A stretch of DNA of 64,000 nt from Arcobacter sp. CECT 8985 (lineage in GTDB: Bacteria; Campylobacterota; Campylobacteria; Campylobacterales; Arcobacteraceae). This document shows positions 1 through 64,000 of the stretch, piece by piece. The DNA lies in NCBI RefSeq assembly GCF_004116495.1, contig NZ_PDKC01000004.1, forward strand, positions 1-64,000, written 5' to 3'. The translations under genes and the position numbers were made by a program. The stretch's first letter is position 1. Each line of letters begins with the position of its first letter. The notes under the pieces were generated by a model, which saw only the letters and a list, made by a program, of their open reading frames with translations, was not told where the DNA came from and did not search any database.

Positions 1-274
1 CTTCTAGTTCTTTACTTAATTCTAATTTTGCGTTTAATCCCACTTTGATAAATATATTTACTGATCCTGTATCTTGGCATAATGGTCTGTGCCCCATCGC
101 ACACATCTTTGAGTTTATTAGAATCTGCGCTATCGCATTTTTTGCTGCTTGTGATTCCTCTTTTTCATATGCTTCTACCATTGCTTTTACAAAATCTTCT
201 GGATGATAATATGATATATATTGACAGGCCCCTGCTATACTATCTATTATATCTTGCTCTTTTATTATTTTCAT
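1..274 (-). CDS. fumA: Class I fumarate hydratase, N-terminal part (cut by window edge)
   Basis: Only the first 91 codons are visible; the gene runs off the left edge. The translation starts MKIIKEQDIIDSIAGA and contains QYISYYHPEDF, NAIAQILINSKMCA and GHRPLCQDTGS. These match the N-terminus of single-chain [4Fe-4S] class I fumarases; the Cys of PLCQDTG is a cluster ligand in the family. The enzyme hydrates fumarate to malate in the cytoplasm, and some class I fumarases also hydrate mesaconate. ATG at 274 is preceded by AAGGAAATAATGTAA. The gene lies just downstream of the lyase/hydratase operon on the same strand but has its own -10 box in the 50-bp gap. Whether it works in the TCA cycle, in mesaconate metabolism or both cannot be settled here. 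Confidence 0.88.
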   Translation of the reverse strand, partial: MKIIKEQDIIDSIAGACQYISYYHPEDFVKAMVEAYEKEESQAAKNAIAQILINSKMCAMGHRPLCQDTGSVNIFIKVGLNAKLELSKELE

Positions 275-289
275 TTACATTATTTCCTT

Positions 290-315
290 TCACTTACGAA
301 GTGACGCATATTATA
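290..315 (-). promoter_or_regulatory. Probable fumarase promoter with short hairpin
   Basis: On the minus strand a TATAAT lies at 315-310. It is followed by a perfect 6-bp hairpin (TCACTT/AAGTGA, loop of 3) at 290-304 in the presumed leader, ahead of the fumarase ATG at 274. The box suggests that fumarase can be transcribed independently of the upstream operon. No clear -35 was identified. Confidence 0.5.
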
Positions 316-324
316 CATATTTGT

Positions 325-1308
325 TTATGAAAAAAATCTTTTTGTCACTTCTTCTTGTAATTTTTGTCCAGAAAAGTGACCTCTTTGCACAAGTTCCCAA
401 AAATATCTGTATGTAGCTCTATCATGAAGCTCTCCATCATACTGAATTGGTCCCCATTCAGCATCTTGAGCTTTCAATAAAATATTTTGCGCTGCTTGTA
501 ATTCTGTAAAGTCTGGTTTCATTGCATCTACAATAGATTGAATTTGTGTTGGATAAATTGACCACATTCTCATAAATCCAAATTCATTTCTTGCAATTTC
601 TGCATCTTTAAATGTTTGATATGGATTTTTTAAATCAAGTGTAACATTATGACAAGGAATAACATGATTTTGGATAGCTGCTTGACAAACTCTAGCTTTT
701 GCTGCAGCTATTAATCTATGAGTAAATTGCCCAGGACTTCTCATATTACTTGCTGGAATTGCTCCTTGATAACCAGAAACAAAATCCATTAAACCAAAAT
801 CTAATACTTGAAGCCAAGGTAAAGTAGCAATTTTTTCTACATCATTTAATGCACCATGAGTCTCTATTAAAATATGAATAGGTATTTCTTTAGTGATGCC
901 TGATTCTTTTGCTACTTTTTGAATATACTCAACTTGAGTTTTTACATCTTCATAACAAGTTGATTTTGGTAAAGTAATATAAGCAAGCTTTTCTCCAGCA
1001 CCAGCTACTAAAATATCAACATCTTGTCTCCAATCTGCATGAGAAAAATCATGAATTCTTGTCCCCGCCATACCATATGGATTTGCTTCAGAATTTACAA
1101 CTCTTACAATCATATTTGCATGTTCTACTTCTTTTCCTGTTTCTGCTCCATCTTCGCAGTCACAAGTGATATCAAATACTGGACCTAATTTTTTTTGCAT
1201 TTCAAATGCTTTTAAAATTAGTTTTTCACTTCCCGCAAAATGCTCGCATGAAGGGATAATTGGTAAAGATTTTCCTGATTCGAATAGTGCTTTATTTGGA
1301 TGTGTCAT
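325..1308 (-). CDS. HpcH/HpaI (CitE-like) lyase, malyl-CoA / beta-methylmalyl-CoA lyase type
   Basis: A 327-residue TIM-barrel lyase of the CitE/malyl-CoA lyase superfamily. Visible active-site landmarks are CDCEDG (residues 50-53), TRIHDF (the Arg), ILIETHG (metal-binding Glu) and LDFGLMDF (metal-binding Asp), so the catalytic set looks complete. Family members cleave malyl-CoA or beta-methylmalyl-CoA to glyoxylate plus acetyl- or propionyl-CoA. ATG at 1308 (MTHPNKALFESG) is chosen over an upstream in-frame ATG at 1401 because it has AAAAAGGAAAATATT before it and the upstream 31 residues are low-complexity. It is the last gene of the operon that includes the hydratase at 1434-2486 and the ligase fusion, which suggests cleavage of the hydratase product. 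Substrate specificity is inferred. Confidence 0.82.
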   Translation of the reverse strand: MTHPNKALFESGKSLPIIPSCEHFAGSEKLILKAFEMQKKLGPVFDITCDCEDGAETGKEVEHANMIVRVVNSEANPYGMAGTRIHDFSHADWRQDVDILVAGAGEKLAYITLPKSTCYEDVKTQVEYIQKVAKESGITKEIPIHILIETHGALNDVEKIATLPWLQVLDFGLMDFVSGYQGAIPASNMRSPGQFTHRLIAAAKARVCQAAIQNHVIPCHNVTLDLKNPYQTFKDAEIARNEFGFMRMWSIYPTQIQSIVDAMKPDFTELQAAQNILLKAQDAEWGPIQYDGELHDRATYRYFWELVQRGHFSGQKLQEEVTKRFFS

Positions 1309-1433
1309 AATATTTTCCTTTTTAAGTTTTATAAATTTTAATGTTTGTCTTTTATTTAATGTTTTCTTTTTTATGTAAGTAAATTTTACTAAAAGAAACA
1401 AAATCCTAAAGAAGGCAACGAATTACCTTTGTC

Positions 1434-2486
1434 TTATTTACTTTTTTTGGGAATTACTACAGTGTAATCTAAATCTAAAACTACATTTGGTAGGTATTTA
1501 CCATTTTCATCAAATATTGTTTTAGTCTCTTCAGGTCTTTGGTTTTTAAGACCAACAGTTCTTAATCTTAGTAATCCAATATCATCTCTTTTGTGATCAA
1601 TTGTTTCAATTATTTCAGTATATGCATAGATTGTATCTTTTGCATAAGTTGGATTTGCATGTGCTCCACTATTTATAGAGTAAATCCATTGTGCATTTTG
1701 TAAACCGTTAAATGAAATACTTCTTGCAATAGAAATAACATGACCACCATACATAAGTCTTTGACCCATTAGTGTATCTTTCATCATAAAATCATCAAAA
1801 TGTACTTTTGCATTATTTTGGTATAATTTTGTTGCTAAAGTATGGTCACTATCATCAATTGTAATACCTTCTGGATGATTTAATCTTTCACCTTTTTCAT
1901 AATCTTCAAAGAAAAACTTTCCACCTGTTGCATTTGTATCAATATCTTTTTGAATAGGAATATTAATATTTTCTACAATTGGTTGAGTTTTTTCAAATGT
2001 TGGAATCTGTTTTATTCCAGTTATTTGATCTTTGTTCTTTTTATGAACCATAACCCATCTTTTTAAATTTAGAACCTCTTGCTCATCTTGGTTATAACCA
2101 ATTGAATGAACATAAACAACTCCACTTTTTCCATTTGAATTCTCTTTTAATCCAATTACTTCTGTTTCTAGTCTTACAGTATCACCAACATATACAGGAT
2201 TTGCAAAACTAACTTCTGCATAACCTAAATTTGCAATTGCATTTAAAGATATGTCTTGAACTGACTTACCAAATGTTAAGTGAAACATTAATAAATCATC
2301 AAGGGGTTTGTTTTTATAACCCATTTTTTGAGCTAAAACATCTGACGAATGCAATGCAAATCTACTTCCTGTTAAGGCGATGTAAAAAGATACATCACCA
2401 TCTGTAATTGTTCTTGGAAGAGGGTGTACTATTTTCTGTCCAATTTCGAAATCTTCGAAAAAGTTACCTAAATTAATTTTAGACAA
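1434..2486 (-). CDS. MaoC-family double-hotdog hydratase, mesaconyl-CoA hydratase-like
   Basis: A 350-residue protein with two MaoC-like hotdog repeats (about residues 5-150 and 190-340), the architecture of mesaconyl-CoA (beta-methylmalyl-CoA) hydratase. Motifs include HSSDVLAQKMGY and LLMFHLTFGKSV in the first half and KVHFDDFM and GGHVISIARS in the second. It would add water across a C4/C5 unsaturated dicarboxylyl-CoA in the cytoplasm. The start is taken as TTG at 2486 (MSKINLGNFFEDF), because an ideal AAGGAG lies 6 bases before it. The in-frame ATG at 2507 places that ribosome site inside the coding region. The gene lies between the ligase fusion and the lyase, all on one strand. An itaconyl-CoA hydratase role is the main alternative. 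Confidence 0.75.
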   Translation of the reverse strand: MSKINLGNFFEDFEIGQKIVHPLPRTITDGDVSFYIALTGSRFALHSSDVLAQKMGYKNKPLDDLLMFHLTFGKSVQDISLNAIANLGYAEVSFANPVYVGDTVRLETEVIGLKENSNGKSGVVYVHSIGYNQDEQEVLNLKRWVMVHKKNKDQITGIKQIPTFEKTQPIVENINIPIQKDIDTNATGGKFFFEDYEKGERLNHPEGITIDDSDHTLATKLYQNNAKVHFDDFMMKDTLMGQRLMYGGHVISIARSISFNGLQNAQWIYSINSGAHANPTYAKDTIYAYTEIIETIDHKRDDIGLLRLRTVGLKNQRPEETKTIFDENGKYLPNVVLDLDYTVVIPKKSK

Positions 2487-2496
2487 AATAAACTCC

Positions 2497-5016
2497 TTAC
2501 TTATCAAAAAGGTTTTGACCTAATGCTTTATATGTTTCATATAAAGAAATTCTTTTTTTGGCCCATTTTATTCTAGAACTATCAATTAGTTTATTGTTAT
2601 AAACAATAACTTCTCTACCATCTTTTGCTGCTTCTTCATATTTCTCTATCATCTCTTCGTATGCAGAAATATCTGTTTGTTTTGGAGTAAAAATATCATT
2701 TATATACTCAATTTGAACTGGATGAATTAATGATTTTCCATCAAATCCTAAATAATAAGCATCTTTTGTTGAATCTTCACAAGCAAATTCATCATGTACA
2801 TCATAATATGGTCCATCTATTACAAATTTACCAAATGCTTTTGCAGCAAGTGCAATTTGTGATAGATAATTAAACATAGCTTTTGAGCCTTTTTTCATAT
2901 CTATTTGAAGTCTATTAGCAAGTTTATTTGAACCAGCAACAACAACTTCAACTCTTGAACTTGCACTACAAATTTCTTGAATATTTAAAACAGAAATAGG
3001 TGTTTCAATCATTATCATTAAAGTTAAATTTTTATCAATTTCATCAATAAGTCTTACCGCTTCTAAAACATCATCTTTTGAGTCAATTTTAGAAAATAAA
3101 ATACCATCAATATCGATTTTTTTTGCTAACTCTAAATCTTTTTTAATATCTTCTGTATTTAAGTTATTAACTCTAATAACTTTTTCAGAGTCACCAAAAT
3201 TCCCTTTAAATTCATCAAAAACAGATTTTAAAACTTCTCTTCCTACTTCTCTTTGTCCTTGTAAAATTGCTTCAAAGTCAAAAATAACAGTATCTGCTAA
3301 TACAGTTTTTGCTTTTTGAACATTTTGTTTATTGTATGCAGGAACAAAAAGCATAGATCTTCTTGCTCTATATTCAATAATATGTTCTCCTGCTGCTCTT
3401 GCTTCTTCTGCATCTTGAATATTTTTTATAAGTTGTTTTCTTAATACTTTTCCGTTTTTAGTTCTTGGATAATCTTTTAAACTAAATATTTTTTTAGGAG
3501 CTTTATATTTAGCTAAATTTGCTTGTGCAAATGCTAATATTTCAGCTTCTTGTTCTTTAGTTAATTCTTTATGACCAATAACTGCAATAGAAACTAATGT
3601 TTTATCTTTTTCTAATTCAAATCCAAAAGCAACACAATCTGCTACTAATTTATGAGTTTTTACTACTCTTTCTACTTCATGTGGAGATACTCTAAATCCA
3701 AATGTATTGATGATGTCATCTTTTCTACCAATAAACCAGATATATCCATCTTTATCTTTTTTTGCATAATCACCAGTAAAGAAATATCCATCATGCTTAG
3801 CTTTTAATGTCTCTTCTTCTAATTGCCAATATTCCAAAAATAGTCCTGGATCATCAACACCAATACTGATCATTCCTTCCTCTTCAACACCAACTTCTTC
3901 AAGTGTTTCAGGATTTAAAAGTTTTACAGTATGTCCTGGTTGAACAAAACCTGCACTTCCTGGTCTAATTGGATTATTAACTGAATGTGAAATATAATAA
4001 GAACATTCACTCATTCCAATTGCTTCAAAAATATCTTGTTTAAATCTTTTTCTCCAAGCTTCAATCATCTCAGTTGAAAGATGTTCTCCTGCACTCATAC
4101 AATATCTCAAACTTGGACAATCATCAATTGTAAAATCTGTTTTTTGAATGATTTGTCTATATATTGTAGGAACACCAATAAAAATTGTACACTCATGTTT
4201 TTTGATTAGATCAATCCATGTTGAAGCATCATTTGCTCCTTCATATGCAATAACTGTATGTCCATTATATAAAGGATCCATTAATGCAGAACCTAAAACA
4301 TAAGTCCAGTTAAATTTCCCAGAATGCATAATTCTGTCATTTTTCTTAAAGTTAAACCAATATTCAGTTGCAGGAGTTCTTCCTACAAGTGATCTATGAG
4401 AGTGCAATACTCCTTTTGGATAACCAGTTGTTCCTGATGTATAAACTAAATATGCAGGTTCACCTGATTTTGCATTATAATGATTTGGTGTTTTATCTGT
4501 ATTTTTTAATATTTCATTTAGTGCATATACATTAATACCTTTTGGTTTTTTGTAATCATCTATACTATCTATTCCTGCAACTATAATAGTTTTTAAGTTA
4601 TCCACATTTTCTAAATATGGAACTAAATTCTCATACATAGATGAAGACATAACAATTGCACTTGCTTGTGAATCTTCTGCAAGGTATTTAACTTCTGATC
4701 CACTTAAAAGTGTTGATGTAGGAACAGCAATAATTCCTGCTTTAATAGCACCAAAAAATGAAATAGGGTATGCAATAGAGTTTTTTAAGCATACTAATAC
4801 TCTATCTCTTGGTTCTAATCCAATTTGTGTAAGGAAGTTGCAAACTTGGTCAGATTTTTCAGATAATTGTTTATAAGTTATTTTATCTGTTCCAAGTTTA
4901 TCATCTTCAATTATCATTGCAGTATTGTTTTCATTTTCTGTTCCTAAATGTGCAGAAGTACAAGCAACCCCAATATTTAAAAATTCAGGTACATTAATTT
5001 TAATTGTAGAACTCAT
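2497..5016 (-). CDS. Acyl-CoA ligase fused to a CitE-like domain
   Basis: An 839-residue fusion. Residues 1 to about 530 are an ANL-superfamily acyl-CoA synthetase of the benzoate-CoA ligase type, with the phosphate loop YTSGTTGYPKG (192-202), the hinge FTGDYAKKDKDG and the C-terminal catalytic lysine in RTKNGKVLRK. From about residue 550 a CitE/HpcH barrel follows (RRSMLFVPAYNK, VIFDFEA, IRVNNL, IMIETP). The Asp that follows the barrel glycine in active CitE homologues (usual pattern FGAED) is absent: here the sequence is AGSNKL. The ligase half would charge an organic acid with CoA. The lyase half may be structural or altered in function. It is second in the operon, 14 bp after the 377-residue lyase, and feeds the hydratase. 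Substrate unknown; mesaconate or itaconate is inferred from context. Confidence 0.8.
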   Translation of the reverse strand: MSSTIKINVPEFLNIGVACTSAHLGTENENNTAMIIEDDKLGTDKITYKQLSEKSDQVCNFLTQIGLEPRDRVLVCLKNSIAYPISFFGAIKAGIIAVPTSTLLSGSEVKYLAEDSQASAIVMSSSMYENLVPYLENVDNLKTIIVAGIDSIDDYKKPKGINVYALNEILKNTDKTPNHYNAKSGEPAYLVYTSGTTGYPKGVLHSHRSLVGRTPATEYWFNFKKNDRIMHSGKFNWTYVLGSALMDPLYNGHTVIAYEGANDASTWIDLIKKHECTIFIGVPTIYRQIIQKTDFTIDDCPSLRYCMSAGEHLSTEMIEAWRKRFKQDIFEAIGMSECSYYISHSVNNPIRPGSAGFVQPGHTVKLLNPETLEEVGVEEEGMISIGVDDPGLFLEYWQLEEETLKAKHDGYFFTGDYAKKDKDGYIWFIGRKDDIINTFGFRVSPHEVERVVKTHKLVADCVAFGFELEKDKTLVSIAVIGHKELTKEQEAEILAFAQANLAKYKAPKKIFSLKDYPRTKNGKVLRKQLIKNIQDAEEARAAGEHIIEYRARRSMLFVPAYNKQNVQKAKTVLADTVIFDFEAILQGQREVGREVLKSVFDEFKGNFGDSEKVIRVNNLNTEDIKKDLELAKKIDIDGILFSKIDSKDDVLEAVRLIDEIDKNLTLMIMIETPISVLNIQEICSASSRVEVVVAGSNKLANRLQIDMKKGSKAMFNYLSQIALAAKAFGKFVIDGPYYDVHDEFACEDSTKDAYYLGFDGKSLIHPVQIEYINDIFTPKQTDISAYEEMIEKYEEAAKDGREVIVYNNKLIDSSRIKWAKKRISLYETYKALGQNLFDK

Positions 5017-5030
5017 CTTTTAACTCCTTA

Positions 5031-6164
5031 CTATATTTGACCATATGGCCAGTTTTCTCTAAATGTATGTATTGGCATTTTATTTAGTACTGTTAATGCA
5101 AAATCTTGATGTTCTGTACTCAAACTTCTTAAAGCGTATGCTCTTAAAATATTTTGTAATGCTTTTCCGAACATTGGTGGATCTAACATCTCACCTTCAA
5201 ATCGAATAGCTCCACTTAATAGAGCATCTGCTTCAATAGCAGCTTTTAGTATACCTACATCTTTTTCTATTTCTTTTGGACTTGGTGTAAATGCAACTTT
5301 ACATACATTAATATGGTTTGGTGTAATTACTTGTTTACCTGTAAGTCCCATTGCACACTCTTTTTTTGCATGAGAATATACATGTCTTGAAGCATCATCT
5401 CCATGTAAATCTAACCATCTTCTAATATCTTTTTTCTCTAAACAAGAATCTGGAAGCGAGTTTGGAGTAAGCATTACTTCAACTCCACCAATTACTCCTG
5501 CACCTTTAATTCTTGCTTCCATTGTAAGAATATTAAAAAATGTTTTTAATTCATCAATCCATCCATCTGGAGTGATTTTATAAGCCATTGCTTTAGAAAA
5601 ATCATGAATTCCAAAAACTACATGTTTTACAGTAGAATAGTCCATCAAATCAGCTGCAATTTGTAGTGACTTAGGATGTTCAATAATTGGTTGAATTGTT
5701 AAATTTGCATTTATTGAAACTAACCAAGATGAAAGATCTCTAATCTCTGCATCACCATATACTTCTCCTGCTTTTGCTAAAACAATAACATCAATATATT
5801 TATGAATTTGTTTTAACATTTTTAAATCCTCTTCATACTCTTCTGTTCTAAAAGGATTAATTCTTACTGCTATTTGAAAGTTTCTTTGGGGAAACTTTGG
5901 TAATTCTTGAATCAAAAGCTCTCTACTCATTGCTTTTTGTCTACAGCCATCTTCTAAGTCAAAAAGTACAGTATGTGCTTTTGTTTTATATGCATGTTTT
6001 TGCAATCTTAGTTTTGCTTGTTCCATACTTTCATATGAACCATCTAATGGATTAAATTTAATAGGTGGATAATATATTTGAATACCCGGCCAATAACCAC
6101 CAAGAACTGGAGTTAAATCATCATTTGCCGTTAATTTTGATAAATCTAAGTGTGATGAAGTCAT
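5031..6164 (-). CDS. HpcH/HpaI aldolase, citrate-lyase-beta-like
   Basis: A 377-residue CitE-superfamily barrel, longer than classical CitE (about 300). Its catalytic landmarks are intact: LFDLEDG (residues 67-73), AVRINPF (Arg), IIEHP (metal Glu) and VFGIHDFS (metal Asp). Members cleave or condense CoA esters such as citryl-, malyl- or citramalyl-CoA. It is the first gene of the minus-strand operon, with a 414-bp divergent spacer from the IclR regulator, so it is probably a pathway enzyme induced by the substrate. Together with the lyase at 325-1308 it gives two complete lyases in one operon, which may split the work between C4 and C5 CoA esters or between lyase and thioesterase reactions. 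Exact activity is not determined. Confidence 0.78.
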   Translation of the reverse strand: MTSSHLDLSKLTANDDLTPVLGGYWPGIQIYYPPIKFNPLDGSYESMEQAKLRLQKHAYKTKAHTVLFDLEDGCRQKAMSRELLIQELPKFPQRNFQIAVRINPFRTEEYEEDLKMLKQIHKYIDVIVLAKAGEVYGDAEIRDLSSWLVSINANLTIQPIIEHPKSLQIAADLMDYSTVKHVVFGIHDFSKAMAYKITPDGWIDELKTFFNILTMEARIKGAGVIGGVEVMLTPNSLPDSCLEKKDIRRWLDLHGDDASRHVYSHAKKECAMGLTGKQVITPNHINVCKVAFTPSPKEIEKDVGILKAAIEADALLSGAIRFEGEMLDPPMFGKALQNILRAYALRSLSTEHQDFALTVLNKMPIHTFRENWPYGQI

Positions 6165-6578
6165 AATTTTACCTTTTAATTTATTTTCTATTATTTGTTT
6201 ATGAATTTTTCCAAATGGATCTCATTTAGAAAAATTAGGTAAAATCACAGGATTACTGTGATGTCTTGATGACATTAAGACATATGAAAAATAAACTATT
6301 ACATAATTTTTACATATAAAAATATAATTAATATTAATTTAATAATCTCTGTAGATACCATCATATAGTCTCTTTTGTGAGAATTATAAAAGGGAGTTTC
6401 ACATAGTGAGAAAAATATTTTTGTTCTTCTCATATACTAAAAAAAATATTTTGAAAAAAAATTAAATTTTACATATTTGTAACATAATTTATCTTTGGTG
6501 GTTAATAAAATGGTATATAAATTCTGTTTAATAAAAACAAAGGTATCATAATAAAAAAATAAAAAAAAGAAGATTATT
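6165..6578. promoter_or_regulatory. Divergent control region of the lyase operon and IclR gene
   Basis: This 414-bp gene-free spacer separates the operon (leftward) from the IclR-type regulator (rightward). It holds two abutting dyads. ATCACAG-N5-CTGTGAT is perfect at 6244-6262, and ATGTCTT-N9-AAGACAT is perfect at 6261-6283. There is also a perfect 14-bp AT palindrome (AATTAATATTAATT) at 6326-6339, a TCAC-ATA-GTGA dyad at 6409-6419, and two direct GTGAGAA copies at 6377-6383 and 6416-6422. These are candidate operators for the IclR protein or a Crp/Fnr-family factor. I could not assign -35/-10 boxes with confidence for either side. Confidence 0.6.
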
Positions 6579-7310
6579 GTGCAAAGACAAAATAAATCAT
6601 TATCAAAAGGTTTATGTGTTTTAAAAGAGATTATGTCTAGTAATAAACCCTTAACTGCAAATATTTTATGTCAAAAATTACAAATAGATAAAAGTACAAT
6701 GTCAAGATTGATTACAACATTAATGCAAGAAGAATTTATTGAGTATAAAGATAATACAAAAGAGATTATTCTAAGTGATATCTTAAGAAAAGTAATGCAT
6801 AAAGACAGTAGAGAAAAAGTTGTTGAGAAAACAAAAGCTTTACTCGATGAAATTTTTTATTTAACTGATGAATGTGCATATATTGGAATTTTAGATAATA
6901 ATTCAGTTTTATATTTAAATCAAGTTGATAAATCAAAAAGAGTATTAAAAACTATAGATTCTGTTGGTTTGCATGCTCCTTTACATACAAATGCTTTTGG
7001 TAAAGTTATATTAGCTTTTTCTAAAGATGTTGATATAGAAACAATTGAATTAAAAAAGTTCACAACAAATACAATTACTAGTATAACAAAATTAAAAAAA
7101 GAAATAGAACTTGTATCTCAAAAAGGGTATTCAGTTGGTATTGAAGAACATGAATTTGGTTTATGTTCTGTTGCTGTTCCATATTTTAATAAAAGAGGGC
7201 AGTTTGTTGGACCTGTTGGAATATCTGGATTGTCAGTAAGAATGAATGAAGAAAAACTTCATCAATTGGGACAAAAAATATTTAAACTTGTAAATTCAAA
7301 ATTTGTATAA
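6579..7310 (+). CDS. IclR-family transcriptional regulator
   Basis: A 243-residue protein with the IclR layout. The N-terminal winged helix-turn-helix (about residues 1-65) contains SLSKGLCVLKEI and KLQIDKSTMSRLITTL. The C-terminal effector-binding domain (about 70-243) contains GLHAPLHTNAFGKV and EEHEFGLCSVAVPYF. It begins with GTG, preceded by an AGAAG purine stretch. IclR proteins bind small acids and usually control a divergent or nearby catabolic operon; here the divergent neighbour is the ligase/hydratase/lyase operon, which is the likely target. The 3' end overlaps a strong bidirectional terminator shared with pepD. Assignment to the family is firm; the ligand is unknown, with mesaconate, itaconate or a CoA ester possible. 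Confidence 0.9.
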   Translation: MQRQNKSLSKGLCVLKEIMSSNKPLTANILCQKLQIDKSTMSRLITTLMQEEFIEYKDNTKEIILSDILRKVMHKDSREKVVEKTKALLDEIFYLTDECAYIGILDNNSVLYLNQVDKSKRVLKTIDSVGLHAPLHTNAFGKVILAFSKDVDIETIELKKFTTNTITSITKLKKEIELVSQKGYSVGIEEHEFGLCSVAVPYFNKRGQFVGPVGISGLSVRMNEEKLHQLGQKIFKLVNSKFV

Positions 7311-7335
7311 AAGAGTTTTTCTTTTATACAAATTT
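7299..7335. terminator. Bidirectional intrinsic terminator
   Basis: A perfect 15-bp stem (left arm 7299-7313, right arm 7321-7335, sequence CTTTTATACAAATTT on the right) with a 7-base loop. It overlaps the stop codons of the converging IclR and pepD genes, and A/T runs on the arms supply U-tracts both ways. Confidence 0.8.
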
Positions 7336-8613
7336 ATCTGTGATCTCTTTTACTACTTCAAAAACTTTTTCAACTGATTTTATACTAACTTGCTCTTTTT
7401 TCGAGTGAGGGAAGTTTATAGTAGGTCCTATAGAAGCTACTTTTATATCAGGAAACTTATCTTTGAAAATAGCACACTCTAGTCCTGCATGAATTGCTTC
7501 AAGTGAAGCATCTTTATTATATTTTTTATATGTTTCTAATACTATATTTGTAAATTCATTAATATCTGGTTTCCAAGCTGGATATTTTCCTGCTGTTGTT
7601 ACTTCAAAGTTGTGATTTTTAAGAAGAACTACTGTTTCTTCTTTAATAGCTTTTAATTCACTATTTTCCATTGATCTTGCACTTAACTCTACATTTATAC
7701 TATCTATTGTAGTTTCTATTTTAGCTAAGTTAATAGAGTTTAAAACTACACCTAAGTTTTTATCATATCCTCTTACTCCATTTGCAAAAGTATAAAGAAA
7801 ATCAATAATTTTGTCATCAAAAATATTTAAATGTTCTGATTTTGTATCAATTTTTTCAATTTTCATATTTTCATGTGAAGAGATAGGAGTTTTGTTTGTT
7901 GCAATTATTGCTTTTGCATTTGCTGGTATTGAGTTGATTCTCTCACCTGCATTTATATCTAAAAGTTTTGCATCACACTCTTTTAATGTTTTAGCTAATA
8001 GTTTAATAGCATTAGGAATATTTTTATCAATATCAACGCCACTATGTCCACCTTGTAAATTTGATATTGAAATTTCATATAAATCAAGATTTTCATCATT
8101 TTTTATAATTTTTTTATTAAAGTTTTTTCCAAAAATATCAACTCCTCCTGCACAACCAATACAAATTTCACCTTCTTCTTCGCTATCCAAATTTAGCATA
8201 TATTTTGATTTTAATTCCAAATTTAAATTATTTGCTCCAATAAGTCCAATTTCTTCATCACTAGTAAATAAAAATTCACAATCATAATTTTGGCTCATAA
8301 GATAAAGCATATATGAACATCCCATTCCATTATCACTTCCAAGTGTAGAGTCCTTTGCTTTTAAAATGTCACCTTCTTGAAGGATTTGTGGAACACAATT
8401 ATCACTTAAGCAAACAATATCATAGTGGCTTTGAAAGCTTAATTTTGAATTTGAATTCTCTTTTTTACATAAAATATTATTTGTTTCATCTATTAAACAT
8501 TGATAGTTATATTTTTTAGCGTACTCTTTCATAAAGTCTATAAATGGCTGATGAGTTCCACTACATCTAGGAATATTAGTAATTTCTTTAAATATTTCAA
8601 TTATTTGGCTCAA
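7324..8613 (-). CDS. pepD: Aminoacyl-histidine dipeptidase (M20 family)
   Basis: A 429-residue PepD-type cytosolic nonspecific dipeptidase, shorter than the E. coli enzyme (485). The metal-binding set is visible: FQSHYDIV (His and its Asp), TLGSDNGMG (bridging Asp), SDEEIGLIGA (catalytic Glu pair), LNLDSEEEGEI (metal Asp) and INFPHSKKE near the C-terminus (metal His). It would hydrolyse Xaa-His and other dipeptides in the cytoplasm. The start is TTG at 8613 with AAAAGGGATTAATA before it. It converges on the IclR gene at a shared terminator. Upstream on the same strand, 58 bp away, lies the small thioredoxin-like gene, but no functional link is evident. Confidence 0.9.
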   Translation of the reverse strand: MSQIIEIFKEITNIPRCSGTHQPFIDFMKEYAKKYNYQCLIDETNNILCKKENSNSKLSFQSHYDIVCLSDNCVPQILQEGDILKAKDSTLGSDNGMGCSYMLYLMSQNYDCEFLFTSDEEIGLIGANNLNLELKSKYMLNLDSEEEGEICIGCAGGVDIFGKNFNKKIIKNDENLDLYEISISNLQGGHSGVDIDKNIPNAIKLLAKTLKECDAKLLDINAGERINSIPANAKAIIATNKTPISSHENMKIEKIDTKSEHLNIFDDKIIDFLYTFANGVRGYDKNLGVVLNSINLAKIETTIDSINVELSARSMENSELKAIKEETVVLLKNHNFEVTTAGKYPAWKPDINEFTNIVLETYKKYNKDASLEAIHAGLECAIFKDKFPDIKVASIGPTINFPHSKKEQVSIKSVEKVFEVVKEITDKFV

Positions 8614-8671
8614 TATTAATCCCTTTTATTTAAGATAAAAAAGATTATAACCTTTTAAGATTAAGATATTT

Positions 8672-9286
8672 TTATTTTATAAAGCTTTTTATAGTAATAT
8701 TATTTTTTTTATAATATTCAATCAAACTATTATATACTTCACCACTTTTTCTATCTTTATTTTTATAAAGCCGATTTTTTATAAATTCTAAAGTTGAAAT
8801 TAGCTGTTCTTTTGATATTAATCCTGTTAATGAAAATATTTCATAATTGTGCATATCAAGAAAGATTAAAGTAGGGGTTGTATCGATATTATATAAACTA
8901 GTCATAGTTTGTGTATCTATTTTAAGTTGTTTATCTTCATAGTCTATTATATGGCTTTGTTTTTTACTTGTATCTATATAGTATGCATTTACATTAATTT
9001 TTAGTTTATTTTGCAACTCTTTTGATGATAATAATATTTCTTTTAATTTAGTTGATTTGTTACTTTTGTCATTTGTAAAAAATATTATGGAATCTTTTTT
9101 ATCTAAAATGATTTTTGAATTATTTTTAAAAATTGATTGAACTTTTTTATCAATTACTGATATTTTTTTCTCTTTTTTTTCTATTTCTTTTTTTGAAGGC
9201 TTTTTCTCAAAAAAATAGTTTTCATTGTAATATATTCCAAATGAAAATAAAATTGCAAAGATTGTTAAAAAAATTAAGTTTTTCAT
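8672..9286 (-). CDS. Cysteine-free thioredoxin-fold protein, membrane-anchored or secreted
   Basis: A 204-residue protein with one N-terminal hydrophobic segment (about residues 3-19, signal anchor or signal peptide), a lysine-rich linker (28-47) and a thioredoxin-like domain. Support for the fold comes from the strand IIFFTND, the late TTPTLIFLD, which carries the cis-proline position, and the C-terminal helix SKEQLISTLEFI. The CxxC active site is missing: the region reads FFTNDKSNKSTK and the whole protein has no cysteine. Redox catalysis is therefore excluded. A structural, chaperone-like or degenerate role is likelier. It lies downstream of ccsBA, beyond a terminator, so a role in cytochrome c maturation is suggestive only. 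It may belong to the SoxW/DsbE-like group. Confidence 0.62.
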   Translation of the reverse strand: MKNLIFLTIFAILFSFGIYYNENYFFEKKPSKKEIEKKEKKISVIDKKVQSIFKNNSKIILDKKDSIIFFTNDKSNKSTKLKEILLSSKELQNKLKINVNAYYIDTSKKQSHIIDYEDKQLKIDTQTMTSLYNIDTTPTLIFLDMHNYEIFSLTGLISKEQLISTLEFIKNRLYKNKDRKSGEVYNSLIEYYKKNNITIKSFIK

Positions 9287-9326
9287 TTGATAACTTTAGC
9301 AAAAGATTGCTTAATAAAAATTAGAA

Positions 9327-9356
9327 AAAACTAAGAAAGAGAACTTTCTTAGTTTT
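9327..9356 (-). terminator. Intrinsic terminator after ccsBA
   Basis: A 13-bp perfect stem (AAAACTAAGAAAG / CTTTCTTAGTTTT) with an AGAA loop lies 10 bp after the ccsBA stop. On the minus strand it is followed by a T-rich run, a typical rho-independent terminator. Confidence 0.82.
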
Positions 9357-9365
9357 ATGAGATAT

Positions 9366-12170
9366 TTATTTGATAGTATCTTTCATATCTCTGTTTTTTG
9401 AAGCTAACGCAATAGTAATAATTACAGTTGCTGTTACATAATATACCCACATTGGAATTGGAACAGGATCACCTGTTGCATATGAATGCATTCCTGATAA
9501 GTAGAAGTTTACTCCAAAATATGTCATTAAAATTGTACCAAATGCTACTAATCCTGCAACAGATAAAGCAAAAGGAGTATTTAAGTTTTTAATAAATCTC
9601 ATATGTACAACAAATGCATAAATTACAATTGAAACATAGGCCCAAGTCTCTTTTGGATCCCATCCCCAATATCTACCCCATGATTCATTTGCCCAAACAC
9701 CACCAAGGAAGTTTCCTATTGTAATTGCACTTAATCCAATAATTAACGCAACTTCTGTAATAGCAACAACATTTTTAATATTTTCGTCTAAATGTGGTCT
9801 ATTTTTTCTAAAAATAAACATAATTAAAGACATATAACATAAAATTGCTGCTAATCCAAAGAAACCGTATGAAGCTGTTAATATAGATACGTGAATAGTT
9901 AACCAATATGATTTTAATACAGGAACTAGATTTGTAATTTGTGGATCTATACTTGTTAAGTGAGCAGTAAACATAAAGATACTTGCAACAATTATTGCAG
10001 CACTTAAAGCCAATAATGATCTTCTAAAGAATACAACTCCTGCAAATACTGCTGACCAAGAGATATATAATAATGACTCATAAGTATTAGACCAAGGTGC
10101 ATGTCCCGAAATAATCCATCTTACACCCATTCCAGCTGTATGAATTGTAAATAAAATAGCTAATAAAATAAAGAATACTTTAGTAATTTTAACTGGTTTG
10201 ATTTTTGGATTAAATACAACAAAAAATGCAACAATAAGCATTATAAGACCAAGTATTAAATAAGCAATTGTTAGTTTAAAGAATACATCAAGTTTATTAA
10301 ATAAAATCTCTTGATTTATCTTTGATTCACTTGGAATAATATCTGCACCAACTTTTTTCTGATATGTACTAATCATATCAATAAATTTATTAGCTGATTT
10401 ATAATCTTCATTTATAACAGAGTTTACAAAACCTCTTGTCATTGTCTCTACTGCTACTTTATTTTGTCCTTTAAAATAAGTGAAAGCATCTAATGGAGTG
10501 TACCATGTATTATTTTCATTTGATGTACTATCTTTTACTTTTGGAAAGATTTTAAATAAACTTGCATTAAAAACCATATATGAAACATTTAGTTTTTCAT
10601 CTAGTTTAATAATATCTTTTTCAAAAGTTCCTCTTTCAGAAGGTTTTGCTCTTGAAGCTATTTGTGCTTCTTTTTGAAGTTTATATTTACCATCTTTTGT
10701 AAATACATCAGAAAATGCAATATATTTTCTTGATACATCAATTCCTAATAGTTTTTTTAGTTTTGGAGTTTTGATTTTAATCATTCTAATGTTTCTCCAA
10801 ACTGAAGGATTAGTTAACATTCCAAGAACAATTTGATTTGCATCCATACCAAACATAGAACCTCTTGAAGATATTTTGTGAAGAATTTCATCATTTAAAC
10901 TATCAATAGGTTTCATTCTACCCATACCACTTTGAGTTACCAATTGTGCAAATTTATCTGCAGTTACTTTTGAATCTTTTTTAAAAGCATTTAAATAATT
11001 CATAACTGTATCTTGAGAAGATATTGCAATACTTTGAGTTTCAATTGCTTTTGCATCAGTTGTAAGTGAAAAACTTAATAAACAGGCTAATGCTAAAGAA
11101 GCAGCTGTATTATTTTTTAGATATTTTGTTAATTTCCAAAATCTACTTTTTTTATCAAAAAGGTTCCAAATTAAACCAAGTGATAATAAAAAGTAACCTA
11201 AGTAAGTTGGCCATTTTCCTGGATCATGATTTACAGACAATACTGTTCCTTTTTCATCTTGATCATATGAGCTTTGGAAGAATAAGAAATTTCCTTCATG
11301 TAAAGTTCTATTCATAAAAATTCTATAATCATATGGATCTTTATTTGGTTTTAAAACTGTTACTTCAGATGCATAAGATGATGGTGCCATACTTCCTGGA
11401 TATCTATCAAGTTGGAAGTCTCTTAATTTTATTGCAAAAGGAAGTTTAAGTAGCTTTGAACCATATTCTAAAGTTACAACAGTATCCCCAAAGTCTTCTA
11501 CTTTCACTACACCTTCTTGTCCTCTTTTACCTGGAAGTTTTATAGTTTTTGTTTTTCCATTTAATGTAACATCTACTGATAAAATTCCCATTGAAGCTTT
11601 ACCTTTTTTAACAAAAAGATATTTGTTATATTCTATATCTAAAACTTTATCATTAAATCTTATTTTATGCTCAAAATTATTTGTAGCTTTTACAATACTA
11701 GCAAATATTTTTTTAGAAAAAGAATTATTATCATCACCGTAAATAGTGCTTGCAAACTCTTTTTTATACTCTTTATAGTAAGTCGCATCTTTTTGGTTTA
11801 TTTTTATTTGTAAATAAGGTTCTAAAGATATCATTTTATCTTGGCTTTGACCTTCTCTTATGTGCATGATACCTTCATAACCTATATATCTTGTAATACC
11901 TGCACCTAATAAAATAACTACAAATGCAGTATGAAAAATAAATCTTGCTGGATGCTTCCACATCTTGTATTTAAAGATTATTCCACAAAGGTTTATAGTT
12001 GTTAAAACCAATGCTGTTTCATACCAAATGTTGTTATATACTAAAACTCTAGCTGTTGAAGTACCATAATCGTTTTCTATAAATGTAGCAACAGCTGCAC
12101 CAACTGCTAAAATCATTAGCAAGGTAAGTGTTGTTTTAAAAGAAAACAAAACATTTGTCACCTTTTTCAA
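9366..12170 (-). CDS. ccsBA: Cytochrome c maturation System II fusion protein CcsBA
   Basis: A 934-residue integral membrane protein fusing ResB/CcsB (N-terminal half, with a large periplasmic domain) and CcsA/ResC (C-terminal half). The haem-handling WWD segment is visible as WGRYWGWDPKETWAYVS near the C-terminus, with the conserved HSYATGDPVPIP segment after it. The protein exports haem and attaches it to CxxCH motifs of apocytochromes in the periplasm. The fusion is typical of Campylobacterota. TTG at 12170 (MKKVTNVLFSFKTTLTLL) is the preferred start: AAAGGATTTAAT precedes it, while the in-frame ATG at 12269 would place the -10 box (12218-12213) inside the gene. A terminator follows the stop. 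Confidence 0.93.
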   Translation of the reverse strand: MKKVTNVLFSFKTTLTLLMILAVGAAVATFIENDYGTSTARVLVYNNIWYETALVLTTINLCGIIFKYKMWKHPARFIFHTAFVVILLGAGITRYIGYEGIMHIREGQSQDKMISLEPYLQIKINQKDATYYKEYKKEFASTIYGDDNNSFSKKIFASIVKATNNFEHKIRFNDKVLDIEYNKYLFVKKGKASMGILSVDVTLNGKTKTIKLPGKRGQEGVVKVEDFGDTVVTLEYGSKLLKLPFAIKLRDFQLDRYPGSMAPSSYASEVTVLKPNKDPYDYRIFMNRTLHEGNFLFFQSSYDQDEKGTVLSVNHDPGKWPTYLGYFLLSLGLIWNLFDKKSRFWKLTKYLKNNTAASLALACLLSFSLTTDAKAIETQSIAISSQDTVMNYLNAFKKDSKVTADKFAQLVTQSGMGRMKPIDSLNDEILHKISSRGSMFGMDANQIVLGMLTNPSVWRNIRMIKIKTPKLKKLLGIDVSRKYIAFSDVFTKDGKYKLQKEAQIASRAKPSERGTFEKDIIKLDEKLNVSYMVFNASLFKIFPKVKDSTSNENNTWYTPLDAFTYFKGQNKVAVETMTRGFVNSVINEDYKSANKFIDMISTYQKKVGADIIPSESKINQEILFNKLDVFFKLTIAYLILGLIMLIVAFFVVFNPKIKPVKITKVFFILLAILFTIHTAGMGVRWIISGHAPWSNTYESLLYISWSAVFAGVVFFRRSLLALSAAIIVASIFMFTAHLTSIDPQITNLVPVLKSYWLTIHVSILTASYGFFGLAAILCYMSLIMFIFRKNRPHLDENIKNVVAITEVALIIGLSAITIGNFLGGVWANESWGRYWGWDPKETWAYVSIVIYAFVVHMRFIKNLNTPFALSVAGLVAFGTILMTYFGVNFYLSGMHSYATGDPVPIPMWVYYVTATVIITIALASKNRDMKDTIK

Positions 12171-12212
12171 ATTAAATCCTTTTATCTTTTTATCATTTAA
12201 TAATACGCATAT

Positions 12213-12261
12213 ATTATATAAATTCATCGTGAATTTTATGTGTAGTTTTCTACATATAAAA
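12213..12261 (-). promoter_or_regulatory. ccsBA promoter with operator-like dyad
   Basis: On the minus strand TATAAT lies at 12218-12213, about 43 bases before the TTG start at 12170. Just upstream, at 12234-12261, is a 12-bp stem (TTTTATGTGTAG / CTACATATAAAA, loop TTTT, one G-T pair). It would cover the -35 region of a transcript starting near 12206. It could be an operator or a small hairpin; no U-tract makes it a convincing terminator. Confidence 0.5.
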
Positions 12262-12340
12262 TTAATCAAGGATTATAACAGAATAGATTTTTATTTTTTA
12301 TGAACAATATTATTAAAACATCTTTTTAACAAATACTTAA

Positions 12341-12346
12341 TATAAT
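12341..12346 (+). promoter_or_regulatory. -10 box of cmoB, probably leaderless
   Basis: TATAAT ends 7 bases before the cmoB ATG at 12353, so transcription would begin at or next to the start codon. No Shine-Dalgarno sequence fits between them. Confidence 0.55.
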
Positions 12347-12352
12347 TGCGTT

Positions 12353-13267
12353 ATGAATATAGAAGAACTAAAAAAAGAAAAACAAAAGTGTTTAGAATGG
12401 AAAAATGTAAAGCCTTGGTATGAGCAGGTAAAAAAATCTTTTGGTATTACTAAAGATAATTTACATATAGATTATGGTGATTGGTTTACTGTTGGAAATA
12501 GACAGGATTTAACTGATGAAGAGTATCAAACAATTGTTGATACTGCAAAAAAATTAATACCTTGGAGAAAAGGTCCATTTAATTTATTTGGATTAGAAAT
12601 AGATAGTGAATGGCAAAGTAATATTAAATATAATCTTATTCGTCCACACTTTAATTTAAAAGATAAAGTTGTTGCTGATATTGGTTGTAACAATGGATAT
12701 TATATGTTTAGAATGCTTGAAGATAAACCAAAAAGATTAATTGGTTTTGATCCATCAGCTTTAACAATGTTACAGTTTGAGTTTATAAATCATTTTGTTA
12801 AATCCAATATTATTTATGAAAAATTGGGAGTTGAGCATCTAGAGTATTATAATCATACTTTTGATTTTATTTTTATGTTGGGAGTTTTATACCATAGAGC
12901 AGATCCAGTAGGGTGTTTAAAATCACTTGCAAAAGGATTAAATAAAAATGGTGAAATATTAATTGATACTTTTATGATTGATGGTGAAGATGAAGTTGCC
13001 TTAACGCCAAATAAAAGATATTCAAAAATACCAAATATATATTTCATTCCAACAATTTCAGCACTTAAAAATTGGCTTACTAGAGCAGGGTTTGAAAATA
13101 TTGAAGTACTTGCTGTTACAACAACAACATCTGAAGAACAAAGAAAAACACAGTGGTCATTTGATCAAAGTTTGGAAGATTTTTTACATAAAGATGATAA
13201 AACAAAAACAGTAGAAGGTTATCCTGCACCTAAAAGAGTTTATGTTAAAGCAAAGAAGAAGAATTAG
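12353..13267 (+). CDS. cmoB: tRNA U34 carboxymethyltransferase CmoB
   Basis: A 304-residue class I SAM-fold protein close to E. coli CmoB (323). Diagnostic segments are IPWRKGPFNLFG, IDSEWQSNIK, VADIGCNNGYYMFRML (cofactor loop) and MLGVLYHRADPVG. CmoB transfers a carboxymethyl group from carboxy-SAM to 5-hydroxyuridine 34 of tRNAs, improving decoding of wobble codons. No carboxy-SAM synthase (CmoA) gene is seen in this window. The ATG at 12353 is the only sensible start, since homology begins within the first 20 residues. A -10 box lies only 7 bases upstream, suggesting a leaderless mRNA. The 3' end overlaps the converging GGDEF gene by 4 bp. Confidence 0.93.
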   Translation: MNIEELKKEKQKCLEWKNVKPWYEQVKKSFGITKDNLHIDYGDWFTVGNRQDLTDEEYQTIVDTAKKLIPWRKGPFNLFGLEIDSEWQSNIKYNLIRPHFNLKDKVVADIGCNNGYYMFRMLEDKPKRLIGFDPSALTMLQFEFINHFVKSNIIYEKLGVEHLEYYNHTFDFIFMLGVLYHRADPVGCLKSLAKGLNKNGEILIDTFMIDGEDEVALTPNKRYSKIPNIYFIPTISALKNWLTRAGFENIEVLAVTTTTSEEQRKTQWSFDQSLEDFLHKDDKTKTVEGYPAPKRVYVKAKKKN

Positions 13268-14238
13268 AATAAATCTATTGTATCTTCTTCTGATAAGTCT
13301 TGATAGTTAAATACTTGGCTTCTACCTTTATTTTTGGCTTCATATAGAGCAATATCAGCATTTTTTATAGTATTGTCAATAGATTTATTATCACTAAACG
13401 AATATGTATCATAACCTATACAAATAGTTTTTTTAAGTATTTGTTCAGGATTATGTGATACCTTAACACCAACTTTAGCAAAGTTTTCAATGATTCGATT
13501 AGAGATGTTTTCTACTTCACTATCATTTTCTGTGCTTAAAATTGAGATCAAAAATTCATCACCTGTTAATCTTGCAACCATATCAAATTCTGATATATTT
13601 GAATGAATAACTTTAGCAAGTTCAATTAAAACTCTATCCCCAATATCATAATCAAATTCATCAATAACAGCTTTAAAGTGATCAATTCCTACCATTAAAA
13701 AATAGATTTTTTTATGCTCTTTCCCAGATAAAGTTATCTGTTTATTTAAATTTTCTACTAAGTAGTGTCTATTATAAACATTAGTAACAGAATCTAAAGA
13801 TTGAGATTCTATATAATTTTTCTTAATTATTCCATTTTGTAAAATAGGAGATATTTGAAAAAATGCTGATTCAATTATTGAATATTTGTTATCTAAAATA
13901 TCAAAATGAGATTCTGATGATGCACAAAAAGATACTATTGCATTTAAATTAGTATGTGTATTAATAATAAAGAAAAAAGACAATTTATCATCTAAATAAA
14001 ATTGGTCACCTTTTTCTAATATCTCTTCTTTACTATTTGTTTCTATATTAAATAAAGAAATTGTAATATTATCTATATCAAAAGTTGAGTGTAACCAATT
14101 ATAAATATCATCACACATTTGCAATATATTTGATGCAAATTGCAATTGATCATATAAAGCAAAGATATCTTCTAATGCTTTAAAATCTTCTTTATTTGTT
14201 GCCGATGATTTAATTAAATTTAAAATATTTTTTCTCAA
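13264..14238 (-). CDS. Degenerate GGDEF protein (signature TGDEF)
   Basis: A 324-residue soluble protein: an unassigned N-terminal region (about 1-150, GAF-like in predicted composition) and a GGDEF domain (about 155-310) that starts SLDSVTNVYNR. The signature is TGDEF instead of GGDEF. The substrate-binding segment reads GIDHFKAVIDEFDYDIGD, where active diguanylate cyclases have FKxIND and GH, so the conserved Asn and Gly-His are lost. The RxxD inhibitory site is SEFD, also lost. Cyclic-di-GMP synthesis is doubtful. It follows a paralogue (14248-15207) by 9 bp and both end in TIDLF. The tandem arrangement and complementary changes suggest the two proteins act together, for instance as a heterodimer; that is inference. 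Confidence 0.82.
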   Translation of the reverse strand: MRKNILNLIKSSATNKEDFKALEDIFALYDQLQFASNILQMCDDIYNWLHSTFDIDNITISLFNIETNSKEEILEKGDQFYLDDKLSFFFIINTHTNLNAIVSFCASSESHFDILDNKYSIIESAFFQISPILQNGIIKKNYIESQSLDSVTNVYNRHYLVENLNKQITLSGKEHKKIYFLMVGIDHFKAVIDEFDYDIGDRVLIELAKVIHSNISEFDMVARLTGDEFLISILSTENDSEVENISNRIIENFAKVGVKVSHNPEQILKKTICIGYDTYSFSDNKSIDNTIKNADIALYEAKNKGRSQVFNYQDLSEEDTIDLF

Positions 14239-14247
14239 TGTTATATC

Positions 14248-15207
14248 CTAAAATAGATCTATTGTATGCATTTTATTTTCACTATATAAAAAACACTTAT
14301 TTCTACCCATATTTCTTGCTTCATAAAGTGCATTATCTGATGTTCGCAAAATCTCTTCAATGCTATAAGCATCCTCAGGGAATAAAGAGATTCCAATACA
14401 AATTGTCTTGTAAAGAGTTTGCTTTGTTGCTTGGTTTACAATTACACCTTCTTTACTAAACAAATTAATAATTTTCTTTGCAAGCATCTTTGCATTTTCT
14501 TCATCACCTACATTTAGTAAGACAACAAGAAACTCTTCTGCTTCAACTCTAACAACAAGATCAGATGCTCTAACAGTTCTTTTTAACAAATTTGCAAGTG
14601 TTGTTAGAACCTTATCTCCAATTTTATAGTCAAACTCATCAATTACAGCTTTAAATTTGTCAATTCCAATCTTTAAAAAAGCAATTTTTTTACCTTCTCT
14701 TTTAGATAAAGATAAAATATTATCTAAATAAAGTTCCAAATATTTTCTATTATAAAGTCCAGTAATTTGATCCTTTAACGAAAGTTGCTTTATGCACTCT
14801 TCTAAATATTTATTATAAAGTGTTTGAGAGATAATGTCAAATGTTGTTATCAAAACTTCATAATTATCTTGTAATTTATGATAATTTTTCTTATTATTAA
14901 CTATTAGTTCATATGTAATTTGAGTATTTTTGCTTAGGTTAATACTATAATCAAGAATAAAATCATTTTTTTCATTCTCTTTAGATTTATAAATATATTC
15001 AGAATATTTATTTATCTTATCACTAAATAATATATTAATTCTTGATATTTCATAACAGTTTTTCAAAGATAATTCTAAATATTTTAAAGAATCTGAAAAA
15101 ATTTTAATTAACTGTTTCTCTTCATTTATTGTAAATTCAGAATATAAAAAATCTTGATCTTTTTCTTCTAATATTTGTTTAAAAGAATTAACCATTTTAT
15201 TACTCAT
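14248..15207 (-). CDS. Degenerate GGDEF protein (signature EAEEF, intact RxxD)
   Basis: A 319-residue paralogue of the next gene downstream. The N-terminal half is helical and unassigned. The GGDEF domain (about residues 145-305) starts SLKDQITGLYNRKYLE. Its signature is EAEEF, so both glycines are replaced, and its nucleotide segment is GIDKFKAVIDEFDYKIGD, lacking the usual Asn and Gly-His. The inhibitory-site motif is kept at the normal spacing (RASD then LVVRV then the signature), so it could still bind cyclic-di-GMP as a receptor. It is transcribed after the MBL hydrolase (12 bp gap) and before the second GGDEF gene. The C-terminus HTIDLF matches the paralogue. Catalytic activity is very unlikely. 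Confidence 0.82.
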   Translation of the reverse strand: MSNKMVNSFKQILEEKDQDFLYSEFTINEEKQLIKIFSDSLKYLELSLKNCYEISRINILFSDKINKYSEYIYKSKENEKNDFILDYSINLSKNTQITYELIVNNKKNYHKLQDNYEVLITTFDIISQTLYNKYLEECIKQLSLKDQITGLYNRKYLELYLDNILSLSKREGKKIAFLKIGIDKFKAVIDEFDYKIGDKVLTTLANLLKRTVRASDLVVRVEAEEFLVVLLNVGDEENAKMLAKKIINLFSKEGVIVNQATKQTLYKTICIGISLFPEDAYSIEEILRTSDNALYEARNMGRNKCFLYSENKMHTIDLF

Positions 15208-15219
15208 CTAGTGCCTTTA

Positions 15220-15813
15220 TTATAGATAATTTAACCAATTTCTCAATGACTCTTTTTCTTGAAAAAGAGTTGTATGTGCTCCATGACCTGGAAAAATTCT
15301 GAAATTTTTATCCCATTTTAAAACTCTATTAATACTATCTTTCATATCTTTAGGATTTGAAAATGGAAAATCACATCTTCCAATAGAGTTTTTGAAAATA
15401 AAATCACCTGTAAAAAGGTTATCTTCTATTTCTATGGCTGAACAACCTGGAGTATGTCCTGGGAAAAAGTGAAATTTTACTTTTATTCCATCAAAGTCTA
15501 TTTCTTCATCATGTTCAACTAATATATCAGCATTTGAAGGAGGAAGTTCAAGACCACGTAAAGGATTTCTTAACATAAATTCATCATCTTTGGGACAATA
15601 AATTTTTATATTTAAATCTTCACTTAATTGTGCATTTGACCAAACATGATCAAAATGACCATGGGTATTTAAAATAGCAATTGGATTAGTTGTATTTTGT
15701 TTTACCCATGAAGTTGCACCTACACCTGGATCTATTATTAAATCTTTTCCATCAATTGTGACAATATAACAATTTGTTTGATAATCACCCATAGGTTGTC
15801 TTTTTATTTGCAT
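15220..15813 (-). CDS. Metallo-beta-lactamase-fold hydrolase, glyoxalase II-like
   Basis: A 197-residue MBL-fold protein. The metal ligands are all visible: NTHGHFDHVW (HxHxDH), FPGHTPGCSA, FTGDFIF (bridging Asp) and FPGHGAHTT. Proteins of this compact type are annotated as hydroxyacylglutathione hydrolase-like or as general thioesterases; this one lacks the C-terminal extension of true glyoxalase II, so the substrate is uncertain. It is cytoplasmic, with no signal peptide. The start is ATG at 15813 (MQIKRQPMGDYQTNCYIV). It is the first gene of a probable three-gene minus-strand unit with the two GGDEF proteins. Confidence 0.85.
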   Translation of the reverse strand: MQIKRQPMGDYQTNCYIVTIDGKDLIIDPGVGATSWVKQNTTNPIAILNTHGHFDHVWSNAQLSEDLNIKIYCPKDDEFMLRNPLRGLELPPSNADILVEHDEEIDFDGIKVKFHFFPGHTPGCSAIEIEDNLFTGDFIFKNSIGRCDFPFSNPKDMKDSINRVLKWDKNFRIFPGHGAHTTLFQEKESLRNWLNYL

Positions 15814-15875
15814 ATGTTAAACCTTACTTAGATAAAATCTATATAATATATATTATAACAATATAGAGGTAAAAG

Positions 15876-16694
15876 ATGCATTATTTTAAACAATTAGAAG
15901 AGATTTTGTTAGCTCAAGAACCTAAAAATAAATTTGAATTATTCGAAATATTTTATAAAGAGTTTAAAAAAACTACGATTGATTTCTTAGATTCATATCA
16001 AATTAAAAATATCAAAGAACCCTCTTATCAAAATATTTTAAATATTGTTCCTCCCAGTGAAGCTAAACCAAGAAAATATGTAAATACAAAAGAGGGTAAA
16101 GCTTTTTTATTACATACAATTGCTCATATTGAATATAGTGCAATTGACTTAGCTTTGGATGCAGCACTTAGATTTAAAGGACTTCCTAGAAAATATTATG
16201 AAGATTGGCTTGAAGTTGCAGAAGATGAAATAAGACATTTTTTAATGATAGAAAAACTTTTAAATGAACTTGGTACTAAATATGGAGATATACCTGTTCA
16301 TACAAATTTATTTGAAGCAATGGTTTTGACTCCAGATTTATTAAGTAGAATGGCAGTTGTTCCAAGATATTTAGAAGCCAATGGATTAGAACAAAATCCA
16401 AAAATTATGGAAAAATTGAAATCTAATCCAGATCAGTTTAATAAAAAAATATTAAATGCTTTAAATATAATCTTAGAAGAAGAGATCACACATGTACAAA
16501 AAGGTGATAAGTGGTTTAAGTTTGAGTGTAAAAAACAAAAATTAAATCCAGAATCTACATATCTTGAAATATTAGAAAAAGTCTATCCTGGTAGTACAAA
16601 TAAAAAGTATAATATAAATTTTGAAGCAAGAAAACAAGCAGGGTTTTCTTGTAATGAATTGAAATTTTTATCAAAACAAGAAAGTTGTCTTTAA
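15876..16694 (+). CDS. DUF455 ferritin-like protein
   Basis: A 272-residue all-helical protein of the DUF455 family, related in fold to ferritin-like and MiaE-type di-iron proteins. Candidate metal-binding motifs are HIEYSAIDLALDAAL (ExxH-type helix), EVAEDEIRHFLMIEKLL and ILEEEITHVQKGDKWF. The middle carries a conserved VVPRYLEANGLEQNP segment. Its reaction is unknown; the di-iron ligands suggest an oxidase or hydroxylase. The ATG at 15876 follows TAGAGGTAAAAG. The PhnN-like gene starts 4 bp after its stop, so the two are probably co-transcribed. The function should be treated as unassigned. Confidence 0.85.
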   Translation: MHYFKQLEEILLAQEPKNKFELFEIFYKEFKKTTIDFLDSYQIKNIKEPSYQNILNIVPPSEAKPRKYVNTKEGKAFLLHTIAHIEYSAIDLALDAALRFKGLPRKYYEDWLEVAEDEIRHFLMIEKLLNELGTKYGDIPVHTNLFEAMVLTPDLLSRMAVVPRYLEANGLEQNPKIMEKLKSNPDQFNKKILNALNIILEEEITHVQKGDKWFKFECKKQKLNPESTYLEILEKVYPGSTNKKYNINFEARKQAGFSCNELKFLSKQESCL

Positions 16695-16698
16695 TAAT

Positions 16699-17232
16699 AT
16701 GAACGAGTCATCAATAATAATTTTAATTGTAGGCGCAAGTGGAGTTGGTAAGGATACTTTAATTAGACAATTTAAAAATAAAGAAGATATTAATGTTGTA
16801 AGAAGATATATAACAAGAAAAAGTAATGAACATGAAAATAATCATTTTATAACAAAAGATAATTTTAAAAAGTTACAAATGCAATCTTTTTTTATCTCTT
16901 CATGGTTTGCACATGACAATTTTTATGGTATTCCTAAAAATAGCTTAAAAGCTAAAACAAATATTATTTCAGTATCTAGAAGTGTAATAAAAGATTTTGA
17001 AAATAAATTTAACAACGTTTTTACTATTAATATTACACTTGAAAAAAATGAATTAAAGCAAAGATTATTAAAAAGAAGCAGAGAAAGCCTTGAACAAATA
17101 GAAAAAAGGTTAAAAAGAGCTGATTACGAAGTTGAAGCAAAAAATTTAATAGAATTTGAAAATAATGAATCCATTGAAGTATCTAAAAGTAAGTTTTATG
17201 ATTTAATAATAAGTATAAGTAAAGAAGTTTAA
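16699..17232 (+). CDS. phnN: Ribose 1,5-bisphosphate phosphokinase-like protein (PhnN family)
   Basis: A 177-residue P-loop kinase of the guanylate-kinase fold. The Walker A is IVGASGVGKDTL, followed by RRYITRKSNEHENNHF and SWFAHDNFYGIP. This pattern fits PhnN better than Gmk, since the Lys-Asp after Gly and the SWxAH segment are PhnN features. PhnN makes phosphoribosyl pyrophosphate from ribose 1,5-bisphosphate, usually in phosphonate degradation. No carbon-phosphorus lyase genes occur in this window, so the substrate source is unclear; salvage of ribose bisphosphate is possible. It is probably translated with the DUF455 gene 4 bp upstream. A bidirectional hairpin terminator overlaps its end. 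Confidence 0.75.
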   Translation: MNESSIIILIVGASGVGKDTLIRQFKNKEDINVVRRYITRKSNEHENNHFITKDNFKKLQMQSFFISSWFAHDNFYGIPKNSLKAKTNIISVSRSVIKDFENKFNNVFTINITLEKNELKQRLLKRSRESLEQIEKRLKRADYEVEAKNLIEFENNESIEVSKSKFYDLIISISKEV

Positions 17233-17247
17233 TCTTCTTCACTTATA
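17214..17247. terminator. Bidirectional terminator between phnN and dnaJ
   Basis: A stem of TATAAGT-A-AAGAAG paired with CTTCTT-C-ACTTATA (13 bp with one mismatch, 6-base loop), between converging genes and overlapping the end of phnN. Confidence 0.65.
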
Positions 17248-17249
17248 TT

Positions 17250-18380
17250 TTATGAGAACCATTTTTTTACTTTATCAAACATATTCTCAAAGCTTGATTC
17301 ATGTGGTTTACTCTCTATACCAAAACTTTCTTGAAGTTTTTCAAGAAGTTCTTTTTGTTCTGCATTTATTGATTTTGGATAATTTATTTTAACTTGAACA
17401 ATTAAATCACCTTTTCCATAACCTTGAACAGATTTTACACCTTCATTTTTAAATGTAAATTGTTGTTTATCTTTTGTACCTTGTGGAATTGTTAATTCAA
17501 GTTCATTTCTTAAACCTGGAATTTTAATTTTTCCACCTAGTGCCACTTGTGTAAAGAATAGTGGAATTTCAATATAAATATCATCACCATTTCTAACAAA
17601 ATGAGAATCTTCTTTTACTGAAATTTGAATATATAGGTCACCTCTTGTTCCATCTGGAGCAATGTTACCTCTTTTTGAAACCCTAATTCTATTTCCATCA
17701 TTTACACCTTCTGGAATATCGATTTCAAATGTATCTTCTGTTTCATGATATCCTGTACCACCACATTTTTTACAATCATCAATTTTTGCTTCACCTGTAC
17801 CATTACAAGTAGGACATGTTTGTGCAAATGTCATAAATCCTTGTCTCATATGCACTTGACCTTGACCTTGACAAGTAGGACATGTTGATAATTTACCATC
17901 TTTTGCACCAGTTCCTTTACAAGAACTACACGCTTCTTTATATTTATAAGTTATATCTTTTGCAGCTCCAAAGACAGCTTCATTAAACTCTACAACTATC
18001 TCTATACCAATATCTAGATTATAGTTATAAGATTTTTTTTGTCTTCTGCTACCAAAACCACCGCCACCACTGAAGGCAGACCCGAACATCTCTTCAAATA
18101 TTGAACTTAAATCATCAAAGCCAGCACTTGAAAAACCACCACCTTGTCCGTGACCTTCTAGTCCTGCTTTACCATATCTATCATATATTGCTCTTTTTTC
18201 TTCATCACTCAATATCTGATATGCTTCATTTATAGCTTTAAATTTTTCTTCGGCTTGAGTATCATCTGGATTTTTGTCAGGGTGATACTTCATTGCCATT
18301 TTTCTATAAGCTTTTTTTATTGAACTTTTGTCTGCATCTCTACTTATTTCTAATAATTCATAATAATCTATTTCAGTCAA
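17250..18380 (-). CDS. dnaJ: Chaperone protein DnaJ
   Basis: A 376-residue Hsp40 co-chaperone with every classical part: J-domain (residues 1-70, with the HPD of [11 protein letters not shown]), Gly/Phe-rich linker (about 75-110, [12 protein letters not shown]), four zinc-finger repeats ([32 protein letters not shown]) and the C-terminal substrate-binding domain. It stimulates DnaK ATPase and delivers unfolded proteins. TTG at 18380 ([15 protein letters not shown]) is chosen as start because AGGAG lies 8 bases before it; the in-frame ATG at 18398 would place that ribosome site within the coding region. It is divergent from recR and no dnaK or grpE is adjacent. No heat-shock repressor site was recognised. 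Confidence 0.96.
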
Positions 18381-18437
18381 TATTAGTACTCCTAACATAT
18401 TTTTGGCGATTTTATCTAAATTATGATAAATGTTTGA

Positions 18438-18443
18438 TATAAT
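18438..18443 (+). promoter_or_regulatory. -10 box of recR, probably leaderless
   Basis: TATAAT sits 7 bases before the preferred recR ATG at 18451. This leaves no room for a ribosome binding site and would put the transcript start at the start codon. Confidence 0.55.
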
Positions 18444-18450
18444 AATTTCT

Positions 18451-19023
18451 ATGAAAAAAGGATTAGAAAAATTTTATGAATTAGTTGAGGCTTTTGAGTC
18501 TTTACCAACAGTGGGTAAAAAGTCTGCATTAAGACTTGCTTATCATATTGTAATGAACGATAATTATTGTGGTGTAAAATTAGCACATAGTATAGAAAGT
18601 GCAATTAAAAATATAAAAAAATGTACTAAATGTGGCTCTATGAGTGAACATGAAATTTGTGAATTTTGTTTAGATGAAACAAGAAACCAAAAGATGCTTT
18701 GTATAGTTCAAAGTGCAAAAGATATATTTGTTATTGAGGAATCAAAGCAGTTTGACGGATTATATTTTGTTATTGAAGAATTAGATGAGCATAATATGAA
18801 TAAATTAATTGATTTAGTAAATGAAAATAGGGTGACAGATATTTTATTTGCTATAACTCCATCAATTTCAAATGATGCTTTTATACTTTTTATAGAAGAT
18901 AAGCTTAAACAGTTTGATATAAACTTTATGAAAATAGCACAAGGAGTGCCAACAGGTGTTAGCTTAGAAAATGTAGATTTGATATCCCTTTCTAAAGCAA
19001 TAGAAAGTAAGGTTATTATTTAA
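18451..19023 (+). CDS. recR: Recombination mediator RecR
   Basis: A 190-residue RecR with an N-terminal HhH ([16 protein letters not shown]), a C4 zinc finger ([19 protein letters not shown]), a Toprim domain ([16 protein letters not shown] ... [10 protein letters not shown]) and the C-terminal motif [15 protein letters not shown]. With RecO it loads RecA on gapped DNA. ATG at 18451 ([10 protein letters not shown]) is preferred over the in-frame ATG at 18430 because the family sequence begins there and a -10 box overlaps the extra codons, implying a leaderless message. It is divergent from dnaJ, and its last codons overlap the converging cetB-like gene by 4 bp. Confidence 0.94.
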
Positions 19024-19436
19024 CTAGCCTTACTTATATTCTCTTCTTCTATCCATTGCTTATAAATTACTTCAATATCTTTTATTTCTTGCTGTGAAGC
19101 TCTTCTTCTACAAGATAAATATCCATCTTCATTTTTAGAGTTTTGAAATGGATATATTGTTGCATAAACCCAATAATATCCACCAGATTTTGTGGCATTT
19201 TTTACATAGCCAGTCCAAATTTTATTTTGTTTAATTGTATTCCATAAATCTTTAAAAGCTTTTTTTGGCATATCTTTATGTCTTACAATATTATGAGGTT
19301 TACCAATTAATTCATCAAGAGTATATTCTGCAATTTCACAAAAATCATCATTTGCAAATGTAATATTACCTTTTTTATCTGTTTCACTAACTAAAAATGC
19401 ATATTCATTTAATACTGTTTCTTGTCCATTAGCCAT
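19020..19436 (-). CDS. cetB: PAS-domain energy-taxis sensor CetB-like
   Basis: A 138-residue single PAS-domain protein with the Aer/CetB signature: FLVSETDKKGNITFAND, IGKPHNIVRHKDMPK, KIWTGYVKNATKSGGYYWV. In Campylobacter, CetB binds FAD and senses redox state for the partner transducer CetA. The start is ATG at 19436, which has AAGGAAATAATT before it; an upstream ATG at 19478 lies inside the end of the preceding gene. It follows the CetA-like transducer by 13 bp in the order seen for cetA-cetB, so the pair is likely one energy-taxis receptor. FAD binding is inferred from the family. Confidence 0.8.
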   Translation of the reverse strand: MANGQETVLNEYAFLVSETDKKGNITFANDDFCEIAEYTLDELIGKPHNIVRHKDMPKKAFKDLWNTIKQNKIWTGYVKNATKSGGYYWVYATIYPFQNSKNEDGYLSCRRRASQQEIKDIEVIYKQWIEEENISKAS

Positions 19437-19449
19437 AATTATTTCCTTA

Positions 19450-20847
19450 TTAGAATTTTTTATTTTTGGCATCTTCAACTAGGTTTTGAGCCATATTTGA
19501 GATATTTTGTGCAATATTTGTTACTTGAGAAGTTTGATTTGCATTTTCTTGTGTAACTTTATCAAGCATTGTTATTGTGTCATTGATTTGTTCAATCCCT
19601 GTCATTTGCTCTCTTGATGCACCACTAACATTATCAATAATTGATATTGTTTCTTCAATTCTATTATTTAACTCTTCATACCCTGTAATCATCTCTTTTG
19701 AAATAACTTTACCTTCATTTGCTTTTGAAGTTGCATGTTCAACTAAATTTTTAATCTCTTTTGCAGCTTCGGCACTTCTATTTGCAAGGTTTCTTACTTC
19801 TTGAGCAACAACAGCAAAACCTTTACCAGTTTCACCTGCAGTTGCTGCTTCAACTGCTGCATTTAATGATAATATATTTGTTTGAAATGCAATTTGATCA
19901 ATTACTGTAATTGCTTCATTGATAGAGTTGACTTGATCATTTATATTTTCCATTGAACTTGCAGTTTTTGTAGCTAGTTCTCTACCATTTGTCACTGAAT
20001 TTCTAACATATGTGCTAAGTTCTGCCATCTCTTGAGCATTTGATGCATTACTTCTTGTTATTGATGTAATCTCCTCAACAGCAGCAGCTGTTTGTTCTAA
20101 ACTAGCAGCTTGTTCATTTGCCTTTGTAGATAAACTATTCATTGCATTTTTCATTGTGATAGAGTCACTTTGCAATAATTGTCCATTTTTTAAATTTAAT
20201 TTCGCATTATCAATTAAATTATTTCCAAGTATATTAATACCTTCCATTACACTTAACATTCTATCTTTTAATGTATCTGGAATATCTATATTTTTAGTAA
20301 AATCATTTTCAGAATATTTTTTAAGAGTTGATTCTAGATTCTTCATATGTTCTTCTGTAGTATCTAACATGTTATTAATTGTTTTTTTTAGAGTCATAAT
20401 CATAGGATTTTGTGTATCTGAATTAACTCTACAATCATAAATACCTTGTTCAACTTTATTTAACACTAAAACAACTTCGCCCAATACTCTCATATCATTT
20501 TTTCTCATTTTATCAAATGAATCGCAATAATCATTCAGATTTTTTAAAATATCACCAATTTCATCTTTTTTTATATACTCAGCTTTTTTAATTTTATTTG
20601 ATTTCATAAAAGCATATTCCATGAAATCATCTAAAAAAACCCTTATTCTATTTATTCCACCTGTAATTCTATTCATTGCTGAATAATTTGTATATGCAAT
20701 AATAATTGCAAAAAGAATATTAACTATAATAATTGAGCTAATATTTGGTGTAGTAATTATTGATGTAATACTAATAACAGCAAAGGCAATTTGTGCCAAA
20801 ATCATGTTGATTAGTATTTTATATTTAGTATGAATGTTTTTAAACAT
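19450..20847 (-). CDS. cetA: Methyl-accepting chemotaxis transducer CetA-like
   Basis: A 465-residue chemoreceptor with two closely spaced membrane helices (about residues 13-33 and 39-57) and hardly any periplasmic loop, so it cannot bind external ligands itself. A HAMP-like segment and a long coiled-coil signalling domain follow. The hairpin tip shows [20 protein letters not shown], the CheA/CheW contact region. The lack of a sensory domain and the PAS gene immediately downstream fit the Campylobacter CetA/CetB energy-taxis receptor. It would sit in the inner membrane at the chemosensory array. The upstream spacer contains a 17-bp dyad that may control it. Confidence 0.85.
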
Positions 20848-21080
20848 TTAAACCCTTATTCTGTATTTATATTAAGTAAATTCAATAGTAAAATATTTAC
20901 TATGCAGAATTTATTCCCTAAGTCATAAAATAATAAAATTATTATTTTTGACACTGTGTTTATGACTTTGCTTCCATAAAAAATAAAACAAATTCAAAGA
21001 TTATAAAAGTGTAATATTTATTAATTAGTAATTTTATTTAAAGAATTCTTAATATAAAATGAATGTTAATAAATTTTTGC
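20848..21080. promoter_or_regulatory. Divergent spacer upstream of cetA, with 17-bp dyad
   Basis: This gene-free stretch separates cetA (leftward) from the small zinc-type protein (rightward). It holds a perfect dyad TAGTAAA-ATA-TTTACTA at 20886-20902, 39 bp before the cetA start, which could be an operator. Otherwise it is AT-rich with no ORF that I can support. Confidence 0.45.
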
Positions 21081-21086
21081 TATAAT
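21081..21086 (+). promoter_or_regulatory. Extended -10 box, probably leaderless gene
   Basis: TGCTATAAT is an extended -10, with the hexamer at 21081-21086. The preferred ATG of the following gene is at 21093, only 6 bases later, so the mRNA likely starts at or beside the start codon. Confidence 0.6.
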
Positions 21087-21092
21087 TACAAA

Positions 21093-21266
21093 ATGAATGA
21101 AAAAATCGTATGTCAAAAGTGTCAGTATTATTATGTAACATGGGAACCAAATAATCCACATGGATGTAAGGCTTATGGGTTTAAATCAAAAATGATACCT
21201 TCAATTGTTGTAAAAAGTTCAAGCGGTAAAGCCTGTACATTCTATAATCCAAAACAAAGAGAATAA
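21093..21266 (+). CDS. Small four-cysteine protein, unknown function
   Basis: A 57-residue protein with a possible zinc-binding pattern: CQKC near the N-terminus, HGCKAYGF, and GKACTFYNP near the C-terminus. I do not recognise a named function, although similar small proteins with the WEPNNPHGC type of segment seem typical of Campylobacterota. The start at 21093 (MNEKIVCQKC) is preferred to the in-frame ATG at 21063, because a strong extended -10 box overlaps the extra codons. The gene stands alone, 37 bp before the PAS kinase. It may bind zinc or an iron-sulfur cluster; no further evidence is visible. Confidence 0.7.
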   Translation: MNEKIVCQKCQYYYVTWEPNNPHGCKAYGFKSKMIPSIVVKSSSGKACTFYNPKQRE

Positions 21267-21303
21267 ATAGTAAAATTATTATAATTATTTACATAGGTTT
21301 TCA

Positions 21304-22800
21304 ATGAATTTACAAAATTACATTAATCTTTTTGAAAAGAATAAAAATTTAATAATTAATGATTGGCTAAAAAACAATAAACTTAAAGAGATTTTAGATT
21401 TAAAAAATATTAATGAAAATCTATTTACTCAAAATTACGCTAATTATATTTTTAATTATTTTTTAATTATTATAACAAAAAAAGAAGAATCTAATAATTG
21501 TCCTTCAATTGATAACTTAATTAAATATTTTAATATGTGTGGTTTTAATTCTGAAGAACTTTTTTATGTATGTTCAGCTTTTAAAAGGGCTATTATTAAA
21601 TTTACATATGATAGCAAAATAAATAGTTTTGAACTTACTGATGAACTTTCAAATTTCTTTGATTTAAATTTTTCTATTGTTTTATCAAAATATACAAAAA
21701 AAATAAAAAATGTAGAATATAAATTAAAAAAATCTTTATCTATTGTGAATAAATATATTATATTATCAAAAACTGATAAATATGGCGTAATTACTGAAGT
21801 TTCACAAGCTTTTTGTGATATCTCTGGATATTCTCAGAATGAATTAGTAGGTAAAAAGCATAATATTGTTAAACATCCAGACACAAATATATTTATTTTT
21901 AAAGAGCTTTGGCAGACAATTTTATCAGGAAAAGTATGGAAAGGCGAATTAAAAAATAGAAAAAAAGATGGTACAGCTTATTGGGTTTATGCAACTATTG
22001 AACCTATTTTTGATAAACTAGGTAAAATACAAGGTTTTTATGCTATAAGACAAGATATTACATCTAAAAAAGAGTTTGAAGAACAACAAAATATATTAAT
22101 TCAACAATCAAAATCTGCAGCCATGGGAGAGATGATTTCTATGATTGCTCATCAATGGAGACAGCCTTTACAAGCTATTTCTATTTTAATACAAAAACTT
22201 CCATTGATGAAAATGATTGAAGGTGATATACCTGATGAAATAATAAATCAAGTTGTAACGGATGCAGGAATTCAACTTGATTATATGTCAAAAACTATTG
22301 ATGATTTTAGAGACTTTTTTAAACCAAATAGAAAAAAACAAGAGGTTAAAGTTTCTGAATTAATAAATAAAACAATAGATTTTTTAGCGTATATGTTAAA
22401 GATTGATACTATTAAATTAACTAAAGTTATAGAAGTTGATTCTACTTTAATAGTACATAAAAATGAAGTTGTGCAAGTTTTAATAAATATAATCAAAAAT
22501 GCACGTGATGTAATGGTTGATAATGATATAAAAAATAGAACAATTGATATTAGATGTTTTAATCAAAATAATCATGTAATTATTGAAATAGAAGATAATG
22601 CAGGTGGAATACCTGAAAATATAATATCAAAAATATTTGAACCATATTTTTCAACAAAAGAGAATAAAAATGGAACGGGTCTTGGTTTATATATGAGTAA
22701 AACTATAATAGAACAACATAGTTTAGGAAGAATTTCAGCTTTTAACTCAGATAAAGGTGCCGTTTTTAAAATTGAATTACCACTAAATACAGGAGAATAA
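21304..22800 (+). CDS. Cytosolic PAS-domain histidine kinase
   Basis: A 498-residue soluble sensor kinase. The N-terminal helical region (1-145) is unassigned. A PAS domain (about 150-262) shows KTDKYGVITEV, VGKKHNIVKHPDT and KVWKGELKNRKKDGTAYWV, close to the CetB-type PAS. The dimerisation helix carries the phosphoacceptor in MISMIAHQWRQPL (His 283). The ATPase domain has DNAGGIPENI and ENKNGTGLGLYMS. No membrane helix is present, so it should sense an internal signal such as redox state or flavin. Its stop is 2 bp before the HTH-dUTPase gene, implying co-transcription. No response regulator is fused or directly adjacent; candidates are the receivers at 24859-26221. Confidence 0.9.
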   Translation: MNLQNYINLFEKNKNLIINDWLKNNKLKEILDLKNINENLFTQNYANYIFNYFLIIITKKEESNNCPSIDNLIKYFNMCGFNSEELFYVCSAFKRAIIKFTYDSKINSFELTDELSNFFDLNFSIVLSKYTKKIKNVEYKLKKSLSIVNKYIILSKTDKYGVITEVSQAFCDISGYSQNELVGKKHNIVKHPDTNIFIFKELWQTILSGKVWKGELKNRKKDGTAYWVYATIEPIFDKLGKIQGFYAIRQDITSKKEFEEQQNILIQQSKSAAMGEMISMIAHQWRQPLQAISILIQKLPLMKMIEGDIPDEIINQVVTDAGIQLDYMSKTIDDFRDFFKPNRKKQEVKVSELINKTIDFLAYMLKIDTIKLTKVIEVDSTLIVHKNEVVQVLINIIKNARDVMVDNDIKNRTIDIRCFNQNNHVIIEIEDNAGGIPENIISKIFEPYFSTKENKNGTGLGLYMSKTIIEQHSLGRISAFNSDKGAVFKIELPLNTGE

Positions 22801-22802
22801 AT

Positions 22803-23723
22803 TTGTTATACAAAGATTTAAAAATAGTTACAAAATCATTGGGATTTTTAACAATTGAAGATTTTGCCAAGTATATTGGCGTAACACCAAAAGATGTTTT
22901 ACAATGGGAACAAAAAGAAGAAGTTCCATATACTATATCATTGATTATACATCTTTTAAAAGGTGAAAAACCTTTACCAAATAATAGCACTTTAGATAAT
23001 TTAGTTGAAGAGTGTTTACCTCTTGCAACATTGCTAGAAGAAGCTTCATCTTTCCCTCATAAATTAGAAGAGATGTTTTTATTACAAAAAGAGTTAAATG
23101 ACTCTACAAATGGTAAAAATTGGGAATTGGGAATTAATAAATTTGATAAAGAGATTAATTGGTTAAGATGTATTCATATGGAAGTAGCAGAACTTATTGA
23201 TTCTGCACCTTGGAAACATTGGAAAAATATAAATGCTGAACCTGATATGAATAATGTACATGTTGAATTAGTAGATATTTGGCATTTTCTAATGTCTTAT
23301 ATTCTTCAAGAAACAAATGTGCCTAAAGCTGTTTCTTTAGTAAATACACATTGTATTTATGAGGCAAATGAGGAAGTAGATGTTAAATCAATGATAAAAG
23401 AATCTGAAAAATTATCATATATTGCATTAGCTATTCAAACAAATAATATGCCTTCATTTAGTGGAATTGAAAGATTTATTGACCAATTCTTTAGATGTTG
23501 TAAAATTTCTGGACTATCGTTTATGTGGTTACAAAAGCTTTATATAGGTAAAAATTGTTTAAATAAATTTAGACAAGATAATGGATATAAAGAAGGAACT
23601 TATTTAAAAGAGTGGGATGGTAAAGAAGATAATGTAGTTATGATTAATATTTTAAAACAAACAGAAAATGTAAGTTTTAAAGAGTTATATCAAAAATTAG
23701 ATGATGCTTACAAAAGTCTTTAA
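22803..23723 (+). CDS. dut: dUTPase (all-alpha dimeric type) with N-terminal HTH-like domain
   Basis: A 306-residue protein. Residues about 95-306 match the dimeric all-alpha dUTP diphosphatase of Campylobacter (about 230 residues). Metal- and substrate-binding segments are CIHMEVAELIDSAPWKHWK, VHVELVDIWHF and IGKNCLNKFRQDNGY. It hydrolyses dUTP to dUMP and pyrophosphate, keeping uracil out of DNA. Residues about 14-60 (TIEDFAKYIGVTPKDVLQWE) look like a helix-turn-helix absent from the shorter homologue, so this is a fusion. The start is TTG at 22803, with GGAGAATAAA before it, overlapping the control space of the upstream kinase. A bidirectional terminator follows. Confidence 0.88.
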   Translation: MLYKDLKIVTKSLGFLTIEDFAKYIGVTPKDVLQWEQKEEVPYTISLIIHLLKGEKPLPNNSTLDNLVEECLPLATLLEEASSFPHKLEEMFLLQKELNDSTNGKNWELGINKFDKEINWLRCIHMEVAELIDSAPWKHWKNINAEPDMNNVHVELVDIWHFLMSYILQETNVPKAVSLVNTHCIYEANEEVDVKSMIKESEKLSYIALAIQTNNMPSFSGIERFIDQFFRCCKISGLSFMWLQKLYIGKNCLNKFRQDNGYKEGTYLKEWDGKEDNVVMINILKQTENVSFKELYQKLDDAYKSL

Positions 23724-23750
23724 AATATAGAGTTTATCTCTATATTTTAA
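23720..23750. terminator. Bidirectional intrinsic terminator
   Basis: A 13-bp perfect stem TTAAAATATAGAG / CTCTATATTTTAA with loop TTTAT lies between the converging dUTPase and kinase genes and overlaps both stop codons. Confidence 0.8.
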
Positions 23751-24786
23751 TATCAATATAAAAACAAGCCCCATTATTTTGATTTTTAACATTAATTGAA
23801 CCATTAAAATGCTTTTCTAATATAACTTTACACATATGAAGTCCTAGTCCAGTACCATTTTTTTCATGTTTAGTTGAGAAATATGGTTCAAATACTTTAT
23901 GTATAATTTCTTTGTTTATTCCTCCTGCATTATCACAAATAATAATTCTTATATAATCTTTTGTTGTTTTAAATTTAATAGATATATGTCCATTTTTTAT
24001 ATCATTCTCTTCAATTGCATCAATAGTATTATTTAATAAATTTATAATTATTTGAATAAGTTCATTTTTAAAAGTAAAAATTTTGTCTAATTTTTGGTTA
24101 TCTAATTCTATTGTAATTTTTTTTGATTTTAAAGTTGGTTCAATCATATCTACTGCAATTTTTATAATATCTTTTATATCTAAATACTCTTTTTGTTTAT
24201 CTTCTTTAAAAAAGTTTCTAAAATCATCAATTGTTTTGGACATATATTGAAGATAGTTATTTATATTATCAAAGTCATCATCTAATATCTTTAACTCTTT
24301 ACTATTAGATTTTAAACTCTTAATCTTTAATTTTGCAATAATAGAGCTAATTGCAGATAATGGTTGTCTCCATTGATGTGCAATCATTGAAATCATTTCT
24401 CCCATGGCTGCTAGTCTAGACTGCTTGTAAAGAAGTGAGTCTTTTTCTCTAAACTCTCTTAGATCAAGTATTGTTACAATCTTATAATCTTGTCCATAAA
24501 GATTAATATCTTGTATTTTTAAAATGGCAGGAATTAAATCTCCATTTGTTGCTACTAAAGTTACTTCTTGAAATAAATGTTTATTAAATTCAAGAAATTT
24601 TTCTGTAGTAGATGGAATTAGTACTCCTGTTGCAAGATTTCCTATTAATTCATCTTTTGTTTTATATTCTAATATTTGTAATAAAGAATTATTAACATTA
24701 ACAATAAAACCATTTTTTACTAGCAATGCACCTTCAATTAAAGCATCTAGTATTCTTTCAGTATCATTATATTCATATGAATTCAT
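23740..24786 (-). CDS. Cytosolic PAS histidine kinase
   Basis: A 348-residue soluble kinase. A PAS-like domain covers about residues 8-120 (ALLVKNGFIVNVNNSLLQIL, IVTILDLREFREKD). The H-box is AAMGEMISMIAHQWRQPL with His 137. The catalytic domain shows NNTIDAIEEND (N box), CDNAGGINKEI (G1) and HEKNGTGLGLHMCK (G2). It closely resembles the kinase at 21304-22800 but with a shorter sensor. It is divergent from two receiver genes that begin at 24859 and 25664, which are the natural phosphotransfer partners. The short 72-bp divergent spacer probably holds both promoters. No membrane segment is present. Confidence 0.9.
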   Translation of the reverse strand: MNSYEYNDTERILDALIEGALLVKNGFIVNVNNSLLQILEYKTKDELIGNLATGVLIPSTTEKFLEFNKHLFQEVTLVATNGDLIPAILKIQDINLYGQDYKIVTILDLREFREKDSLLYKQSRLAAMGEMISMIAHQWRQPLSAISSIIAKLKIKSLKSNSKELKILDDDFDNINNYLQYMSKTIDDFRNFFKEDKQKEYLDIKDIIKIAVDMIEPTLKSKKITIELDNQKLDKIFTFKNELIQIIINLLNNTIDAIEENDIKNGHISIKFKTTKDYIRIIICDNAGGINKEIIHKVFEPYFSTKHEKNGTGLGLHMCKVILEKHFNGSINVKNQNNGACFYIDIKI

Positions 24787-24858
24787 TTTTTTATCTTACT
24801 AATTAATTTATTATATTGTATAATTTTTTATCTTACTAATAATTGATTTGGAGGAAGA

Positions 24859-25611
24859 ATGGTAGATTATGTTCTGTTAGAAGAGTATTGTAAAGATATT
24901 TCAATTTTATTTGTTGAAGATGATAATAGTATAAGAAAAGAGATGAAAGAGCTTCTAAAAGAGTTATTTCACACTGTTGAAATATCAAATAATGGAGAAG
25001 ATGGGTGGAATAAATATCAAGAATTTTATAATACCAATAATAAAAATTTTGATATCGTTTTGACAGATGTAAAGATGCCAAAAATTGATGGTTTAGAATT
25101 AATAAAAATGATATATAAACAAAATCCTTCTCAAATAATTATTGTATTGTCAGGAGAAAGTGAAACTTATCATCTAATAGAATTTGTAAATTTAGGAATA
25201 AATCATTTTTTAGAAAAACCATTAAATTACGACAATTTTATAAATGAAACATTTAAATTATGTGAAAAAATTTATAAAAATAAAAATCAAAATAAAATAG
25301 AAAATTTTAACCATATTAAGTTAAATGATAATCTCATATGGGATATACAAACAAAACAATTATTAAAAAATAATAAAGATGTAAAATTGACTAAAAAAGA
25401 GAATCTTTTAATTGAACTTCTTTTAAAGGTCCCTGAAAAAACAACTTCAATTGAGCAAATAGTTTCTATTTTATGGGAAGATAATATTGATAAAAATGTA
25501 GATATAAAAAATCTAAAAAATATAGTTTCAAGATTAAGAAAAAAATTACCAGAATTAAGTATAGAAAATATTTATGGCTTAGGTTATAAAATCAATATAG
25601 TAAAGAATTAA
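24859..25611 (+). CDS. OmpR-type response regulator
   Basis: A 250-residue response regulator with a receiver domain (residues 1-125) and a C-terminal winged helix (about 155-250). The receiver residues are intact: acidic pair in FVEDDNSI, phosphoacceptor Asp 70 in VLTDVKMPKIDG, Ser in IVLSGESE and Lys in HFLEKPLN. The effector shows LTKKENLLIELLL, IVSILWEDN and IENIYGLGYKI, typical of the OmpR/PhoB family. The ATG follows TTGGAGGAAGA. It is divergent from the PAS kinase at 23740-24786, probably its partner, and is followed by a second receiver protein 52 bp downstream. DNA targets are unknown. Confidence 0.9.
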   Translation: MVDYVLLEEYCKDISILFVEDDNSIRKEMKELLKELFHTVEISNNGEDGWNKYQEFYNTNNKNFDIVLTDVKMPKIDGLELIKMIYKQNPSQIIIVLSGESETYHLIEFVNLGINHFLEKPLNYDNFINETFKLCEKIYKNKNQNKIENFNHIKLNDNLIWDIQTKQLLKNNKDVKLTKKENLLIELLLKVPEKTTSIEQIVSILWEDNIDKNVDIKNLKNIVSRLRKKLPELSIENIYGLGYKINIVKN

Positions 25612-25663
25612 CACTTTTATAATACCATTTTTTTATATAATTGCCTTTGTGAGGAGAAGTTAT

Positions 25664-26221
25664 ATGAATAGTAAAATAAATTTAGAATTAATGGAAGATT
25701 TAACAGTTTTATACGTTGAAGATGAAAAAGATATTAGAGATAATTTAGAAAAATGTTTTCTTTCTATTTTTAAAAAGTGTATTGTTGCAAAAGATGGGAA
25801 AGATGGTGTTCAAACTTATATGAAACATCAAAAAGAGATTGATATAATTATTACAGATTTAAATATGCCTTATATAGATGGTATTGAAATGATAAAACAA
25901 ATAAAAGCAATAAATCCAAAAATTTCTTTTATAATTACAACTGCATATAGTGATAAACAATATTTAATAGATTCAATTAATTATGGAGTAAATCACTATA
26001 TTTTAAAACCTTTCAAAATAGAATCTTTATTAAAAGAAGTAGAAAAATCATACCTATCAACACATTTTGTAAAAAAATTAAAACAGCAAAGTGAACAAAT
26101 TGAGAGTTTATCTAAAGTTTTTAATAGTACTAAAGATGACTTAATGAAAGAAAATGATAAAGAGTTAAATAGTAAATTGGTTTTAATTGATGAAATTATA
26201 CAGTTATTAGATAGAAGATAA
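25664..26221 (+). CDS. Single-domain response regulator with coiled-coil tail
   Basis: A 185-residue protein: receiver domain (about 8-128) with acidic pair YVEDEKDI, phosphoacceptor Asp 65 in IITDLNMPYIDG, Thr in IITTAYSD and Lys in YILKPFKI, then a helical tail (130-185, KKLKQQSEQIESLSKVF). No DNA-binding or enzymatic output is visible, so it may act by protein-protein contact or in a phosphorelay. ATG at 25664 is the start, since GAGGAGAAG precedes it; the in-frame GTG at 25649 would include that ribosome site in the gene. It is probably co-expressed with the response regulator upstream, although a TATAAT near 25636 could give it an extra promoter. Confidence 0.87.
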   Translation: MNSKINLELMEDLTVLYVEDEKDIRDNLEKCFLSIFKKCIVAKDGKDGVQTYMKHQKEIDIIITDLNMPYIDGIEMIKQIKAINPKISFIITTAYSDKQYLIDSINYGVNHYILKPFKIESLLKEVEKSYLSTHFVKKLKQQSEQIESLSKVFNSTKDDLMKENDKELNSKLVLIDEIIQLLDRR

Positions 26222-26233
26222 AACTCCTATCTA

Positions 26234-26734
26234 TTAACAAAAATCATTTTTATATTCAACATAATGTTGGGCATGATTAATTAATTTATCTACATCTTCT
26301 TTTGAAAGTTGTTTTACAACTTTTGCAGGACTTCCCATAATTAAACTATTTGCAGGGAATTCTTTACCTTGTGTTACAAGTGAATTGGCTCCAACAATTG
26401 AACCTTCACCTATTACTGCATTATCTAAAATAGTTGCACTCATCCCAATTAAACAATTGTTTTTTATTGTACACCCATGTAACATTACTTTATGTCCTAT
26501 TGTTACATTGTCTCCTATAATTGTTTGAGTATTTGTATCTGTATGAATCATTGATAAGTCTTGAATATTACTTTTTTTACCAATTTTAATTTTATTTATA
26601 TCTGCTCTTAATACACAACCAAACCAAACTGAAGAGTCTTCTGCTATTTCAATATTTCCAATTAAATCAGCACTTGGTGCAACCCAAGCACTATCATGTA
26701 TTTTTGGGTAAAATTCTTTAAATTTTAAAATCAT
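26234..26734 (-). CDS. Gamma-class carbonic anhydrase-like hexapeptide protein
   Basis: A 166-residue left-handed beta-helix protein of the YrdA/PaaY/gamma carbonic anhydrase group. Hexapeptide repeats run through most of the sequence (IGNIEIAEDSSVWFG, IGDNVTIGHKVMLHG, IGMSATILDNAVIGEG). The three metal histidines are in SMIHTDT, TIGHKV and MLHGC. Members bind zinc or iron as trimers; some hydrate carbon dioxide, others act as acyltransferases or are structural. The start is ATG at 26734 with AAGGATGAGTT before it and a TATAAT further upstream on the minus strand. It stands downstream of the M14 peptidase operon but is transcribed away from that operon's end. Activity is unproven. Confidence 0.87.
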   Translation of the reverse strand: MILKFKEFYPKIHDSAWVAPSADLIGNIEIAEDSSVWFGCVLRADINKIKIGKKSNIQDLSMIHTDTNTQTIIGDNVTIGHKVMLHGCTIKNNCLIGMSATILDNAVIGEGSIVGANSLVTQGKEFPANSLIMGSPAKVVKQLSKEDVDKLINHAQHYVEYKNDFC

Positions 26735-26792
26735 AACTCATCCTTTTTTTAAAGTAAAATATTATATCTTCTAAAATAAAAAAATTCAAATA

Positions 26793-29378
26793 CTATTTTG
26801 CTTTATACTCCAAAATAATTGGTTTTGAGTAATTAGGCACATCATCATATGTAAATATTGCAAAATATTTATCTTTATCTTTTGCTCCAAAATCATCATA
26901 TGTATAGTTATCTTTGCCTGCATATATTTTTTGACCATCATGTGAACTAAGTGGTTTTCTATATGGGTTTTTGATAACTTTTACACCAACTAAATCTTCT
27001 TCTTTAGGATTTTCCCATGATATTTTGATTTTTCCATTTTCTATTTCATATTTTGCATTTGAAATTTGAGCTAAAGGAAATCTTCTTTTTGGGATATGTT
27101 CAATAATCAGCTTGGGAGCTAATTTATCATTTGATATTTCCCAAGATATTTTTTTATTTTTTATTGATTTTATAGAAGAGGTTGGTGTTAAAACAAATAA
27201 AATATTTGCTTTATCTTTTAGTCTTTCATTCAATTCTCTTTTTGCAAATGAATCAAATACAAAATATTGAGTTTGATTGTTTTTTAAATCATTTGCACTA
27301 ACATCATATCCTATATTTTGAATGATTTTTCTTTTTAAAATGCTACTGTAGTTTTTCTTTGTCGTATTATCAATAAATTCTAGGTGGAACCTTATATCAT
27401 CTTTTATATAGTTATTTGTTGAATTAAGTTCAATATATGCATTTGTAATAACTGTATACTCATATGAAGGTAAAGATGATAGATTGAATTCCAATGCACA
27501 ATAAATTTTATTGCCATTTTGATCAAATCCAGAATTTATTTCATTTTCAAATATTTTTTGTTTTGCTATTGTAAAAATAGATTTTGCATATAGTTTATTT
27601 ATTGTTGGCTCAATTGTATATGTAAGTTCTAGTCTTGGACGATAATTTAATCCAAAACCAAATTTTCCATAACCTATGTCCCATTGCATCATTTGAGATT
27701 TTCTTCCTACTTTTAGTTCAGTTGGTCCCTCAACTCTAAAAATCACTTTTTCATTTTCGATTTGTGATGTAAGAGCTAAGGATTCAATTCCTGATAATTC
27801 CCATTTTCTCCATATCCCTTGTGTAAGTTGATCACTTTTTGTTGGTCTTCCTATATAACTAATAACTTTTGCATTTTCAACTTCATCAAAATCTGTAATA
27901 TCTTCAATGGAGTCTTGATCAATTATAGCAATATTCCATTCACCAAATTTTTCAATTGTTGTGGATACTCTGTTTATTGGATATAAATTTAATGAAGCTG
28001 ATTTAATTACAGCATTTGCAGGAATTGTTTTTAAATCAATTGTAATGATTGAGTAAGAAACGCCTTTGTTCTCATCTACTCCAACAAATAAAGAATTTAC
28101 ACCAAAATGCTTATCATTATTATTTACATTTTCAGCTACATATCCTGTTTGAGATGCATTTGCATAATAAGTTCTTGAGTATTCATCATATTCAACATCT
28201 GTTCTTATCTTTATTTGAGGAGAGAAGGGTGATTTTAATTTTTTTCTTTTATTGACAGCTCTTATATTAAAATAATAGTTTGTATTTGATTGAAGATTTG
28301 TATCACTAAATTCCAAAGCTTGTGTTCTTGCAATAAGATTTGATTCTTTACAATACATTTTATCTCTTTTATTTCGATATATTTCAAAGAAAATGTCTTT
28401 TGTTACTTTTGCATTCCAACTTAAATTTACATGATTTGATCCAATCTCTTTTACTTCAAAATTTTCTACTCTTTTTAATGGATTATCCTTATCATAATTT
28501 GGAACTTCTTTAAGAGCTTCAATTAGTGCAGGAATATGTTCTCTTAAGTGCTCATTCATATCATCCAAATAATCACTTATATTTCTTGTTCCTACCTCAA
28601 CAACAGTTGCTAATATATCTTTTGAATAATAAAATTCTCTTCCACTTCCTCCAATTAATTTTGCAGGTGGCTTACCTTGGTGTATTCCATACTCTCTACT
28701 TGATATTTTTTTTATTTTATCTGCCATATTTGCACATAATACATTTAAATCTGTTGTTTCAAGTGTATCTTCGTGCCTAAAATCATGTGCGGGGAAAAAT
28801 ACATTTCCTTGACTATGATAGTCAAGAGCAATAGTAATATTTTCATGACTTTCAACGAAGTCTTTTAAAGCTTTTGTTTCTGGTTCACTAAAAGGTTCTG
28901 GACCTCCATATATATTTGATGTTGTCAAATTTGATTTAATAAACCCTACACTAAAGTTTCTATTTAAATCCACACCATATGTTCCATCTGCATTAACTCT
29001 TCTATTTTTTCTCCAAAATGAAAAATGTGTTTGTGAATATGTAAAACCATCTGGATTTGCGCATGGAACCATATAAATGGTAGCACTTTTTAAATATGCT
29101 TCTAAAGTAGGATCTATATCAATATTATTTAAAATATATTCAGCAAATACAATTGATAACTCATGTCCAATCCATTCTCTTGCATGAATTGTCCCAGTAA
29201 AGAATAAAGCAGGCTTTTTGTGGGCAGTCTCAATATCTGCTGAAATTGTAATAATATTTATATCTCTTTTTTCCCAAGTCTTCCCAATCGATGATAACTC
29301 AAAATTTTTAGGAAATTTTTTTTGAAATTCTTTAAAAATTTGAGTTGATTCATCATAAGTTCTATAAAGCCTTTTCAT
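26793..29378 (-). CDS. Large M14 zinc carboxypeptidase with beta-sandwich domains
   Basis: An 861-residue protein. The M14 carboxypeptidase domain (about 1-300) is complete: HxxE zinc motif in TIHAREW (His 65, Glu 68), NPDGF, DLNRNF (Asn 139, Arg 140), YHSQG (zinc His 188) and VVEVGTRN (catalytic Glu 261). A fibronectin type III domain follows (about 315-400, HVNLSWNAK), then a DNRLRE-like carbohydrate or beta-sandwich domain (about 405-590), a second similar region and a final FnIII-like segment. No signal peptide is visible, which is unusual because such accessory domains usually belong to secreted proteins. It is the last gene of a four-gene operon, its ATG directly adjoining the stop of the ATP-grasp/HhH gene with GGAG before it. 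Substrate unknown. Confidence 0.85.
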   Translation of the reverse strand: MKRLYRTYDESTQIFKEFQKKFPKNFELSSIGKTWEKRDINIITISADIETAHKKPALFFTGTIHAREWIGHELSIVFAEYILNNIDIDPTLEAYLKSATIYMVPCANPDGFTYSQTHFSFWRKNRRVNADGTYGVDLNRNFSVGFIKSNLTTSNIYGGPEPFSEPETKALKDFVESHENITIALDYHSQGNVFFPAHDFRHEDTLETTDLNVLCANMADKIKKISSREYGIHQGKPPAKLIGGSGREFYYSKDILATVVEVGTRNISDYLDDMNEHLREHIPALIEALKEVPNYDKDNPLKRVENFEVKEIGSNHVNLSWNAKVTKDIFFEIYRNKRDKMYCKESNLIARTQALEFSDTNLQSNTNYYFNIRAVNKRKKLKSPFSPQIKIRTDVEYDEYSRTYYANASQTGYVAENVNNNDKHFGVNSLFVGVDENKGVSYSIITIDLKTIPANAVIKSASLNLYPINRVSTTIEKFGEWNIAIIDQDSIEDITDFDEVENAKVISYIGRPTKSDQLTQGIWRKWELSGIESLALTSQIENEKVIFRVEGPTELKVGRKSQMMQWDIGYGKFGFGLNYRPRLELTYTIEPTINKLYAKSIFTIAKQKIFENEINSGFDQNGNKIYCALEFNLSSLPSYEYTVITNAYIELNSTNNYIKDDIRFHLEFIDNTTKKNYSSILKRKIIQNIGYDVSANDLKNNQTQYFVFDSFAKRELNERLKDKANILFVLTPTSSIKSIKNKKISWEISNDKLAPKLIIEHIPKRRFPLAQISNAKYEIENGKIKISWENPKEEDLVGVKVIKNPYRKPLSSHDGQKIYAGKDNYTYDDFGAKDKDKYFAIFTYDDVPNYSKPIILEYKAK

Positions 29379-30878
29379 CTATTCTCCTATTTTAAATCTG
29401 GATTTTAATTGCGATAATTTTCTTTTTCCAATACCTTCAATATTTTCAAGTTCATCTAATGTTTCAAATTTCCCAATCTCTTTTTTATATTCTAAAATAA
29501 TTTTAGCAAGTTTTTTCCCTATACCTTTTATTTTTAATAACATTTCGCTATTTATATTATTAATATCAACTCTCATATCGCAAAGGTTATTATCCCAACA
29601 TTTTAACATTTGTTCATCAATTGCTTCTAATTCAAGTAAATCTGTAGAATCAGTAATAATATTTTCTTGTATAAACTCATGTATTTCAATAGCTAATTCT
29701 TCTTGCATAGATTGAAGAGTCATTATATCAGTTAATGAAGCATTATTTAGATTTAATTTTTTTAATTGTTTTTCCTCTGCTTTTTTATTTTTATCAAAAT
29801 ATTTAGATAATTCAAGTCTTGTTTCTACTATATTATTTGGAAAATCTTTATAAAAACTTTCACAAACTTTTTCCATATCAAAATTTTCAGTATCATTTTT
29901 TATAAACTCACCATCTGAACTTGGTTTATATTTTGAAAAACCAATATGTCTCATAGTTCTTAATAACTTAGAATCAATTTTGCCTAACTCTTCCCATGAA
30001 TATATTGGAACATGTGGGATTTTGAATTTTCCTTTTGTAAAATCCCACATTAGGTATTGTCCAATCCAATCTCTTATATAAGGAAATGCAGCAAATGCAG
30101 TCGCACACTCAAGTATAAATGCTTTGCCTGTTTTTTCACATATAGCAATATCACAAGCCCAATATTCTGCTTTTGCAGCTTTACTTGCTTTAACTGCTAA
30201 TTCAAGTGCATTCATTGGAACATTGTTATAAGACATATGTCCACCTTGAGAAGTATTTGTAATCCATTGATTTTTACCTGAATATCTCCAAAATGCACAA
30301 ACTGGTTTATGTCCTATTAACATAACTCTTATGTCTCCATTATCTTTTAAATTAATTGCATCTTGTGTATAAATAGGATTATATTTCTTTTTATTAATTA
30401 ACTTTTCTGCTTCATTATAATTATTTACTTTATGTACATAATATCCTCCATAATTTGAAGGGCCATAGCTTCTTTTTATTATTTGTGGATATGAAGCTTT
30501 GTGTTTTAAATATTTTAATCCTTTTTCTTTTTCATAAAAGATCTTTGTTTTTGGAATACTTAAATTATGTTTTTTACAAAACATTGTTACATTTTCTTTT
30601 GATTTATTAGAAAATTGACTTTGTATAGATGGAACAAATCTAACATTTGGTAACTCTTTTGATATCTCAACAAAAGTATCATATGCTGTTGCAGGAATAT
30701 TACCTATTAGAACATCAATTTTTTTCTTTTTAATCTCTTTTATAAATCTTTCTTTGTCATTTTTCCAATGATATACAACTTTTTCTATTTTATCTGGCCA
30801 ACCTTTGAAATTTGAATTATCAAAAAATCTCAAAACGTAATCAAGATACAAGAAACCTAACTTTGGTAGCTTTTTCAT
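29379..30878 (-). CDS. ATP-grasp ligase fused to ComEA-like HhH domain
   Basis: A 499-residue protein. Residues about 1-300 form a RimK-like ATP-grasp domain: YPQIIKRSYGPSNYGGYYV (nucleotide lysine and loop), DNGDIRVMLIG, NTSQGGHMSY and AFILECATAFAAFPY, where E-x-A replaces the more usual ExN metal site. A linker follows, and the last 65 residues carry two helix-hairpin-helix motifs (MLLKIKGIGKKLAKIILEY and LENIEGIGKRKLSQLK), as in ComEA. Such ligases join a carboxylate to an amine using ATP. ATG at 30878 is chosen because AAGGA lies just before it; the in-frame start at 30911 is weaker. It overlaps the upstream ATP-grasp gene by 38 bp. The HhH suggests nucleic-acid or protein docking. Confidence 0.78.
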   Translation of the reverse strand: MKKLPKLGFLYLDYVLRFFDNSNFKGWPDKIEKVVYHWKNDKERFIKEIKKKKIDVLIGNIPATAYDTFVEISKELPNVRFVPSIQSQFSNKSKENVTMFCKKHNLSIPKTKIFYEKEKGLKYLKHKASYPQIIKRSYGPSNYGGYYVHKVNNYNEAEKLINKKKYNPIYTQDAINLKDNGDIRVMLIGHKPVCAFWRYSGKNQWITNTSQGGHMSYNNVPMNALELAVKASKAAKAEYWACDIAICEKTGKAFILECATAFAAFPYIRDWIGQYLMWDFTKGKFKIPHVPIYSWEELGKIDSKLLRTMRHIGFSKYKPSSDGEFIKNDTENFDMEKVCESFYKDFPNNIVETRLELSKYFDKNKKAEEKQLKKLNLNNASLTDIMTLQSMQEELAIEIHEFIQENIITDSTDLLELEAIDEQMLKCWDNNLCDMRVDINNINSEMLLKIKGIGKKLAKIILEYKKEIGKFETLDELENIEGIGKRKLSQLKSRFKIGE

Positions 30879-31794
30879 AATATTCCTTTTTATTATATGT
30901 TTTTTTATCAATTAAATCTACAATCAAATCAATTTTCTTATCATTGTAGTTAATACCTAATTTTTCTTGTTCAGGAGTTGCAAAAGCTGGTATTCCATTT
31001 ACTTCTAATACAACATATTGTTTTTTCTTTTCATCATAAATGATATCAACACCTGCAATTTCTAGTCCTGTGATTTTTGCTGCTTTTAATGCAAGATCTA
31101 TTACTTCTTGATTCTCTTCTCTTAAAAATACACTTCCTCCACTTGTAATATTTGTTCTCCATTCACTTTTCTTAGCTCTTCTTCCATATGAACCAACATA
31201 TTGTCCATTTACAATATCTACTCTATAATCAGTATTATTGTTTTTTATAAATTCCTCAACATAATAATATCTTGTGTTTATTTGATTTAAAAATGGTAGT
31301 AACATATCAAGAGTAGCTTCATTCTCTATTTTTGTTAAACCAACACCACCCCAGCCATCTGTTGGTTTATAAACCATTTTTGACCATTTTTTTAAAATAC
31401 TTCTTAAATATTCAATATCATCTCTATGGCATAATTTATAATCAGCTGTAGGAATGCCATGATTTCTTAAAAGAAATGAAGTTTGAAATTTATCTTCTGT
31501 TAATTCAAATGAATTAAAATTATTAATCATAGGCATTACTTTATTAAGAGCTTTATATAAATACATCTGATATTGAGTTTGTTCTCCAGCATTATAAGAG
31601 AAAAACAAATCTAACTTTTCAAGTTCTATATTGTTATAAATTATATGTCCATTTTTTGAAATTGCTTTTTTTAGATTTATATCAGCTATTACATCAATAT
31701 CTCTTTGTTTTAATTTATTGATGATTTTTTCTTGAATCCTATTACCCCCACCATTTTGGTAGAGCCACATCCCAATAGTTCTTTTACACATCAT
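30841..31794 (-). CDS. RimK-like ATP-grasp peptide ligase
   Basis: A 317-residue ATP-grasp protein. Visible elements are MVYKPTDGWGGVGLTK (nucleotide lysine and glycine loop), VEEFIKNNNTDYRVDIV, RRAKKSEWRTNITSGGS (substrate loop) and YVVLEVNGIPAFATPE, whose ExN supplies the magnesium ligands. This is closest in style to RimK/alpha-glutamyl ligases, which add amino acids to carboxylates of peptides or proteins. The N-terminal pre-ATP-grasp part starts MMCKRTIGMWLYQNGG. It overlaps the M20 peptidase gene by 11 bp and the next ligase by 38 bp, so translation is coupled. It is cytoplasmic and its substrate is unknown. Confidence 0.83.
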   Translation of the reverse strand: MMCKRTIGMWLYQNGGGNRIQEKIINKLKQRDIDVIADINLKKAISKNGHIIYNNIELEKLDLFFSYNAGEQTQYQMYLYKALNKVMPMINNFNSFELTEDKFQTSFLLRNHGIPTADYKLCHRDDIEYLRSILKKWSKMVYKPTDGWGGVGLTKIENEATLDMLLPFLNQINTRYYYVEEFIKNNNTDYRVDIVNGQYVGSYGRRAKKSEWRTNITSGGSVFLREENQEVIDLALKAAKITGLEIAGVDIIYDEKKKQYVVLEVNGIPAFATPEQEKLGINYNDKKIDLIVDLIDKKTYNKKEYYEKATKVRFLVS

Positions 31795-32890
31795 TCTTCC
31801 TTATTTTTTGGAAATATAATAAAGTTTTTGTAACAAAATCAATTCTTTGTTCAAAACTAGACTTCAACGCTTTTTCATGTTTTGTATGATCATATTGTCC
31901 ATAAGGACCTAAGCCATCAATTGTAATTACATTACAAGACGAAAAAATATTTGCATCACTCACTCCCCCACGATGTTCAGTTTTTATTTTTGTTTTAGTA
32001 ATATTTTCAAGTTTTTTTATAAAGTCAAGTTGTTTTTGATTTTCTTGCATTACATCTCTTTGAATAGAACCCTCAAGTTTTGATTTTGTTCCTTTTACAT
32101 ATGAAGTATTTGTAATTTCATTTAAAGCATGTAAGAGTCTATTCTTTTCTTTATTTGTAGAAAATCTAATTTCAAGAAGTAAGTGTGAACTAGCAGAGAT
32201 AGTATTTGCTCCAATTCCTCCTTCAAATTTTCCAACATTAACTGTTGTGCCTTTTTTTATATTTGTTAAAGCTATTAGTTTTTGCATTTTATAAGAAGCT
32301 TCAAGATTTGCATCAATACCTTTTGTATATGAAGTTCCTGCATGGGAAGCTTTACCCTTACAAGTTATATTAAAAGTTCCCACGCCTTTTCTTGCTGTTA
32401 CAACTTCTAAGTTTTTCCCCGCAGCTTCAAATACTAAACATATATCATAATTATTAGCAATTTTTTTACTGATTTTTTTTGAGTCATCACTGCCTGATTC
32501 TTCATCACTTACAAGTAAAAAATCAATATTATAAATCTCTTTATTTTTTTTATAAACATTTCTCAATGATTGTAGTGCAACAATATTCCCACCTTTCATA
32601 TCACACACACCAGGACCATAAATGTACTTTTCATCTTCAGTAAAGTTTTCAAATGTATTAGGAGGGAAAACTGTATCATTATGTCCAAGAAGAAGAATTT
32701 TTTTGCCTTTAGTCTTCTTTGAAAGATATAGATTATGATTTCCAATATCATTTCTTTTAAAGACTTGATGAGTAAAACCAAGTTTTAAAAGCCATTCTGT
32801 CATATATTTTGAGACATTATCAACTCCAGCTTTATTTTTTGTGTATGAGTTAATTCTAATTATTTTTTCTAAATCTTTAAGATATGTCAT
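31784..32890 (-). CDS. M20 metallopeptidase, glutamate carboxypeptidase-like
   Basis: A 368-residue M20-family di-zinc peptidase of the carboxypeptidase G2/ArgE group. Metal and catalytic residues are visible: LLLGHNDTVFPP (His, Asp), GPGVCDMKGG (bridging Asp), VSDEESGSDD (catalytic Glu pair), VFEAAGKN and DHTKHEKA (last His); GKASHAGTSYTKGID is the dimerisation-domain histidine segment. Members cut C-terminal Glu/Asp or N-acyl amino acids. There is no signal peptide, so it acts in the cytoplasm. It is the first gene of the four-gene operon with two ATP-grasp ligases and an M14 peptidase. The argG terminator ends just upstream, separating the operon from argG. Confidence 0.85.
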   Translation of the reverse strand: MTYLKDLEKIIRINSYTKNKAGVDNVSKYMTEWLLKLGFTHQVFKRNDIGNHNLYLSKKTKGKKILLLGHNDTVFPPNTFENFTEDEKYIYGPGVCDMKGGNIVALQSLRNVYKKNKEIYNIDFLLVSDEESGSDDSKKISKKIANNYDICLVFEAAGKNLEVVTARKGVGTFNITCKGKASHAGTSYTKGIDANLEASYKMQKLIALTNIKKGTTVNVGKFEGGIGANTISASSHLLLEIRFSTNKEKNRLLHALNEITNTSYVKGTKSKLEGSIQRDVMQENQKQLDFIKKLENITKTKIKTEHRGGVSDANIFSSCNVITIDGLGPYGQYDHTKHEKALKSSFEQRIDFVTKTLLYFQKIRKNDV

Positions 32891-33001
32891 AATCTAGTCC
32901 TTTTATATATTATATATTAGGAAAGTGACAATTCGAATACAATTAGAAAAAAATATAAAAAATTATTATATAGTTGTAAAAATGAAACACTAGACAAAAA
33001 A

Positions 33002-33031
33002 ATAGGACAAGTTAACTCTAACTTGTCCTAT
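33002..33031 (-). terminator. Intrinsic terminator of argG
   Basis: A 13-bp perfect stem ATAGGACAAGTTA / TAACTTGTCCTAT with a 4-base loop. On the minus strand it is followed by seven Ts, a textbook rho-independent terminator 25 bp after the argG stop. Confidence 0.92.
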
Positions 33032-33056
33032 ATAAATTATTTATTAAAAGTAAAAA

Positions 33057-34292
33057 TTATTTTCTTTTTTGTCCTGCAATAATAAATCTTAATGCATTAA
33101 GTTTAATGAATCCTTCGGCATCTTTTTGATTGTAAACTTCATCTTCTTCAAATGTTGAGTGAGCTTCAGAGAATAATGATTTTTCAGATTCTCTACCAAC
33201 TACAATCACATTTCCTTTATAAAGTTTTAATTTAACTATACCTTCTACTTCTTTTTGTGTTTCATCAATAGCAGCTTGAAGCATCTCTCTTTCAGGAGAG
33301 AACCAATAACCACTATAGATTAGTTTTGCATATTTAGGCATTAATTCATCTTTTAAGTGAGCAGCTTCTCTATCAAGAGTAATTGATTCTATTGCTCTAT
33401 GAGCTTTAAGCATAATTGTTCCACCTGGAGTTTCATAACAACCTCTTGCTTTCATTCCTACATATCTATTTTCTACAATATCAATTCTTCCAATACCATG
33501 TTTATTCCCATAATCATTTAAAGTTTTTAATATTGTTGCAGGAGACATTTCTTCTTCATTAATAGCAACTGGATCACCATTTTTATATCTAATTGTAATA
33601 TATTCAGCTTCATCAGGAGCTTCTTCTGGTGAGTTAGTCCATAACCACATTGATTCATCTGGTTCTGTACTTGGATCTTCTAAAGCTAAACCTTCATAAG
33701 AAATATGTAAAAGATTTGCATCCATTGAGTATGGACTTACTGCAGGATTTCCATTTTCATCTAAATGTTTTTTTGCAATTTCAATTCCATTTTCTTTTGC
33801 ATAAGCTAATAGTTTTTCTCTTGAATTTAAATCCCATTCTCTCCATGGAGCAATTACTGTAATATCAGGATTTAAACCTAAGTATCCTAATTCAAATCTA
33901 ACTTGGTCATTCCCTTTTCCAGTTGCTCCGTGTGCAACTGCATCTGCACCCATTTTTTTTGCAATTTCAATTTGTTTTTTTGAAATTAGAGGTCTTGCAA
34001 TTGATGTTCCTAATAAATATTCACCTTCATATATTGCATTTGCTCTAAACATTGGGAATACATAATCTTTTACAAACTCTTCTTTAATATCTAAAATAAA
34101 AATATTTTCAGGTTTAATTCCCATTGCTAACGCTTTTTTTCTAGCTGGCTCTACTTCTTCTCCTTGTCCTAAATCAGCTGTAAAAGTAATAACTTCTGCA
34201 TTGTATTCATCTTGTAGCCATTTTAGAATAATTGAAGTATCTAATCCTCCACTATATGCTAAAACAACTTTTTTTACTTCTTTTTGGCTCAT
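33057..34292 (-). CDS. argG: Argininosuccinate synthase
   Basis: A 411-residue enzyme of normal family length. The N-terminal ATP-pyrophosphatase loop is [18 protein letters not shown], and [30 protein letters not shown] and [17 protein letters not shown] are diagnostic. It joins citrulline and aspartate with ATP, giving argininosuccinate, the penultimate step of arginine synthesis, in the cytoplasm. ATG at 34292 is supported by family alignment ([16 protein letters not shown]). It stands alone between a strong terminator and a divergent promoter region. ArgF, which makes citrulline, is encoded at 49216-50142 but not in an operon with it. No ARG box was recognised. Confidence 0.97.
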
Positions 34293-34346
34293 GACATCTC
34301 CATAATATTATAAAATTCTTTTGGATGTATTTTATCTAAAATTAGC

Positions 34347-34352
34347 TATAAT
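34347..34352 (+). promoter_or_regulatory. -10 box of the S4-domain gene, probably leaderless
   Basis: TATAAT ends 7 bases before the ATG at 34360, with no ribosome binding site between. This matches the arrangement before cmoB, recR and the gene at 21093. Confidence 0.55.
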
Positions 34353-34359
34353 CATCATT

Positions 34360-34617
34360 ATGAGATGTGATAAATTTTTAAATGCAGTAAATATAACAAA
34401 AAGAAGAGCAGTTGCAGAAGATATGCTTGCACACCAAGTAGTCTTTGTCAATAATTTACCAGTTAAAAAATCCAAAGAGATTAAAATTGGAGATATAATA
34501 GAAATAAGATATCTAGAAAGAAGTGAAAAGTTTAAGGTTTTACAAATACCAACAACAAAATCTACTCCAAAATCAAAAATGGCAGAGTATGTAGAAAAAC
34601 TTGAAGGTGGAAAATAG
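34360..34617 (+). CDS. Small S4-domain RNA-binding protein (Hsp15-like)
   Basis: An 85-residue protein that is almost only an S4 domain: MRCDKFLNAVNITKRRA and DMLAHQVVFVNNLPVKKSKEI, followed by a basic tail (KSTPKSKMAEYVE). It probably binds rRNA or tRNA on stalled or recycling ribosomes, as Hsp15 does in E. coli, though only the fold supports this. The start is ATG at 34360, since the S4 domain begins there; an in-frame TTG at 34321 is rejected because a -10 box lies between. Its stop is 1 bp before the trpD ATG, and a GAAGGTGG in its last codons serves trpD, so the two are translationally linked. Confidence 0.85.
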   Translation: MRCDKFLNAVNITKRRAVAEDMLAHQVVFVNNLPVKKSKEIKIGDIIEIRYLERSEKFKVLQIPTTKSTPKSKMAEYVEKLEGGK

Positions 34618-34618
34618 T

Positions 34619-35605
34619 ATGTTTAGCTTAGCAAAATTAAAATTTGATGATATGTTTGAAAATAGGCTATCAAAAGAGGAAACAAGAGACTATTTAATTG
34701 AACTTTATGAAAGAGGTGAAACATCTGCTGAGATTGCAGCAGCTGCTAGTGCCATGAGAGAGCATATGGTTCCTCTACCTATAAATTATGAATTGAAATC
34801 AAAGGCTATTGATGTAGTTGGAACAGGTGGAGATAAAAGTTATAGTTTTAATATATCTAGTACAGTTTCATTTGTATTAGCTGCTTGTGGTTCTTATGTT
34901 GCAAAACATGGAAATAGAAGTATTACAAGTAAAAGTGGAAGTGCTGATATGTTGGAAACTTTAGGCATTAATCTTGGTTTAGATTCACAAAGTTTAGTTA
35001 CAATGCTTGAAAAAACTGGATTTTGTTTCATGTTTGCAGGTAATCATCATCCAGCAATGAAATATATTATGCCAATTAGAAAATCTATTGATCATAGAAC
35101 AATATTTAATATTTTAGGTCCACTATCAAATCCTGCATCAGTTTCAAAACAGATGATAGGGGTGTTTTCAAAAGAGTATGTTGGAAAATTAACGGATGCT
35201 TTAAATCTTCTTGATACAAAAAGAGCTATGGTTGTAAGTTCAAATGATGGAATGGATGAAATTTCTATTTCTGATGTGACTTTTGCAAATAGTTTAATAA
35301 ATGGCAAAATAGAAGAGTTTGTAATAGATCCACAAGAGTATGGTCTTAAATTAGCATCAAAAGATTCTATTGTTGGGGGAGATGCAATAGAAAATGCCAA
35401 AATTACTAAAGCAATATTAGAAGGTGAGATAAAAGATTCTAAGTTAGATATTATTTTACTAAATACAGCTGCGGCATTAGTTGTAGATGATAAAGCAAGA
35501 GATATAAAAGAGGGTATTGAAATTGCAAAAGATGCAATACTTAGTGGAAAAACAAAAGAAAAATTAAAAGAGATTATAGAAATCTCAAATAAATTAAAAA
35601 AGTAG
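34619..35605 (+). CDS. trpD: Anthranilate phosphoribosyltransferase
   Basis: A 328-residue TrpD. The phosphoribosyl-binding segment is DVVGTGGDKSYSFNISSTV, then KHGNRSITSKSGSADMLE (anthranilate site) and NHHPAMKYIMPIRK, and the conserved RTIFNILGPLSNPA. It transfers the phosphoribosyl group to anthranilate, the second tryptophan-specific step. ATG at 34619 with AAGGTGGAAAATAGT before it is the start; the in-frame TTG at 34601 is rejected. No other trp gene lies in the window, so the pathway is scattered. It is followed 6 bp later by tsaE and then lptB, in a probable operon of unrelated housekeeping genes. Confidence 0.95.
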   Translation: MFSLAKLKFDDMFENRLSKEETRDYLIELYERGETSAEIAAAASAMREHMVPLPINYELKSKAIDVVGTGGDKSYSFNISSTVSFVLAACGSYVAKHGNRSITSKSGSADMLETLGINLGLDSQSLVTMLEKTGFCFMFAGNHHPAMKYIMPIRKSIDHRTIFNILGPLSNPASVSKQMIGVFSKEYVGKLTDALNLLDTKRAMVVSSNDGMDEISISDVTFANSLINGKIEEFVIDPQEYGLKLASKDSIVGGDAIENAKITKAILEGEIKDSKLDIILLNTAAALVVDDKARDIKEGIEIAKDAILSGKTKEKLKEIIEISNKLKK

Positions 35606-35611
35606 TTTAAT

Positions 35612-36031
35612 TTGCAAAAAGAGTTTGAGTTAGAACTAGATAATTTAATTGTAATTGTTGATTATTTAAAACAATTAATTTTACAAAAAGGTGATTGTGT
35701 AGTATTGTTAAGTGGTGATCTAGCAAGTGGTAAAACTACCTTAGTTAAAAATTTTGTAAAAGCATATGGAGGTGATGATTTAGTTACTTCTCCTACCTTT
35801 TCTATTCAGACAATATACTCTAATGATATTTTTCATTATGATATATATAATAAAGGCCTAGAAGAGTTTATATCTTTAGGATTATTAGAAGAGTTTGAGA
35901 AAAAAGGTATTCACTTTGTAGAATGGGGTGATGAAAGATTAAAAGAATTATTAATTTCATATGGTTTTAATGTAATAACAGTAAAAATTGAAAAAAAAGA
36001 AAATAGAAGGCAGTATAAAATTGATGCATAA
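35612..36031 (+). CDS. tsaE: tRNA threonylcarbamoyladenosine synthesis ATPase TsaE
   Basis: A 139-residue P-loop protein of normal TsaE length. The Walker A is LSGDLASGKTTLVKNF, followed by TSPTFSIQTIY, FHYDIYN and FVEWGDER, all family hallmarks. With TsaB and TsaD it forms t6A37 on ANN-decoding tRNAs; TsaE's ATPase activity resets the complex. The start is TTG at 35612 (MQKEFELELDNL), with only a weak ribosome site. The last 8 bases overlap the start of lptB (ATGCATAA), implying coupled translation. It is essential in most bacteria. Confidence 0.93.
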   Translation: MQKEFELELDNLIVIVDYLKQLILQKGDCVVLLSGDLASGKTTLVKNFVKAYGGDDLVTSPTFSIQTIYSNDIFHYDIYNKGLEEFISLGLLEEFEKKGIHFVEWGDERLKELLISYGFNVITVKIEKKENRRQYKIDA

Positions 36032-36746
36032 ATTAGAGATAAAAGACATAACAAAAAAGATTAAAAAAACAGAGATTTTACATGGTATTTCTTTGGATAT
36101 ACAAAGTGGTGAAATTGTGGGATTATTAGGACCAAATGGAGCAGGTAAAACTACAACTTTTTATACTGTTTGTGGACTTGTAAAACCAACTAGCGGTGAA
36201 GTTTTTTTTGATGGTATAAATATTACAAACTTACCTTTACACCAAAGAGCAATTAAAGGAATAGGGTACTTACCTCAAGAATCGTCAATTTTTAAAGATC
36301 TAAGTGTTGAAGATAATCTTTTTTTAGCAGCAGAAGTAATAAGTAACATAAAAGAAGAACAACATAAAAGAGTAGAAGAGTTATTAGAAATCTTTAATAT
36401 TGAACCAATTAGAAAAAGAAAAGGTGTTTCTTTATCAGGTGGAGAAAGAAGAAGAACAGAAATTGCAAGGGCATTAGTATCAAAACCTAAATTTTTACTT
36501 CTTGATGAACCATTTGCAGGGGTTGATCCAATTGCAGTAAAAGATATTCAAGAAATTATCAATCAATTAACTCAAATTGGAATAGGTATTTTAATTACAG
36601 ATCATAATGTAAGAGAGACTCTTCAAATTTGTGATAGAGCATATGTTATGAAAAATGGCTCTTTATTAGCTTCAGGGAAAAGTGAAGAGATAAAAAGTGA
36701 TGGAAGTGTTAGAGAACATTATCTTGGTGAAGATTTTAACTTTTAA
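36024..36746 (+). CDS. lptB: Lipopolysaccharide export ABC ATPase LptB
   Basis: A 240-residue ABC ATPase of the LptB type. Walker A is LLGPNGAGKTTTFY, the Q-loop YLPQESSIFKDL, the signature VSLSGGERRRTEIARAL, Walker B FLLLDEPFAGVDP, and the switch histidine in ILITDHNVRETL. This closely fits LptB, which with LptF/LptG extracts lipopolysaccharide from the inner membrane. ATG at 36024 is chosen since it overlaps the tsaE stop; the in-frame start at 35988 lies inside tsaE and adds no homology. Its 3' end overlaps the converging receiver-GGDEF gene by 11 bp. LptF/G genes are not in this window. Confidence 0.94.
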   Translation: MHKLEIKDITKKIKKTEILHGISLDIQSGEIVGLLGPNGAGKTTTFYTVCGLVKPTSGEVFFDGINITNLPLHQRAIKGIGYLPQESSIFKDLSVEDNLFLAAEVISNIKEEQHKRVEELLEIFNIEPIRKRKGVSLSGGERRRTEIARALVSKPKFLLLDEPFAGVDPIAVKDIQEIINQLTQIGIGILITDHNVRETLQICDRAYVMKNGSLLASGKSEEIKSDGSVREHYLGEDFNF

Positions 36747-38055
36747 TTATAACTCTATTTCTTCCTTGTTTTTTTGCTTCATATAAAGCTTCATCAGCTT
36801 TTTCAATAAAACTATTTTCAGTATCACCTTTTTTAAGAGTTGTTACTCCAAAACTTGAAGTTATTTTTTCCGGAATTGAATCATCTTTAAATTCTTCAAG
36901 TGCAACTCTTATTTTTTCTGCAACTTTAAAAGCTCCTTCTAAGTTGGTTTCAGGAAGTAGTACAATAAACTCTTCTCCACCCCATCGAACAATTGTATCA
37001 TGTTCTCTTACATTTTTAGAGACTATTTTTGCAATAAATTTTAGTACTTCATCTCCAAGATTATGACCATATTTATCATTAAATATTTTGAAATGATCTA
37101 TATCAAAAAGAATTAGAGATAAGTTATTTTCATATCTTTTATCTCTTCTTATCTCTTTACCAAATATTTCATGAAATTTTTGTCTATTAAAAAGACCTGT
37201 CAAAAGATCATGATTTGCTTGATATTCTAATAGGTTTGATTTCTCTTTTAATTCTGTTATATCTGTTAATGAAATTACATAAAAGTCATTATTTTTGTAA
37301 GCATCTATATTAACAGTAAAAATTCTATCTTGTCTATCTTGATTAGTGATTTTTACAATTCTATCTACTTCATTCAAATTTATTAGATATTTAATCCAAT
37401 TTTTTTCATCACCAGTAATTGAATTTAAATTAAAACAGGCTTTCTCTTCTTTAAAAAGTGAAGTAATACAGGGAATTTTTGAATTAAACTCTTCTAATGA
37501 GTCAACATTAAAAAACTCTAAGAACTTTTTGTTTACATTTGTTATTGTATCTTTACTACTAACAAATATAATATTATCTTGCGAGTCAAGGATAGATTTA
37601 ATTTTTTCTATACCTTCTTCAACTCTTTCTTCTAAAAATAAATTAGTCTCTTTTAGTTGTTTTTTTAAAAAAATTGGTTCAATTGCTTTTATCATACTTT
37701 CAATTAGTTGATATAAATCAATAGGTTTCATTGCATATGCACTTACACCAACATCAATTGCTTGCTTTAAAAAATCAGGATCATTATGCGCACTTGTAAT
37801 TACAATTGGTACTTCTTTGTTGATTTTTCTGATCTCAGCACACATTTCTAAACCACCCATTTTAGGCATATTTATATCTGTTACTATTAAATCTATATCT
37901 AAATTTTCTTTGAATGCTTCAAGACCTTCTTTACCATTTTCTTTAATAATAATTTCTTTTACTATGGCTTTTATAGTTCTACCTGTAAATTCTCTTACAT
38001 CATTTTCATCTTCTACATATAAAACTTTTACATTTTTTAGTACTTCATTATTCAT
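36736..38055 (-). CDS. Response regulator with PAS and active-type GGDEF domain
   Basis: A 439-residue protein: receiver (1-125; acidic pair YVEDENDV, phosphoacceptor Asp 60 in IVTDINMPKMGG, Lys in YAMKPIDL), coiled-coil linker, PAS-like domain (about 150-270) and GGDEF domain (about 285-439). The GGDEF part is canonical: DLLTGLFNR, FDIDHFKIFNDKYGHNLGD and RWGGEEF, with an inhibitory RxxD (REHD) before it. It should make cyclic-di-GMP under phosphorylation control, unlike the two degenerate GGDEF proteins at 13264-15207. It is downstream of kdsB and a PAS kinase on the same strand, and that kinase is a plausible partner. Its 3' end overlaps lptB by 11 bp. Confidence 0.92.
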   Translation of the reverse strand: MNNEVLKNVKVLYVEDENDVREFTGRTIKAIVKEIIIKENGKEGLEAFKENLDIDLIVTDINMPKMGGLEMCAEIRKINKEVPIVITSAHNDPDFLKQAIDVGVSAYAMKPIDLYQLIESMIKAIEPIFLKKQLKETNLFLEERVEEGIEKIKSILDSQDNIIFVSSKDTITNVNKKFLEFFNVDSLEEFNSKIPCITSLFKEEKACFNLNSITGDEKNWIKYLINLNEVDRIVKITNQDRQDRIFTVNIDAYKNNDFYVISLTDITELKEKSNLLEYQANHDLLTGLFNRQKFHEIFGKEIRRDKRYENNLSLILFDIDHFKIFNDKYGHNLGDEVLKFIAKIVSKNVREHDTIVRWGGEEFIVLLPETNLEGAFKVAEKIRVALEEFKDDSIPEKITSSFGVTTLKKGDTENSFIEKADEALYEAKKQGRNRVIIKS

Positions 38056-38124
38056 TTTTTACCTTAGCGAAATATATTATTATTGTATTTTACTTTAATA
38101 ATCTTATAAATTATCTTATAGGTC

Positions 38125-38850
38125 TTATTTTCCAAAGATTTTTAACGCATTTTCTAAATCTTTTTGAGTATCGATTCCAAACGATTTTGACTCTACTTCT
38201 ACCATTGCAATATTATATCCATTATCAATTGCTCTTAATTGTTCAAGCTTTTCTGTTGATTCTAATTTTGATTGTTTTAATGAACAAAATTTATTTAAAC
38301 TTTTTTTTGTAAATCCATAAATACCAAGATGTCCATTATAGTTTATATTTTCTACATGATCTCTATTATATGGAACTTTTGCTCTTGAAAAATATATTGC
38401 ATCTAGATTATCATCTAAGACAACTTTTACAAGATTTGGATCATCTGCTAAATCTGAACTAATTTTTTTAAAACAACTAACTATCATTGTTTCTTCATTG
38501 TTTTGTTTTACTTTTTTAACTCTTGTTATAACAGCATTTACAACTTCTGGTTCTATAAAAGGTTCATCTGCTTGTACATTTATAATTATCTCATCTTCAT
38601 CAAGATCTAATTTATTTACTGCTTCATTTATTCTATCTGTTCCGCTTTGATGTTTATTTGAAGTTAAAACTGCTTGAAAATTGTGCTCTTTTGCTAAATC
38701 TAAAACTTCTAATGAGTCAGTTGCTATTACTACTTTATCTAAAGCACTAACTTGTGTTGCAGTTTTTATTACCATTGGTAGACCTAATATATCTGCTAAT
38801 ATTTTGTTTTCAAATCTACTTGAATTTAATCTTGCTGGTATAATAATCAT
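38125..38850 (-). CDS. kdsB: 3-deoxy-manno-octulosonate cytidylyltransferase
   Basis: A 241-residue nucleotidyltransferase of normal KdsB length. The N-terminal signature MIIIPARLNSSRFENK, then KVVIATDSLEV, SGTDRINEAV, IINVQADEPFIEP and GHLGIYGFTKKSL are diagnostic. It activates Kdo as CMP-Kdo for the lipopolysaccharide inner core, in the cytoplasm. The gene starts 13 bp after the PAS kinase stop and is followed after 69 bp by the receiver-GGDEF gene, so it sits in a mixed signalling and envelope unit. LptB at 36024 is the only other LPS gene nearby. Confidence 0.95.
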   Translation of the reverse strand: MIIIPARLNSSRFENKILADILGLPMVIKTATQVSALDKVVIATDSLEVLDLAKEHNFQAVLTSNKHQSGTDRINEAVNKLDLDEDEIIINVQADEPFIEPEVVNAVITRVKKVKQNNEETMIVSCFKKISSDLADDPNLVKVVLDDNLDAIYFSRAKVPYNRDHVENINYNGHLGIYGFTKKSLNKFCSLKQSKLESTEKLEQLRAIDNGYNIAMVEVESKSFGIDTQKDLENALKIFGK

Positions 38851-38863
38851 TTTTTTCCTTTTT

Positions 38864-40330
38864 TTATATTGGTAAAGCTAATTTAAATGTAGCTCCAGTA
38901 TTGTGATTAGTGACAGTTATCTTCCCTAATAAATGCATTTCTGTAATTATTTTTGAAGTATATAACCCTAAACCAACACCATGTTTAGATTCTTTTGTAG
39001 AGAAATATGGTTCAAAAATTTTATCAATTATCTCTTTTTTTATTCCACCTGCATTATCACTTATCTCAAAATATACTATATCGTTTGCATAATAACATTT
39101 TAATTTAATCACAGGATTTTTAATAGAATTTCTTATTATTGCTTCTTTAGAATTTATTAAAATATTGACTAAAATAGTAATAAGTTCATTCTTATATGAT
39201 TTAAATACTGGAATATCCATGATATCTTTAATAATATCAATATTGTTAGTTTCAATATCTTTTTTTAAAATTTCAATTGCTTTAAATATAATATCTTTTG
39301 CAAAAATTTCTTCTTTATCACTTTTTATTTTTACGAAATTTTGAAAATCTTCGATTGTATTTGATAATTTTTGCGCATCTTCTTTGATCTCTTGAAGGCT
39401 TTTTATAGCTTCTTGTTGGTCTTGTGTGCCTAATGATAAGTCTAATTCAAGTTTTTGTGCTCGAATTGAAATTATATTTAAAGGTTGTCGCCATTCATGT
39501 GATAAAACTTGCAAAGTTTCAGTCATTACAGCAAGTTTTGATTGTTGTATTAAAATATCATCTTTTTGTAAAACTTCTTCTTGTAAGTTTTTTGTCTCAA
39601 CATTTAAATTTATTTCATTTGTAATATCAAAAATTAATGAAGTATATCCTGTGATATCTCCATATTTGTTAAAAGTAGGTTTTGTTTTTACATCAATCCA
39701 AAAAATAGTATCATTTTTTCTTTTTGCTTTTATTTTTCCTTTCCACTCTTTGTATTGTAAAGTAAAAACTAATATTTCATCAAATATATCAGAATCTTTA
39801 TCAGAAGATTTAATAATTGATGGAGATTTATCAATCAATTCCTCTTTTTCAAATCCACTTAATAGCATAAAAGCAGAACTTACACTTGTAATAAGACCAG
39901 CAGTATTTACATGAATAGAAGCAACATAATTATCTAAGATTTCATCATCTGAAATTTCCTTTGTAATGTCTTTTGTATTTATTACAAAATATTTTTTATT
40001 GCGCATTGTTGATAATGTAATTTTTAAATAGACTTTTTGATAATCTTTTCTAATACATACAATATTAATATCAGACTCATATCTATTTGATAAATTTTTT
40101 TTCATAAGTTCGACAAAAGGTTTTTTGTATTCATTTTTTATTAAAGAGATAAAACTTTTGTTTAATAACTCATCTTTAGGAAAACCTAAAATTGGAATAA
40201 ATGCATTATTAAAGTAGATAAACTTACCAGTCAAATCAATAATTCCAATCCCATCCCAAGAATTATTTATTATCTCTTTTAATTCATTATTATTTTGTTT
40301 TAACTTGTCTATATCGAGTTCTTCTGACAT
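38864..40330 (-). CDS. Cytosolic histidine kinase with tandem PAS domains
   Basis: A 488-residue soluble kinase. Two PAS domains are seen: about 15-125 (GIIDLTGKFIYFNNAF) and 130-250 (NTAGLITSVSSAFMLLSG, KWKGKIKAKRKNDTIFW wording of the W-rich strand). The H-box is LAVMTETLQVLSHEWRQPL, with Glu in place of the usual Gln after His 278. The ATPase domain shows SDNAGGIKKEI and SKHGVGLGLYTSK. It lacks membrane helices. It leads an operon with kdsB and the receiver-GGDEF protein, which makes that diguanylate cyclase a candidate substrate. It is divergent from polA with a 65-bp spacer. Confidence 0.9.
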   Translation of the reverse strand: MSEELDIDKLKQNNNELKEIINNSWDGIGIIDLTGKFIYFNNAFIPILGFPKDELLNKSFISLIKNEYKKPFVELMKKNLSNRYESDINIVCIRKDYQKVYLKITLSTMRNKKYFVINTKDITKEISDDEILDNYVASIHVNTAGLITSVSSAFMLLSGFEKEELIDKSPSIIKSSDKDSDIFDEILVFTLQYKEWKGKIKAKRKNDTIFWIDVKTKPTFNKYGDITGYTSLIFDITNEINLNVETKNLQEEVLQKDDILIQQSKLAVMTETLQVLSHEWRQPLNIISIRAQKLELDLSLGTQDQQEAIKSLQEIKEDAQKLSNTIEDFQNFVKIKSDKEEIFAKDIIFKAIEILKKDIETNNIDIIKDIMDIPVFKSYKNELITILVNILINSKEAIIRNSIKNPVIKLKCYYANDIVYFEISDNAGGIKKEIIDKIFEPYFSTKESKHGVGLGLYTSKIITEMHLLGKITVTNHNTGATFKLALPI

Positions 40331-40395
40331 ACAAAACCTTATTTTTAGTATTGATATTATATTATAAAAACTTTAAAAATTTATAAGTAGGTAAT

Positions 40396-43077
40396 ATGAA
40401 AAAAACAATAACAGTTATAGATACATTCGGATTTTTATTTAGAAGTTATTATGCTCTTCCTCCTTTAAAATCTAAAAGTGGATTTCCTACAGGTTTATTG
40501 ACGGGGTTTATGAACTTTATTGCAAATATAGGAAAAGATTTCCAAACAGACTATTTGGTTTTTGCACTTGATTCAAAGGGTGATACATTTAGAAATGAAA
40601 TATATCAAGAATATAAAGCACAAAGACCTGATGTTCCTGAAGATTTATTAAAACAACTTCCAGTAGCAATTGAGTGGATTGAAAAGATGGGATTTCAAAC
40701 TGCTTCAAAGGTTGGTTTTGAAGCTGATGATATAATAGCTTCAATTGCTCATGATGCCAAACAAAAAGATTTGGAAGTAAGAATTGTAAGTCATGATAAA
40801 GATCTTTATCAATTAATAGATGATGATACTGTATACCTTTTTGATCCAATAAAAAAAGTAGTTGTAAATGAAGATAAATGCTTTAGCAAATATGGAGTTA
40901 TGCCAAAACAATTTACTGATTACCAAGCCTTATTAGGTGATAGTGCAGATAATGTTCCTGGAGTAAAAGGTGTTGGTGCAAAAACAGCAGAGGCATTGAT
41001 TAAAGAGTATGGAACACTTGATAATATATATGAAAATATTGAAAATATTGAAAAAACAAGATGGAAAAATTTACTTGAAGCAAATAAAGAGATGGCTTTT
41101 ATTTCAAAAGAGTTAGTTACATTAAAAATAGATTGTCATGCAATTGATGATGTAGAAAATTTTGTCTTACCAAAAGAGAATCCAATATTAAAAATTGCTG
41201 ATATTTTAAGTGAATTTGATTTAAATAGAATTATTGATAGAGTTAATAAAGATGGATTAAATTATAAAACACAAATTCCAAAAAAAATACAAAGACTTCA
41301 ATTTGATGCAATACTTCTTGATACAAAAGAGAAATTATTTGAAGTATTAAATTCTATAAAAACAGATACAATAGTTGCTTTTGATACAGAAACTACTGAT
41401 TTAGATACAAATAAAGCAAAAATTGTTGGTTTTTCATTTTCTTTTGAAGAATCAAAAGGTTATTATATTCCCGTAGGGCACAACTATTTAGGAGTTGGCT
41501 CTCAAGTTAGTTTAGAAGATGCAAAAGAAGCCTTATTAAAATTAAATGAGTTTAAACTAATTGCACAAAATTTTAAATATGATTATGAAATTATAAAAAA
41601 TAATTTTGATATTGAAATGAATCTTTATGCAGATACAATGATTATGTCTTGGCTTTTAAATCCAGGTTCAAAAGTAGGATTAGATGCAAAAGCAAAGGAA
41701 TTATTTGATCATGAAATGATTTCTTTTAAAGATGTTGTTAAAAAAGGTGAAGATTTTTCAAGTGTACCAATAGAAAAAGCTTGTGAATATGCAAGTGAAG
41801 ATGCTTTAATCACATTAAAACTATATTATAAACTTCAAGAAGAGTTTGAATCTACACATACTAAATATTTATTTGAATTAGGTCAAACCTTGGAGTTTGA
41901 TTTTACAAAAGTGTTAGCATATATGGAACATAATGGTATAAAAGTTGATGTTTCTGTACTTGAAGAATTAAAACAAAAAAATATAAAACATCTTCAAGAA
42001 CTTACATTAAATATTTATGAATTAGCAGGAAATGAATTTAATATTAATTCTCCAAAGCAATTAGGAGAGATACTATTTGAAAAGTTAGGACTTAAAGCTT
42101 CGAAAAAGACTAAAAGTGGATATAGTACAAATGAAATGGTTCTTCATAAACTTTATGATGAACATAAAATAATTCCTTTACTATTAAACTATAGAGAGTC
42201 ATATAAGCTACAATCTACATACATTGAGCCACTTTTACTTTTAGCAAAAAAAAGTGAAGAGAATAGAATATTTACTTCATTCTTACAAACAGGAACTGCA
42301 ACGGGAAGATTAAGTAGTAAAAATCCAAATCTTCAAAATATCCCTGTAAAAAGTGAAGCAGGAGCATTGATTAGAAGTGCATTTATCCCTAAAAATGGTT
42401 ATTCACTTGTTGGTATTGATTATTCTCAAATAGAACTAAGATTACTTGCTCATTTTAGCAATGATGAAGCATTAGTTCATGCATTTAATAGTGGATTAGA
42501 TATACACAGACAAACTGCAGTGAAAATTTTTGGAGAAGAGCAAGCAGATAATAATCGTTCAATTGCAAAATCTATTAACTTTGGATTAATCTATGGAATG
42601 GGAAGTAGAAAACTTGCTGATACACTAGGTATTCAGCCCAAAGAAGCTAAAGCATACATAGAATCATATTTTAAAGCATTTAAAAGTGTAAAAGATTATT
42701 TAAAAAGTATTGAAGATTCAATTTTAGAAGAAGGCTATGTTGAAACATTATTAAAAAGAAAAAGAATTTTTGATTTTGATAGCGCAAATGGAATGCAAAA
42801 AGCAGCTTTTTTAAGAGAAGGTGTAAATACTAAGTTTCAGGGCAGTGCAGCTGATTTGATTAAGTTATCTATGCTTAAAATTTGGCAGAAATATAAACAT
42901 AATAATGATATAAAAATGTTATTACAAATTCATGATGAATTAATTTTTGAAATTAAAAATGAAAAAATAGATGAAATAGCAGAAGATTTAGTAAAAATAA
43001 TGGAAAATATAGTTGAACTTAAAATTCCATTAAAAGTGTCTAAAAATATAGGAAAAAGTTGGCAAGAGCTGAAATAA
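40396..43077 (+). CDS. polA: DNA polymerase I
   Basis: An 893-residue PolI with all three activities. The 5' nuclease (about 1-290) shows FGFLFRSYYALP, AFALDSKGDTF-type and GFEADDIIASIA segments. The 3' exonuclease (about 310-490) keeps DxE in VAFDTETTDL and YxxxD in YASEDALITL, so proofreading looks active. The polymerase domain shows motif A VGIDYSQIELRLLAH, the O-helix RSIAKSINFGLIYGMG and motif C LLQIHDELIFE. It removes RNA primers and fills gaps. ATG at 40396 follows TAAGTAGGTAAT. It is followed by a 102-bp spacer carrying the next gene's promoter. Confidence 0.96.
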   Translation: MKKTITVIDTFGFLFRSYYALPPLKSKSGFPTGLLTGFMNFIANIGKDFQTDYLVFALDSKGDTFRNEIYQEYKAQRPDVPEDLLKQLPVAIEWIEKMGFQTASKVGFEADDIIASIAHDAKQKDLEVRIVSHDKDLYQLIDDDTVYLFDPIKKVVVNEDKCFSKYGVMPKQFTDYQALLGDSADNVPGVKGVGAKTAEALIKEYGTLDNIYENIENIEKTRWKNLLEANKEMAFISKELVTLKIDCHAIDDVENFVLPKENPILKIADILSEFDLNRIIDRVNKDGLNYKTQIPKKIQRLQFDAILLDTKEKLFEVLNSIKTDTIVAFDTETTDLDTNKAKIVGFSFSFEESKGYYIPVGHNYLGVGSQVSLEDAKEALLKLNEFKLIAQNFKYDYEIIKNNFDIEMNLYADTMIMSWLLNPGSKVGLDAKAKELFDHEMISFKDVVKKGEDFSSVPIEKACEYASEDALITLKLYYKLQEEFESTHTKYLFELGQTLEFDFTKVLAYMEHNGIKVDVSVLEELKQKNIKHLQELTLNIYELAGNEFNINSPKQLGEILFEKLGLKASKKTKSGYSTNEMVLHKLYDEHKIIPLLLNYRESYKLQSTYIEPLLLLAKKSEENRIFTSFLQTGTATGRLSSKNPNLQNIPVKSEAGALIRSAFIPKNGYSLVGIDYSQIELRLLAHFSNDEALVHAFNSGLDIHRQTAVKIFGEEQADNNRSIAKSINFGLIYGMGSRKLADTLGIQPKEAKAYIESYFKAFKSVKDYLKSIEDSILEEGYVETLLKRKRIFDFDSANGMQKAAFLREGVNTKFQGSAADLIKLSMLKIWQKYKHNNDIKMLLQIHDELIFEIKNEKIDEIAEDLVKIMENIVELKIPLKVSKNIGKSWQELK

Positions 43078-43120
43078 AATTATAAAATGTATAAATTTCT
43101 TATTTATAAATAATTTTTCT

Positions 43121-43149
43121 TTGACAAAATATACTTTTTCTGCTATTAT
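43121..43149 (+). promoter_or_regulatory. Sigma-70-type promoter of the atypical response regulator
   Basis: A perfect -35 TTGACA (43121-43126), a 17-bp spacer and a -10 TATTAT (43144-43149), with TGC before the -10. The ATG follows at 43180 after AAAGAGAACAAAG. It is among the clearest promoters in the window. Confidence 0.75.
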
Positions 43150-43179
43150 TTTAAAAAATTAATATCAAAGAGAACAAAG

Positions 43180-43881
43180 ATGTTAAAAACTGAAAAAAAT
43201 ATAAGAAAATTATACAATGCAAAATTATTGGTTATCAGTAGTGATAAAGAAGTAAAAAACACTATTGAAAACGAATTTGATGATTACTTTAAAGAGTTGA
43301 AATTAGCTACTGGTGGGCAAGAAGCTTTAGAATTAGCATGTTCAAACAATTTTGATTTAGTTGTTATTGATACAGAAATTTCTGATTATAATTTTGATGA
43401 ACTTTGTTCTGAAATATCAAACAAAGTTTCATCTTTACCTAAAATTATTATTTCGAATGAAGAAAACAATGATGATATAATAACAGCAATAAATAATAGT
43501 GCTTATACATTTATGTCTAAACCATTAAGAGTTAAAGATATTAAATTAGCTATTATTATGTGTTTAAATCAAACAAAAAGAGGGGACAAAGTTGAGTTCC
43601 AAAATGGTATATATTTTGATGAATATAGAGATCAATTTTTTAAACCAGGTGGGGTATTAATAGACTTTACAAGATTGGAAAAATCATTCTTAAAACTTCT
43701 TATTCAAAGAAGAGGTGAAATTACTGACTACGATACTATTAAAGAAGTAGTATGGAAAGGTAAAAATATGTCTATTTATACAATGAGAAATATTGTAAAT
43801 AAAATTAGACAAAAAACTTACTATGAAATTATTAGAAACCACTCAAACAAGGGTTACGTTATTGAAGAACCTCAAAAATAA
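43180..43881 (+). CDS. Atypical OmpR-type response regulator
   Basis: A 233-residue protein with a receiver-like domain (about 12-130) and a winged helix (about 145-233; LIDFTRLEKSFLKLLIQ, IKEVVWKGKN, EIIRNHSNKGYVIEE). The receiver keeps the phosphoacceptor position (Asp 64 in VVIDTEIS) and Lys (FMSKPLRV), but the acidic pair is replaced: LLVISSDKEV stands where DD or ED is expected. Magnesium binding, and so phosphorylation, may be impaired, as in orphan atypical regulators known in Helicobacter. It has its own strong promoter and leads a likely four-gene operon with two small unknown proteins and a PAS coiled-coil protein. Confidence 0.85.
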   Translation: MLKTEKNIRKLYNAKLLVISSDKEVKNTIENEFDDYFKELKLATGGQEALELACSNNFDLVVIDTEISDYNFDELCSEISNKVSSLPKIIISNEENNDDIITAINNSAYTFMSKPLRVKDIKLAIIMCLNQTKRGDKVEFQNGIYFDEYRDQFFKPGGVLIDFTRLEKSFLKLLIQRRGEITDYDTIKEVVWKGKNMSIYTMRNIVNKIRQKTYYEIIRNHSNKGYVIEEPQK

Positions 43882-43895
43882 TTGAGATAAATTAT

Positions 43896-44087
43896 ATGGA
43901 AGAAAAAATACTTTCTAAAGAGGAGTTAATCCAACTTTTTGAAGATGAAAAAATAATTGATTCTGGGAAAGGTTGGATTATGGGTGAAAAAGAGATTGAA
44001 ATAATTGCACTTCATGACGTTGATCCAAAATTTCTTCAAGATGTAACTAATGCAAAGTTTTATAAAATAATAGTAAAAGGAAATTAA
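43896..44087 (+). CDS. Small acidic protein, unknown
   Basis: A 63-residue protein starting MEEKILSKEELIQLFEDEK and containing IIDSGKGWIMGEKEIEIIALHDVDPK. I recognise no family. It is acidic, has no signal or membrane segment, and is followed by a gene whose ATG overlaps its stop (TAATG), so it is translated in a coupled set with that zinc-ribbon protein. The start has GAGATAAATTAT upstream, which is a weak ribosome site. Real coding is supported by tight packing between its neighbours on both sides and by normal amino-acid composition. Confidence 0.6.
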   Translation: MEEKILSKEELIQLFEDEKIIDSGKGWIMGEKEIEIIALHDVDPKFLQDVTNAKFYKIIVKGN

Positions 44088-44347
44088 TGTCACACTGCCC
44101 ATTTTGTAAAAAAAAGATTGCCATGAGCAAAGCTTTTTGTTCAAGAAGTTGCAAAGAAAATTATTTTCAACTAATAGCAATTCAAGTGCCAAAACCTTTT
44201 TTAAAAAGAATATTCGTTTTTTGTGATGCCGAACAAAGAGAAAAAGAAATTGAAAATTTTGCATCAAGACATGGCTGGAGATTAGATTTATTAAAGAATA
44301 AAATTGAAGAATTAGCTATTGAAAACGGTTATAGAACAGAGAATTAG
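44087..44347 (+). CDS. Small zinc-ribbon-like protein, unknown
   Basis: An 86-residue protein with CPFC and, 14 residues later, CSRSC (MSHCPFCKKKIAMSKAFCSR), a likely treble-clef or zinc-ribbon knuckle reminiscent of YacG-type proteins. The remainder is helical (EQREKEIENFASRHGW). I do not assign a function. The ATG overlaps the stop of the previous gene as TAATG, and the PAS coiled-coil gene starts 29 bases before its end in another frame. The arrangement suggests an operon controlled by the promoter at 43121. A role in nucleic-acid binding or protein contact is possible. Confidence 0.65.
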   Translation: MSHCPFCKKKIAMSKAFCSRSCKENYFQLIAIQVPKPFLKRIFVFCDAEQREKEIENFASRHGWRLDLLKNKIEELAIENGYRTEN

Positions 44348-45617
44348 TAATCCAATTGATTTTGAACTTTTAAAAGATTCAATATTAGTATTTATTTCTG
44401 ATGAGAATGAACAAAATAATCCAATAATTAACTCTTTATCTACAAAATTTAAAAAAATTGAAAAGATAACATTTCAACATAAGCTTCAAGAATTAATAAA
44501 TAATCAAAATTATATTTTTTTATTTAATATAAATAAAAACTCTAATTATAAAGACTTGATAAATCAGATTCAAAATAAAAAAAATGGTAATGTATCTATT
44601 ATTATATCAATTAATACAGAAATAATTGAGGCACTAAGTAATATAAATATTCTAACATCAAATATACTATTTAATTTTTCTAATGAAAATATCATATTAG
44701 AAACTATTTGTAATGCATTAAAATATGAAAAAAATTGTTTTTTTAAGGAATTAGAGAAGAAAGAACTTAATTTATATAAAGATATTTTAAATAAACAAAG
44801 TTTAATAAGTGAGATTAATTTAGAAGGTATTATTCTTTATATAAATAGTGCTTTTTGTGAAGCTTCAGGATATGATGAAGATGAGTTATTAGGTAAGCCT
44901 CATAAAATAATAAGACACCCTAATAATTCTTCTAAAATTTTTGAAGAATTATGGGACACGATAAAATCTGGAACGATTTGGAAAGGTAAAATTAAAAATA
45001 TAACTAAAGATGGTAACTCCTATTATGTAAAATCTATTATATCTCCAGTTTTTGATATTAATGGAAATATAATTAAATATGTAGTGAGTGAATATTTAAT
45101 TACTAAGTATGAAAAAGAGAAACAGACTTTAAAAAAATATATTTTACAAGAAAAATCTAAAAGAATAAAAGAAGAGAATGACATTGAAAATAAATATAAA
45201 GAGTTATTAAAATTAGCAATTGAAAGTAAAGATAAACAAGTGGCAATTTTTGTTTCTGAACTACATAAAGAGATAAAAGTTTTGCGTTCAAGAATAGAAG
45301 ATGATAAAGGAAGAATTTTAAATTTAGAACATAAACTTTCTGATGCAAATAAAAAAATAGAAGAAAATCACGATGATTATTTACAAAAATTATCAAAAAT
45401 GAGAACAACAACAAGAATTAGCTATGAAAAATACGAAAAGTTTAAAAAACAAAATGATTTATTACAAGAAAAATTAACAAAAGCACAAGAATCAATTGTT
45501 GTTTATCAAGAGTATATTGAAGATTATAGAAAAAAAATAGATGATTTAAATGATGTAATTAAATCATATGAAATTGATAAAAAAAAGGAAAAAGAAAAGG
45601 AAACTTCTAAGAAGTAG
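44319..45617 (+). CDS. Pseudo-receiver / PAS / coiled-coil protein
   Basis: A 432-residue protein. Residues 1-140 resemble a degenerate receiver (ILVFISDENEQNN, NYIFLFNINKN). A PAS domain (about 155-265) has INLEGIILYINSAF, LGKPHKIIRHPNN and TIWKGKIKNITKDGNSYYV, of the CetB/Aer type. Residues about 268-432 form a long charged coiled coil (HKEIKVLRSRIEDDKGRIL). No kinase, cyclase or DNA-binding output is present, so it probably acts through protein contacts. The start is taken as TTG at 44319, overlapping the previous gene; support for the exact start is modest. Its 3' end overlaps lgt by 11 bp. Function unknown. Confidence 0.75.
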   Translation: MKTVIEQRISNPIDFELLKDSILVFISDENEQNNPIINSLSTKFKKIEKITFQHKLQELINNQNYIFLFNINKNSNYKDLINQIQNKKNGNVSIIISINTEIIEALSNINILTSNILFNFSNENIILETICNALKYEKNCFFKELEKKELNLYKDILNKQSLISEINLEGIILYINSAFCEASGYDEDELLGKPHKIIRHPNNSSKIFEELWDTIKSGTIWKGKIKNITKDGNSYYVKSIISPVFDINGNIIKYVVSEYLITKYEKEKQTLKKYILQEKSKRIKEENDIENKYKELLKLAIESKDKQVAIFVSELHKEIKVLRSRIEDDKGRILNLEHKLSDANKKIEENHDDYLQKLSKMRTTTRISYEKYEKFKKQNDLLQEKLTKAQESIVVYQEYIEDYRKKIDDLNDVIKSYEIDKKKEKEKETSKK

Positions 45618-46428
45618 CCTTATTCTTTGGTTTCACTTTTATATATACAATTGTACAAAAAAGTGCAAAAATTGCTGACTGAAGCATTCCCATTGTAAGC
45701 CAATCACTGTAAATAAATCCTAGTTGTATATCTGGCTGTCTAAAAAACTCTGCAATAATTCTAGCAACAGAATATAAAATACCATATAGAATTGCTAATT
45801 GACCATTAAATGTTTTATACTTTCTTACAATAAAAAGAATAATAAAGATTAGAATTCCTTCTAAGAATGCTTCATAAAGTTGAGAAGGGTGTCTTAATGT
45901 ACCATTTACATATATCCCCCAAGGAACATCAGTCACTCTTCCAATTAATCCTTGATTAAAAAAGTTTCCTATTCTACCAAAAACATAACCTGCAGAAACA
46001 CCAAGTACAGCAATATCAGCAATAAAAAGAAAAGAGACTTTATTTTTCTTAGTAAATAAATATGAGGCAATAAGAAATCCAATTACTGCCCCATGATAAC
46101 TCATACCTGAAATACCTGTATATTCACCATTAATAAAAGGATTGAATATTTGCCATGGATGGGTTAAATAGTACATAGTATGGGGATCATAAAAAAGTAC
46201 ATAACCAAGTCTTGCACCTAAAATAACTCCTATTTCTGCCCACCAAATATATGCATCAAATATTTGTTCTTTTATAGGTATTTTATCATACTTAATAAAC
46301 AATTTTGCTACAAATATTGCACTTAATAAAGCAAGTGCATACATAATTCCATACCAATGAACAGAAATATTTCCTAATTGAAAAGCTATAGGATTAAAAT
46401 GAGAATAAATATGTTGCCAAAATTCCAT
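45607..46428 (-). CDS. lgt: Prolipoprotein diacylglyceryl transferase
   Basis: A 273-residue multi-pass inner-membrane enzyme. The Lgt signature is present as GRIGNFFNQGLIGRVTD, together with MSYHGAVIGFLIA, HPSQLYEAFLEG and RIIAEFFRQPD. It transfers diacylglyceryl from phosphatidylglycerol to the lipobox cysteine of prolipoproteins, for example the lipoproteins at 62016 and 62364. The signature normally reads N-x-E after GNF, but here the Glu is Gly (NQGLIG), an unusual change at a conserved position. It follows the CCG-domain Fe-S protein by 4 bp in one operon. Its 3' end overlaps a converging gene by 11 bp. Confidence 0.92.
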   Translation of the reverse strand: MEFWQHIYSHFNPIAFQLGNISVHWYGIMYALALLSAIFVAKLFIKYDKIPIKEQIFDAYIWWAEIGVILGARLGYVLFYDPHTMYYLTHPWQIFNPFINGEYTGISGMSYHGAVIGFLIASYLFTKKNKVSFLFIADIAVLGVSAGYVFGRIGNFFNQGLIGRVTDVPWGIYVNGTLRHPSQLYEAFLEGILIFIILFIVRKYKTFNGQLAILYGILYSVARIIAEFFRQPDIQLGFIYSDWLTMGMLQSAIFALFCTIVYIKVKPKNKATS

Positions 46429-46432
46429 ATAA

Positions 46433-47734
46433 CTACTCTATTGCATCTGCAATTAATTCTATAGGGTTTTTAAATTGAACATTTTCAACTTTCCCTTGAT
46501 GTAAAGAGTTTGTAAGTTGCATTCTACAGGCACTACATTCTGCACTTACTATTTGTGCATTAGTCTCTTTTATCATAGCTGCTTTAGGTAATCCTGCAGC
46601 TTTTGCAAAATGGTATTTTTCAGTTTGCATTGTAACACCACCAAAACCACAACATCTATTAGAGTCACTCATCTCTTTGATTTCATAGTTATGAGATAAT
46701 AAATTTCTTGGTTCTTTCCATACTCCTTGCATTTTTTTAGCATGGCATGGATCATGATATGTTATTAAAGTATCAAATTTTTTATTTGATGCTTCAAGTA
46801 ATTCATTTAGTTTAGTATTGTTTTCAAGCCATTTTGTAGCCATAAATACTTTTTTAGAAATCTTTTTTGCTCTTTCTTTCCACTCTGGTTGGTCGTGTAA
46901 ATAATGTTCCCAGTCTTGATTTATCATTGCACTACATGTAGCTTCAGGAATTACAATTGCATCAACCTCATCAATCCATGTTTCAAAATATGCAATATTC
47001 TTTTTTACTAGATAATCAACAGTATCAAAATCACCTGTAAAATAAGCAGGAGCTCCACAGCACAACTGTTTTTTTGGTATAAATATATCTAAGTTTAGTT
47101 TTTTAAGTATTTTTACTAAAGAATCACCTGTATTTGTATATGTATAATTACTCATACATCCAATAAAAATAGCAACTCTATTTTTTTTACCTTCTTCAAC
47201 TATTTTATTTTTAGCATAGATGTTTTCTGGATATTTTTTTAGAAAACTTTTTCTATCTGCAAAAGGTAAAGCTCTATCTTTTTTTACAATTGGCAGAGAA
47301 AATCTTGGTAGGGCAGTTTGTTTTTCATTATCAAGTTTTAAAGCACATGTTTGAAACATCCATCCTAGTTTTGATAAAAAATCCATTGTTTTTCTATGTC
47401 TTAGTAAAGTAAAAAATAATTTTTTATACCATGCAATACCATATTTTTTTGCAATATCTCTTCTAACTTGTTCAATAATCATATCAGTTGGTAGATCATT
47501 TGGACATACATCAACGCAATTTGTACACAAAAAACATGATTCAAATATGTCTTTCGCATTTTTATCTAATTCAAGTTGGTCTCTTTTATAGGCTCCTAGT
47601 AGATCAATAAAACCTCTAGGACTTGTAGTTTCATCTTGATTTATATTAAAAATTGTACAAACAGGTTTACATTTACCACATTTTACGCAGTCATCACTTA
47701 TTGTTGTGTAATCAAATTTATTATTCATATTCAC
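46433..47734 (-). CDS. Fe-S oxidoreductase with CCG domains (GlcF/LutA-like)
   Basis: A 433-residue protein with two [4Fe-4S] ferredoxin motifs near the N-terminus (CVKCGKCKPVC and CFLCTNCVDVCP) and two CCG domains (LCCGAPAYFTG and NRCCGFGGVTM), each with upstream cysteines. This is the organisation of glycolate oxidase iron-sulfur subunit GlcF, heterodisulfide-reductase-like and LutA-type proteins, which pass electrons from 2-hydroxyacid oxidation to quinone or other carriers. No partner dehydrogenase subunit lies beside it, so the substrate is uncertain. It leads a short operon with lgt. There is no signal peptide. Its start has GTGAATATG before MNMNNKFDYTT. Confidence 0.87.
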   Translation of the reverse strand: MNMNNKFDYTTISDDCVKCGKCKPVCTIFNINQDETTSPRGFIDLLGAYKRDQLELDKNAKDIFESCFLCTNCVDVCPNDLPTDMIIEQVRRDIAKKYGIAWYKKLFFTLLRHRKTMDFLSKLGWMFQTCALKLDNEKQTALPRFSLPIVKKDRALPFADRKSFLKKYPENIYAKNKIVEEGKKNRVAIFIGCMSNYTYTNTGDSLVKILKKLNLDIFIPKKQLCCGAPAYFTGDFDTVDYLVKKNIAYFETWIDEVDAIVIPEATCSAMINQDWEHYLHDQPEWKERAKKISKKVFMATKWLENNTKLNELLEASNKKFDTLITYHDPCHAKKMQGVWKEPRNLLSHNYEIKEMSDSNRCCGFGGVTMQTEKYHFAKAAGLPKAAMIKETNAQIVSAECSACRMQLTNSLHQGKVENVQFKNPIELIADAIE

Positions 47735-47839
47735 TTTTTATAAACCTTTTAGTATTAAAAAAATTTTATTTTATAAAAGCACATAATATAGTAAAAATAG
47801 TTAATTTTTGATGAATTTTAATATATATAAATAAGAATA

Positions 47840-47863
47840 TTCTAAGACTAAATAGTCTTAGAA
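47840..47863. terminator. Hairpin at the end of hemN
   Basis: An 11-bp perfect stem TTCTAAGACTA / TAGTCTTAGAA with a 2-base nominal loop. It overlaps the hemN stop and continues into AT-rich sequence. The T-run is poor, so it may be a weak terminator or an RNA-stabilising hairpin. Confidence 0.5.
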
Positions 47864-49215
47864 AATCTTCTTTTATTTTCAGGTATTTTTTTTAGATATG
47901 CATCAAATGGCATACATATATTTCTAATTAGCATTGTTCCAGTAGGAGATACTTGGATTTTCTCATCATCCATACTAACTAGTTCAGCTTCAACAAACTC
48001 TTGTAATAATGGCAAGTCTTCTTTAAAATATTCATTAAATTTGATATTAAATTTATTTTCAACTCTTTTTATATTTAAAGAAAAATTACTCATTAATTCC
48101 ATAATGACAAATTGTCTAATTTCATCATCTTTGCTAAGTTTATAACCTTTAAATGTTGGTAATTTACCTTCATCTAATGCTGCTTCATATGATTTTAAAT
48201 CTTTATAGTTTTGTGCATAATAATCTATACCATTTCCAATAGAAGTAAGTCCAATTCCAATTAAATCAGCTCCACCTTTTGTTGTATAGCCTTGGAAATT
48301 CCTATGTAATTCACCTTTTTTTATTGCTTTAAATAATTCATCTTCAGGTTTAGCAAAGTGATCCATTCCAACCATTTTGTATCCATTAGTTGTAAAGAAA
48401 TCAATAGTATCTTTTAAAATAACAAGTTTTTGACTAGCTGGAGCAAATGTTGATTCGTCAAATTTTCTCATTGTTTTCATAAGCCATGGAACATGAGCAT
48501 AATTAAATACAGCTAATCTATCAGGATTAAGTTTAATTACTTGTTTTATTGTTTCATGGAATGTTTCAGCAGTCTGATGAGGAAGTCCATAAATTAAATC
48601 AACATTTATTGATTTAATTCCTGCTTCTCTTGCAATATTCATAACATTTTGAGTTGTTTCATAAGGTTGAACTCTATGTATGGTTTTTTGTACTTGATCA
48701 TTTAAATCTTGTACTCCAAAACTTAATCTATTAAATCCACCTGCTTTTAAAACTTCCATATGTTCTTTAGTAAAAAATCTAGGATCAACTTCACATGAAA
48801 TTTCTGCATCATCACTAAAATTAGGAAAAGTTTGTTTTAATAAAGAAATAATTTCTTTCATTTGTTCAGGACTAAAGTATGTAGGTGTTCCTCCACCAAA
48901 GTGCATTTGGCTTACTTTTCTATTTGTATTTAAATATTTTTTTAAAATAGAAAGCTCTTTTTTTAGATACTCAATGTATCTTACTTTTTTGTCTTCTTTT
49001 GATGTAAATATTACATTGCATCCACAAAAATAACATGCACTTCTACAAAAGGGAAGATGTAAATATAGTGAAATATTTCTATTATCATCTTGATTTTTAT
49101 AAAGTTCTATTAAATCTTCTTGTGTAAACTTATCACTAAACTCAGGAGCAGTAGGATACGAAGTATATCTAGGTCCTGGTTTAGAGTATTTTTCAAATTT
49201 TTTAAAATCTATCAT
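47848..49215 (-). CDS. hemN: Oxygen-independent coproporphyrinogen III dehydrogenase
   Basis: A 455-residue radical-SAM enzyme of normal HemN length. The cluster motif CRSACYFCGC includes the CxxxCxxC and the fourth cysteine; YTSYPTAPEF, MHFGGGTPTYFSPEQM and INVDLIYGLPHQT are family hallmarks. It decarboxylates coproporphyrinogen III to protoporphyrinogen IX without oxygen, using two SAM, in the cytoplasm. The ATG follows the argF stop directly (TAAATG), so it is translated with argF in one operon although the pathways differ. HemB at 56614 serves the same pathway. The oxygen-independent route fits a microaerophile or anaerobe. Confidence 0.96.
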   Translation of the reverse strand: MIDFKKFEKYSKPGPRYTSYPTAPEFSDKFTQEDLIELYKNQDDNRNISLYLHLPFCRSACYFCGCNVIFTSKEDKKVRYIEYLKKELSILKKYLNTNRKVSQMHFGGGTPTYFSPEQMKEIISLLKQTFPNFSDDAEISCEVDPRFFTKEHMEVLKAGGFNRLSFGVQDLNDQVQKTIHRVQPYETTQNVMNIAREAGIKSINVDLIYGLPHQTAETFHETIKQVIKLNPDRLAVFNYAHVPWLMKTMRKFDESTFAPASQKLVILKDTIDFFTTNGYKMVGMDHFAKPEDELFKAIKKGELHRNFQGYTTKGGADLIGIGLTSIGNGIDYYAQNYKDLKSYEAALDEGKLPTFKGYKLSKDDEIRQFVIMELMSNFSLNIKRVENKFNIKFNEYFKEDLPLLQEFVEAELVSMDDEKIQVSPTGTMLIRNICMPFDAYLKKIPENKRRFSKTI

Positions 49216-50142
49216 TTATTTATCTCTTTGTTTGTCTAGCCAAACCATTACACCTTTTTGTGCATGTAGTCTGTTTTCTGCTTCTTGGAATATTAAACTT
49301 TGTGAACCTTCAATTACTTCTTCACTTACTTCATAACCTCTATATGCAGGTAAGCAGTGTAAGAAAATTGCTTTATCATTCGCAAGTTTCATCATATTCT
49401 TATCTACAATATACCCATTAAAATCTTTTATTCTTTGTTCTTTTTCTTCTTCTTGTCCCATTGATACCCAAGTATCAGTTGTTACAACAGTTGCATTTTC
49501 TACTGCAACTTTTGGATCATTAGTAATTACAATTTTTGCACCTGATTCTTTTGCCATTTTAAGCGCATTGTTTAAAATATCTTGATTAACTTCATAACCT
49601 TTTGGTGTAGCAACTCTTAATTCAAAACCAAGTTTTGCTGCTAGATTAAGCCAAGAGTGAGTCATATTATTCCCATCTCCAATATATGCAACTACTAAGT
49701 TATTTTCTAATCCTGCTTCTTGAATAGTTAAATAATCAGCCATTAATTGAACTGGGTGATACTCATCAGTAAGACCATTTATTACTGGAACTTTTGAATA
49801 TTTAGCAAACTCTTCAAGTTTACTTTGTTCAAAAGTTCTAATCATAACCATGTCAACCATTCTTGATATTACTCTACTTGTATCACTCATTGGTTCACCT
49901 CGACCAAGTTGAATATCATTAGAAGATAAAAATAGTCCAATCCCACCTAATTGGTAAATTCCTGTTTCAAAACTTACTCTTGTTCTTGTACTACTTTTTT
50001 CAAAAATCATACCAAGTGTTCTTTTTGGCATATAATCTTTAAAGACTCTATTTTTTGTCTCTTTTTTAATTTTTTTTGAAAGCTCTAAAATTTCTAATAT
50101 TTCTTCTTTAGTATAATCTGCTAATGTTAAAAAATGTCTCAT
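49216..50142 (-). CDS. argF: Ornithine carbamoyltransferase
   Basis: A 308-residue transcarbamylase. The carbamoyl-phosphate loop is [13 protein letters not shown], with [23 protein letters not shown] and the ornithine-side [13 protein letters not shown]. It makes citrulline from ornithine in arginine synthesis; HCLPAYRG fits the anabolic type. The start ATG has AAAAAGGTAGATAGT before it. It is co-transcribed with hemN, whose ATG adjoins its stop. ArgG at 33057 is the next enzyme. Upstream is a 195-bp divergent spacer shared with the anaerobic ribonucleotide reductase. No ARG-box palindrome was identified. Confidence 0.96.
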
Positions 50143-50337
50143 ACTATCTACCTTTTTATAATAAAGCTTTTATTATATATAAGTTGACATTATTTATTTC
50201 TTAATTAAATAAAACAATTAATACAAAACACTAAAAAATCGCTGTAAAGCCCATAAAATAACACTTTTGTGACTTTTTATGTTATGAGCCTTTAAGAGTT
50301 TCTACTCTAAAATTTCACTTGTTTGAAAGGAAAATAG
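50143..50337. promoter_or_regulatory. Divergent argF/nrdD spacer with structured nrdD leader
   Basis: A TTGACA lies at 50184-50189 facing nrdD, without a good -10 at standard spacing. The downstream leader contains a hairpin with outer CATAAAA/TTTTATG and inner CAC-TTTT-GTG (50252-50281) and a second AGAGT-TTCT-ACTCT hairpin (50295-50308), then AAGGA ahead of the nrdD ATG. These may be operators or RNA structures. No recognised NrdR or Fnr box was seen. Confidence 0.45.
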
Positions 50338-52452
50338 ATGGTAAATAACGTATTAAAAAGAGACGGAACAACAAAAGAATTTCAAAGTTTCAAAATAGAA
50401 GATGCAATAAAAAAAGCATTTAAGAGTGTACATGTAAAATTTGATAATAAAATATTTTTTAATGTAATAGACACATTAGAACAAAAAAGAGTAATTGCAG
50501 TAGAAGATATTCAAGATACAATCGAGAATGAACTATTTAAAGCCGGCTATTTTGAAGTGATGAAATCTTTTATGTTGTATCGACATATGCATAAGATGCA
50601 AAGGGAGCATGTTCTAGGCTTAGATAAAGATACAACGTATATAAATTGTACTCAAACAACAGAAGAGTATATAAATAAAACAGATTGGAGAATTAATGCA
50701 AATTCAAATACTGGATATTCACACGCAGGTTTAATTAATAATAGTGCAGGAAAAGTAATAGCAAATTATTGGCTAGATAAAATATATTCTAAAGAAGAAG
50801 GATATGCACATAGAAATGCAGATTATCACATTCATGACTTAGATTGTTTGAGTGGTTATTGTGCAGGTTGGAGCCTTAGAGTTTTACTAGATGAGGGATT
50901 TAATGGAGTTAGAGGAAGAGTTGAAAGCGATGCTCCTAACCATTTTAGAGAAGCATTAGGTCAAATGGCAAACTTTTTAGGAATTTTACAAAGTGAATGG
51001 GCAGGAGCTCAGGCATTTTCTTCATTTGATACATATCTTGCACCATATGTTTTTAAAGACAAATTATCTTATACTGATGTGAAGAAAAATATTAGAAGTT
51101 TTATTTATAATTTAAATGTACCAGCACGTTGGGGACAAAGTCCTTTTACAAATGTTACAATTGATTGGACAGTTCCTGAAGATTTAAAAGATCAAATTCC
51201 TACAAAAAGACAGATGCACCTTTTAAAAAATCTTAATGATGAAGAGCTTTTAGAACAAATTAAACAAAAAGGTTATTCAAGTTTCGAAGAATTAACATAT
51301 AAAGATTTTCAAAAACAAATGAATATGATTAATAAAGCTTTTTATGAAGTTATGACAGAAGGTGATAAAACAGGACAACCTTTTACTTTCCCTATTCCAA
51401 CAGTTAATATTACAGAAGATTTCGATTGGTATGGTGAGAATACTGATATTTTGTTTGAAAATACTGCAAAGATTGGATCTTCTTATTTTCAAAATTTTAT
51501 TGGTAGTCAATATATAAAAGATGAAAATGGAAATTTAATACCAAATGATAAAGCTTATAAACCTGGACATGTAAGAAGTATGTGTTGTAGGTTGCAATTA
51601 GATTTACGAGAGCTTCTAAAAAGAGGAGGCGGTTTATTTGGTAGTGCAGAGATGACTGGAAGTGTAGGTGTAGTTACTATAAATATGGCAAGGTTAGGTT
51701 ATCTTTATAAAACTGATAAAAAAGCCTTATATGAAAGATTAGATGAGTTAATGGAACTTGCAAAATCAACATTAGAGAAAAAAAGAGAGTTTATTCAAAC
51801 ATTGTATGATAGAGGATTATTTCCTTATACAAAAAGATATTTACCACACTTTAACAATCATTTTTCAACTATTGGTATTAACGGTATTAATGAAATGATC
51901 AAAAACTTTTATGAATTACAAGAGGATATATCAACTGAAAAAGGAATTTCTTTTGCCCATGAAATATTAGACCATATGAGAGAAAAAATGGTGTATTTCC
52001 AAGAAACAACAGGTAATTTATATAATCTTGAAGCAACACCAGCAGAAGGAACAACATATAGATTTGCAAAAGAAGATAAGAAGAGATATAAAGATATAGT
52101 TCAAGCTGGTTTTGATAAAAATATTTATTATACAAACTCTTCACAATTACCTGCTGATTATACAAATGATATATATGAAGCTTTAGATTTACAAGATGAT
52201 TTACAGTGTAAATATACAGGCGGAACAGTTCTTCACTTATATATGAAAGAAAGAATTAGTTCAACAGAAGCTTGTAGAAAATTAGTTAAAAGTGTAATTT
52301 CAAATTACAAACTTCCTTATATTACTATAACTCCTGTTTTTTCTATTTGTCCAGTACATGGATATATAAGTGGAGAACATGAGTTTTGTCCAAAATGTGA
52401 TGAAGAAATTTTATTAAAGGAGAAAGAAAATGCAAAATTGTCAAATGCCTAA
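50338..52452 (+). CDS. nrdD: Class III anaerobic ribonucleotide reductase, large part (lacks glycyl-radical tail)
   Basis: A 704-residue NrdD. An N-terminal ATP-cone (1-90, MVNNVLKRDGTTKEFQ) is followed by the catalytic barrel with YHIHDLDCLSGYCAGWS, SPFTNVTIDW, MCCRLQLD (substrate-loop cysteine), QETTGNLYNLEATPAEG and a C-terminal zinc site CPVHGY ... CPKC. In the usual enzyme the chain then runs into the radical loop RVxGY; here it ends ENAKLSNA, and that loop is encoded by the next ORF in a different frame. It reduces ribonucleoside triphosphates anaerobically in the cytoplasm. It has a structured leader and is followed by the tail ORF and nrdG in one operon. Confidence 0.95.
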   Translation: MVNNVLKRDGTTKEFQSFKIEDAIKKAFKSVHVKFDNKIFFNVIDTLEQKRVIAVEDIQDTIENELFKAGYFEVMKSFMLYRHMHKMQREHVLGLDKDTTYINCTQTTEEYINKTDWRINANSNTGYSHAGLINNSAGKVIANYWLDKIYSKEEGYAHRNADYHIHDLDCLSGYCAGWSLRVLLDEGFNGVRGRVESDAPNHFREALGQMANFLGILQSEWAGAQAFSSFDTYLAPYVFKDKLSYTDVKKNIRSFIYNLNVPARWGQSPFTNVTIDWTVPEDLKDQIPTKRQMHLLKNLNDEELLEQIKQKGYSSFEELTYKDFQKQMNMINKAFYEVMTEGDKTGQPFTFPIPTVNITEDFDWYGENTDILFENTAKIGSSYFQNFIGSQYIKDENGNLIPNDKAYKPGHVRSMCCRLQLDLRELLKRGGGLFGSAEMTGSVGVVTINMARLGYLYKTDKKALYERLDELMELAKSTLEKKREFIQTLYDRGLFPYTKRYLPHFNNHFSTIGINGINEMIKNFYELQEDISTEKGISFAHEILDHMREKMVYFQETTGNLYNLEATPAEGTTYRFAKEDKKRYKDIVQAGFDKNIYYTNSSQLPADYTNDIYEALDLQDDLQCKYTGGTVLHLYMKERISSTEACRKLVKSVISNYKLPYITITPVFSICPVHGYISGEHEFCPKCDEEILLKEKENAKLSNA

Positions 52453-52591
52453 ACATTTAGAATCAAAAAGAACAAAATGTGTTATATACACAAGAGTTAT
52501 GGGATACCACAGACCAGTGGAGAGTTTCAATATAGGTAAAAAAGGTGAACATAAACAAAGGGTTAAATTTCTTGAAAAAAATAATATATGA
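52430..52591 (+). CDS. Detached glycyl-radical domain of class III ribonucleotide reductase
   Basis: A 53-codon ORF, ATG at 52430, stop TGA 52589-52591. It contains TRVMGYHRPVESFNIGKK, the glycyl-radical loop (radical Gly 25 in RVMGY) and the following FNxGKxxExKxR segment that normally ends a single-chain NrdD. It overlaps the end of nrdD by 23 bp in the +1 frame and has an ideal AAAGGAG seven bases before its ATG. So it looks like an independently translated subunit rather than a sequencing error. It would have to dock on the NrdD barrel and be activated by NrdG. Two cysteines (positions 4 and 17) might help. Confidence 0.85.
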   Translation: MQNCQMPKHLESKRTKCVIYTRVMGYHRPVESFNIGKKGEHKQRVKFLEKNNI

Positions 52592-53243
52592 TATTACGCC
52601 TTTTACTACGTTAGATTATAAAGATAACTTATCTTGTATTGTATGGTTTATATCATGCAATATGAGATGTCAATATTGCTATAACACAAATATAATTGAG
52701 TGTAAAGATGGTAATTATGAAATAAAAGAACTATTTGAATTTTTGGAAAAAAGAGTAGGGCTTTTAGATGCTGTTGTTTTAAGTGGTGGTGAAGCAACTA
52801 TGCATGATTTATTACCAATTTGCAAAAAAATAAAATCTATGGGCTTTAAAATTAAATTAGATACTAATGGAACAAATAAAAAAATAGTTAATGATTTAAT
52901 AGAAAAAAATTATTTAGATTTTATATCTTTAGATTTTAAAGCAACAAAACAGAACTTTAAATCAATTACAAACTCAAAATTATATAACAATTTTTATGAG
53001 ACTTTATTATATCTTATTAGTATAAATTTTGATTTTGAAGTTAGAACAACACTACATGAAGATTTATTGGATGAAAAACAATTAAATGAAATGATAGATA
53101 CACTTTACAATGCTGGGTATAAGAACAGCTTTCATATTCAAAATTTTTTAAATGTAGAAAACTATTCAAACTTAACAGAAGCAAAGAACTCAATTAATAA
53201 AGATCTATTAAGCGATAAATTAAATATCTTGTGGAGAAATTAA
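52572..53243 (+). CDS. nrdG: Anaerobic ribonucleotide reductase activating enzyme
   Basis: A 223-residue radical-SAM protein. The cluster motif is SCNMRCQYCYN; VVLSGGEATMHD, LDTNGTN and FISLDFKAT fit the NrdG/activase group. It uses SAM to put the radical on the glycine of the anaerobic reductase. Homology begins at IYDITPFTTLDY, so TTG at 52572 (with AAAGGG nine bases upstream) is preferred; GTG at 52545 is the alternative and would lengthen the protein by nine residues. It overlaps the end of the detached glycyl-radical ORF by 20 bp, so the three reductase genes are translationally coupled. Its 3' end overlaps the converging response regulator by 24 bp. Confidence 0.88.
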   Translation: MKKIIYDITPFTTLDYKDNLSCIVWFISCNMRCQYCYNTNIIECKDGNYEIKELFEFLEKRVGLLDAVVLSGGEATMHDLLPICKKIKSMGFKIKLDTNGTNKKIVNDLIEKNYLDFISLDFKATKQNFKSITNSKLYNNFYETLLYLISINFDFEVRTTLHEDLLDEKQLNEMIDTLYNAGYKNSFHIQNFLNVENYSNLTEAKNSINKDLLSDKLNILWRN

Positions 53244-53909
53244 ATAACCCTGTCCAGAAATATTTTTAACTAGGTTTTTAGATGTTTTGGATCTAAATCT
53301 TTTTATAAAAGTTCTTAATCTTTCATCTGAAGATTCTTCACCTTCCCACAAAGTATCTTTTATTTTGTCAACTTCTACAATATTAGGATAATTTTTTATT
53401 AATAAAAATAAAAAGTTTTTTTCTCTTTTTGTTAGATTAATAATTTTCTCATTTTTAAATAAATTATTTTTATTTTTATCATAATAGATATCTTTTGAAA
53501 GTTTAAATACTCTTTTTTTATCCAATTTTGTTACTAATTTTTTTAAATAATCTAAAACTTCATCTGGATCAAATGGTTTTATAAAATATTTTGTAATACC
53601 AATATCAATTGCATTAAGAAGTCTTTGTTTTTCAGAAAAAGCACTAAGAACAATTACTGGAATATTTTCATCAATCTCTTCTTTTATCTTTTTTGTCATT
53701 TCTAAACCATCAAGTTTAGGCATCATAATATCAGTAATAATAATATCAGGCTTTACACTTTTTACTTTTTCTATTGCTTCTAAACCATCTTTTGCAAGAG
53801 TAAAGCTAAAAAAATAATCACCAATTGCTTCTTTTAATAGTTTTGAAATATTTTGTTCATCTTCAACAAGTAATACCTTAAACTCTTTTAACAAATAGTC
53901 AGTTGACAT
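53220..53909 (-). CDS. OmpR-type response regulator
   Basis: A 229-residue response regulator with a complete receiver (1-125): acidic pair in LLVEDEQNI, phosphoacceptor Asp 60 in IITDIMMPKLDG, Ser in IVLSAFSE and Lys in YFIKPFDP. A winged helix follows (about 140-229: LTKREKNFLFLLI, IKDTLWEGEE, LVKNISGQGYLIS). No kinase gene is adjacent, so it is an orphan locally; the soluble PAS kinase at 55386 is the closest candidate. Its 3' end overlaps nrdG by 24 bp, and antisense read-through between the two is possible. The 210-bp upstream spacer holds an AT inverted repeat. Confidence 0.9.
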   Translation of the reverse strand: MSTDYLLKEFKVLLVEDEQNISKLLKEAIGDYFFSFTLAKDGLEAIEKVKSVKPDIIITDIMMPKLDGLEMTKKIKEEIDENIPVIVLSAFSEKQRLLNAIDIGITKYFIKPFDPDEVLDYLKKLVTKLDKKRVFKLSKDIYYDKNKNNLFKNEKIINLTKREKNFLFLLIKNYPNIVEVDKIKDTLWEGEESSDERLRTFIKRFRSKTSKNLVKNISGQGYLISPQDI

Positions 53910-53989
53910 AGATATCTCCTAAATTTAAATATCTTTTAAATTATTATTATAGAATTTTTTTTTAAAAGATAGATAAAAATAACTATATA

Positions 53990-54021
53990 TTTAAAAATAT
54001 TTTAAAAAAAATATTTTTAAA
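53990..54021. repeat. AT-only inverted repeat
   Basis: A perfect 14-bp inverted repeat TTTAAAAATATTTT / AAAATATTTTTAAA with an AAAA loop, between the divergent response regulator and gshB-like genes. It could be an operator or terminator-like structure, but such AT-only repeats arise easily in this base composition. Confidence 0.4.
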
Positions 54022-54087
54022 ATACCGTAATAAGGCAATTTAGTAGAATTAAGTTTTTATTAAGCTTATAAGTTGTGAAAAATGATG

Positions 54088-54093
54088 TATAAT
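54088..54093 (+). promoter_or_regulatory. -10 box of the gshB-like gene
   Basis: TATAAT lies 26 bases before the ATG at 54120. AAAGAGGAAAAA precedes the ATG, so the mRNA has a normal short leader. No good -35 at 17-bp spacing was found. Confidence 0.5.
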
Positions 54094-54119
54094 ACACTAT
54101 TAATTTTAAAGAGGAAAAA

Positions 54120-55151
54120 ATGCATATAGGTTTTATTATTGAACACTGGGATAATCTTGAACCACTTAAAAGTTCAACATTAACAATAATACGAGAGTGT
54201 GTCAAAAGGAATCATAAAGTATCTATACTTTATACAAATAATTTAACAGTTAGAAACAATATTGTTCATGGCTTTATCCAAACTATAAATGAAATGGATA
54301 AGATTCCTGAAAATATAGTGACATTTTATAAAAAAGTGCAGTTTGAGAAAAAATTAACTGCACTTCATGCCTTTGATTGTATTATGTTAAGAAAAGACCC
54401 ACCAATAAATCCATTGGTACTTAATTTTCTTGATGCAATAAAAGATGAAACAGTGATAATTAATGATGTTGATGGGATAAGAAAAGCTAATAATAAACTT
54501 TATACTACAACATTTCATGATCCAAATAATACATTTTTGCCTGTTACTCATGTTTCAGGAAGTAAAAAGTATATCAATAAAATAATAGAAGAATCAGTAA
54601 GTGAAAAACTTATTTTAAAGCCTCTTGATGGTTCAGGTGGCAAAGGTGTAATAGTATTAGAAAAAAATGCAAAATCTAATATTAATTCACTTTTAGATTT
54701 TTATATTGATAAATCTGGTGATAAATATGTTATTTTGCAAGAGTATATTCAAGGTGCAGAAAATGGAGATGTTAGGGTTTTAATGCTAAATGGAAAATAT
54801 TTAGGTGCATATCATAGAAAACCTGCTGAGGGTGAACTTAGAGCAAATATACAAGCAGGAGGAACTGCACATAAGTATACTTTGACACAAAGTCAAAAAA
54901 ATGTTTGTAGAAAAATAGGTGCAAAGCTATTAGCAGATGGATTATATTTTGTTGGATTAGATATGATTGGGGATAAAATTCTTGAAGTTAATGTTCTTAA
55001 TCCTGGAGGAATTACAAATATAAATAGATTAAATAAATTGAAGCTTCATCAAAATGTAGTTGATTTTTTAGAAGAAAAAGTAGAAGAGAAAATAGAAAAA
55101 AGAGCAGAGTTAGAGTATTTACTCAAAAGATTAAGTGAATTAAGGGAGTAG
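54120..55151 (+). CDS. gshB: Glutathione synthetase-like ATP-grasp ligase
   Basis: A 343-residue ATP-grasp enzyme resembling E. coli GshB (316). Shared landmarks are MLRKDPPINP, NDVDGIRKANNKLY, LKPLDGSGGKGV (nucleotide loop), ENGDVRVLMLNGK, RKPAEGELRANIQAGG and VGLDMIGDKILEVNVLNPGG (metal ExN). It would join gamma-glutamylcysteine and glycine using ATP. The C-terminal extension (about 315-343) is a charged helix absent from the short homologue. No glutamate-cysteine ligase lies in this window, so true glutathione synthesis is inferred only from family resemblance; a different dipeptide product is possible. It is followed 7 bp later by a 69-residue unknown protein. Confidence 0.8.
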   Translation: MHIGFIIEHWDNLEPLKSSTLTIIRECVKRNHKVSILYTNNLTVRNNIVHGFIQTINEMDKIPENIVTFYKKVQFEKKLTALHAFDCIMLRKDPPINPLVLNFLDAIKDETVIINDVDGIRKANNKLYTTTFHDPNNTFLPVTHVSGSKKYINKIIEESVSEKLILKPLDGSGGKGVIVLEKNAKSNINSLLDFYIDKSGDKYVILQEYIQGAENGDVRVLMLNGKYLGAYHRKPAEGELRANIQAGGTAHKYTLTQSQKNVCRKIGAKLLADGLYFVGLDMIGDKILEVNVLNPGGITNINRLNKLKLHQNVVDFLEEKVEEKIEKRAELEYLLKRLSELRE

Positions 55152-55158
55152 TTTTGAG

Positions 55159-55368
55159 ATGGACGTACAAGAAATTCAAAAAAATTCAGAAGTTTCAGAA
55201 TCTGTTGTGGAAATAGTGAAATTAATAAAACATGAAAGAAATTTTGAGAAAGCTGCTGAAATTGTAATAGCAAAAAATTTGACTATGTTAAATATTGTTG
55301 AAAGAACATTACGATTGCAAACGTTTGAATTAGCAAAACTTTGTGATGCTGTTATTTCCAAAAAATAG
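55159..55368 (+). CDS. Small helical protein of unknown function
   Basis: A 69-residue, probably all-helical protein starting MDVQEIQKNSEVSESVVEI with no signal peptide, metal motif or recognised family. It lies 7 bp after the gshB-like stop with GGGAGTAGTTTTGAG before its ATG, so it is likely co-transcribed with that ligase. Its end overlaps a strong bidirectional terminator by two bases, which makes it the last gene of the unit. A role connected with thiol or peptide metabolism is only guilt by association. An antisense ORF covers part of the same stretch and is discounted. Confidence 0.65.
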   Translation: MDVQEIQKNSEVSESVVEIVKLIKHERNFEKAAEIVIAKNLTMLNIVERTLRLQTFELAKLCDAVISKK

Positions 55369-55398
55369 ATAAGAAGTAAGTTTTCTTACTGCTTATCT
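55367..55398. terminator. Bidirectional intrinsic terminator
   Basis: Stem AGATAAG-A-AGTAAG / CTTACT-G-CTTATCT with loop TTTT (13 pairs, one mismatch), between converging genes and overlapping both stop codons. Confidence 0.8.
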
Positions 55399-56612
55399 AA
55401 AGGAATATTTATAATAAATTGTAATCCATTCTTATAATTTTGTGCTAATATAGAACCATTTAAACTTTTTTCAATAATCATTTTTGACATAAATAACCCA
55501 AGACCTGTTCCATTGCTTTGATGTTTTGTTGTAAAATAAGGTTCAAAAATTTTATCAAGGGTTTTTTCTTCAACTCCATTTGCATTATCTAAAAATATAA
55601 CTTGTGCAAAATTACTATTTTCTATTGTTGTTTTTTTTATTTGAATATATATAATTCTATTTATAACTTTATTTTTATTAAATGCATGTGCAGAGTTTTG
55701 AAGAAAATTAATAATAACTTGTGATAGTTCATTTGATACTCCAAAAACATCAAGATCAATATACTCTTTTTTAATTGTAATATTCTCTTTTTGAATAAGT
55801 TTTCTACTAATATTTAAACTCTCCTCAAGGGCATCTTTTAAATTGAATTTCTTTTTTTCTTTATTTGGATTGAAAAAGTTTGAAAAATCATCAATTGTTT
55901 GAGACATATTTGCAATAATTTCTTTGCTATCTTTATAATATTTTGTCATATTTTCATTATCTTGTGCTGTTGCACATTTTTTTAAGTTAAATAAAGCAAG
56001 ATTTAATTCTGTTAGAGGTTGTCTCCATTGGTGAGCTATATTTGCAAGCATTTGTCCTAAACTAGCCATTCTTGATTGCCAGAATAAGATTTTTTGTTTT
56101 TGTTTATTTTTTTCTATTTCTTCTTGAACTCTTTGTTCAAGATTTTGATTTAACTCTTTTAGTTGTTTTGTTTGTTCTTGAACTCTCATCTCAAGAGTTT
56201 TATTTAGAAGTTTTAGTTCTTTATCTTTTTTCTCTAGATTTTTTTTTAGTTCAACTTCTTGTGTTACATCATAACGAATTGCAATAAACTCTTCAATATC
56301 ATCAAAATCATCTAAAATAGGAGTAATTGTAGTATTTAAATATACACTTTTACCATCTTTTGTTAAGTTTTTAACAGTTGATTTATAAGTTTGTCTTTTT
56401 TGTTTGATAGTTTCCCATAGATTTTTAAAATGTTCTTTGGGAACATCAGGGTGTCTCACTATATTGTGATTTTTCCCTAATAATTCCTCTTTGGAGTATC
56501 CAGAAATTTTGCAAAACTCATCATTTACAAAAGTTATAATTCCATTTATATCTGTTTTTGAAACAATATTACTATTTTCAATTGCTTGTTGATAAGTATT
56601 TGCATTTTTCAT
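55386..56612 (-). CDS. Cytosolic PAS / coiled-coil histidine kinase
   Basis: A 408-residue soluble kinase. The N-terminal PAS domain (about 5-125) has SKTDINGIITFVNDEF, GKNHNIVRHPDVPK and TYKSTVKNLTKDGKSVYL, of the CetB type. A coiled coil follows (about 125-175, KELNQNLEQRVQEEIEKN), then the H-box MASLGQMLANIAHQWRQPL with His 194. The ATPase domain shows FLDNANGVEEKT and HQSNGTGLGLFMSK. It starts 1 bp after the hemB stop, so it is probably expressed from the hemB promoter. No cognate receiver is adjacent. The shared PAS type suggests redox or flavin sensing, but cofactor binding is unproven. Confidence 0.9.
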   Translation of the reverse strand: MKNANTYQQAIENSNIVSKTDINGIITFVNDEFCKISGYSKEELLGKNHNIVRHPDVPKEHFKNLWETIKQKRQTYKSTVKNLTKDGKSVYLNTTITPILDDFDDIEEFIAIRYDVTQEVELKKNLEKKDKELKLLNKTLEMRVQEQTKQLKELNQNLEQRVQEEIEKNKQKQKILFWQSRMASLGQMLANIAHQWRQPLTELNLALFNLKKCATAQDNENMTKYYKDSKEIIANMSQTIDDFSNFFNPNKEKKKFNLKDALEESLNISRKLIQKENITIKKEYIDLDVFGVSNELSQVIINFLQNSAHAFNKNKVINRIIYIQIKKTTIENSNFAQVIFLDNANGVEEKTLDKIFEPYFTTKHQSNGTGLGLFMSKMIIEKSLNGSILAQNYKNGLQFIINIPLDKQ

Positions 56613-56613
56613 A

Positions 56614-57591
56614 TTAATTATTTTTATTTAAATATTCACAAGCCTCTTTTGCATGATAAGTAATAATCATATCTGCACCAGCTCTTTTAAAACCTATTAA
56701 TGTTTCTATCATAATTCTTTCATAATCAACTAATCCTGCAATTCCTGCATTTTTAAGCATTGCATATTCACCACTTACATTGTATGCACAAACAGGTAAA
56801 TTTGTATTATTTCTTAATTCTCTAATAACATCCATAAATGCTAATGCTGGTTTTACCATTAATATATCAGCACCTTGTCTTTCATCTTCTAAAGATTCTT
56901 CTAAAGCTTCAAGTCTATTTGCTGGATCCATTTGATATGTTCTTCTATCACCAAATGAAGGAGTAGATTCTGCAACATCTCTAAAAGGTCCATAGTATGC
57001 ACTTGCAAATTTAGTTGAATATGCCATAATTGGAATATCTTGATAACCATTTTCATCCAATGCAGTTCTTAAAGTTTCAATAATACCATCCATCATTCCA
57101 CTAGGAGCAATCATATCAATACCTGCTTTAGCGTGAACAATTGCTTGCTGTGCTGAAATTTCTAATGTTTTATCATTATCAACTGTATGTGTATGTGGGT
57201 CTAAAATTCCACAATGTCCATGGTCTGTATATTCACAAAAACATAAGTCACTAATAATATACATATCAGGGAATTTTGCTTTGATTGCCTTAGTTGTTCT
57301 TGCTATAATACTCTCTTCTGATAAACATTCACTACCAACTGAATCTTTTACATCTGGAATTCCAAATAAAATAATTGATTTTAAACCAATTGAATATATA
57401 TATTCACACTCTTTAATTATTTCATCTATACTCATTTGAAAAACACCAGGCATTGAAGGTACTTCTGTTTTAATACCTTCTCCTTCTCTTACAAATAGTG
57501 GATATATAAAATCATTATTTGATAATGTTGTTTCTCTTACTAAATTTCTTAAGTTTTCATTTAATCTTAATCTTCTAAAACGTTTAAACAT
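56614..57591 (-). CDS. hemB: Delta-aminolevulinic acid dehydratase (porphobilinogen synthase)
   Basis: A 325-residue HemB of normal length. The zinc-cysteine segment is [14 protein letters not shown]. The two Schiff-base lysines are in [15 protein letters not shown] and [13 protein letters not shown], and [14 protein letters not shown] is conserved. It condenses two 5-aminolevulinates to porphobilinogen in the cytoplasm. Residues [14 protein letters not shown] close the active site. Start ATG 57591 lies in a short divergent spacer with ribA, which carries a -10 box facing ribA. The PAS kinase gene follows immediately. HemN at 47848 acts later in the same pathway. Confidence 0.97.
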
Positions 57592-57610
57592 TTTTTTTAC
57601 CTTTATTAGA

Positions 57611-57616
57611 TATAAT
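57611..57616 (+). promoter_or_regulatory. -10 box of ribA
   Basis: TATAAT at 57611-57616, 35 bases before the ribA ATG at 57652, in the 60-bp spacer divergent from hemB. AAAAGAGG provides the ribosome site. Confidence 0.55.
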
Positions 57617-57651
57617 CATAGTTATTTTATCACTATAAGGTTTAAAAGAGG

Positions 57652-58233
57652 ATGAAAATAAAACAATCAAATATTGCTAACCTCCCTACAAAATATGGAA
57701 AATTCAAAATAAAAGCTTACAAAGATTTAGATTCTCACCAAGAACATCTTGCTATTATAACACCTGATTTTGAAGATATTGATGCTCCTTATGTAAGAGT
57801 ACATTCAGAGTGTTTAACAGGAGATACATTAGGAAGTTTAAAATGTGACTGCCAAAATCAATTACAACTAGCTATGACATTTATAGCAAAAGAGGGTGGA
57901 CTTATAATTTATCATAGACAAGAGGGTAGAAATATAGGTTTACTAAATAAAGTAAATGCATATGCATTACAAGATCAAGGTAAAAATACAATAGATGCAA
58001 ATCTTGAATTAGGTTTTAAAGAAGATGAAAGAGATTATAGTGTTATTGAATATATATTTAAAGATTTGAATGTAAATAAAATTAAATTAATAACAAATAA
58101 TCCAGATAAAATTAATTTTATTAAATCAATTGGTGTTGAGATTTTAGAAAGAATTCCTTCAATTACTAAAACAAATAAATATAATGAATTTTATTTAAAT
58201 ACAAAAAAATCTAAAATGGGTCATCTTTTATAA
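57652..58233 (+). CDS. ribA: GTP cyclohydrolase II
   Basis: A 193-residue RibA-type enzyme. Zinc cysteines are in CLTGDTLGSLKCDCQNQL; GGLIIYHRQEGRNIGL supplies catalytic residues and GTP contacts, and ITNNPDKINFIKSIGVE is conserved. It converts GTP to the diaminopyrimidine that starts riboflavin synthesis. It is the stand-alone form, not fused to RibB. It is first of a tight plus-strand series: rsmG begins at its last base (TAATG), then a small membrane protein, two further small genes and the mini-cytochrome. No FMN riboswitch is apparent in the short leader. Confidence 0.95.
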   Translation: MKIKQSNIANLPTKYGKFKIKAYKDLDSHQEHLAIITPDFEDIDAPYVRVHSECLTGDTLGSLKCDCQNQLQLAMTFIAKEGGLIIYHRQEGRNIGLLNKVNAYALQDQGKNTIDANLELGFKEDERDYSVIEYIFKDLNVNKIKLITNNPDKINFIKSIGVEILERIPSITKTNKYNEFYLNTKKSKMGHLL

Positions 58234-58820
58234 TGAGTTTAAAACAGAATTTAGAAAAAATAAATTTAAACTTTGATGAAAAATTTTATGAAAGATGCGA
58301 TATTTTTTTGCAATTACTTCAAAAATGGGGTAAAGTTCATAATTTAAGTGGAAGTTTAAAAGATGAAGATATTTATGAAAATATTTTAGATTCTTTATAC
58401 CCACTTAAGTTTATTGATGAATTTAACAGTTTTGCAGATATAGGTACAGGAGCAGGTTATCCAGGTCTTATCTTAGCAATTGCAAAACCAGATAAGAAGT
58501 GTTATTTAATAGAACCTAGAGTGAAAAGAGTATCATTTCTAAATTTTATAAAAAATACTTTAGAATTAAATAATGTAGAAGTTATATGTAATAGAGTAGA
58601 AAAAGTTAATGATATTATTGTTGATTTAGTTACATCAAGAGCAGTAACAAATACTTCATTATTATTAGATTTGACAAAAAATATATGTGAAGAAAAATGT
58701 AAATTCCTATTCTACAAAGGTAGTATGTTAGAAGAGGAAATACAAAAAGCAAAATTAGAACATACACAAATTGTTAGAAGAAATGAAAGAAACTATTTGT
58801 ATTATAAAGGTAAAGAATGA
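58233..58820 (+). CDS. rsmG: 16S rRNA (guanine-527-N7) methyltransferase
   Basis: A 195-residue SAM-dependent methyltransferase, slightly shorter than E. coli RsmG (207). The cofactor motif is FADIGTGAGYPGLILAI, then LIEPRVKRVSFLNFI and VTSRAVTN, as expected. It methylates G527 of 16S rRNA. The ATG overlaps the ribA stop by one base (TAATG), so translation is coupled, and its own stop overlaps the following small gene by 4 bases (ATGA). The usual parA/parB or mnmG neighbours are absent here. Confidence 0.93.
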   Translation: MSLKQNLEKINLNFDEKFYERCDIFLQLLQKWGKVHNLSGSLKDEDIYENILDSLYPLKFIDEFNSFADIGTGAGYPGLILAIAKPDKKCYLIEPRVKRVSFLNFIKNTLELNNVEVICNRVEKVNDIIVDLVTSRAVTNTSLLLDLTKNICEEKCKFLFYKGSMLEEEIQKAKLEHTQIVRRNERNYLYYKGKE

Positions 58821-59047
58821 TATTGAAATTTTTAGCAGTAACAGTAGTCCTATTTTTAGTTTATACACTATTTTTTAAGAAAAATAGAGAAAAATCTATG
58901 GATAGTAGTAACAAAAGTAATCAAAAAGATAACATAGAAGATATAATGGTAGAGTGTCCCACTTGTGGAACTTATGTTTCAAAAAAAGAGGCAATCTTAA
59001 GTAATGGTAACTATTACTGCTCTAAAGAGTGTTTAGAAAACAAGTAG
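58817..59047 (+). CDS. Small membrane-anchored zinc-finger protein (PP0621-like)
   Basis: A 76-residue protein with one N-terminal membrane helix (residues 3-19, KFLAVTVVLFLVYTLFF), a polar linker and a C-terminal cysteine motif: VECPTCGTYVSKKEA, then YYCSKECLENK. This pattern fits the PP0621 family of MYM/TRASH-like zinc fingers whose role is unknown. The finger would face the cytoplasm if the N-terminus is outside, but topology is not proved. The ATG overlaps the rsmG stop (ATGA). It probably shares the ribA-rsmG transcript. Confidence 0.82.
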   Translation: MILKFLAVTVVLFLVYTLFFKKNREKSMDSSNKSNQKDNIEDIMVECPTCGTYVSKKEAILSNGNYYCSKECLENK

Positions 59048-59055
59048 GTAATAAA

Positions 59056-59427
59056 ATGATATTAATTGGTGATGAAAACATACCATATGAAAATATTCAG
59101 AAAGTAGAAGACATAAATGATTTTTTAGATACAAAACCAAATAGTTTAGTCTTATTTGAATATAAACAAAATATAATTGAGTACTGTTGTAAAAATTCAC
59201 TTAATTATGTAGTTGTAATAAAAAATATAAAAGAAGCAATTTATTCAAATGCATTAAATGCAAAGTATATTGTATGTGAAAAAGATATTTCTAAAGATAT
59301 TCAAGAAGTCGCAGATAATTATATGTTTGATTCGAAAATATTAGCAATAATTGATTCAAATGAAGAGTTTGAAGAAGTTGCAAAAAATCAAATTGACGGG
59401 ATTATTTATAGGGCATTACTAAAATGA
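59056..59427 (+). CDS. Conserved small alpha/beta protein, unknown
   Basis: A 123-residue cytoplasmic protein with an alternating strand/helix pattern (NSLVLFEYKQNIIEYC, LNYVVVIKNIKEAIYS, KYIVCEKDISKDIQEVAD). I do not recognise a named domain. The start is taken as ATG at 59056 (MILIGDENIPYENIQK), with TAGGTAATAAA before it; an in-frame ATG at 59029 lies inside the previous gene. Its last four bases overlap the cytochrome gene (ATGA), so they are coupled. Its position in the ribA-rsmG series suggests a housekeeping role, but no function is proposed. Confidence 0.7.
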   Translation: MILIGDENIPYENIQKVEDINDFLDTKPNSLVLFEYKQNIIEYCCKNSLNYVVVIKNIKEAIYSNALNAKYIVCEKDISKDIQEVADNYMFDSKILAIIDSNEEFEEVAKNQIDGIIYRALLK

Positions 59428-59762
59428 GATATATTTTAGTAAATTTACTATTTTTTACTATTTTATTTGCATGTAGTGGTGATTGTATGAAATGTCATCC
59501 TGGACTTAAAAAAAGCATAAACAATAAAGAACATATAATTTTAAAACAATGCATCACTTGTCATGATAAGTTATCAAACCAAATGAGTCAATGTGGTGGG
59601 GATTGTTTTTCCTGTCATTCTCAAAATAAATTAATTAATTCTGATTATAAAGCTCATAAACAATTAGCAAGTTGTAAAAAGTGCCATATTAGTAAAGAAG
59701 ACTTTTTAAGTTTCCCTAATAATCGAGATAGTAACTTAATTGATTTACTGAAAAATAAGTGA
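59424..59762 (+). CDS. Small four-haem c-type cytochrome
   Basis: A 112-residue exported protein. A signal peptide (about 1-16, ILVNLLFFTILFACSG) is followed by four CxxCH haem sites: CMKCH, CITCH, CFSCH and CKKCH. The segment LFAC could also be read as a lipobox, so membrane attachment by a lipid is possible. Four haems in fewer than 100 mature residues is typical of periplasmic electron carriers. CcsBA at 9366 would attach the haems. The ATG overlaps the previous gene (ATGA). Electron donors and acceptors are unknown; no reductase gene adjoins it. Confidence 0.85.
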   Translation: MRYILVNLLFFTILFACSGDCMKCHPGLKKSINNKEHIILKQCITCHDKLSNQMSQCGGDCFSCHSQNKLINSDYKAHKQLASCKKCHISKEDFLSFPNNRDSNLIDLLKNK

Positions 59763-59812
59763 CCTTTAGATAAAATTGTGACTTTTAAAACATACCCACA
59801 ACAAGGAATATT

Positions 59813-59962
59813 GTGAAAGAGATATTAGATATTATTGTTTTAATTTTGTTTGTATTTATGTTGGCTATGTTTATAATTGGATTTAATAAACAACAAATAA
59901 AAAAGCATAAAGATAAACTTGAGGAAATTGAAAAAAAGAAAAAGGATAAGATAAATGAATAA
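59813..59962 (+). CDS. Small single-span membrane protein
   Basis: A 49-residue ORF starting GTG at 59813 with an ACAAGGAATATT ribosome site. The first half is a hydrophobic helix (ILDIIVLILFVFMLAMFIIG) and the second half a strongly charged, lysine/glutamate-rich tail (KHKDKLEEIEKKKKDK) that should lie in the cytoplasm. It overlaps the glyS start by 8 bases (ATGAATAA), which argues for coupled translation and against chance. It has no recognised family. It could be a small membrane protein related to glyS regulation or simply a conserved unknown. Confidence 0.62.
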   Translation: MKEILDIIVLILFVFMLAMFIIGFNKQQIKKHKDKLEEIEKKKKDKINE

Positions 59963-61970
59963 ACCATTATTAATTGAAATTGGTGTAGAAGAACTTCCAG
60001 CAATCCCATTTTTAAAAGAGTTACCAAATATTGAGAAGAAGTGGCTGGAAATATTAGAAAAAAATAGACTTACATGTGAATTTGATTTTTTCTATACACC
60101 AAGAAGATTGGTTTTATGGCATAGAGAATTTCCTGTTTCTCAACCAAATAGTGTAGTAGAACAATTTGGGGCTCCAATAAAAATAGCATATAAAGATGGT
60201 AACCCAACTCCTGCAGCTATTGGGTTTGCTAAAAAATGTGCAGTAGAAGTAGAAGATTTAGACCAAATTGATAAAGGTAAGGGGCCTGTTTTATATTTTA
60301 AACAAGAAGTAACAGGAAAACAAAGTGAAACACTTTTAAATGATATGGTAAATGATTTTGTACACTCTTTACATTTTGGGAAATCTATGAGATGGGGAAG
60401 TAGAACAGATAGTTTTATTAGACCTATTAGAAGCCTTTCAATTCTTTTAGAAAATAAAATTATTGATGCAGAACTTTTTGGCGTAAAATCATCTAACACT
60501 TCATTTGCTCATAGAATGGTATCTTATGAACCTTTTTCTTATGACTTTGCAGGAGATTATTTTTGTAAATTATCTAAAAATGGTGTTATTCTTTATCCTG
60601 ATGAGAGAAGAAAAATTATTTTAGATCAAATGAAAGAGATTGAAAAAAGTAATAATGTAAAAATAGATATTGATGAAGAGTTACTAGAAGAAGTTGTGGC
60701 AATTACAGAATACCCAACTGCATTGATTGGAAAATTTGATGAAGAGTTCTTAGAATTACCAGAAGAAGTAATTGTAACTTCAATGAAAGAACATCAAAGA
60801 TATTTTGCAGTATACGAAAATGGAAATTTAACAAATAAATTTATTGTTGTTTCAAACTCAAAAACAGATGATTTTTCAGCAATTATTGCAGGGAACGAAA
60901 AAGTATTAAGACCAAGATTAGCAGATGGAATGTTTTTTTACAAGAATGATATTGCAAATGGACTTAACAATGAAGGCCTTAAAAAACTTGTTTTTGTTGA
61001 AGGTCTTGGTTCTATGTATGAAAAATCTCAAAGAGAAGCAATTATTGCAGGTTATTTGGCTTCTAAATTTGATGTATCTCAAAAAGAACTTTTAAATAAA
61101 GCAGTAATGTTAAGTAAAGCTGATTTAATGTCAGAAATGGTATATGAATTTACTGAGCTTCAAGGTCTTATGGGATATTACTATGCAAAAATTGCAAATG
61201 AAGATAAATTAGTTTATACAGCATTAAAAGAGCAATATCTTCCAGATGGAGAAGATTCACAATTACCTTCGAATAAATTTTCTTCAATAGTTGCATTATC
61301 ATATAAATTAGATAATCTAATGGGATTATTTAGTGTTGGAAAAATTCCAACAGGATCAAAAGATCCATTTGGATTAAGAAGAGCTGCAGCTGGAATCGTA
61401 AAAATAGCAATTGAACATAAATTACCTATTAATTTAGAAAAAATAATTGATGATTTAATAGAAAATTATAAAGGTTTAAATAAAAATCAATTAGTTGAAT
61501 TTTTTAATGAAAGATTATTTAAAATATTTGATGTAAATCCTTCTGTATTAAAAGCAGTATTAGGAAGTGGTGAAAAAGATATTTATGAAATTTCATTAAA
61601 ATTATGTGCATTAAATCCAATTGTTCAAAGTGATAATTTCAAAGAAGTATCTTCTACTTTTAAAAGAGTTGCAAATATAGTAAAAGATATAAATACAAAT
61701 GCTAATATAAGTGTTGAGGAGTCTTTATTTGAAGATAATGAAGAAATAGAGTTATTTAAAGCATATACATTAGTTGTATCAAAACAATATGATGATTATG
61801 AAGTACAATTAGATGCTCTTTTCTCTTTAAAATCACAATTAGATAACTTTTTTGATAACGTATTTGTAAATCATGAAGATGAAAAAATAAAAACAAATAG
61901 AAAAAATTTAATTGGATTAGTATATAAAGCATTTAAAAATATAGCTGATATTAAAGAAATATCAATATAA
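59955..61970 (+). CDS. glyS: Glycyl-tRNA synthetase beta subunit
   Basis: A 671-residue GlyS, near the normal 680-690. It begins MNKPLLIEIGVEELPA, the family N-terminus, and contains VTSMKEHQRYFAV, NEKVLRPRLADGMFFY, LGSMYEKSQREA, ELQGLMGYYYA, LPSNKFSSIVALSYKLD and SKDPFGLRRAAAG. It pairs with GlyQ as an alpha2beta2 enzyme that charges tRNA-Gly; glyQ is not in this window, so the subunits are separated. The start overlaps the preceding small membrane gene. A good terminator follows the stop. Confidence 0.97.
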   Translation: MNKPLLIEIGVEELPAIPFLKELPNIEKKWLEILEKNRLTCEFDFFYTPRRLVLWHREFPVSQPNSVVEQFGAPIKIAYKDGNPTPAAIGFAKKCAVEVEDLDQIDKGKGPVLYFKQEVTGKQSETLLNDMVNDFVHSLHFGKSMRWGSRTDSFIRPIRSLSILLENKIIDAELFGVKSSNTSFAHRMVSYEPFSYDFAGDYFCKLSKNGVILYPDERRKIILDQMKEIEKSNNVKIDIDEELLEEVVAITEYPTALIGKFDEEFLELPEEVIVTSMKEHQRYFAVYENGNLTNKFIVVSNSKTDDFSAIIAGNEKVLRPRLADGMFFYKNDIANGLNNEGLKKLVFVEGLGSMYEKSQREAIIAGYLASKFDVSQKELLNKAVMLSKADLMSEMVYEFTELQGLMGYYYAKIANEDKLVYTALKEQYLPDGEDSQLPSNKFSSIVALSYKLDNLMGLFSVGKIPTGSKDPFGLRRAAAGIVKIAIEHKLPINLEKIIDDLIENYKGLNKNQLVEFFNERLFKIFDVNPSVLKAVLGSGEKDIYEISLKLCALNPIVQSDNFKEVSSTFKRVANIVKDINTNANISVEESLFEDNEEIELFKAYTLVVSKQYDDYEVQLDALFSLKSQLDNFFDNVFVNHEDEKIKTNRKNLIGLVYKAFKNIADIKEISI

Positions 61971-61974
61971 TAAT

Positions 61975-61998
61975 AAAGAAGAGACTTCTCTTCTTTTT
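61975..61998 (+). terminator. Intrinsic terminator of glyS
   Basis: A 9-bp stem AAAGAAGAG / CTCTTCTTT with loop ACTT, followed by a short T-run, directly after the glyS stop. Confidence 0.8.
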
Positions 61999-62015
61999 AG
62001 TTTTTAGGAGATAGT

Positions 62016-62354
62016 TTGCAAAAATCATTTCTACTACTTGGACTACTTATAGTTCTTTTTACTGGTTGTGAAGAGAAAAAAAATAAAATAAATAGATATT
62101 TACAAAATTGGACTGGTGTTAATGGCGTTTTAGAAGTTTATGCTGGAGATAAATTAGTTAGAAGATTTATAAAAATAGATAAACTTTCAACTGCTGTGGG
62201 AACTGAAGAAAAAACTAGTAGACCATATAGATATGGTTATGGAGTGTTAGATTTAAATAAGAATTTCAAAGTGGATAATAATGAGAAAAAAGTCTATTTT
62301 GAATTTAGTGATTATTCAACAAATTATGTTTTCTTTGAAAACCCATATAAATAG
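62016..62354 (+). CDS. Small lipoprotein, unknown
   Basis: A 112-residue lipoprotein. The signal has a hydrophobic core (FLLLGLLIVLF) and a lipobox LFTGC, so the mature protein begins at Cys 18 and is lipidated by Lgt. The mature part (KNKINRYLQNWTGVNGVLE, YGYGVLDLNKNFKVDNNEK) looks like a small beta-rich domain; I recognise no family. The start is TTG at 62016 with TTAGGAGATAG before it. A second small lipoprotein gene follows 9 bp later, so the pair is probably one transcript after the glyS terminator. Confidence 0.75.
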   Translation: MQKSFLLLGLLIVLFTGCEEKKNKINRYLQNWTGVNGVLEVYAGDKLVRRFIKIDKLSTAVGTEEKTSRPYRYGYGVLDLNKNFKVDNNEKKVYFEFSDYSTNYVFFENPYK

Positions 62355-62363
62355 GAGAAGATC

Positions 62364-62498
62364 GTGAAAAAGAATATTTTATTTGTATTAACAATACTTT
62401 TTATTTTTAGTGGATGTGCGACATGGAAAGGGATAAAAAAAGATAGTAATGATGCATGGAAAGCTACAAAAGGAGCAATTCACGAAGCAACTGAGTAA
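62364..62498 (+). CDS. Entericidin-like small lipoprotein
   Basis: A 44-residue ORF from GTG at 62364 with TAGGAGAAG before it. It has a hydrophobic signal (ILFVLTILFIFS), a lipobox FSGC with Cys 18, and a short mature part ATWKGIKKDSNDAWKATKGA. Size and pattern resemble entericidin EcnA/EcnB-type lipoproteins, which in some bacteria form a membrane-acting toxin/antidote pair, but the homology is too short to be sure. It follows another lipoprotein and ends at a terminator hairpin. Confidence 0.6.
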   Translation: MKKNILFVLTILFIFSGCATWKGIKKDSNDAWKATKGAIHEATE

Positions 62499-62501
62499 TA
62501 A

Positions 62502-62720
62502 TTATAAAGAATAGTTATTTATCTCTTTAGCTATTCTTTTTTTTATTGATACTAATGAAGACTCTACTATTTCATCTTTATCTTCTTTTGAAATATAGTT
62601 TATATAATTAATAGTTTGTTTTATTAAATCTTTTATCTCTTGATCTGTTGAATAGTAGCTAACTACTAAATGTTCACCTAAATGTGAGACAATGTTATTT
62701 TTTATTTCTTTTGTAATCAT
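62502..62720 (-). CDS. Small helical protein, unknown
   Basis: A 72-residue, probably all-helical, charged protein (MITKEIKNNIVSHLGEHLVV ... IKKRIAKEINNYSL). No signal, metal motif or family was recognised. ATG at 62720 is chosen because GGGGGAT lies 6 bases before it; the in-frame TTG at 62735 would include that site. It converges with the entericidin-like gene, and the two stop codons are 3 bp apart. The 3' end contains the opposite gene's terminator. Confidence 0.55.
   Translation of the reverse strand: MITKEIKNNIVSHLGEHLVVSYYSTDQEIKDLIKQTINYINYISKEDKDEIVESSLVSIKKRIAKEINNYSL
62506..62543 (+). terminator. Terminator of the lipoprotein pair
   Basis: A 9-bp stem AAAGAATAG / CTATTCTTT with a 16-base loop, followed by a T-run. 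It lies within the end of the converging small gene. Confidence 0.6.
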
Positions 62721-62796
62721 TTTTTTATCCCCCAATAAAATTATTATTAGTAATTATACTTAAACATGGTAATAGAAAAGTATCATTTTTACATCA

Positions 62797-62872
62797 TAGG
62801 AATAATAATATGAAGGTTATTTGTTTGTTGTTGGATGTTACAAATTTATAAAGGAGAACAATATTATTCCTA
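62797..62872. repeat. Long-range inverted repeat in a gene-free stretch
   Basis: Perfect 11-bp arms TAGGAATAATA (62797-62807) and TATTATTCCTA (62862-62872) enclose 54 bp. The loop contains a 13-codon ORF with its own GGA-type site and an AAGGAG. The surrounding 62721-62991 stretch holds no supportable gene. It could be a structured RNA or a leftover of a small element. Confidence 0.4.
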
Positions 62873-62991
62873 AGATGAATGATGAAATAAAATTAATAAT
62901 TGTTTGTATTTGTTATTAAAAAATTATGAATATCTTTTTGATTATTTTATTTCATCTACGCAATATATAAAAAATTGCTGTCAAAGATGAG

Positions 62992-63066
62992 TGGATGGGG
63001 TAGCAGGATTCGAACCTGCGAATGACGATACCAAAAACCGTTGCCTTACCACTTGGCGATACCCCA
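62992..63066 (-). tRNA. tRNA-Gln (TTG)
   Basis: A 75-nt tRNA with an encoded CCA end. The acceptor is TGGGGTA/TACCCCA, the anticodon loop contains TTG, and the T-arm has GCAGG-TTCGAAT-CCTGC. It is last in a three-tRNA set (Met, Thr, Gln in transcription order), separated by 3 bp from tRNA-Thr. The discriminator base is T, where E. coli tRNA-Gln has G. Confidence 0.96.
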
Positions 63067-63069
63067 AAA

Positions 63070-63146
63070 TGGAGCTGGTGAAGGGATTTGAACCCCCGAC
63101 CTGCTGATTACAAATCAGCTGCTCTAGCCAACTGAGCTACACCAGC
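63070..63146 (-). tRNA. tRNA-Thr (TGT)
   Basis: A 77-nt tRNA with encoded CCA. The acceptor is GCTGGTG/CACCAGC, the D-arm is AGCTCAGTTGGCTAGAGC, the anticodon stem-loop is CTGATTTGTAATCAG with TGT, and the T-arm is GGGGG-TTCAAAT-CCCTT with pairing typical of the family. Confidence 0.96.
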
Positions 63147-63263
63147 CCTAGAAAAAGTTATCTCAACTTTTTAGTGGGCGAAATTATAACTTTTTTATCT
63201 TAAATAAAAATTAAAAATATAGCATTTTTAAAAATATCAATAAAAAGAAATAATTTGATTATA

Positions 63264-63340
63264 TGGTGTCAAGAGAGAGACTTGAACTCTCGACCTCCGG
63301 CTTATGAGACCAGCGCTCTAGCCAGCTGAGCTACCTTGAC
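63264..63340 (-). tRNA. tRNA-Met (CAT), elongator type
   Basis: A 77-nt tRNA with encoded CCA. The acceptor is GTCAAGG/TCTTGAC with a terminal G-U pair, the discriminator A, and the anticodon loop CTCATAA (CAT). It lacks initiator features, so it is an elongator Met or possibly the Ile tRNA whose CAT is modified by TilS; sequence alone does not decide. Confidence 0.92.
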
Positions 63341-63352
63341 ACCTGACAATTT

Positions 63353-63391
63353 ATAATATAAATTGTAGAAAGTCATGTAAAATTTTACATG
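63353..63391 (-). promoter_or_regulatory. Promoter of the tRNA set with 18-bp palindrome
   Basis: On the minus strand a -35 TTTACA (63381-63376), a 17-bp spacer and a -10 TATTAT (63358-63353) lie 12 bp before the tRNA-Met 5' end. The -35 sits inside a perfect 18-bp palindrome, CATGTAAAATTTTACATG (63374-63391). The -10 is inside a 9-bp hairpin (63346-63366). Confidence 0.6.
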
Positions 63392-63440
63392 GCTGGAATA
63401 ATACTGTTTATAATATTAAAGTTAGTTTAATTTTTATCTA

Positions 63441-64000
63441 TTATGTAACTTTTTTTCTAAAAAAATATCCTGCAATAAATAAAGTTATAACTCCATATAA
63501 AAGCATTGGCCAAATCAATGAAATTGCAATTTGAAAACTCATATCTTTTAGAAATATTCCTTTTAATAAAATAAGAAAATATTTTAAAGATACAAAATCA
63601 GTAAATGGTATTAACCATTGAGGCATATTTTCAACAGGTGTTGCAAAACCAGACATTAAAACTGATGGAACAAGTAAAACAAAAGCACCTAGAATTCCTT
63701 GTTGTTGAGTTGATGAGATAGATGAGATAAATAATCCAAATCCAACTATAGAAAAAAGAAAAGAAAACATACTAAAATATAAAAGAAACAATGAACCTTT
63801 AAAAGGTACACCAAAAAATGTAATTGCAGCAATAAAAATTAGTGTTGCTTCAAGTATACTAATTATCATAGGTGGTATAATTTTACCTATAATTAAAATT
63901 GCTGGAGGTATTGGAGATATTAATGTTTGTTCAAAGGTACCTAATTCTCTCTCCCTTGCAACACTTAATGATGTAAGAATTATTGCAACTATCATAGATA
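63441..64000 (-). CDS. ABC-2 type permease, C-terminal part (cut by window edge)
   Basis: The visible C-terminal 186 or so residues run off the right edge. They include the conserved ARERELGTFEQTLISPI segment of ABC-2/YhhJ-type exporters, about five membrane helices (IISILEATLIFIAAITFF, FLFSIVGFGLFISS), and MSGFATPVENMP and PFTDFVSLKYFL. Such permeases with an ATPase export drugs, polymers or other compounds across the inner membrane. The start, the ATPase partner and any HlyD-type protein lie outside the window. The gene ends in KKVT before an 100-bp spacer and the tRNA set. Confidence 0.88.
   Translation of the reverse strand, partial: SMIVAIILTSLSVARERELGTFEQTLISPIPPAILIIGKIIPPMIISILEATLIFIAAITFFGVPFKGSLFLLYFSMFSFLFSIVGFGLFISSISSTQQQGILGAFVLLVPSVLMSGFATPVENMPQWLIPFTDFVSLKYFLILLKGIFLKDMSFQIAISLIWPMLLYGVITLFIAGYFFRKKVT

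Follow-up and report, generated by a model that had tools for sequence, protein, structure and literature searches.

Few systems of reversible amino-acid ligation are known in bacteria, and RimK/RimB (RimABK), which carries out reversible polyglutamylation of ribosomal protein S6, is the established one; it pairs a cytosolic ATP-grasp ligase, of a superfamily shared with the locus described here, with a peptidase that undoes the modification (PMC11957791, PMC7343187, PMC10092738). RimK/RimB, however, has one ligase and a retropepsin-like aspartic endopeptidase as eraser, whereas this locus encodes two ligases and two zinc peptidases. Other points of comparison are the LysX/ArgX-LysW-LysK pathway, which shares with the locus the fold and the WITNT..GG motif of one ligase as well as an M20 peptidase, and, by analogy only, tubulin TTLL/CCP, with an ATP-grasp writer, an M14 eraser, a cytosolic setting for both and a likely acidic residue. 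Iyer et al. are said to have described ATP-grasp/peptidase gene neighbourhoods in 2009 and to have predicted many ligase-peptidase systems from them. A literature search found no description of this four-gene set, in keeping with the sequence-only reading, which had known of no named system with exactly these members.

The window is the whole stretch of DNA analyzed, 64,000 nucleotides. Within it, genes for an M20 peptidase, a RimK-like ligase (AG1), an ATP-grasp/HhH ligase (AG2) and an M14 carboxypeptidase are tightly packed as an operon on the minus strand at 26793-32890 (Table 1). M20 and AG1 overlap by 11 bp, AG1 and AG2 by 38 bp if AG2 starts at ATG 30878, and the ATG of M14 comes directly after the TAG of AG2. 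The AG2 open reading frame (ORF) runs from 30911 to 29379; ATG 30878, giving 499 aa, is the more likely start than TTG 30911, to judge from relatives, which begin there. The ORFs and their Pfam families thus bear out the earlier description of a one-strand operon of overlapping or abutting genes. By sequence comparison, each product was shown to be a member of the enzyme superfamily named for it and to retain the catalytic residues, apart from one Mg-ligand change in AG2; the picture of residue-adding ligases beside residue-removing peptidases holds at the level of predicted activities. A Sec-like N-terminal hydrophobic stretch was absent from all four proteins in a crude hydrophobicity test (at most 1.2, versus 2.7-3.0 in secreted-looking window controls), as expected from the claim that none has a signal peptide, and all four products look cytosolic. 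PADLOC matched none of the four proteins, and a known anti-phage defence system was set aside. The flanking argG and gamma carbonic anhydrase genes are conserved in Arcobacter relatives as part of the Arcobacter neighbourhood, and trmD/rplS is the neighbourhood of a Sulfurimonas-type group.

Table 1. Features of the operon and its surroundings, in window coordinates
Feature	Position	Strand	Details
M14 zinc carboxypeptidase, A/B subfamily, without signal or propeptide	26793..29378	-	861 aa; PF00246 2.1e-55
DNRLRE-type domain of M14 (matched stretch only)	27957..28124	-	NF033679 1.1e-8 (NCBIfam)
fn3 domain of M14	28236..28469	-	PF00041 1.4e-6
M14 catalytic domain, residues 1-297	28488..29378	-	catalytic residues invariant, 46/46
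M14 Arg247 codon, aligned with CPA residue 255 (S1' specificity)	28638..28640	-	phmmer alignment to CPA4
AG2, ATP-grasp ligase with C-terminal helix-hairpin-helix tail	29379..30878	-	RimK + HHH_3 (Pfam)
AG2 ComEA-type HhH tail, residues 436-495	29394..29573	-	HHH_3 2.8e-19
AG2 conserved core, residues 1-310, ArgX/LysX/RimK fold	29949..30878	-	AlphaFold2 model
AG2 motif E257-C-A-T260	30099..30110	-	invariant 71/71; Ala in place of Mg-binding Asn of usual E-x-N
AG1, RimK-superfamily ATP-grasp carboxylate-amine ligase	30841..31794	-	317 aa; PF08443 4.9e-22
M20 metallopeptidase, predicted C-terminal-residue remover	31784..32890	-	368 aa; PF01546 3.5e-18, PF07687 1.5e-15
Intrinsic terminator, argG versus operon	33002..33031	-	13-pair stem + T tract

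The four genes keep company well beyond this genome. All four occur in 29 of 298 Campylobacterota-class genomes and none of them in 265, with pairwise Jaccard values of 0.88-0.97 for raw presence/absence, kinship ignored; with profiles almost identical over the 298 genomes, their grouping is not chance. The order M20-AG1-AG2-M14 recurs in nearly all of about 110 fetched loci from several families, as the suggestion of gene linkage had implied. One can ask whether this is no more than gene order frozen in place, the ligases having unrelated housekeeping roles and the peptidases serving peptide salvage. The conserved argG and gamma carbonic anhydrase flanks would fit that explanation, as would the survival of M14 on its own in a congener (G256), where it is intact at the same locus and the other three genes are gone. 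However, different families carry the cassette at differing housekeeping loci, it is missing from about 90% of the class genomes, and co-occurrence holds when the genes are dispersed: in three genomes AG2 stands alone beside efp with M20-AG1-M14 together elsewhere, and in another the four genes are each on separate contigs, so that co-occurrence is independent of adjacency. Countered by these unlinked copies, a frozen order is already disfavoured, and we give it very little credence. The M14 of G256 is either useful without ligases or a remnant. Its retention without ligases is an observation that runs against making and trimming as a joint function. Placement of AG2 beside efp in some Sulfurimonas-type genomes brought up EF-P as a target; we dropped this candidate because the placement is limited to one group.

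Where the set is broken up, it comes apart in a particular way. One genome has AG2 and M14 only and one has AG1 and M20 only, each a single case; the partner retained is M20 for AG1 and M14 for AG2, which suggests a pairing of each ligase with one peptidase. Rare copies of the same four genes are found in Photobacterium, Pseudoalteromonas, Thiomicrorhabdus and Desulfuromonadales, and in both the AG2 tree and the M20 tree the pair formed by Thiomicrorhabdus and a Desulfuromonadales MAG falls within the Sulfurimonas-type group. Apparently, then, the four genes were transferred together outside the class. Wider samples gave no further holder, the set being present in 1 of 369 Gammaproteobacteria and 1 of 345 genomes of the Desulfuromonadales phylum, in each case the seed genome. 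Phage and viral-contig searches gave no convincing match and a single plasmid-collection record, a 2.1-Mb Photobacterium replicon, holds the set; a phage or plasmid origin was rejected. Order, co-occurrence and joint transfer show that the four genes are one unit, selected together.

What the peptidases might remove is suggested by their relatives. M20 has the Peptidase_M20 and M20_dimer domains (Pfam), and its metal and catalytic residues H70, D72, D97, E130, E131, E155 and H335 are invariant in 36 sequences. Its best sequence match among solved structures is carboxypeptidase G2 (1cg2, E 2e-23), although it scores 178 bits against the curated glutamate carboxypeptidase model PRK06133, below the cut-off of 349, and, as a further difference from carboxypeptidase G2, lacks a signal peptide. 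M14 is nearest to CPA4, CPA and CPT, and its model (pLDDT 86) matches CPA/CPB/CPO with Z of about 32-33. The zinc ligands H65, E68 and H188, the N139-R140 carboxylate clamp, R67, R123 and the catalytic E261 are invariant in 46/46 sequences; the DNRLRE-type domain is found in 41 of the 46.

Arg247 of M14 is also invariant in 46/46 sequences, and its register with CPA residue 255 is gapless, but lies at a weakly scored alignment end with low posterior, where a fragment profile gave no match and model confidence nearby is lowest. In carboxypeptidase O, an Arg at residue 255 confers acidic specificity (PMC9925722). The cassette M14 shares with that enzyme the fold and the catalytic residues, with an Arg that provisionally aligns at the S1' specificity position. 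Carboxypeptidase O, however, is eukaryotic and belongs to the secretory pathway, whereas the cassette M14 lacks a signal peptide and includes fn3 and DNRLRE-type domains; Tyr248, in contrast to carboxypeptidase O, is not conserved in the M14 alignment used. A Burkholderia CCP has little deglutamylase activity despite a suitable pocket (PMC3940198), which counsels caution in arguing from pocket residues alone. It is plausible that M14 is a putative acid-specific carboxypeptidase for Glu or Asp. Taken with the nearness of M20 to glutamate carboxypeptidase, the M14 Arg aligned with the acid-specificity position makes Glu or Asp plausible as the residue in play.

The tubulin analogy of the sequence-only reading survives as a functional parallel at most. 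CCP is M14D (PMC3940198), whereas the cassette M14 is of the A/B subfamily; its catalytic domain starts at residue 1, with 3-296 aligning with CPA 10-308, and a CCP-type N-terminal domain is absent, with no Pfam match. The cassette ligases are nearest RimK/LysX/ArgX, and a relation to TTLL was not seen: a TTL-type ATP-grasp domain had no Pfam match in the cassette proteins, and there were no TTL-type chains among the best 50 structural entries for the AG2 model.

AG1 belongs in the RimK superfamily, as its "RimK-like" label had proposed, but is not RimK. Against the RimK equivalog NF007764 (cut-off 331 bits), AG1 scores 55.7 and AG2 17.7, compared with 362.7 for a separate rimK in the genome; the nearest solved RimK to AG1 is 7qys (2e-14), and its match to NF040720 (1.5e-44) is under that model's cut-off. 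Its catalytic motifs are complete, with the E-x-N metal motif present as E264-V-N266. We compared the poly-glutamate-binding residues of RimK (S7, R8, R64, R189 and N262): AG1 retains equivalents of R189 and N262, lacks R8 and R64, and has no conserved Arg in its N-terminal domain. With R8 and R64 missing and the true rimK elsewhere, AG1 was rejected as the cell's RimK, and its assignment as a RimK-type poly-glutamate ligase is not supported. The absence of the two arginines that hold the poly-glutamate chain in RimK is an observation against an acidic tail.

PF08443, the RimK-type ATP-grasp domain, is present in 71/71 AG2 sequences. With structure modelling based on an alignment lacking the Photobacterium rows, AG2 residues 5-282 matched ArgX 3vpb (VIA Z 21.3, 265 aligned, 3.4 A), RimK 7qyr (21.3, 266 aligned, 3.7 A) and LysX 3vpd (20.5, 263 aligned, 3.7 A); of the kinships to RimK, LysX and CCP raised earlier, those of AG2 thus stood (Z about 21) and that of M14 to CCP did not. 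ArgX, LysX and RimK ligate acidic amino acids. AG2 differs from LysX/ArgX in having E-C-A for E-x-N and a variable HhH tail, of HHH_3 type in 30 and HHH_5 type in 43 of 71 sequences; three relatives have no such tail. The missing canonical Mg-binding Asn is an observation against a make-and-trim function; other ATP-grasp enzymes, such as PurK, likewise deviate from E-x-N.

This kinship raises a LysW-like carrier pathway, in which AG2 would load an amino acid on a carrier's C-terminal Glu and M20, acting like LysK, would free the product. The nearness of AG2 to LysX/ArgX, with their WITNT..GG motif, speaks for it, as does a weak match of M20 to the [LysW]-lysine hydrolase model (2.3e-10). Yet M20 resembles carboxypeptidase G2 much more closely, kinase, reductase, aminotransferase and carrier genes are absent near the cassette in every lineage surveyed, and the second ligase and M14 would have no role; we consider such a pathway improbable. 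A graspetide-like route, with ATP-grasp ligases maturing a ribosomal peptide and peptidases trimming it, seems more improbable still. ATP-grasp ligases do stand beside peptidases here and PsnB is among the AG2 structural matches, but AG2 is nearer ArgX/RimK, the overlapping or abutting genes leave no space for a precursor inside the operon, and among neighbouring ORFs of at least 80 aa there was no conserved ORF or exporter, nor a fifth gene recurring across lineages. A graspetide survey reports no M14 or M20 (PMC8939145).

More weight goes to a small nonribosomal peptide (an osmolyte, redox or storage compound), for which AG1 and AG2 would catalyze successive ligations and the peptidases would degrade or remodel the product. 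This is possible, if on balance doubtful. It would account for two different ligases with no linked protein or precursor gene, for an AG1 acceptor pocket unlike that of RimK and for holders that are mostly marine or vent bacteria; dipeptides and small amides, moreover, are frequent substrates of M20 enzymes. Against it, no gene for a transporter, a regulator or an enzyme of amino-acid synthesis accompanies the cassette among neighbour ORFs of at least 80 aa, M14 A/B enzymes usually have peptides or proteins as substrates, and an HhH domain is odd on a small-molecule ligase.

Our tentative preference, held with less than even confidence, is that this conserved, occasionally transferred cassette is a cytosolic make-and-trim peptide-bond system, likely for an acidic extension at the C-terminus of an unlinked target. 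We imagine that AG1 and AG2, as ATP-dependent ligases, would couple an amino acid to a carboxylate group on a target encoded outside the cassette, and that M20 and M14 would each take off one C-terminal residue, M20 acting opposite AG1 and M14 opposite AG2. The added residue would most likely be acidic, probably glutamate, and the net outcome would be a protein or peptide whose acidic tail can be adjusted. AG2 may use its HhH tail to help locate the target, though this tail is dispensable. We consider it unlikely that the cassette is specifically a transferable, reversible acidic-tail modification system in which AG1 and AG2 write, the zinc peptidases M20 and M14 erase, and different subfamilies provide a functional parallel to tubulin glutamylation. 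The sequence-only interpretation as a whole is partly supported.

The set occurs across phyla, and close relatives have lost it. If the proposal is true, polyglutamylation would gain a tractable counterpart in prokaryotes, or else vent and marine bacteria would prove to make a new peptide metabolite. Co-occurrence, natural half-systems and a specificity prediction that turns on a single residue make the proposal directly testable.

Each of the four open reading frames claimed in the sequence-only reading is present on the minus strand, and Pfam and NCBIfam both agree with the family names given there: a metallopeptidase (M20), a RimK-like ligase (AG1), an ATP-grasp/HhH ligase (AG2), and a zinc carboxypeptidase (M14). 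M20 and AG1 have 11 bp in common, AG1 and AG2 overlap by 38 bp given an AG2 start at the ATG at 30878, the equivalent of which is where AG2 relatives begin, and the M14 ATG directly follows the AG2 stop. As also proposed, no signal peptide is apparent, a signal-like hydrophobic N-terminus being seen in none of the four proteins. Many PAS/histidine-kinase, response-regulator, and diguanylate-cyclase-like genes flank the operon (13264-26221 and 36736-56612).

Coordinates of cassette features in the window
Feature	Position	Strand	Basis or remark
M20	32890-31784	minus	ORF search of window
AG1	31794-30841	minus	ORF search of window
Intrinsic terminator closing argG	33031-33002		operon begins after terminator

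Different loci, co-occurrence when split, and shared placement in trees establish that the four genes, two for ligases and two for peptidases, are a co-selected unit. Scanning 84,980 species for AG2 relatives gave 348 coding stretches, and the 80 best of these were retrieved; the order M20-AG1-AG2-M14 was seen in nearly all retrieved loci of sufficient length, with M20 in line or divergent. The main holders are relatives of Arcobacter, Sulfurospirillum, Sulfurimonas, Hydrogenimonas, Nitratiruptor, and Nitratifractor. Other holders are scattered through Desulfuromonadales and Gammaproteobacteria; one of them, Photobacterium sp. DA100, has all four genes. Apart from one seed genome in each draw, no holders were found among 369 Gammaproteobacteria or among 345 genomes drawn from the Desulfuromonadales phylum. 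The same draw of 298 same-class genomes was surveyed for AG2 relatives and then for M14, AG1, and M20; excluding a broken AG2 remnant in one genome (G037), AG2 was present in 30, M14 in 31, AG1 in 30, and M20 in 31, with all four in 29 and at least one in 33. Hypergeometric log10 P values for co-occurrence (-35 to -40) ignore phylogeny and thus overstate significance.

The housekeeping locus varies, being argG in Arcobacter relatives and trmD/rplS in a Sulfurimonas-type group. In three genomes (G009, G129, G301), M20-AG1-M14 lie together and AG2 lies elsewhere, adjoining efp; in G299, the four genes are on four contigs. Across one Sulfurimonas-type group (loci L024, L032, L105, L111, L130), AG2 is just downstream of efp, away from the other three, and the G037 remnant (L130) is all that remains near efp in that genome. 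In the AG2 tree and again in the M20 tree, a Desulfuromonadales MAG groups with Thiomicrorhabdus within the Sulfurimonas-type group, a pattern that joint transfer of the genes would produce. Distance-matrix correlations among the families are 0.61-0.83, AG1 being the loosest.

Partial sets, each a single case, suggest pairs AG1/M20 and AG2/M14 and an M14 able to persist alone. One genome has only AG2 and M14 (G218), one only M20 and AG1, with flanking sequence long enough to show that AG2 is not next (G105), and one only M20 (G061). A congener (G256; L122 8079-10676, G256:C7) reads argG-M14-gamma carbonic anhydrase and lacks M20, AG1, and AG2 at that locus. Either a natural deletion has spared an intact M14, or the M14-only state is ancestral. 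Two loci carry two AG1 copies each: in L048, the second copy, followed by an AG2 fragment (13232-14598 for the two), lies just after a complete cassette, and in L054 the copies are placed around M20. The cassette of L093 (4210-12922) is apparently in decay, with transposase genes between AG1 and AG2 and with M20 and M14 each split.

The AG2 ATP-grasp core is kept in 71 sequences, with D-x-R, TNT-x-x-G, and E257-C-A-T invariant. Residues 5-282 of its model (pLDDT 78) align with ArgX (Z 21.3), RimK (21.3), and LysX (20.5), and sequence ranking places LysX and relatives first; the tail is a helix-hairpin-helix of varying type, at times missing. AG1 has complete RimK-superfamily motifs. It is not the cell's RimK, since it fails the RimK equivalog model and a genuine RimK is encoded elsewhere in the genome. 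In crystallography of Pseudomonas RimK, S7, R8, S14, R64, S68, R189, and N262 surround bound poly-glutamate (PMC10092738); of these, R189 and N262 have counterparts in AG1 whereas R8 and R64 have none, so that, from these residues, its acceptor is probably not a RimK-like poly-glutamate tail. A separate glutathione-synthetase-type ATP-grasp gene (PRK05246, above cut-off) lies outside the cassette at 54120-55151.

M20 has invariant metal and catalytic residues, and its closest solved structure is carboxypeptidase G2. M14, with invariant catalytic residues and a carboxypeptidase A/B-subfamily fold, carries fn3- and DNRLRE-type beta domains, usual in secreted proteins, yet no export signal. Its alignment with the carboxypeptidase CPA4 is ungapped through GSSIDWAY/GSGREFYY and sets Arg247, invariant in 46/46, opposite residue 255. 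That residue sets specificity in the subfamily, Arg255 giving the acidic preference of CPO, as demonstrated for Xenopus Cpo.1 with a Glu-Glu substrate (PMC9925722). Acidic specificity of M14 via Arg247 is a prediction, because posterior support for the register is low at this end of the alignment.

No description of the four-gene set was found in the literature searched, which did not extend to the older survey of greatest relevance (Iyer et al. 2009); any claim of novelty carries that reservation. Tubulin glutamylation, proposed earlier as a parallel, serves at most for a possible mode of action; cassette ligase and peptidase subfamilies both differ from the eukaryotic ones. Our findings suggest that the residue handled by the cassette enzymes is acidic. 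A small-peptide pathway is the less favored alternative: genes of such a pathway do not accompany the cassette, and M20 and M14 alike resemble removers of C-terminal glutamate. For these reasons, a writer-eraser system acting on a C-terminal tail is modestly favored.
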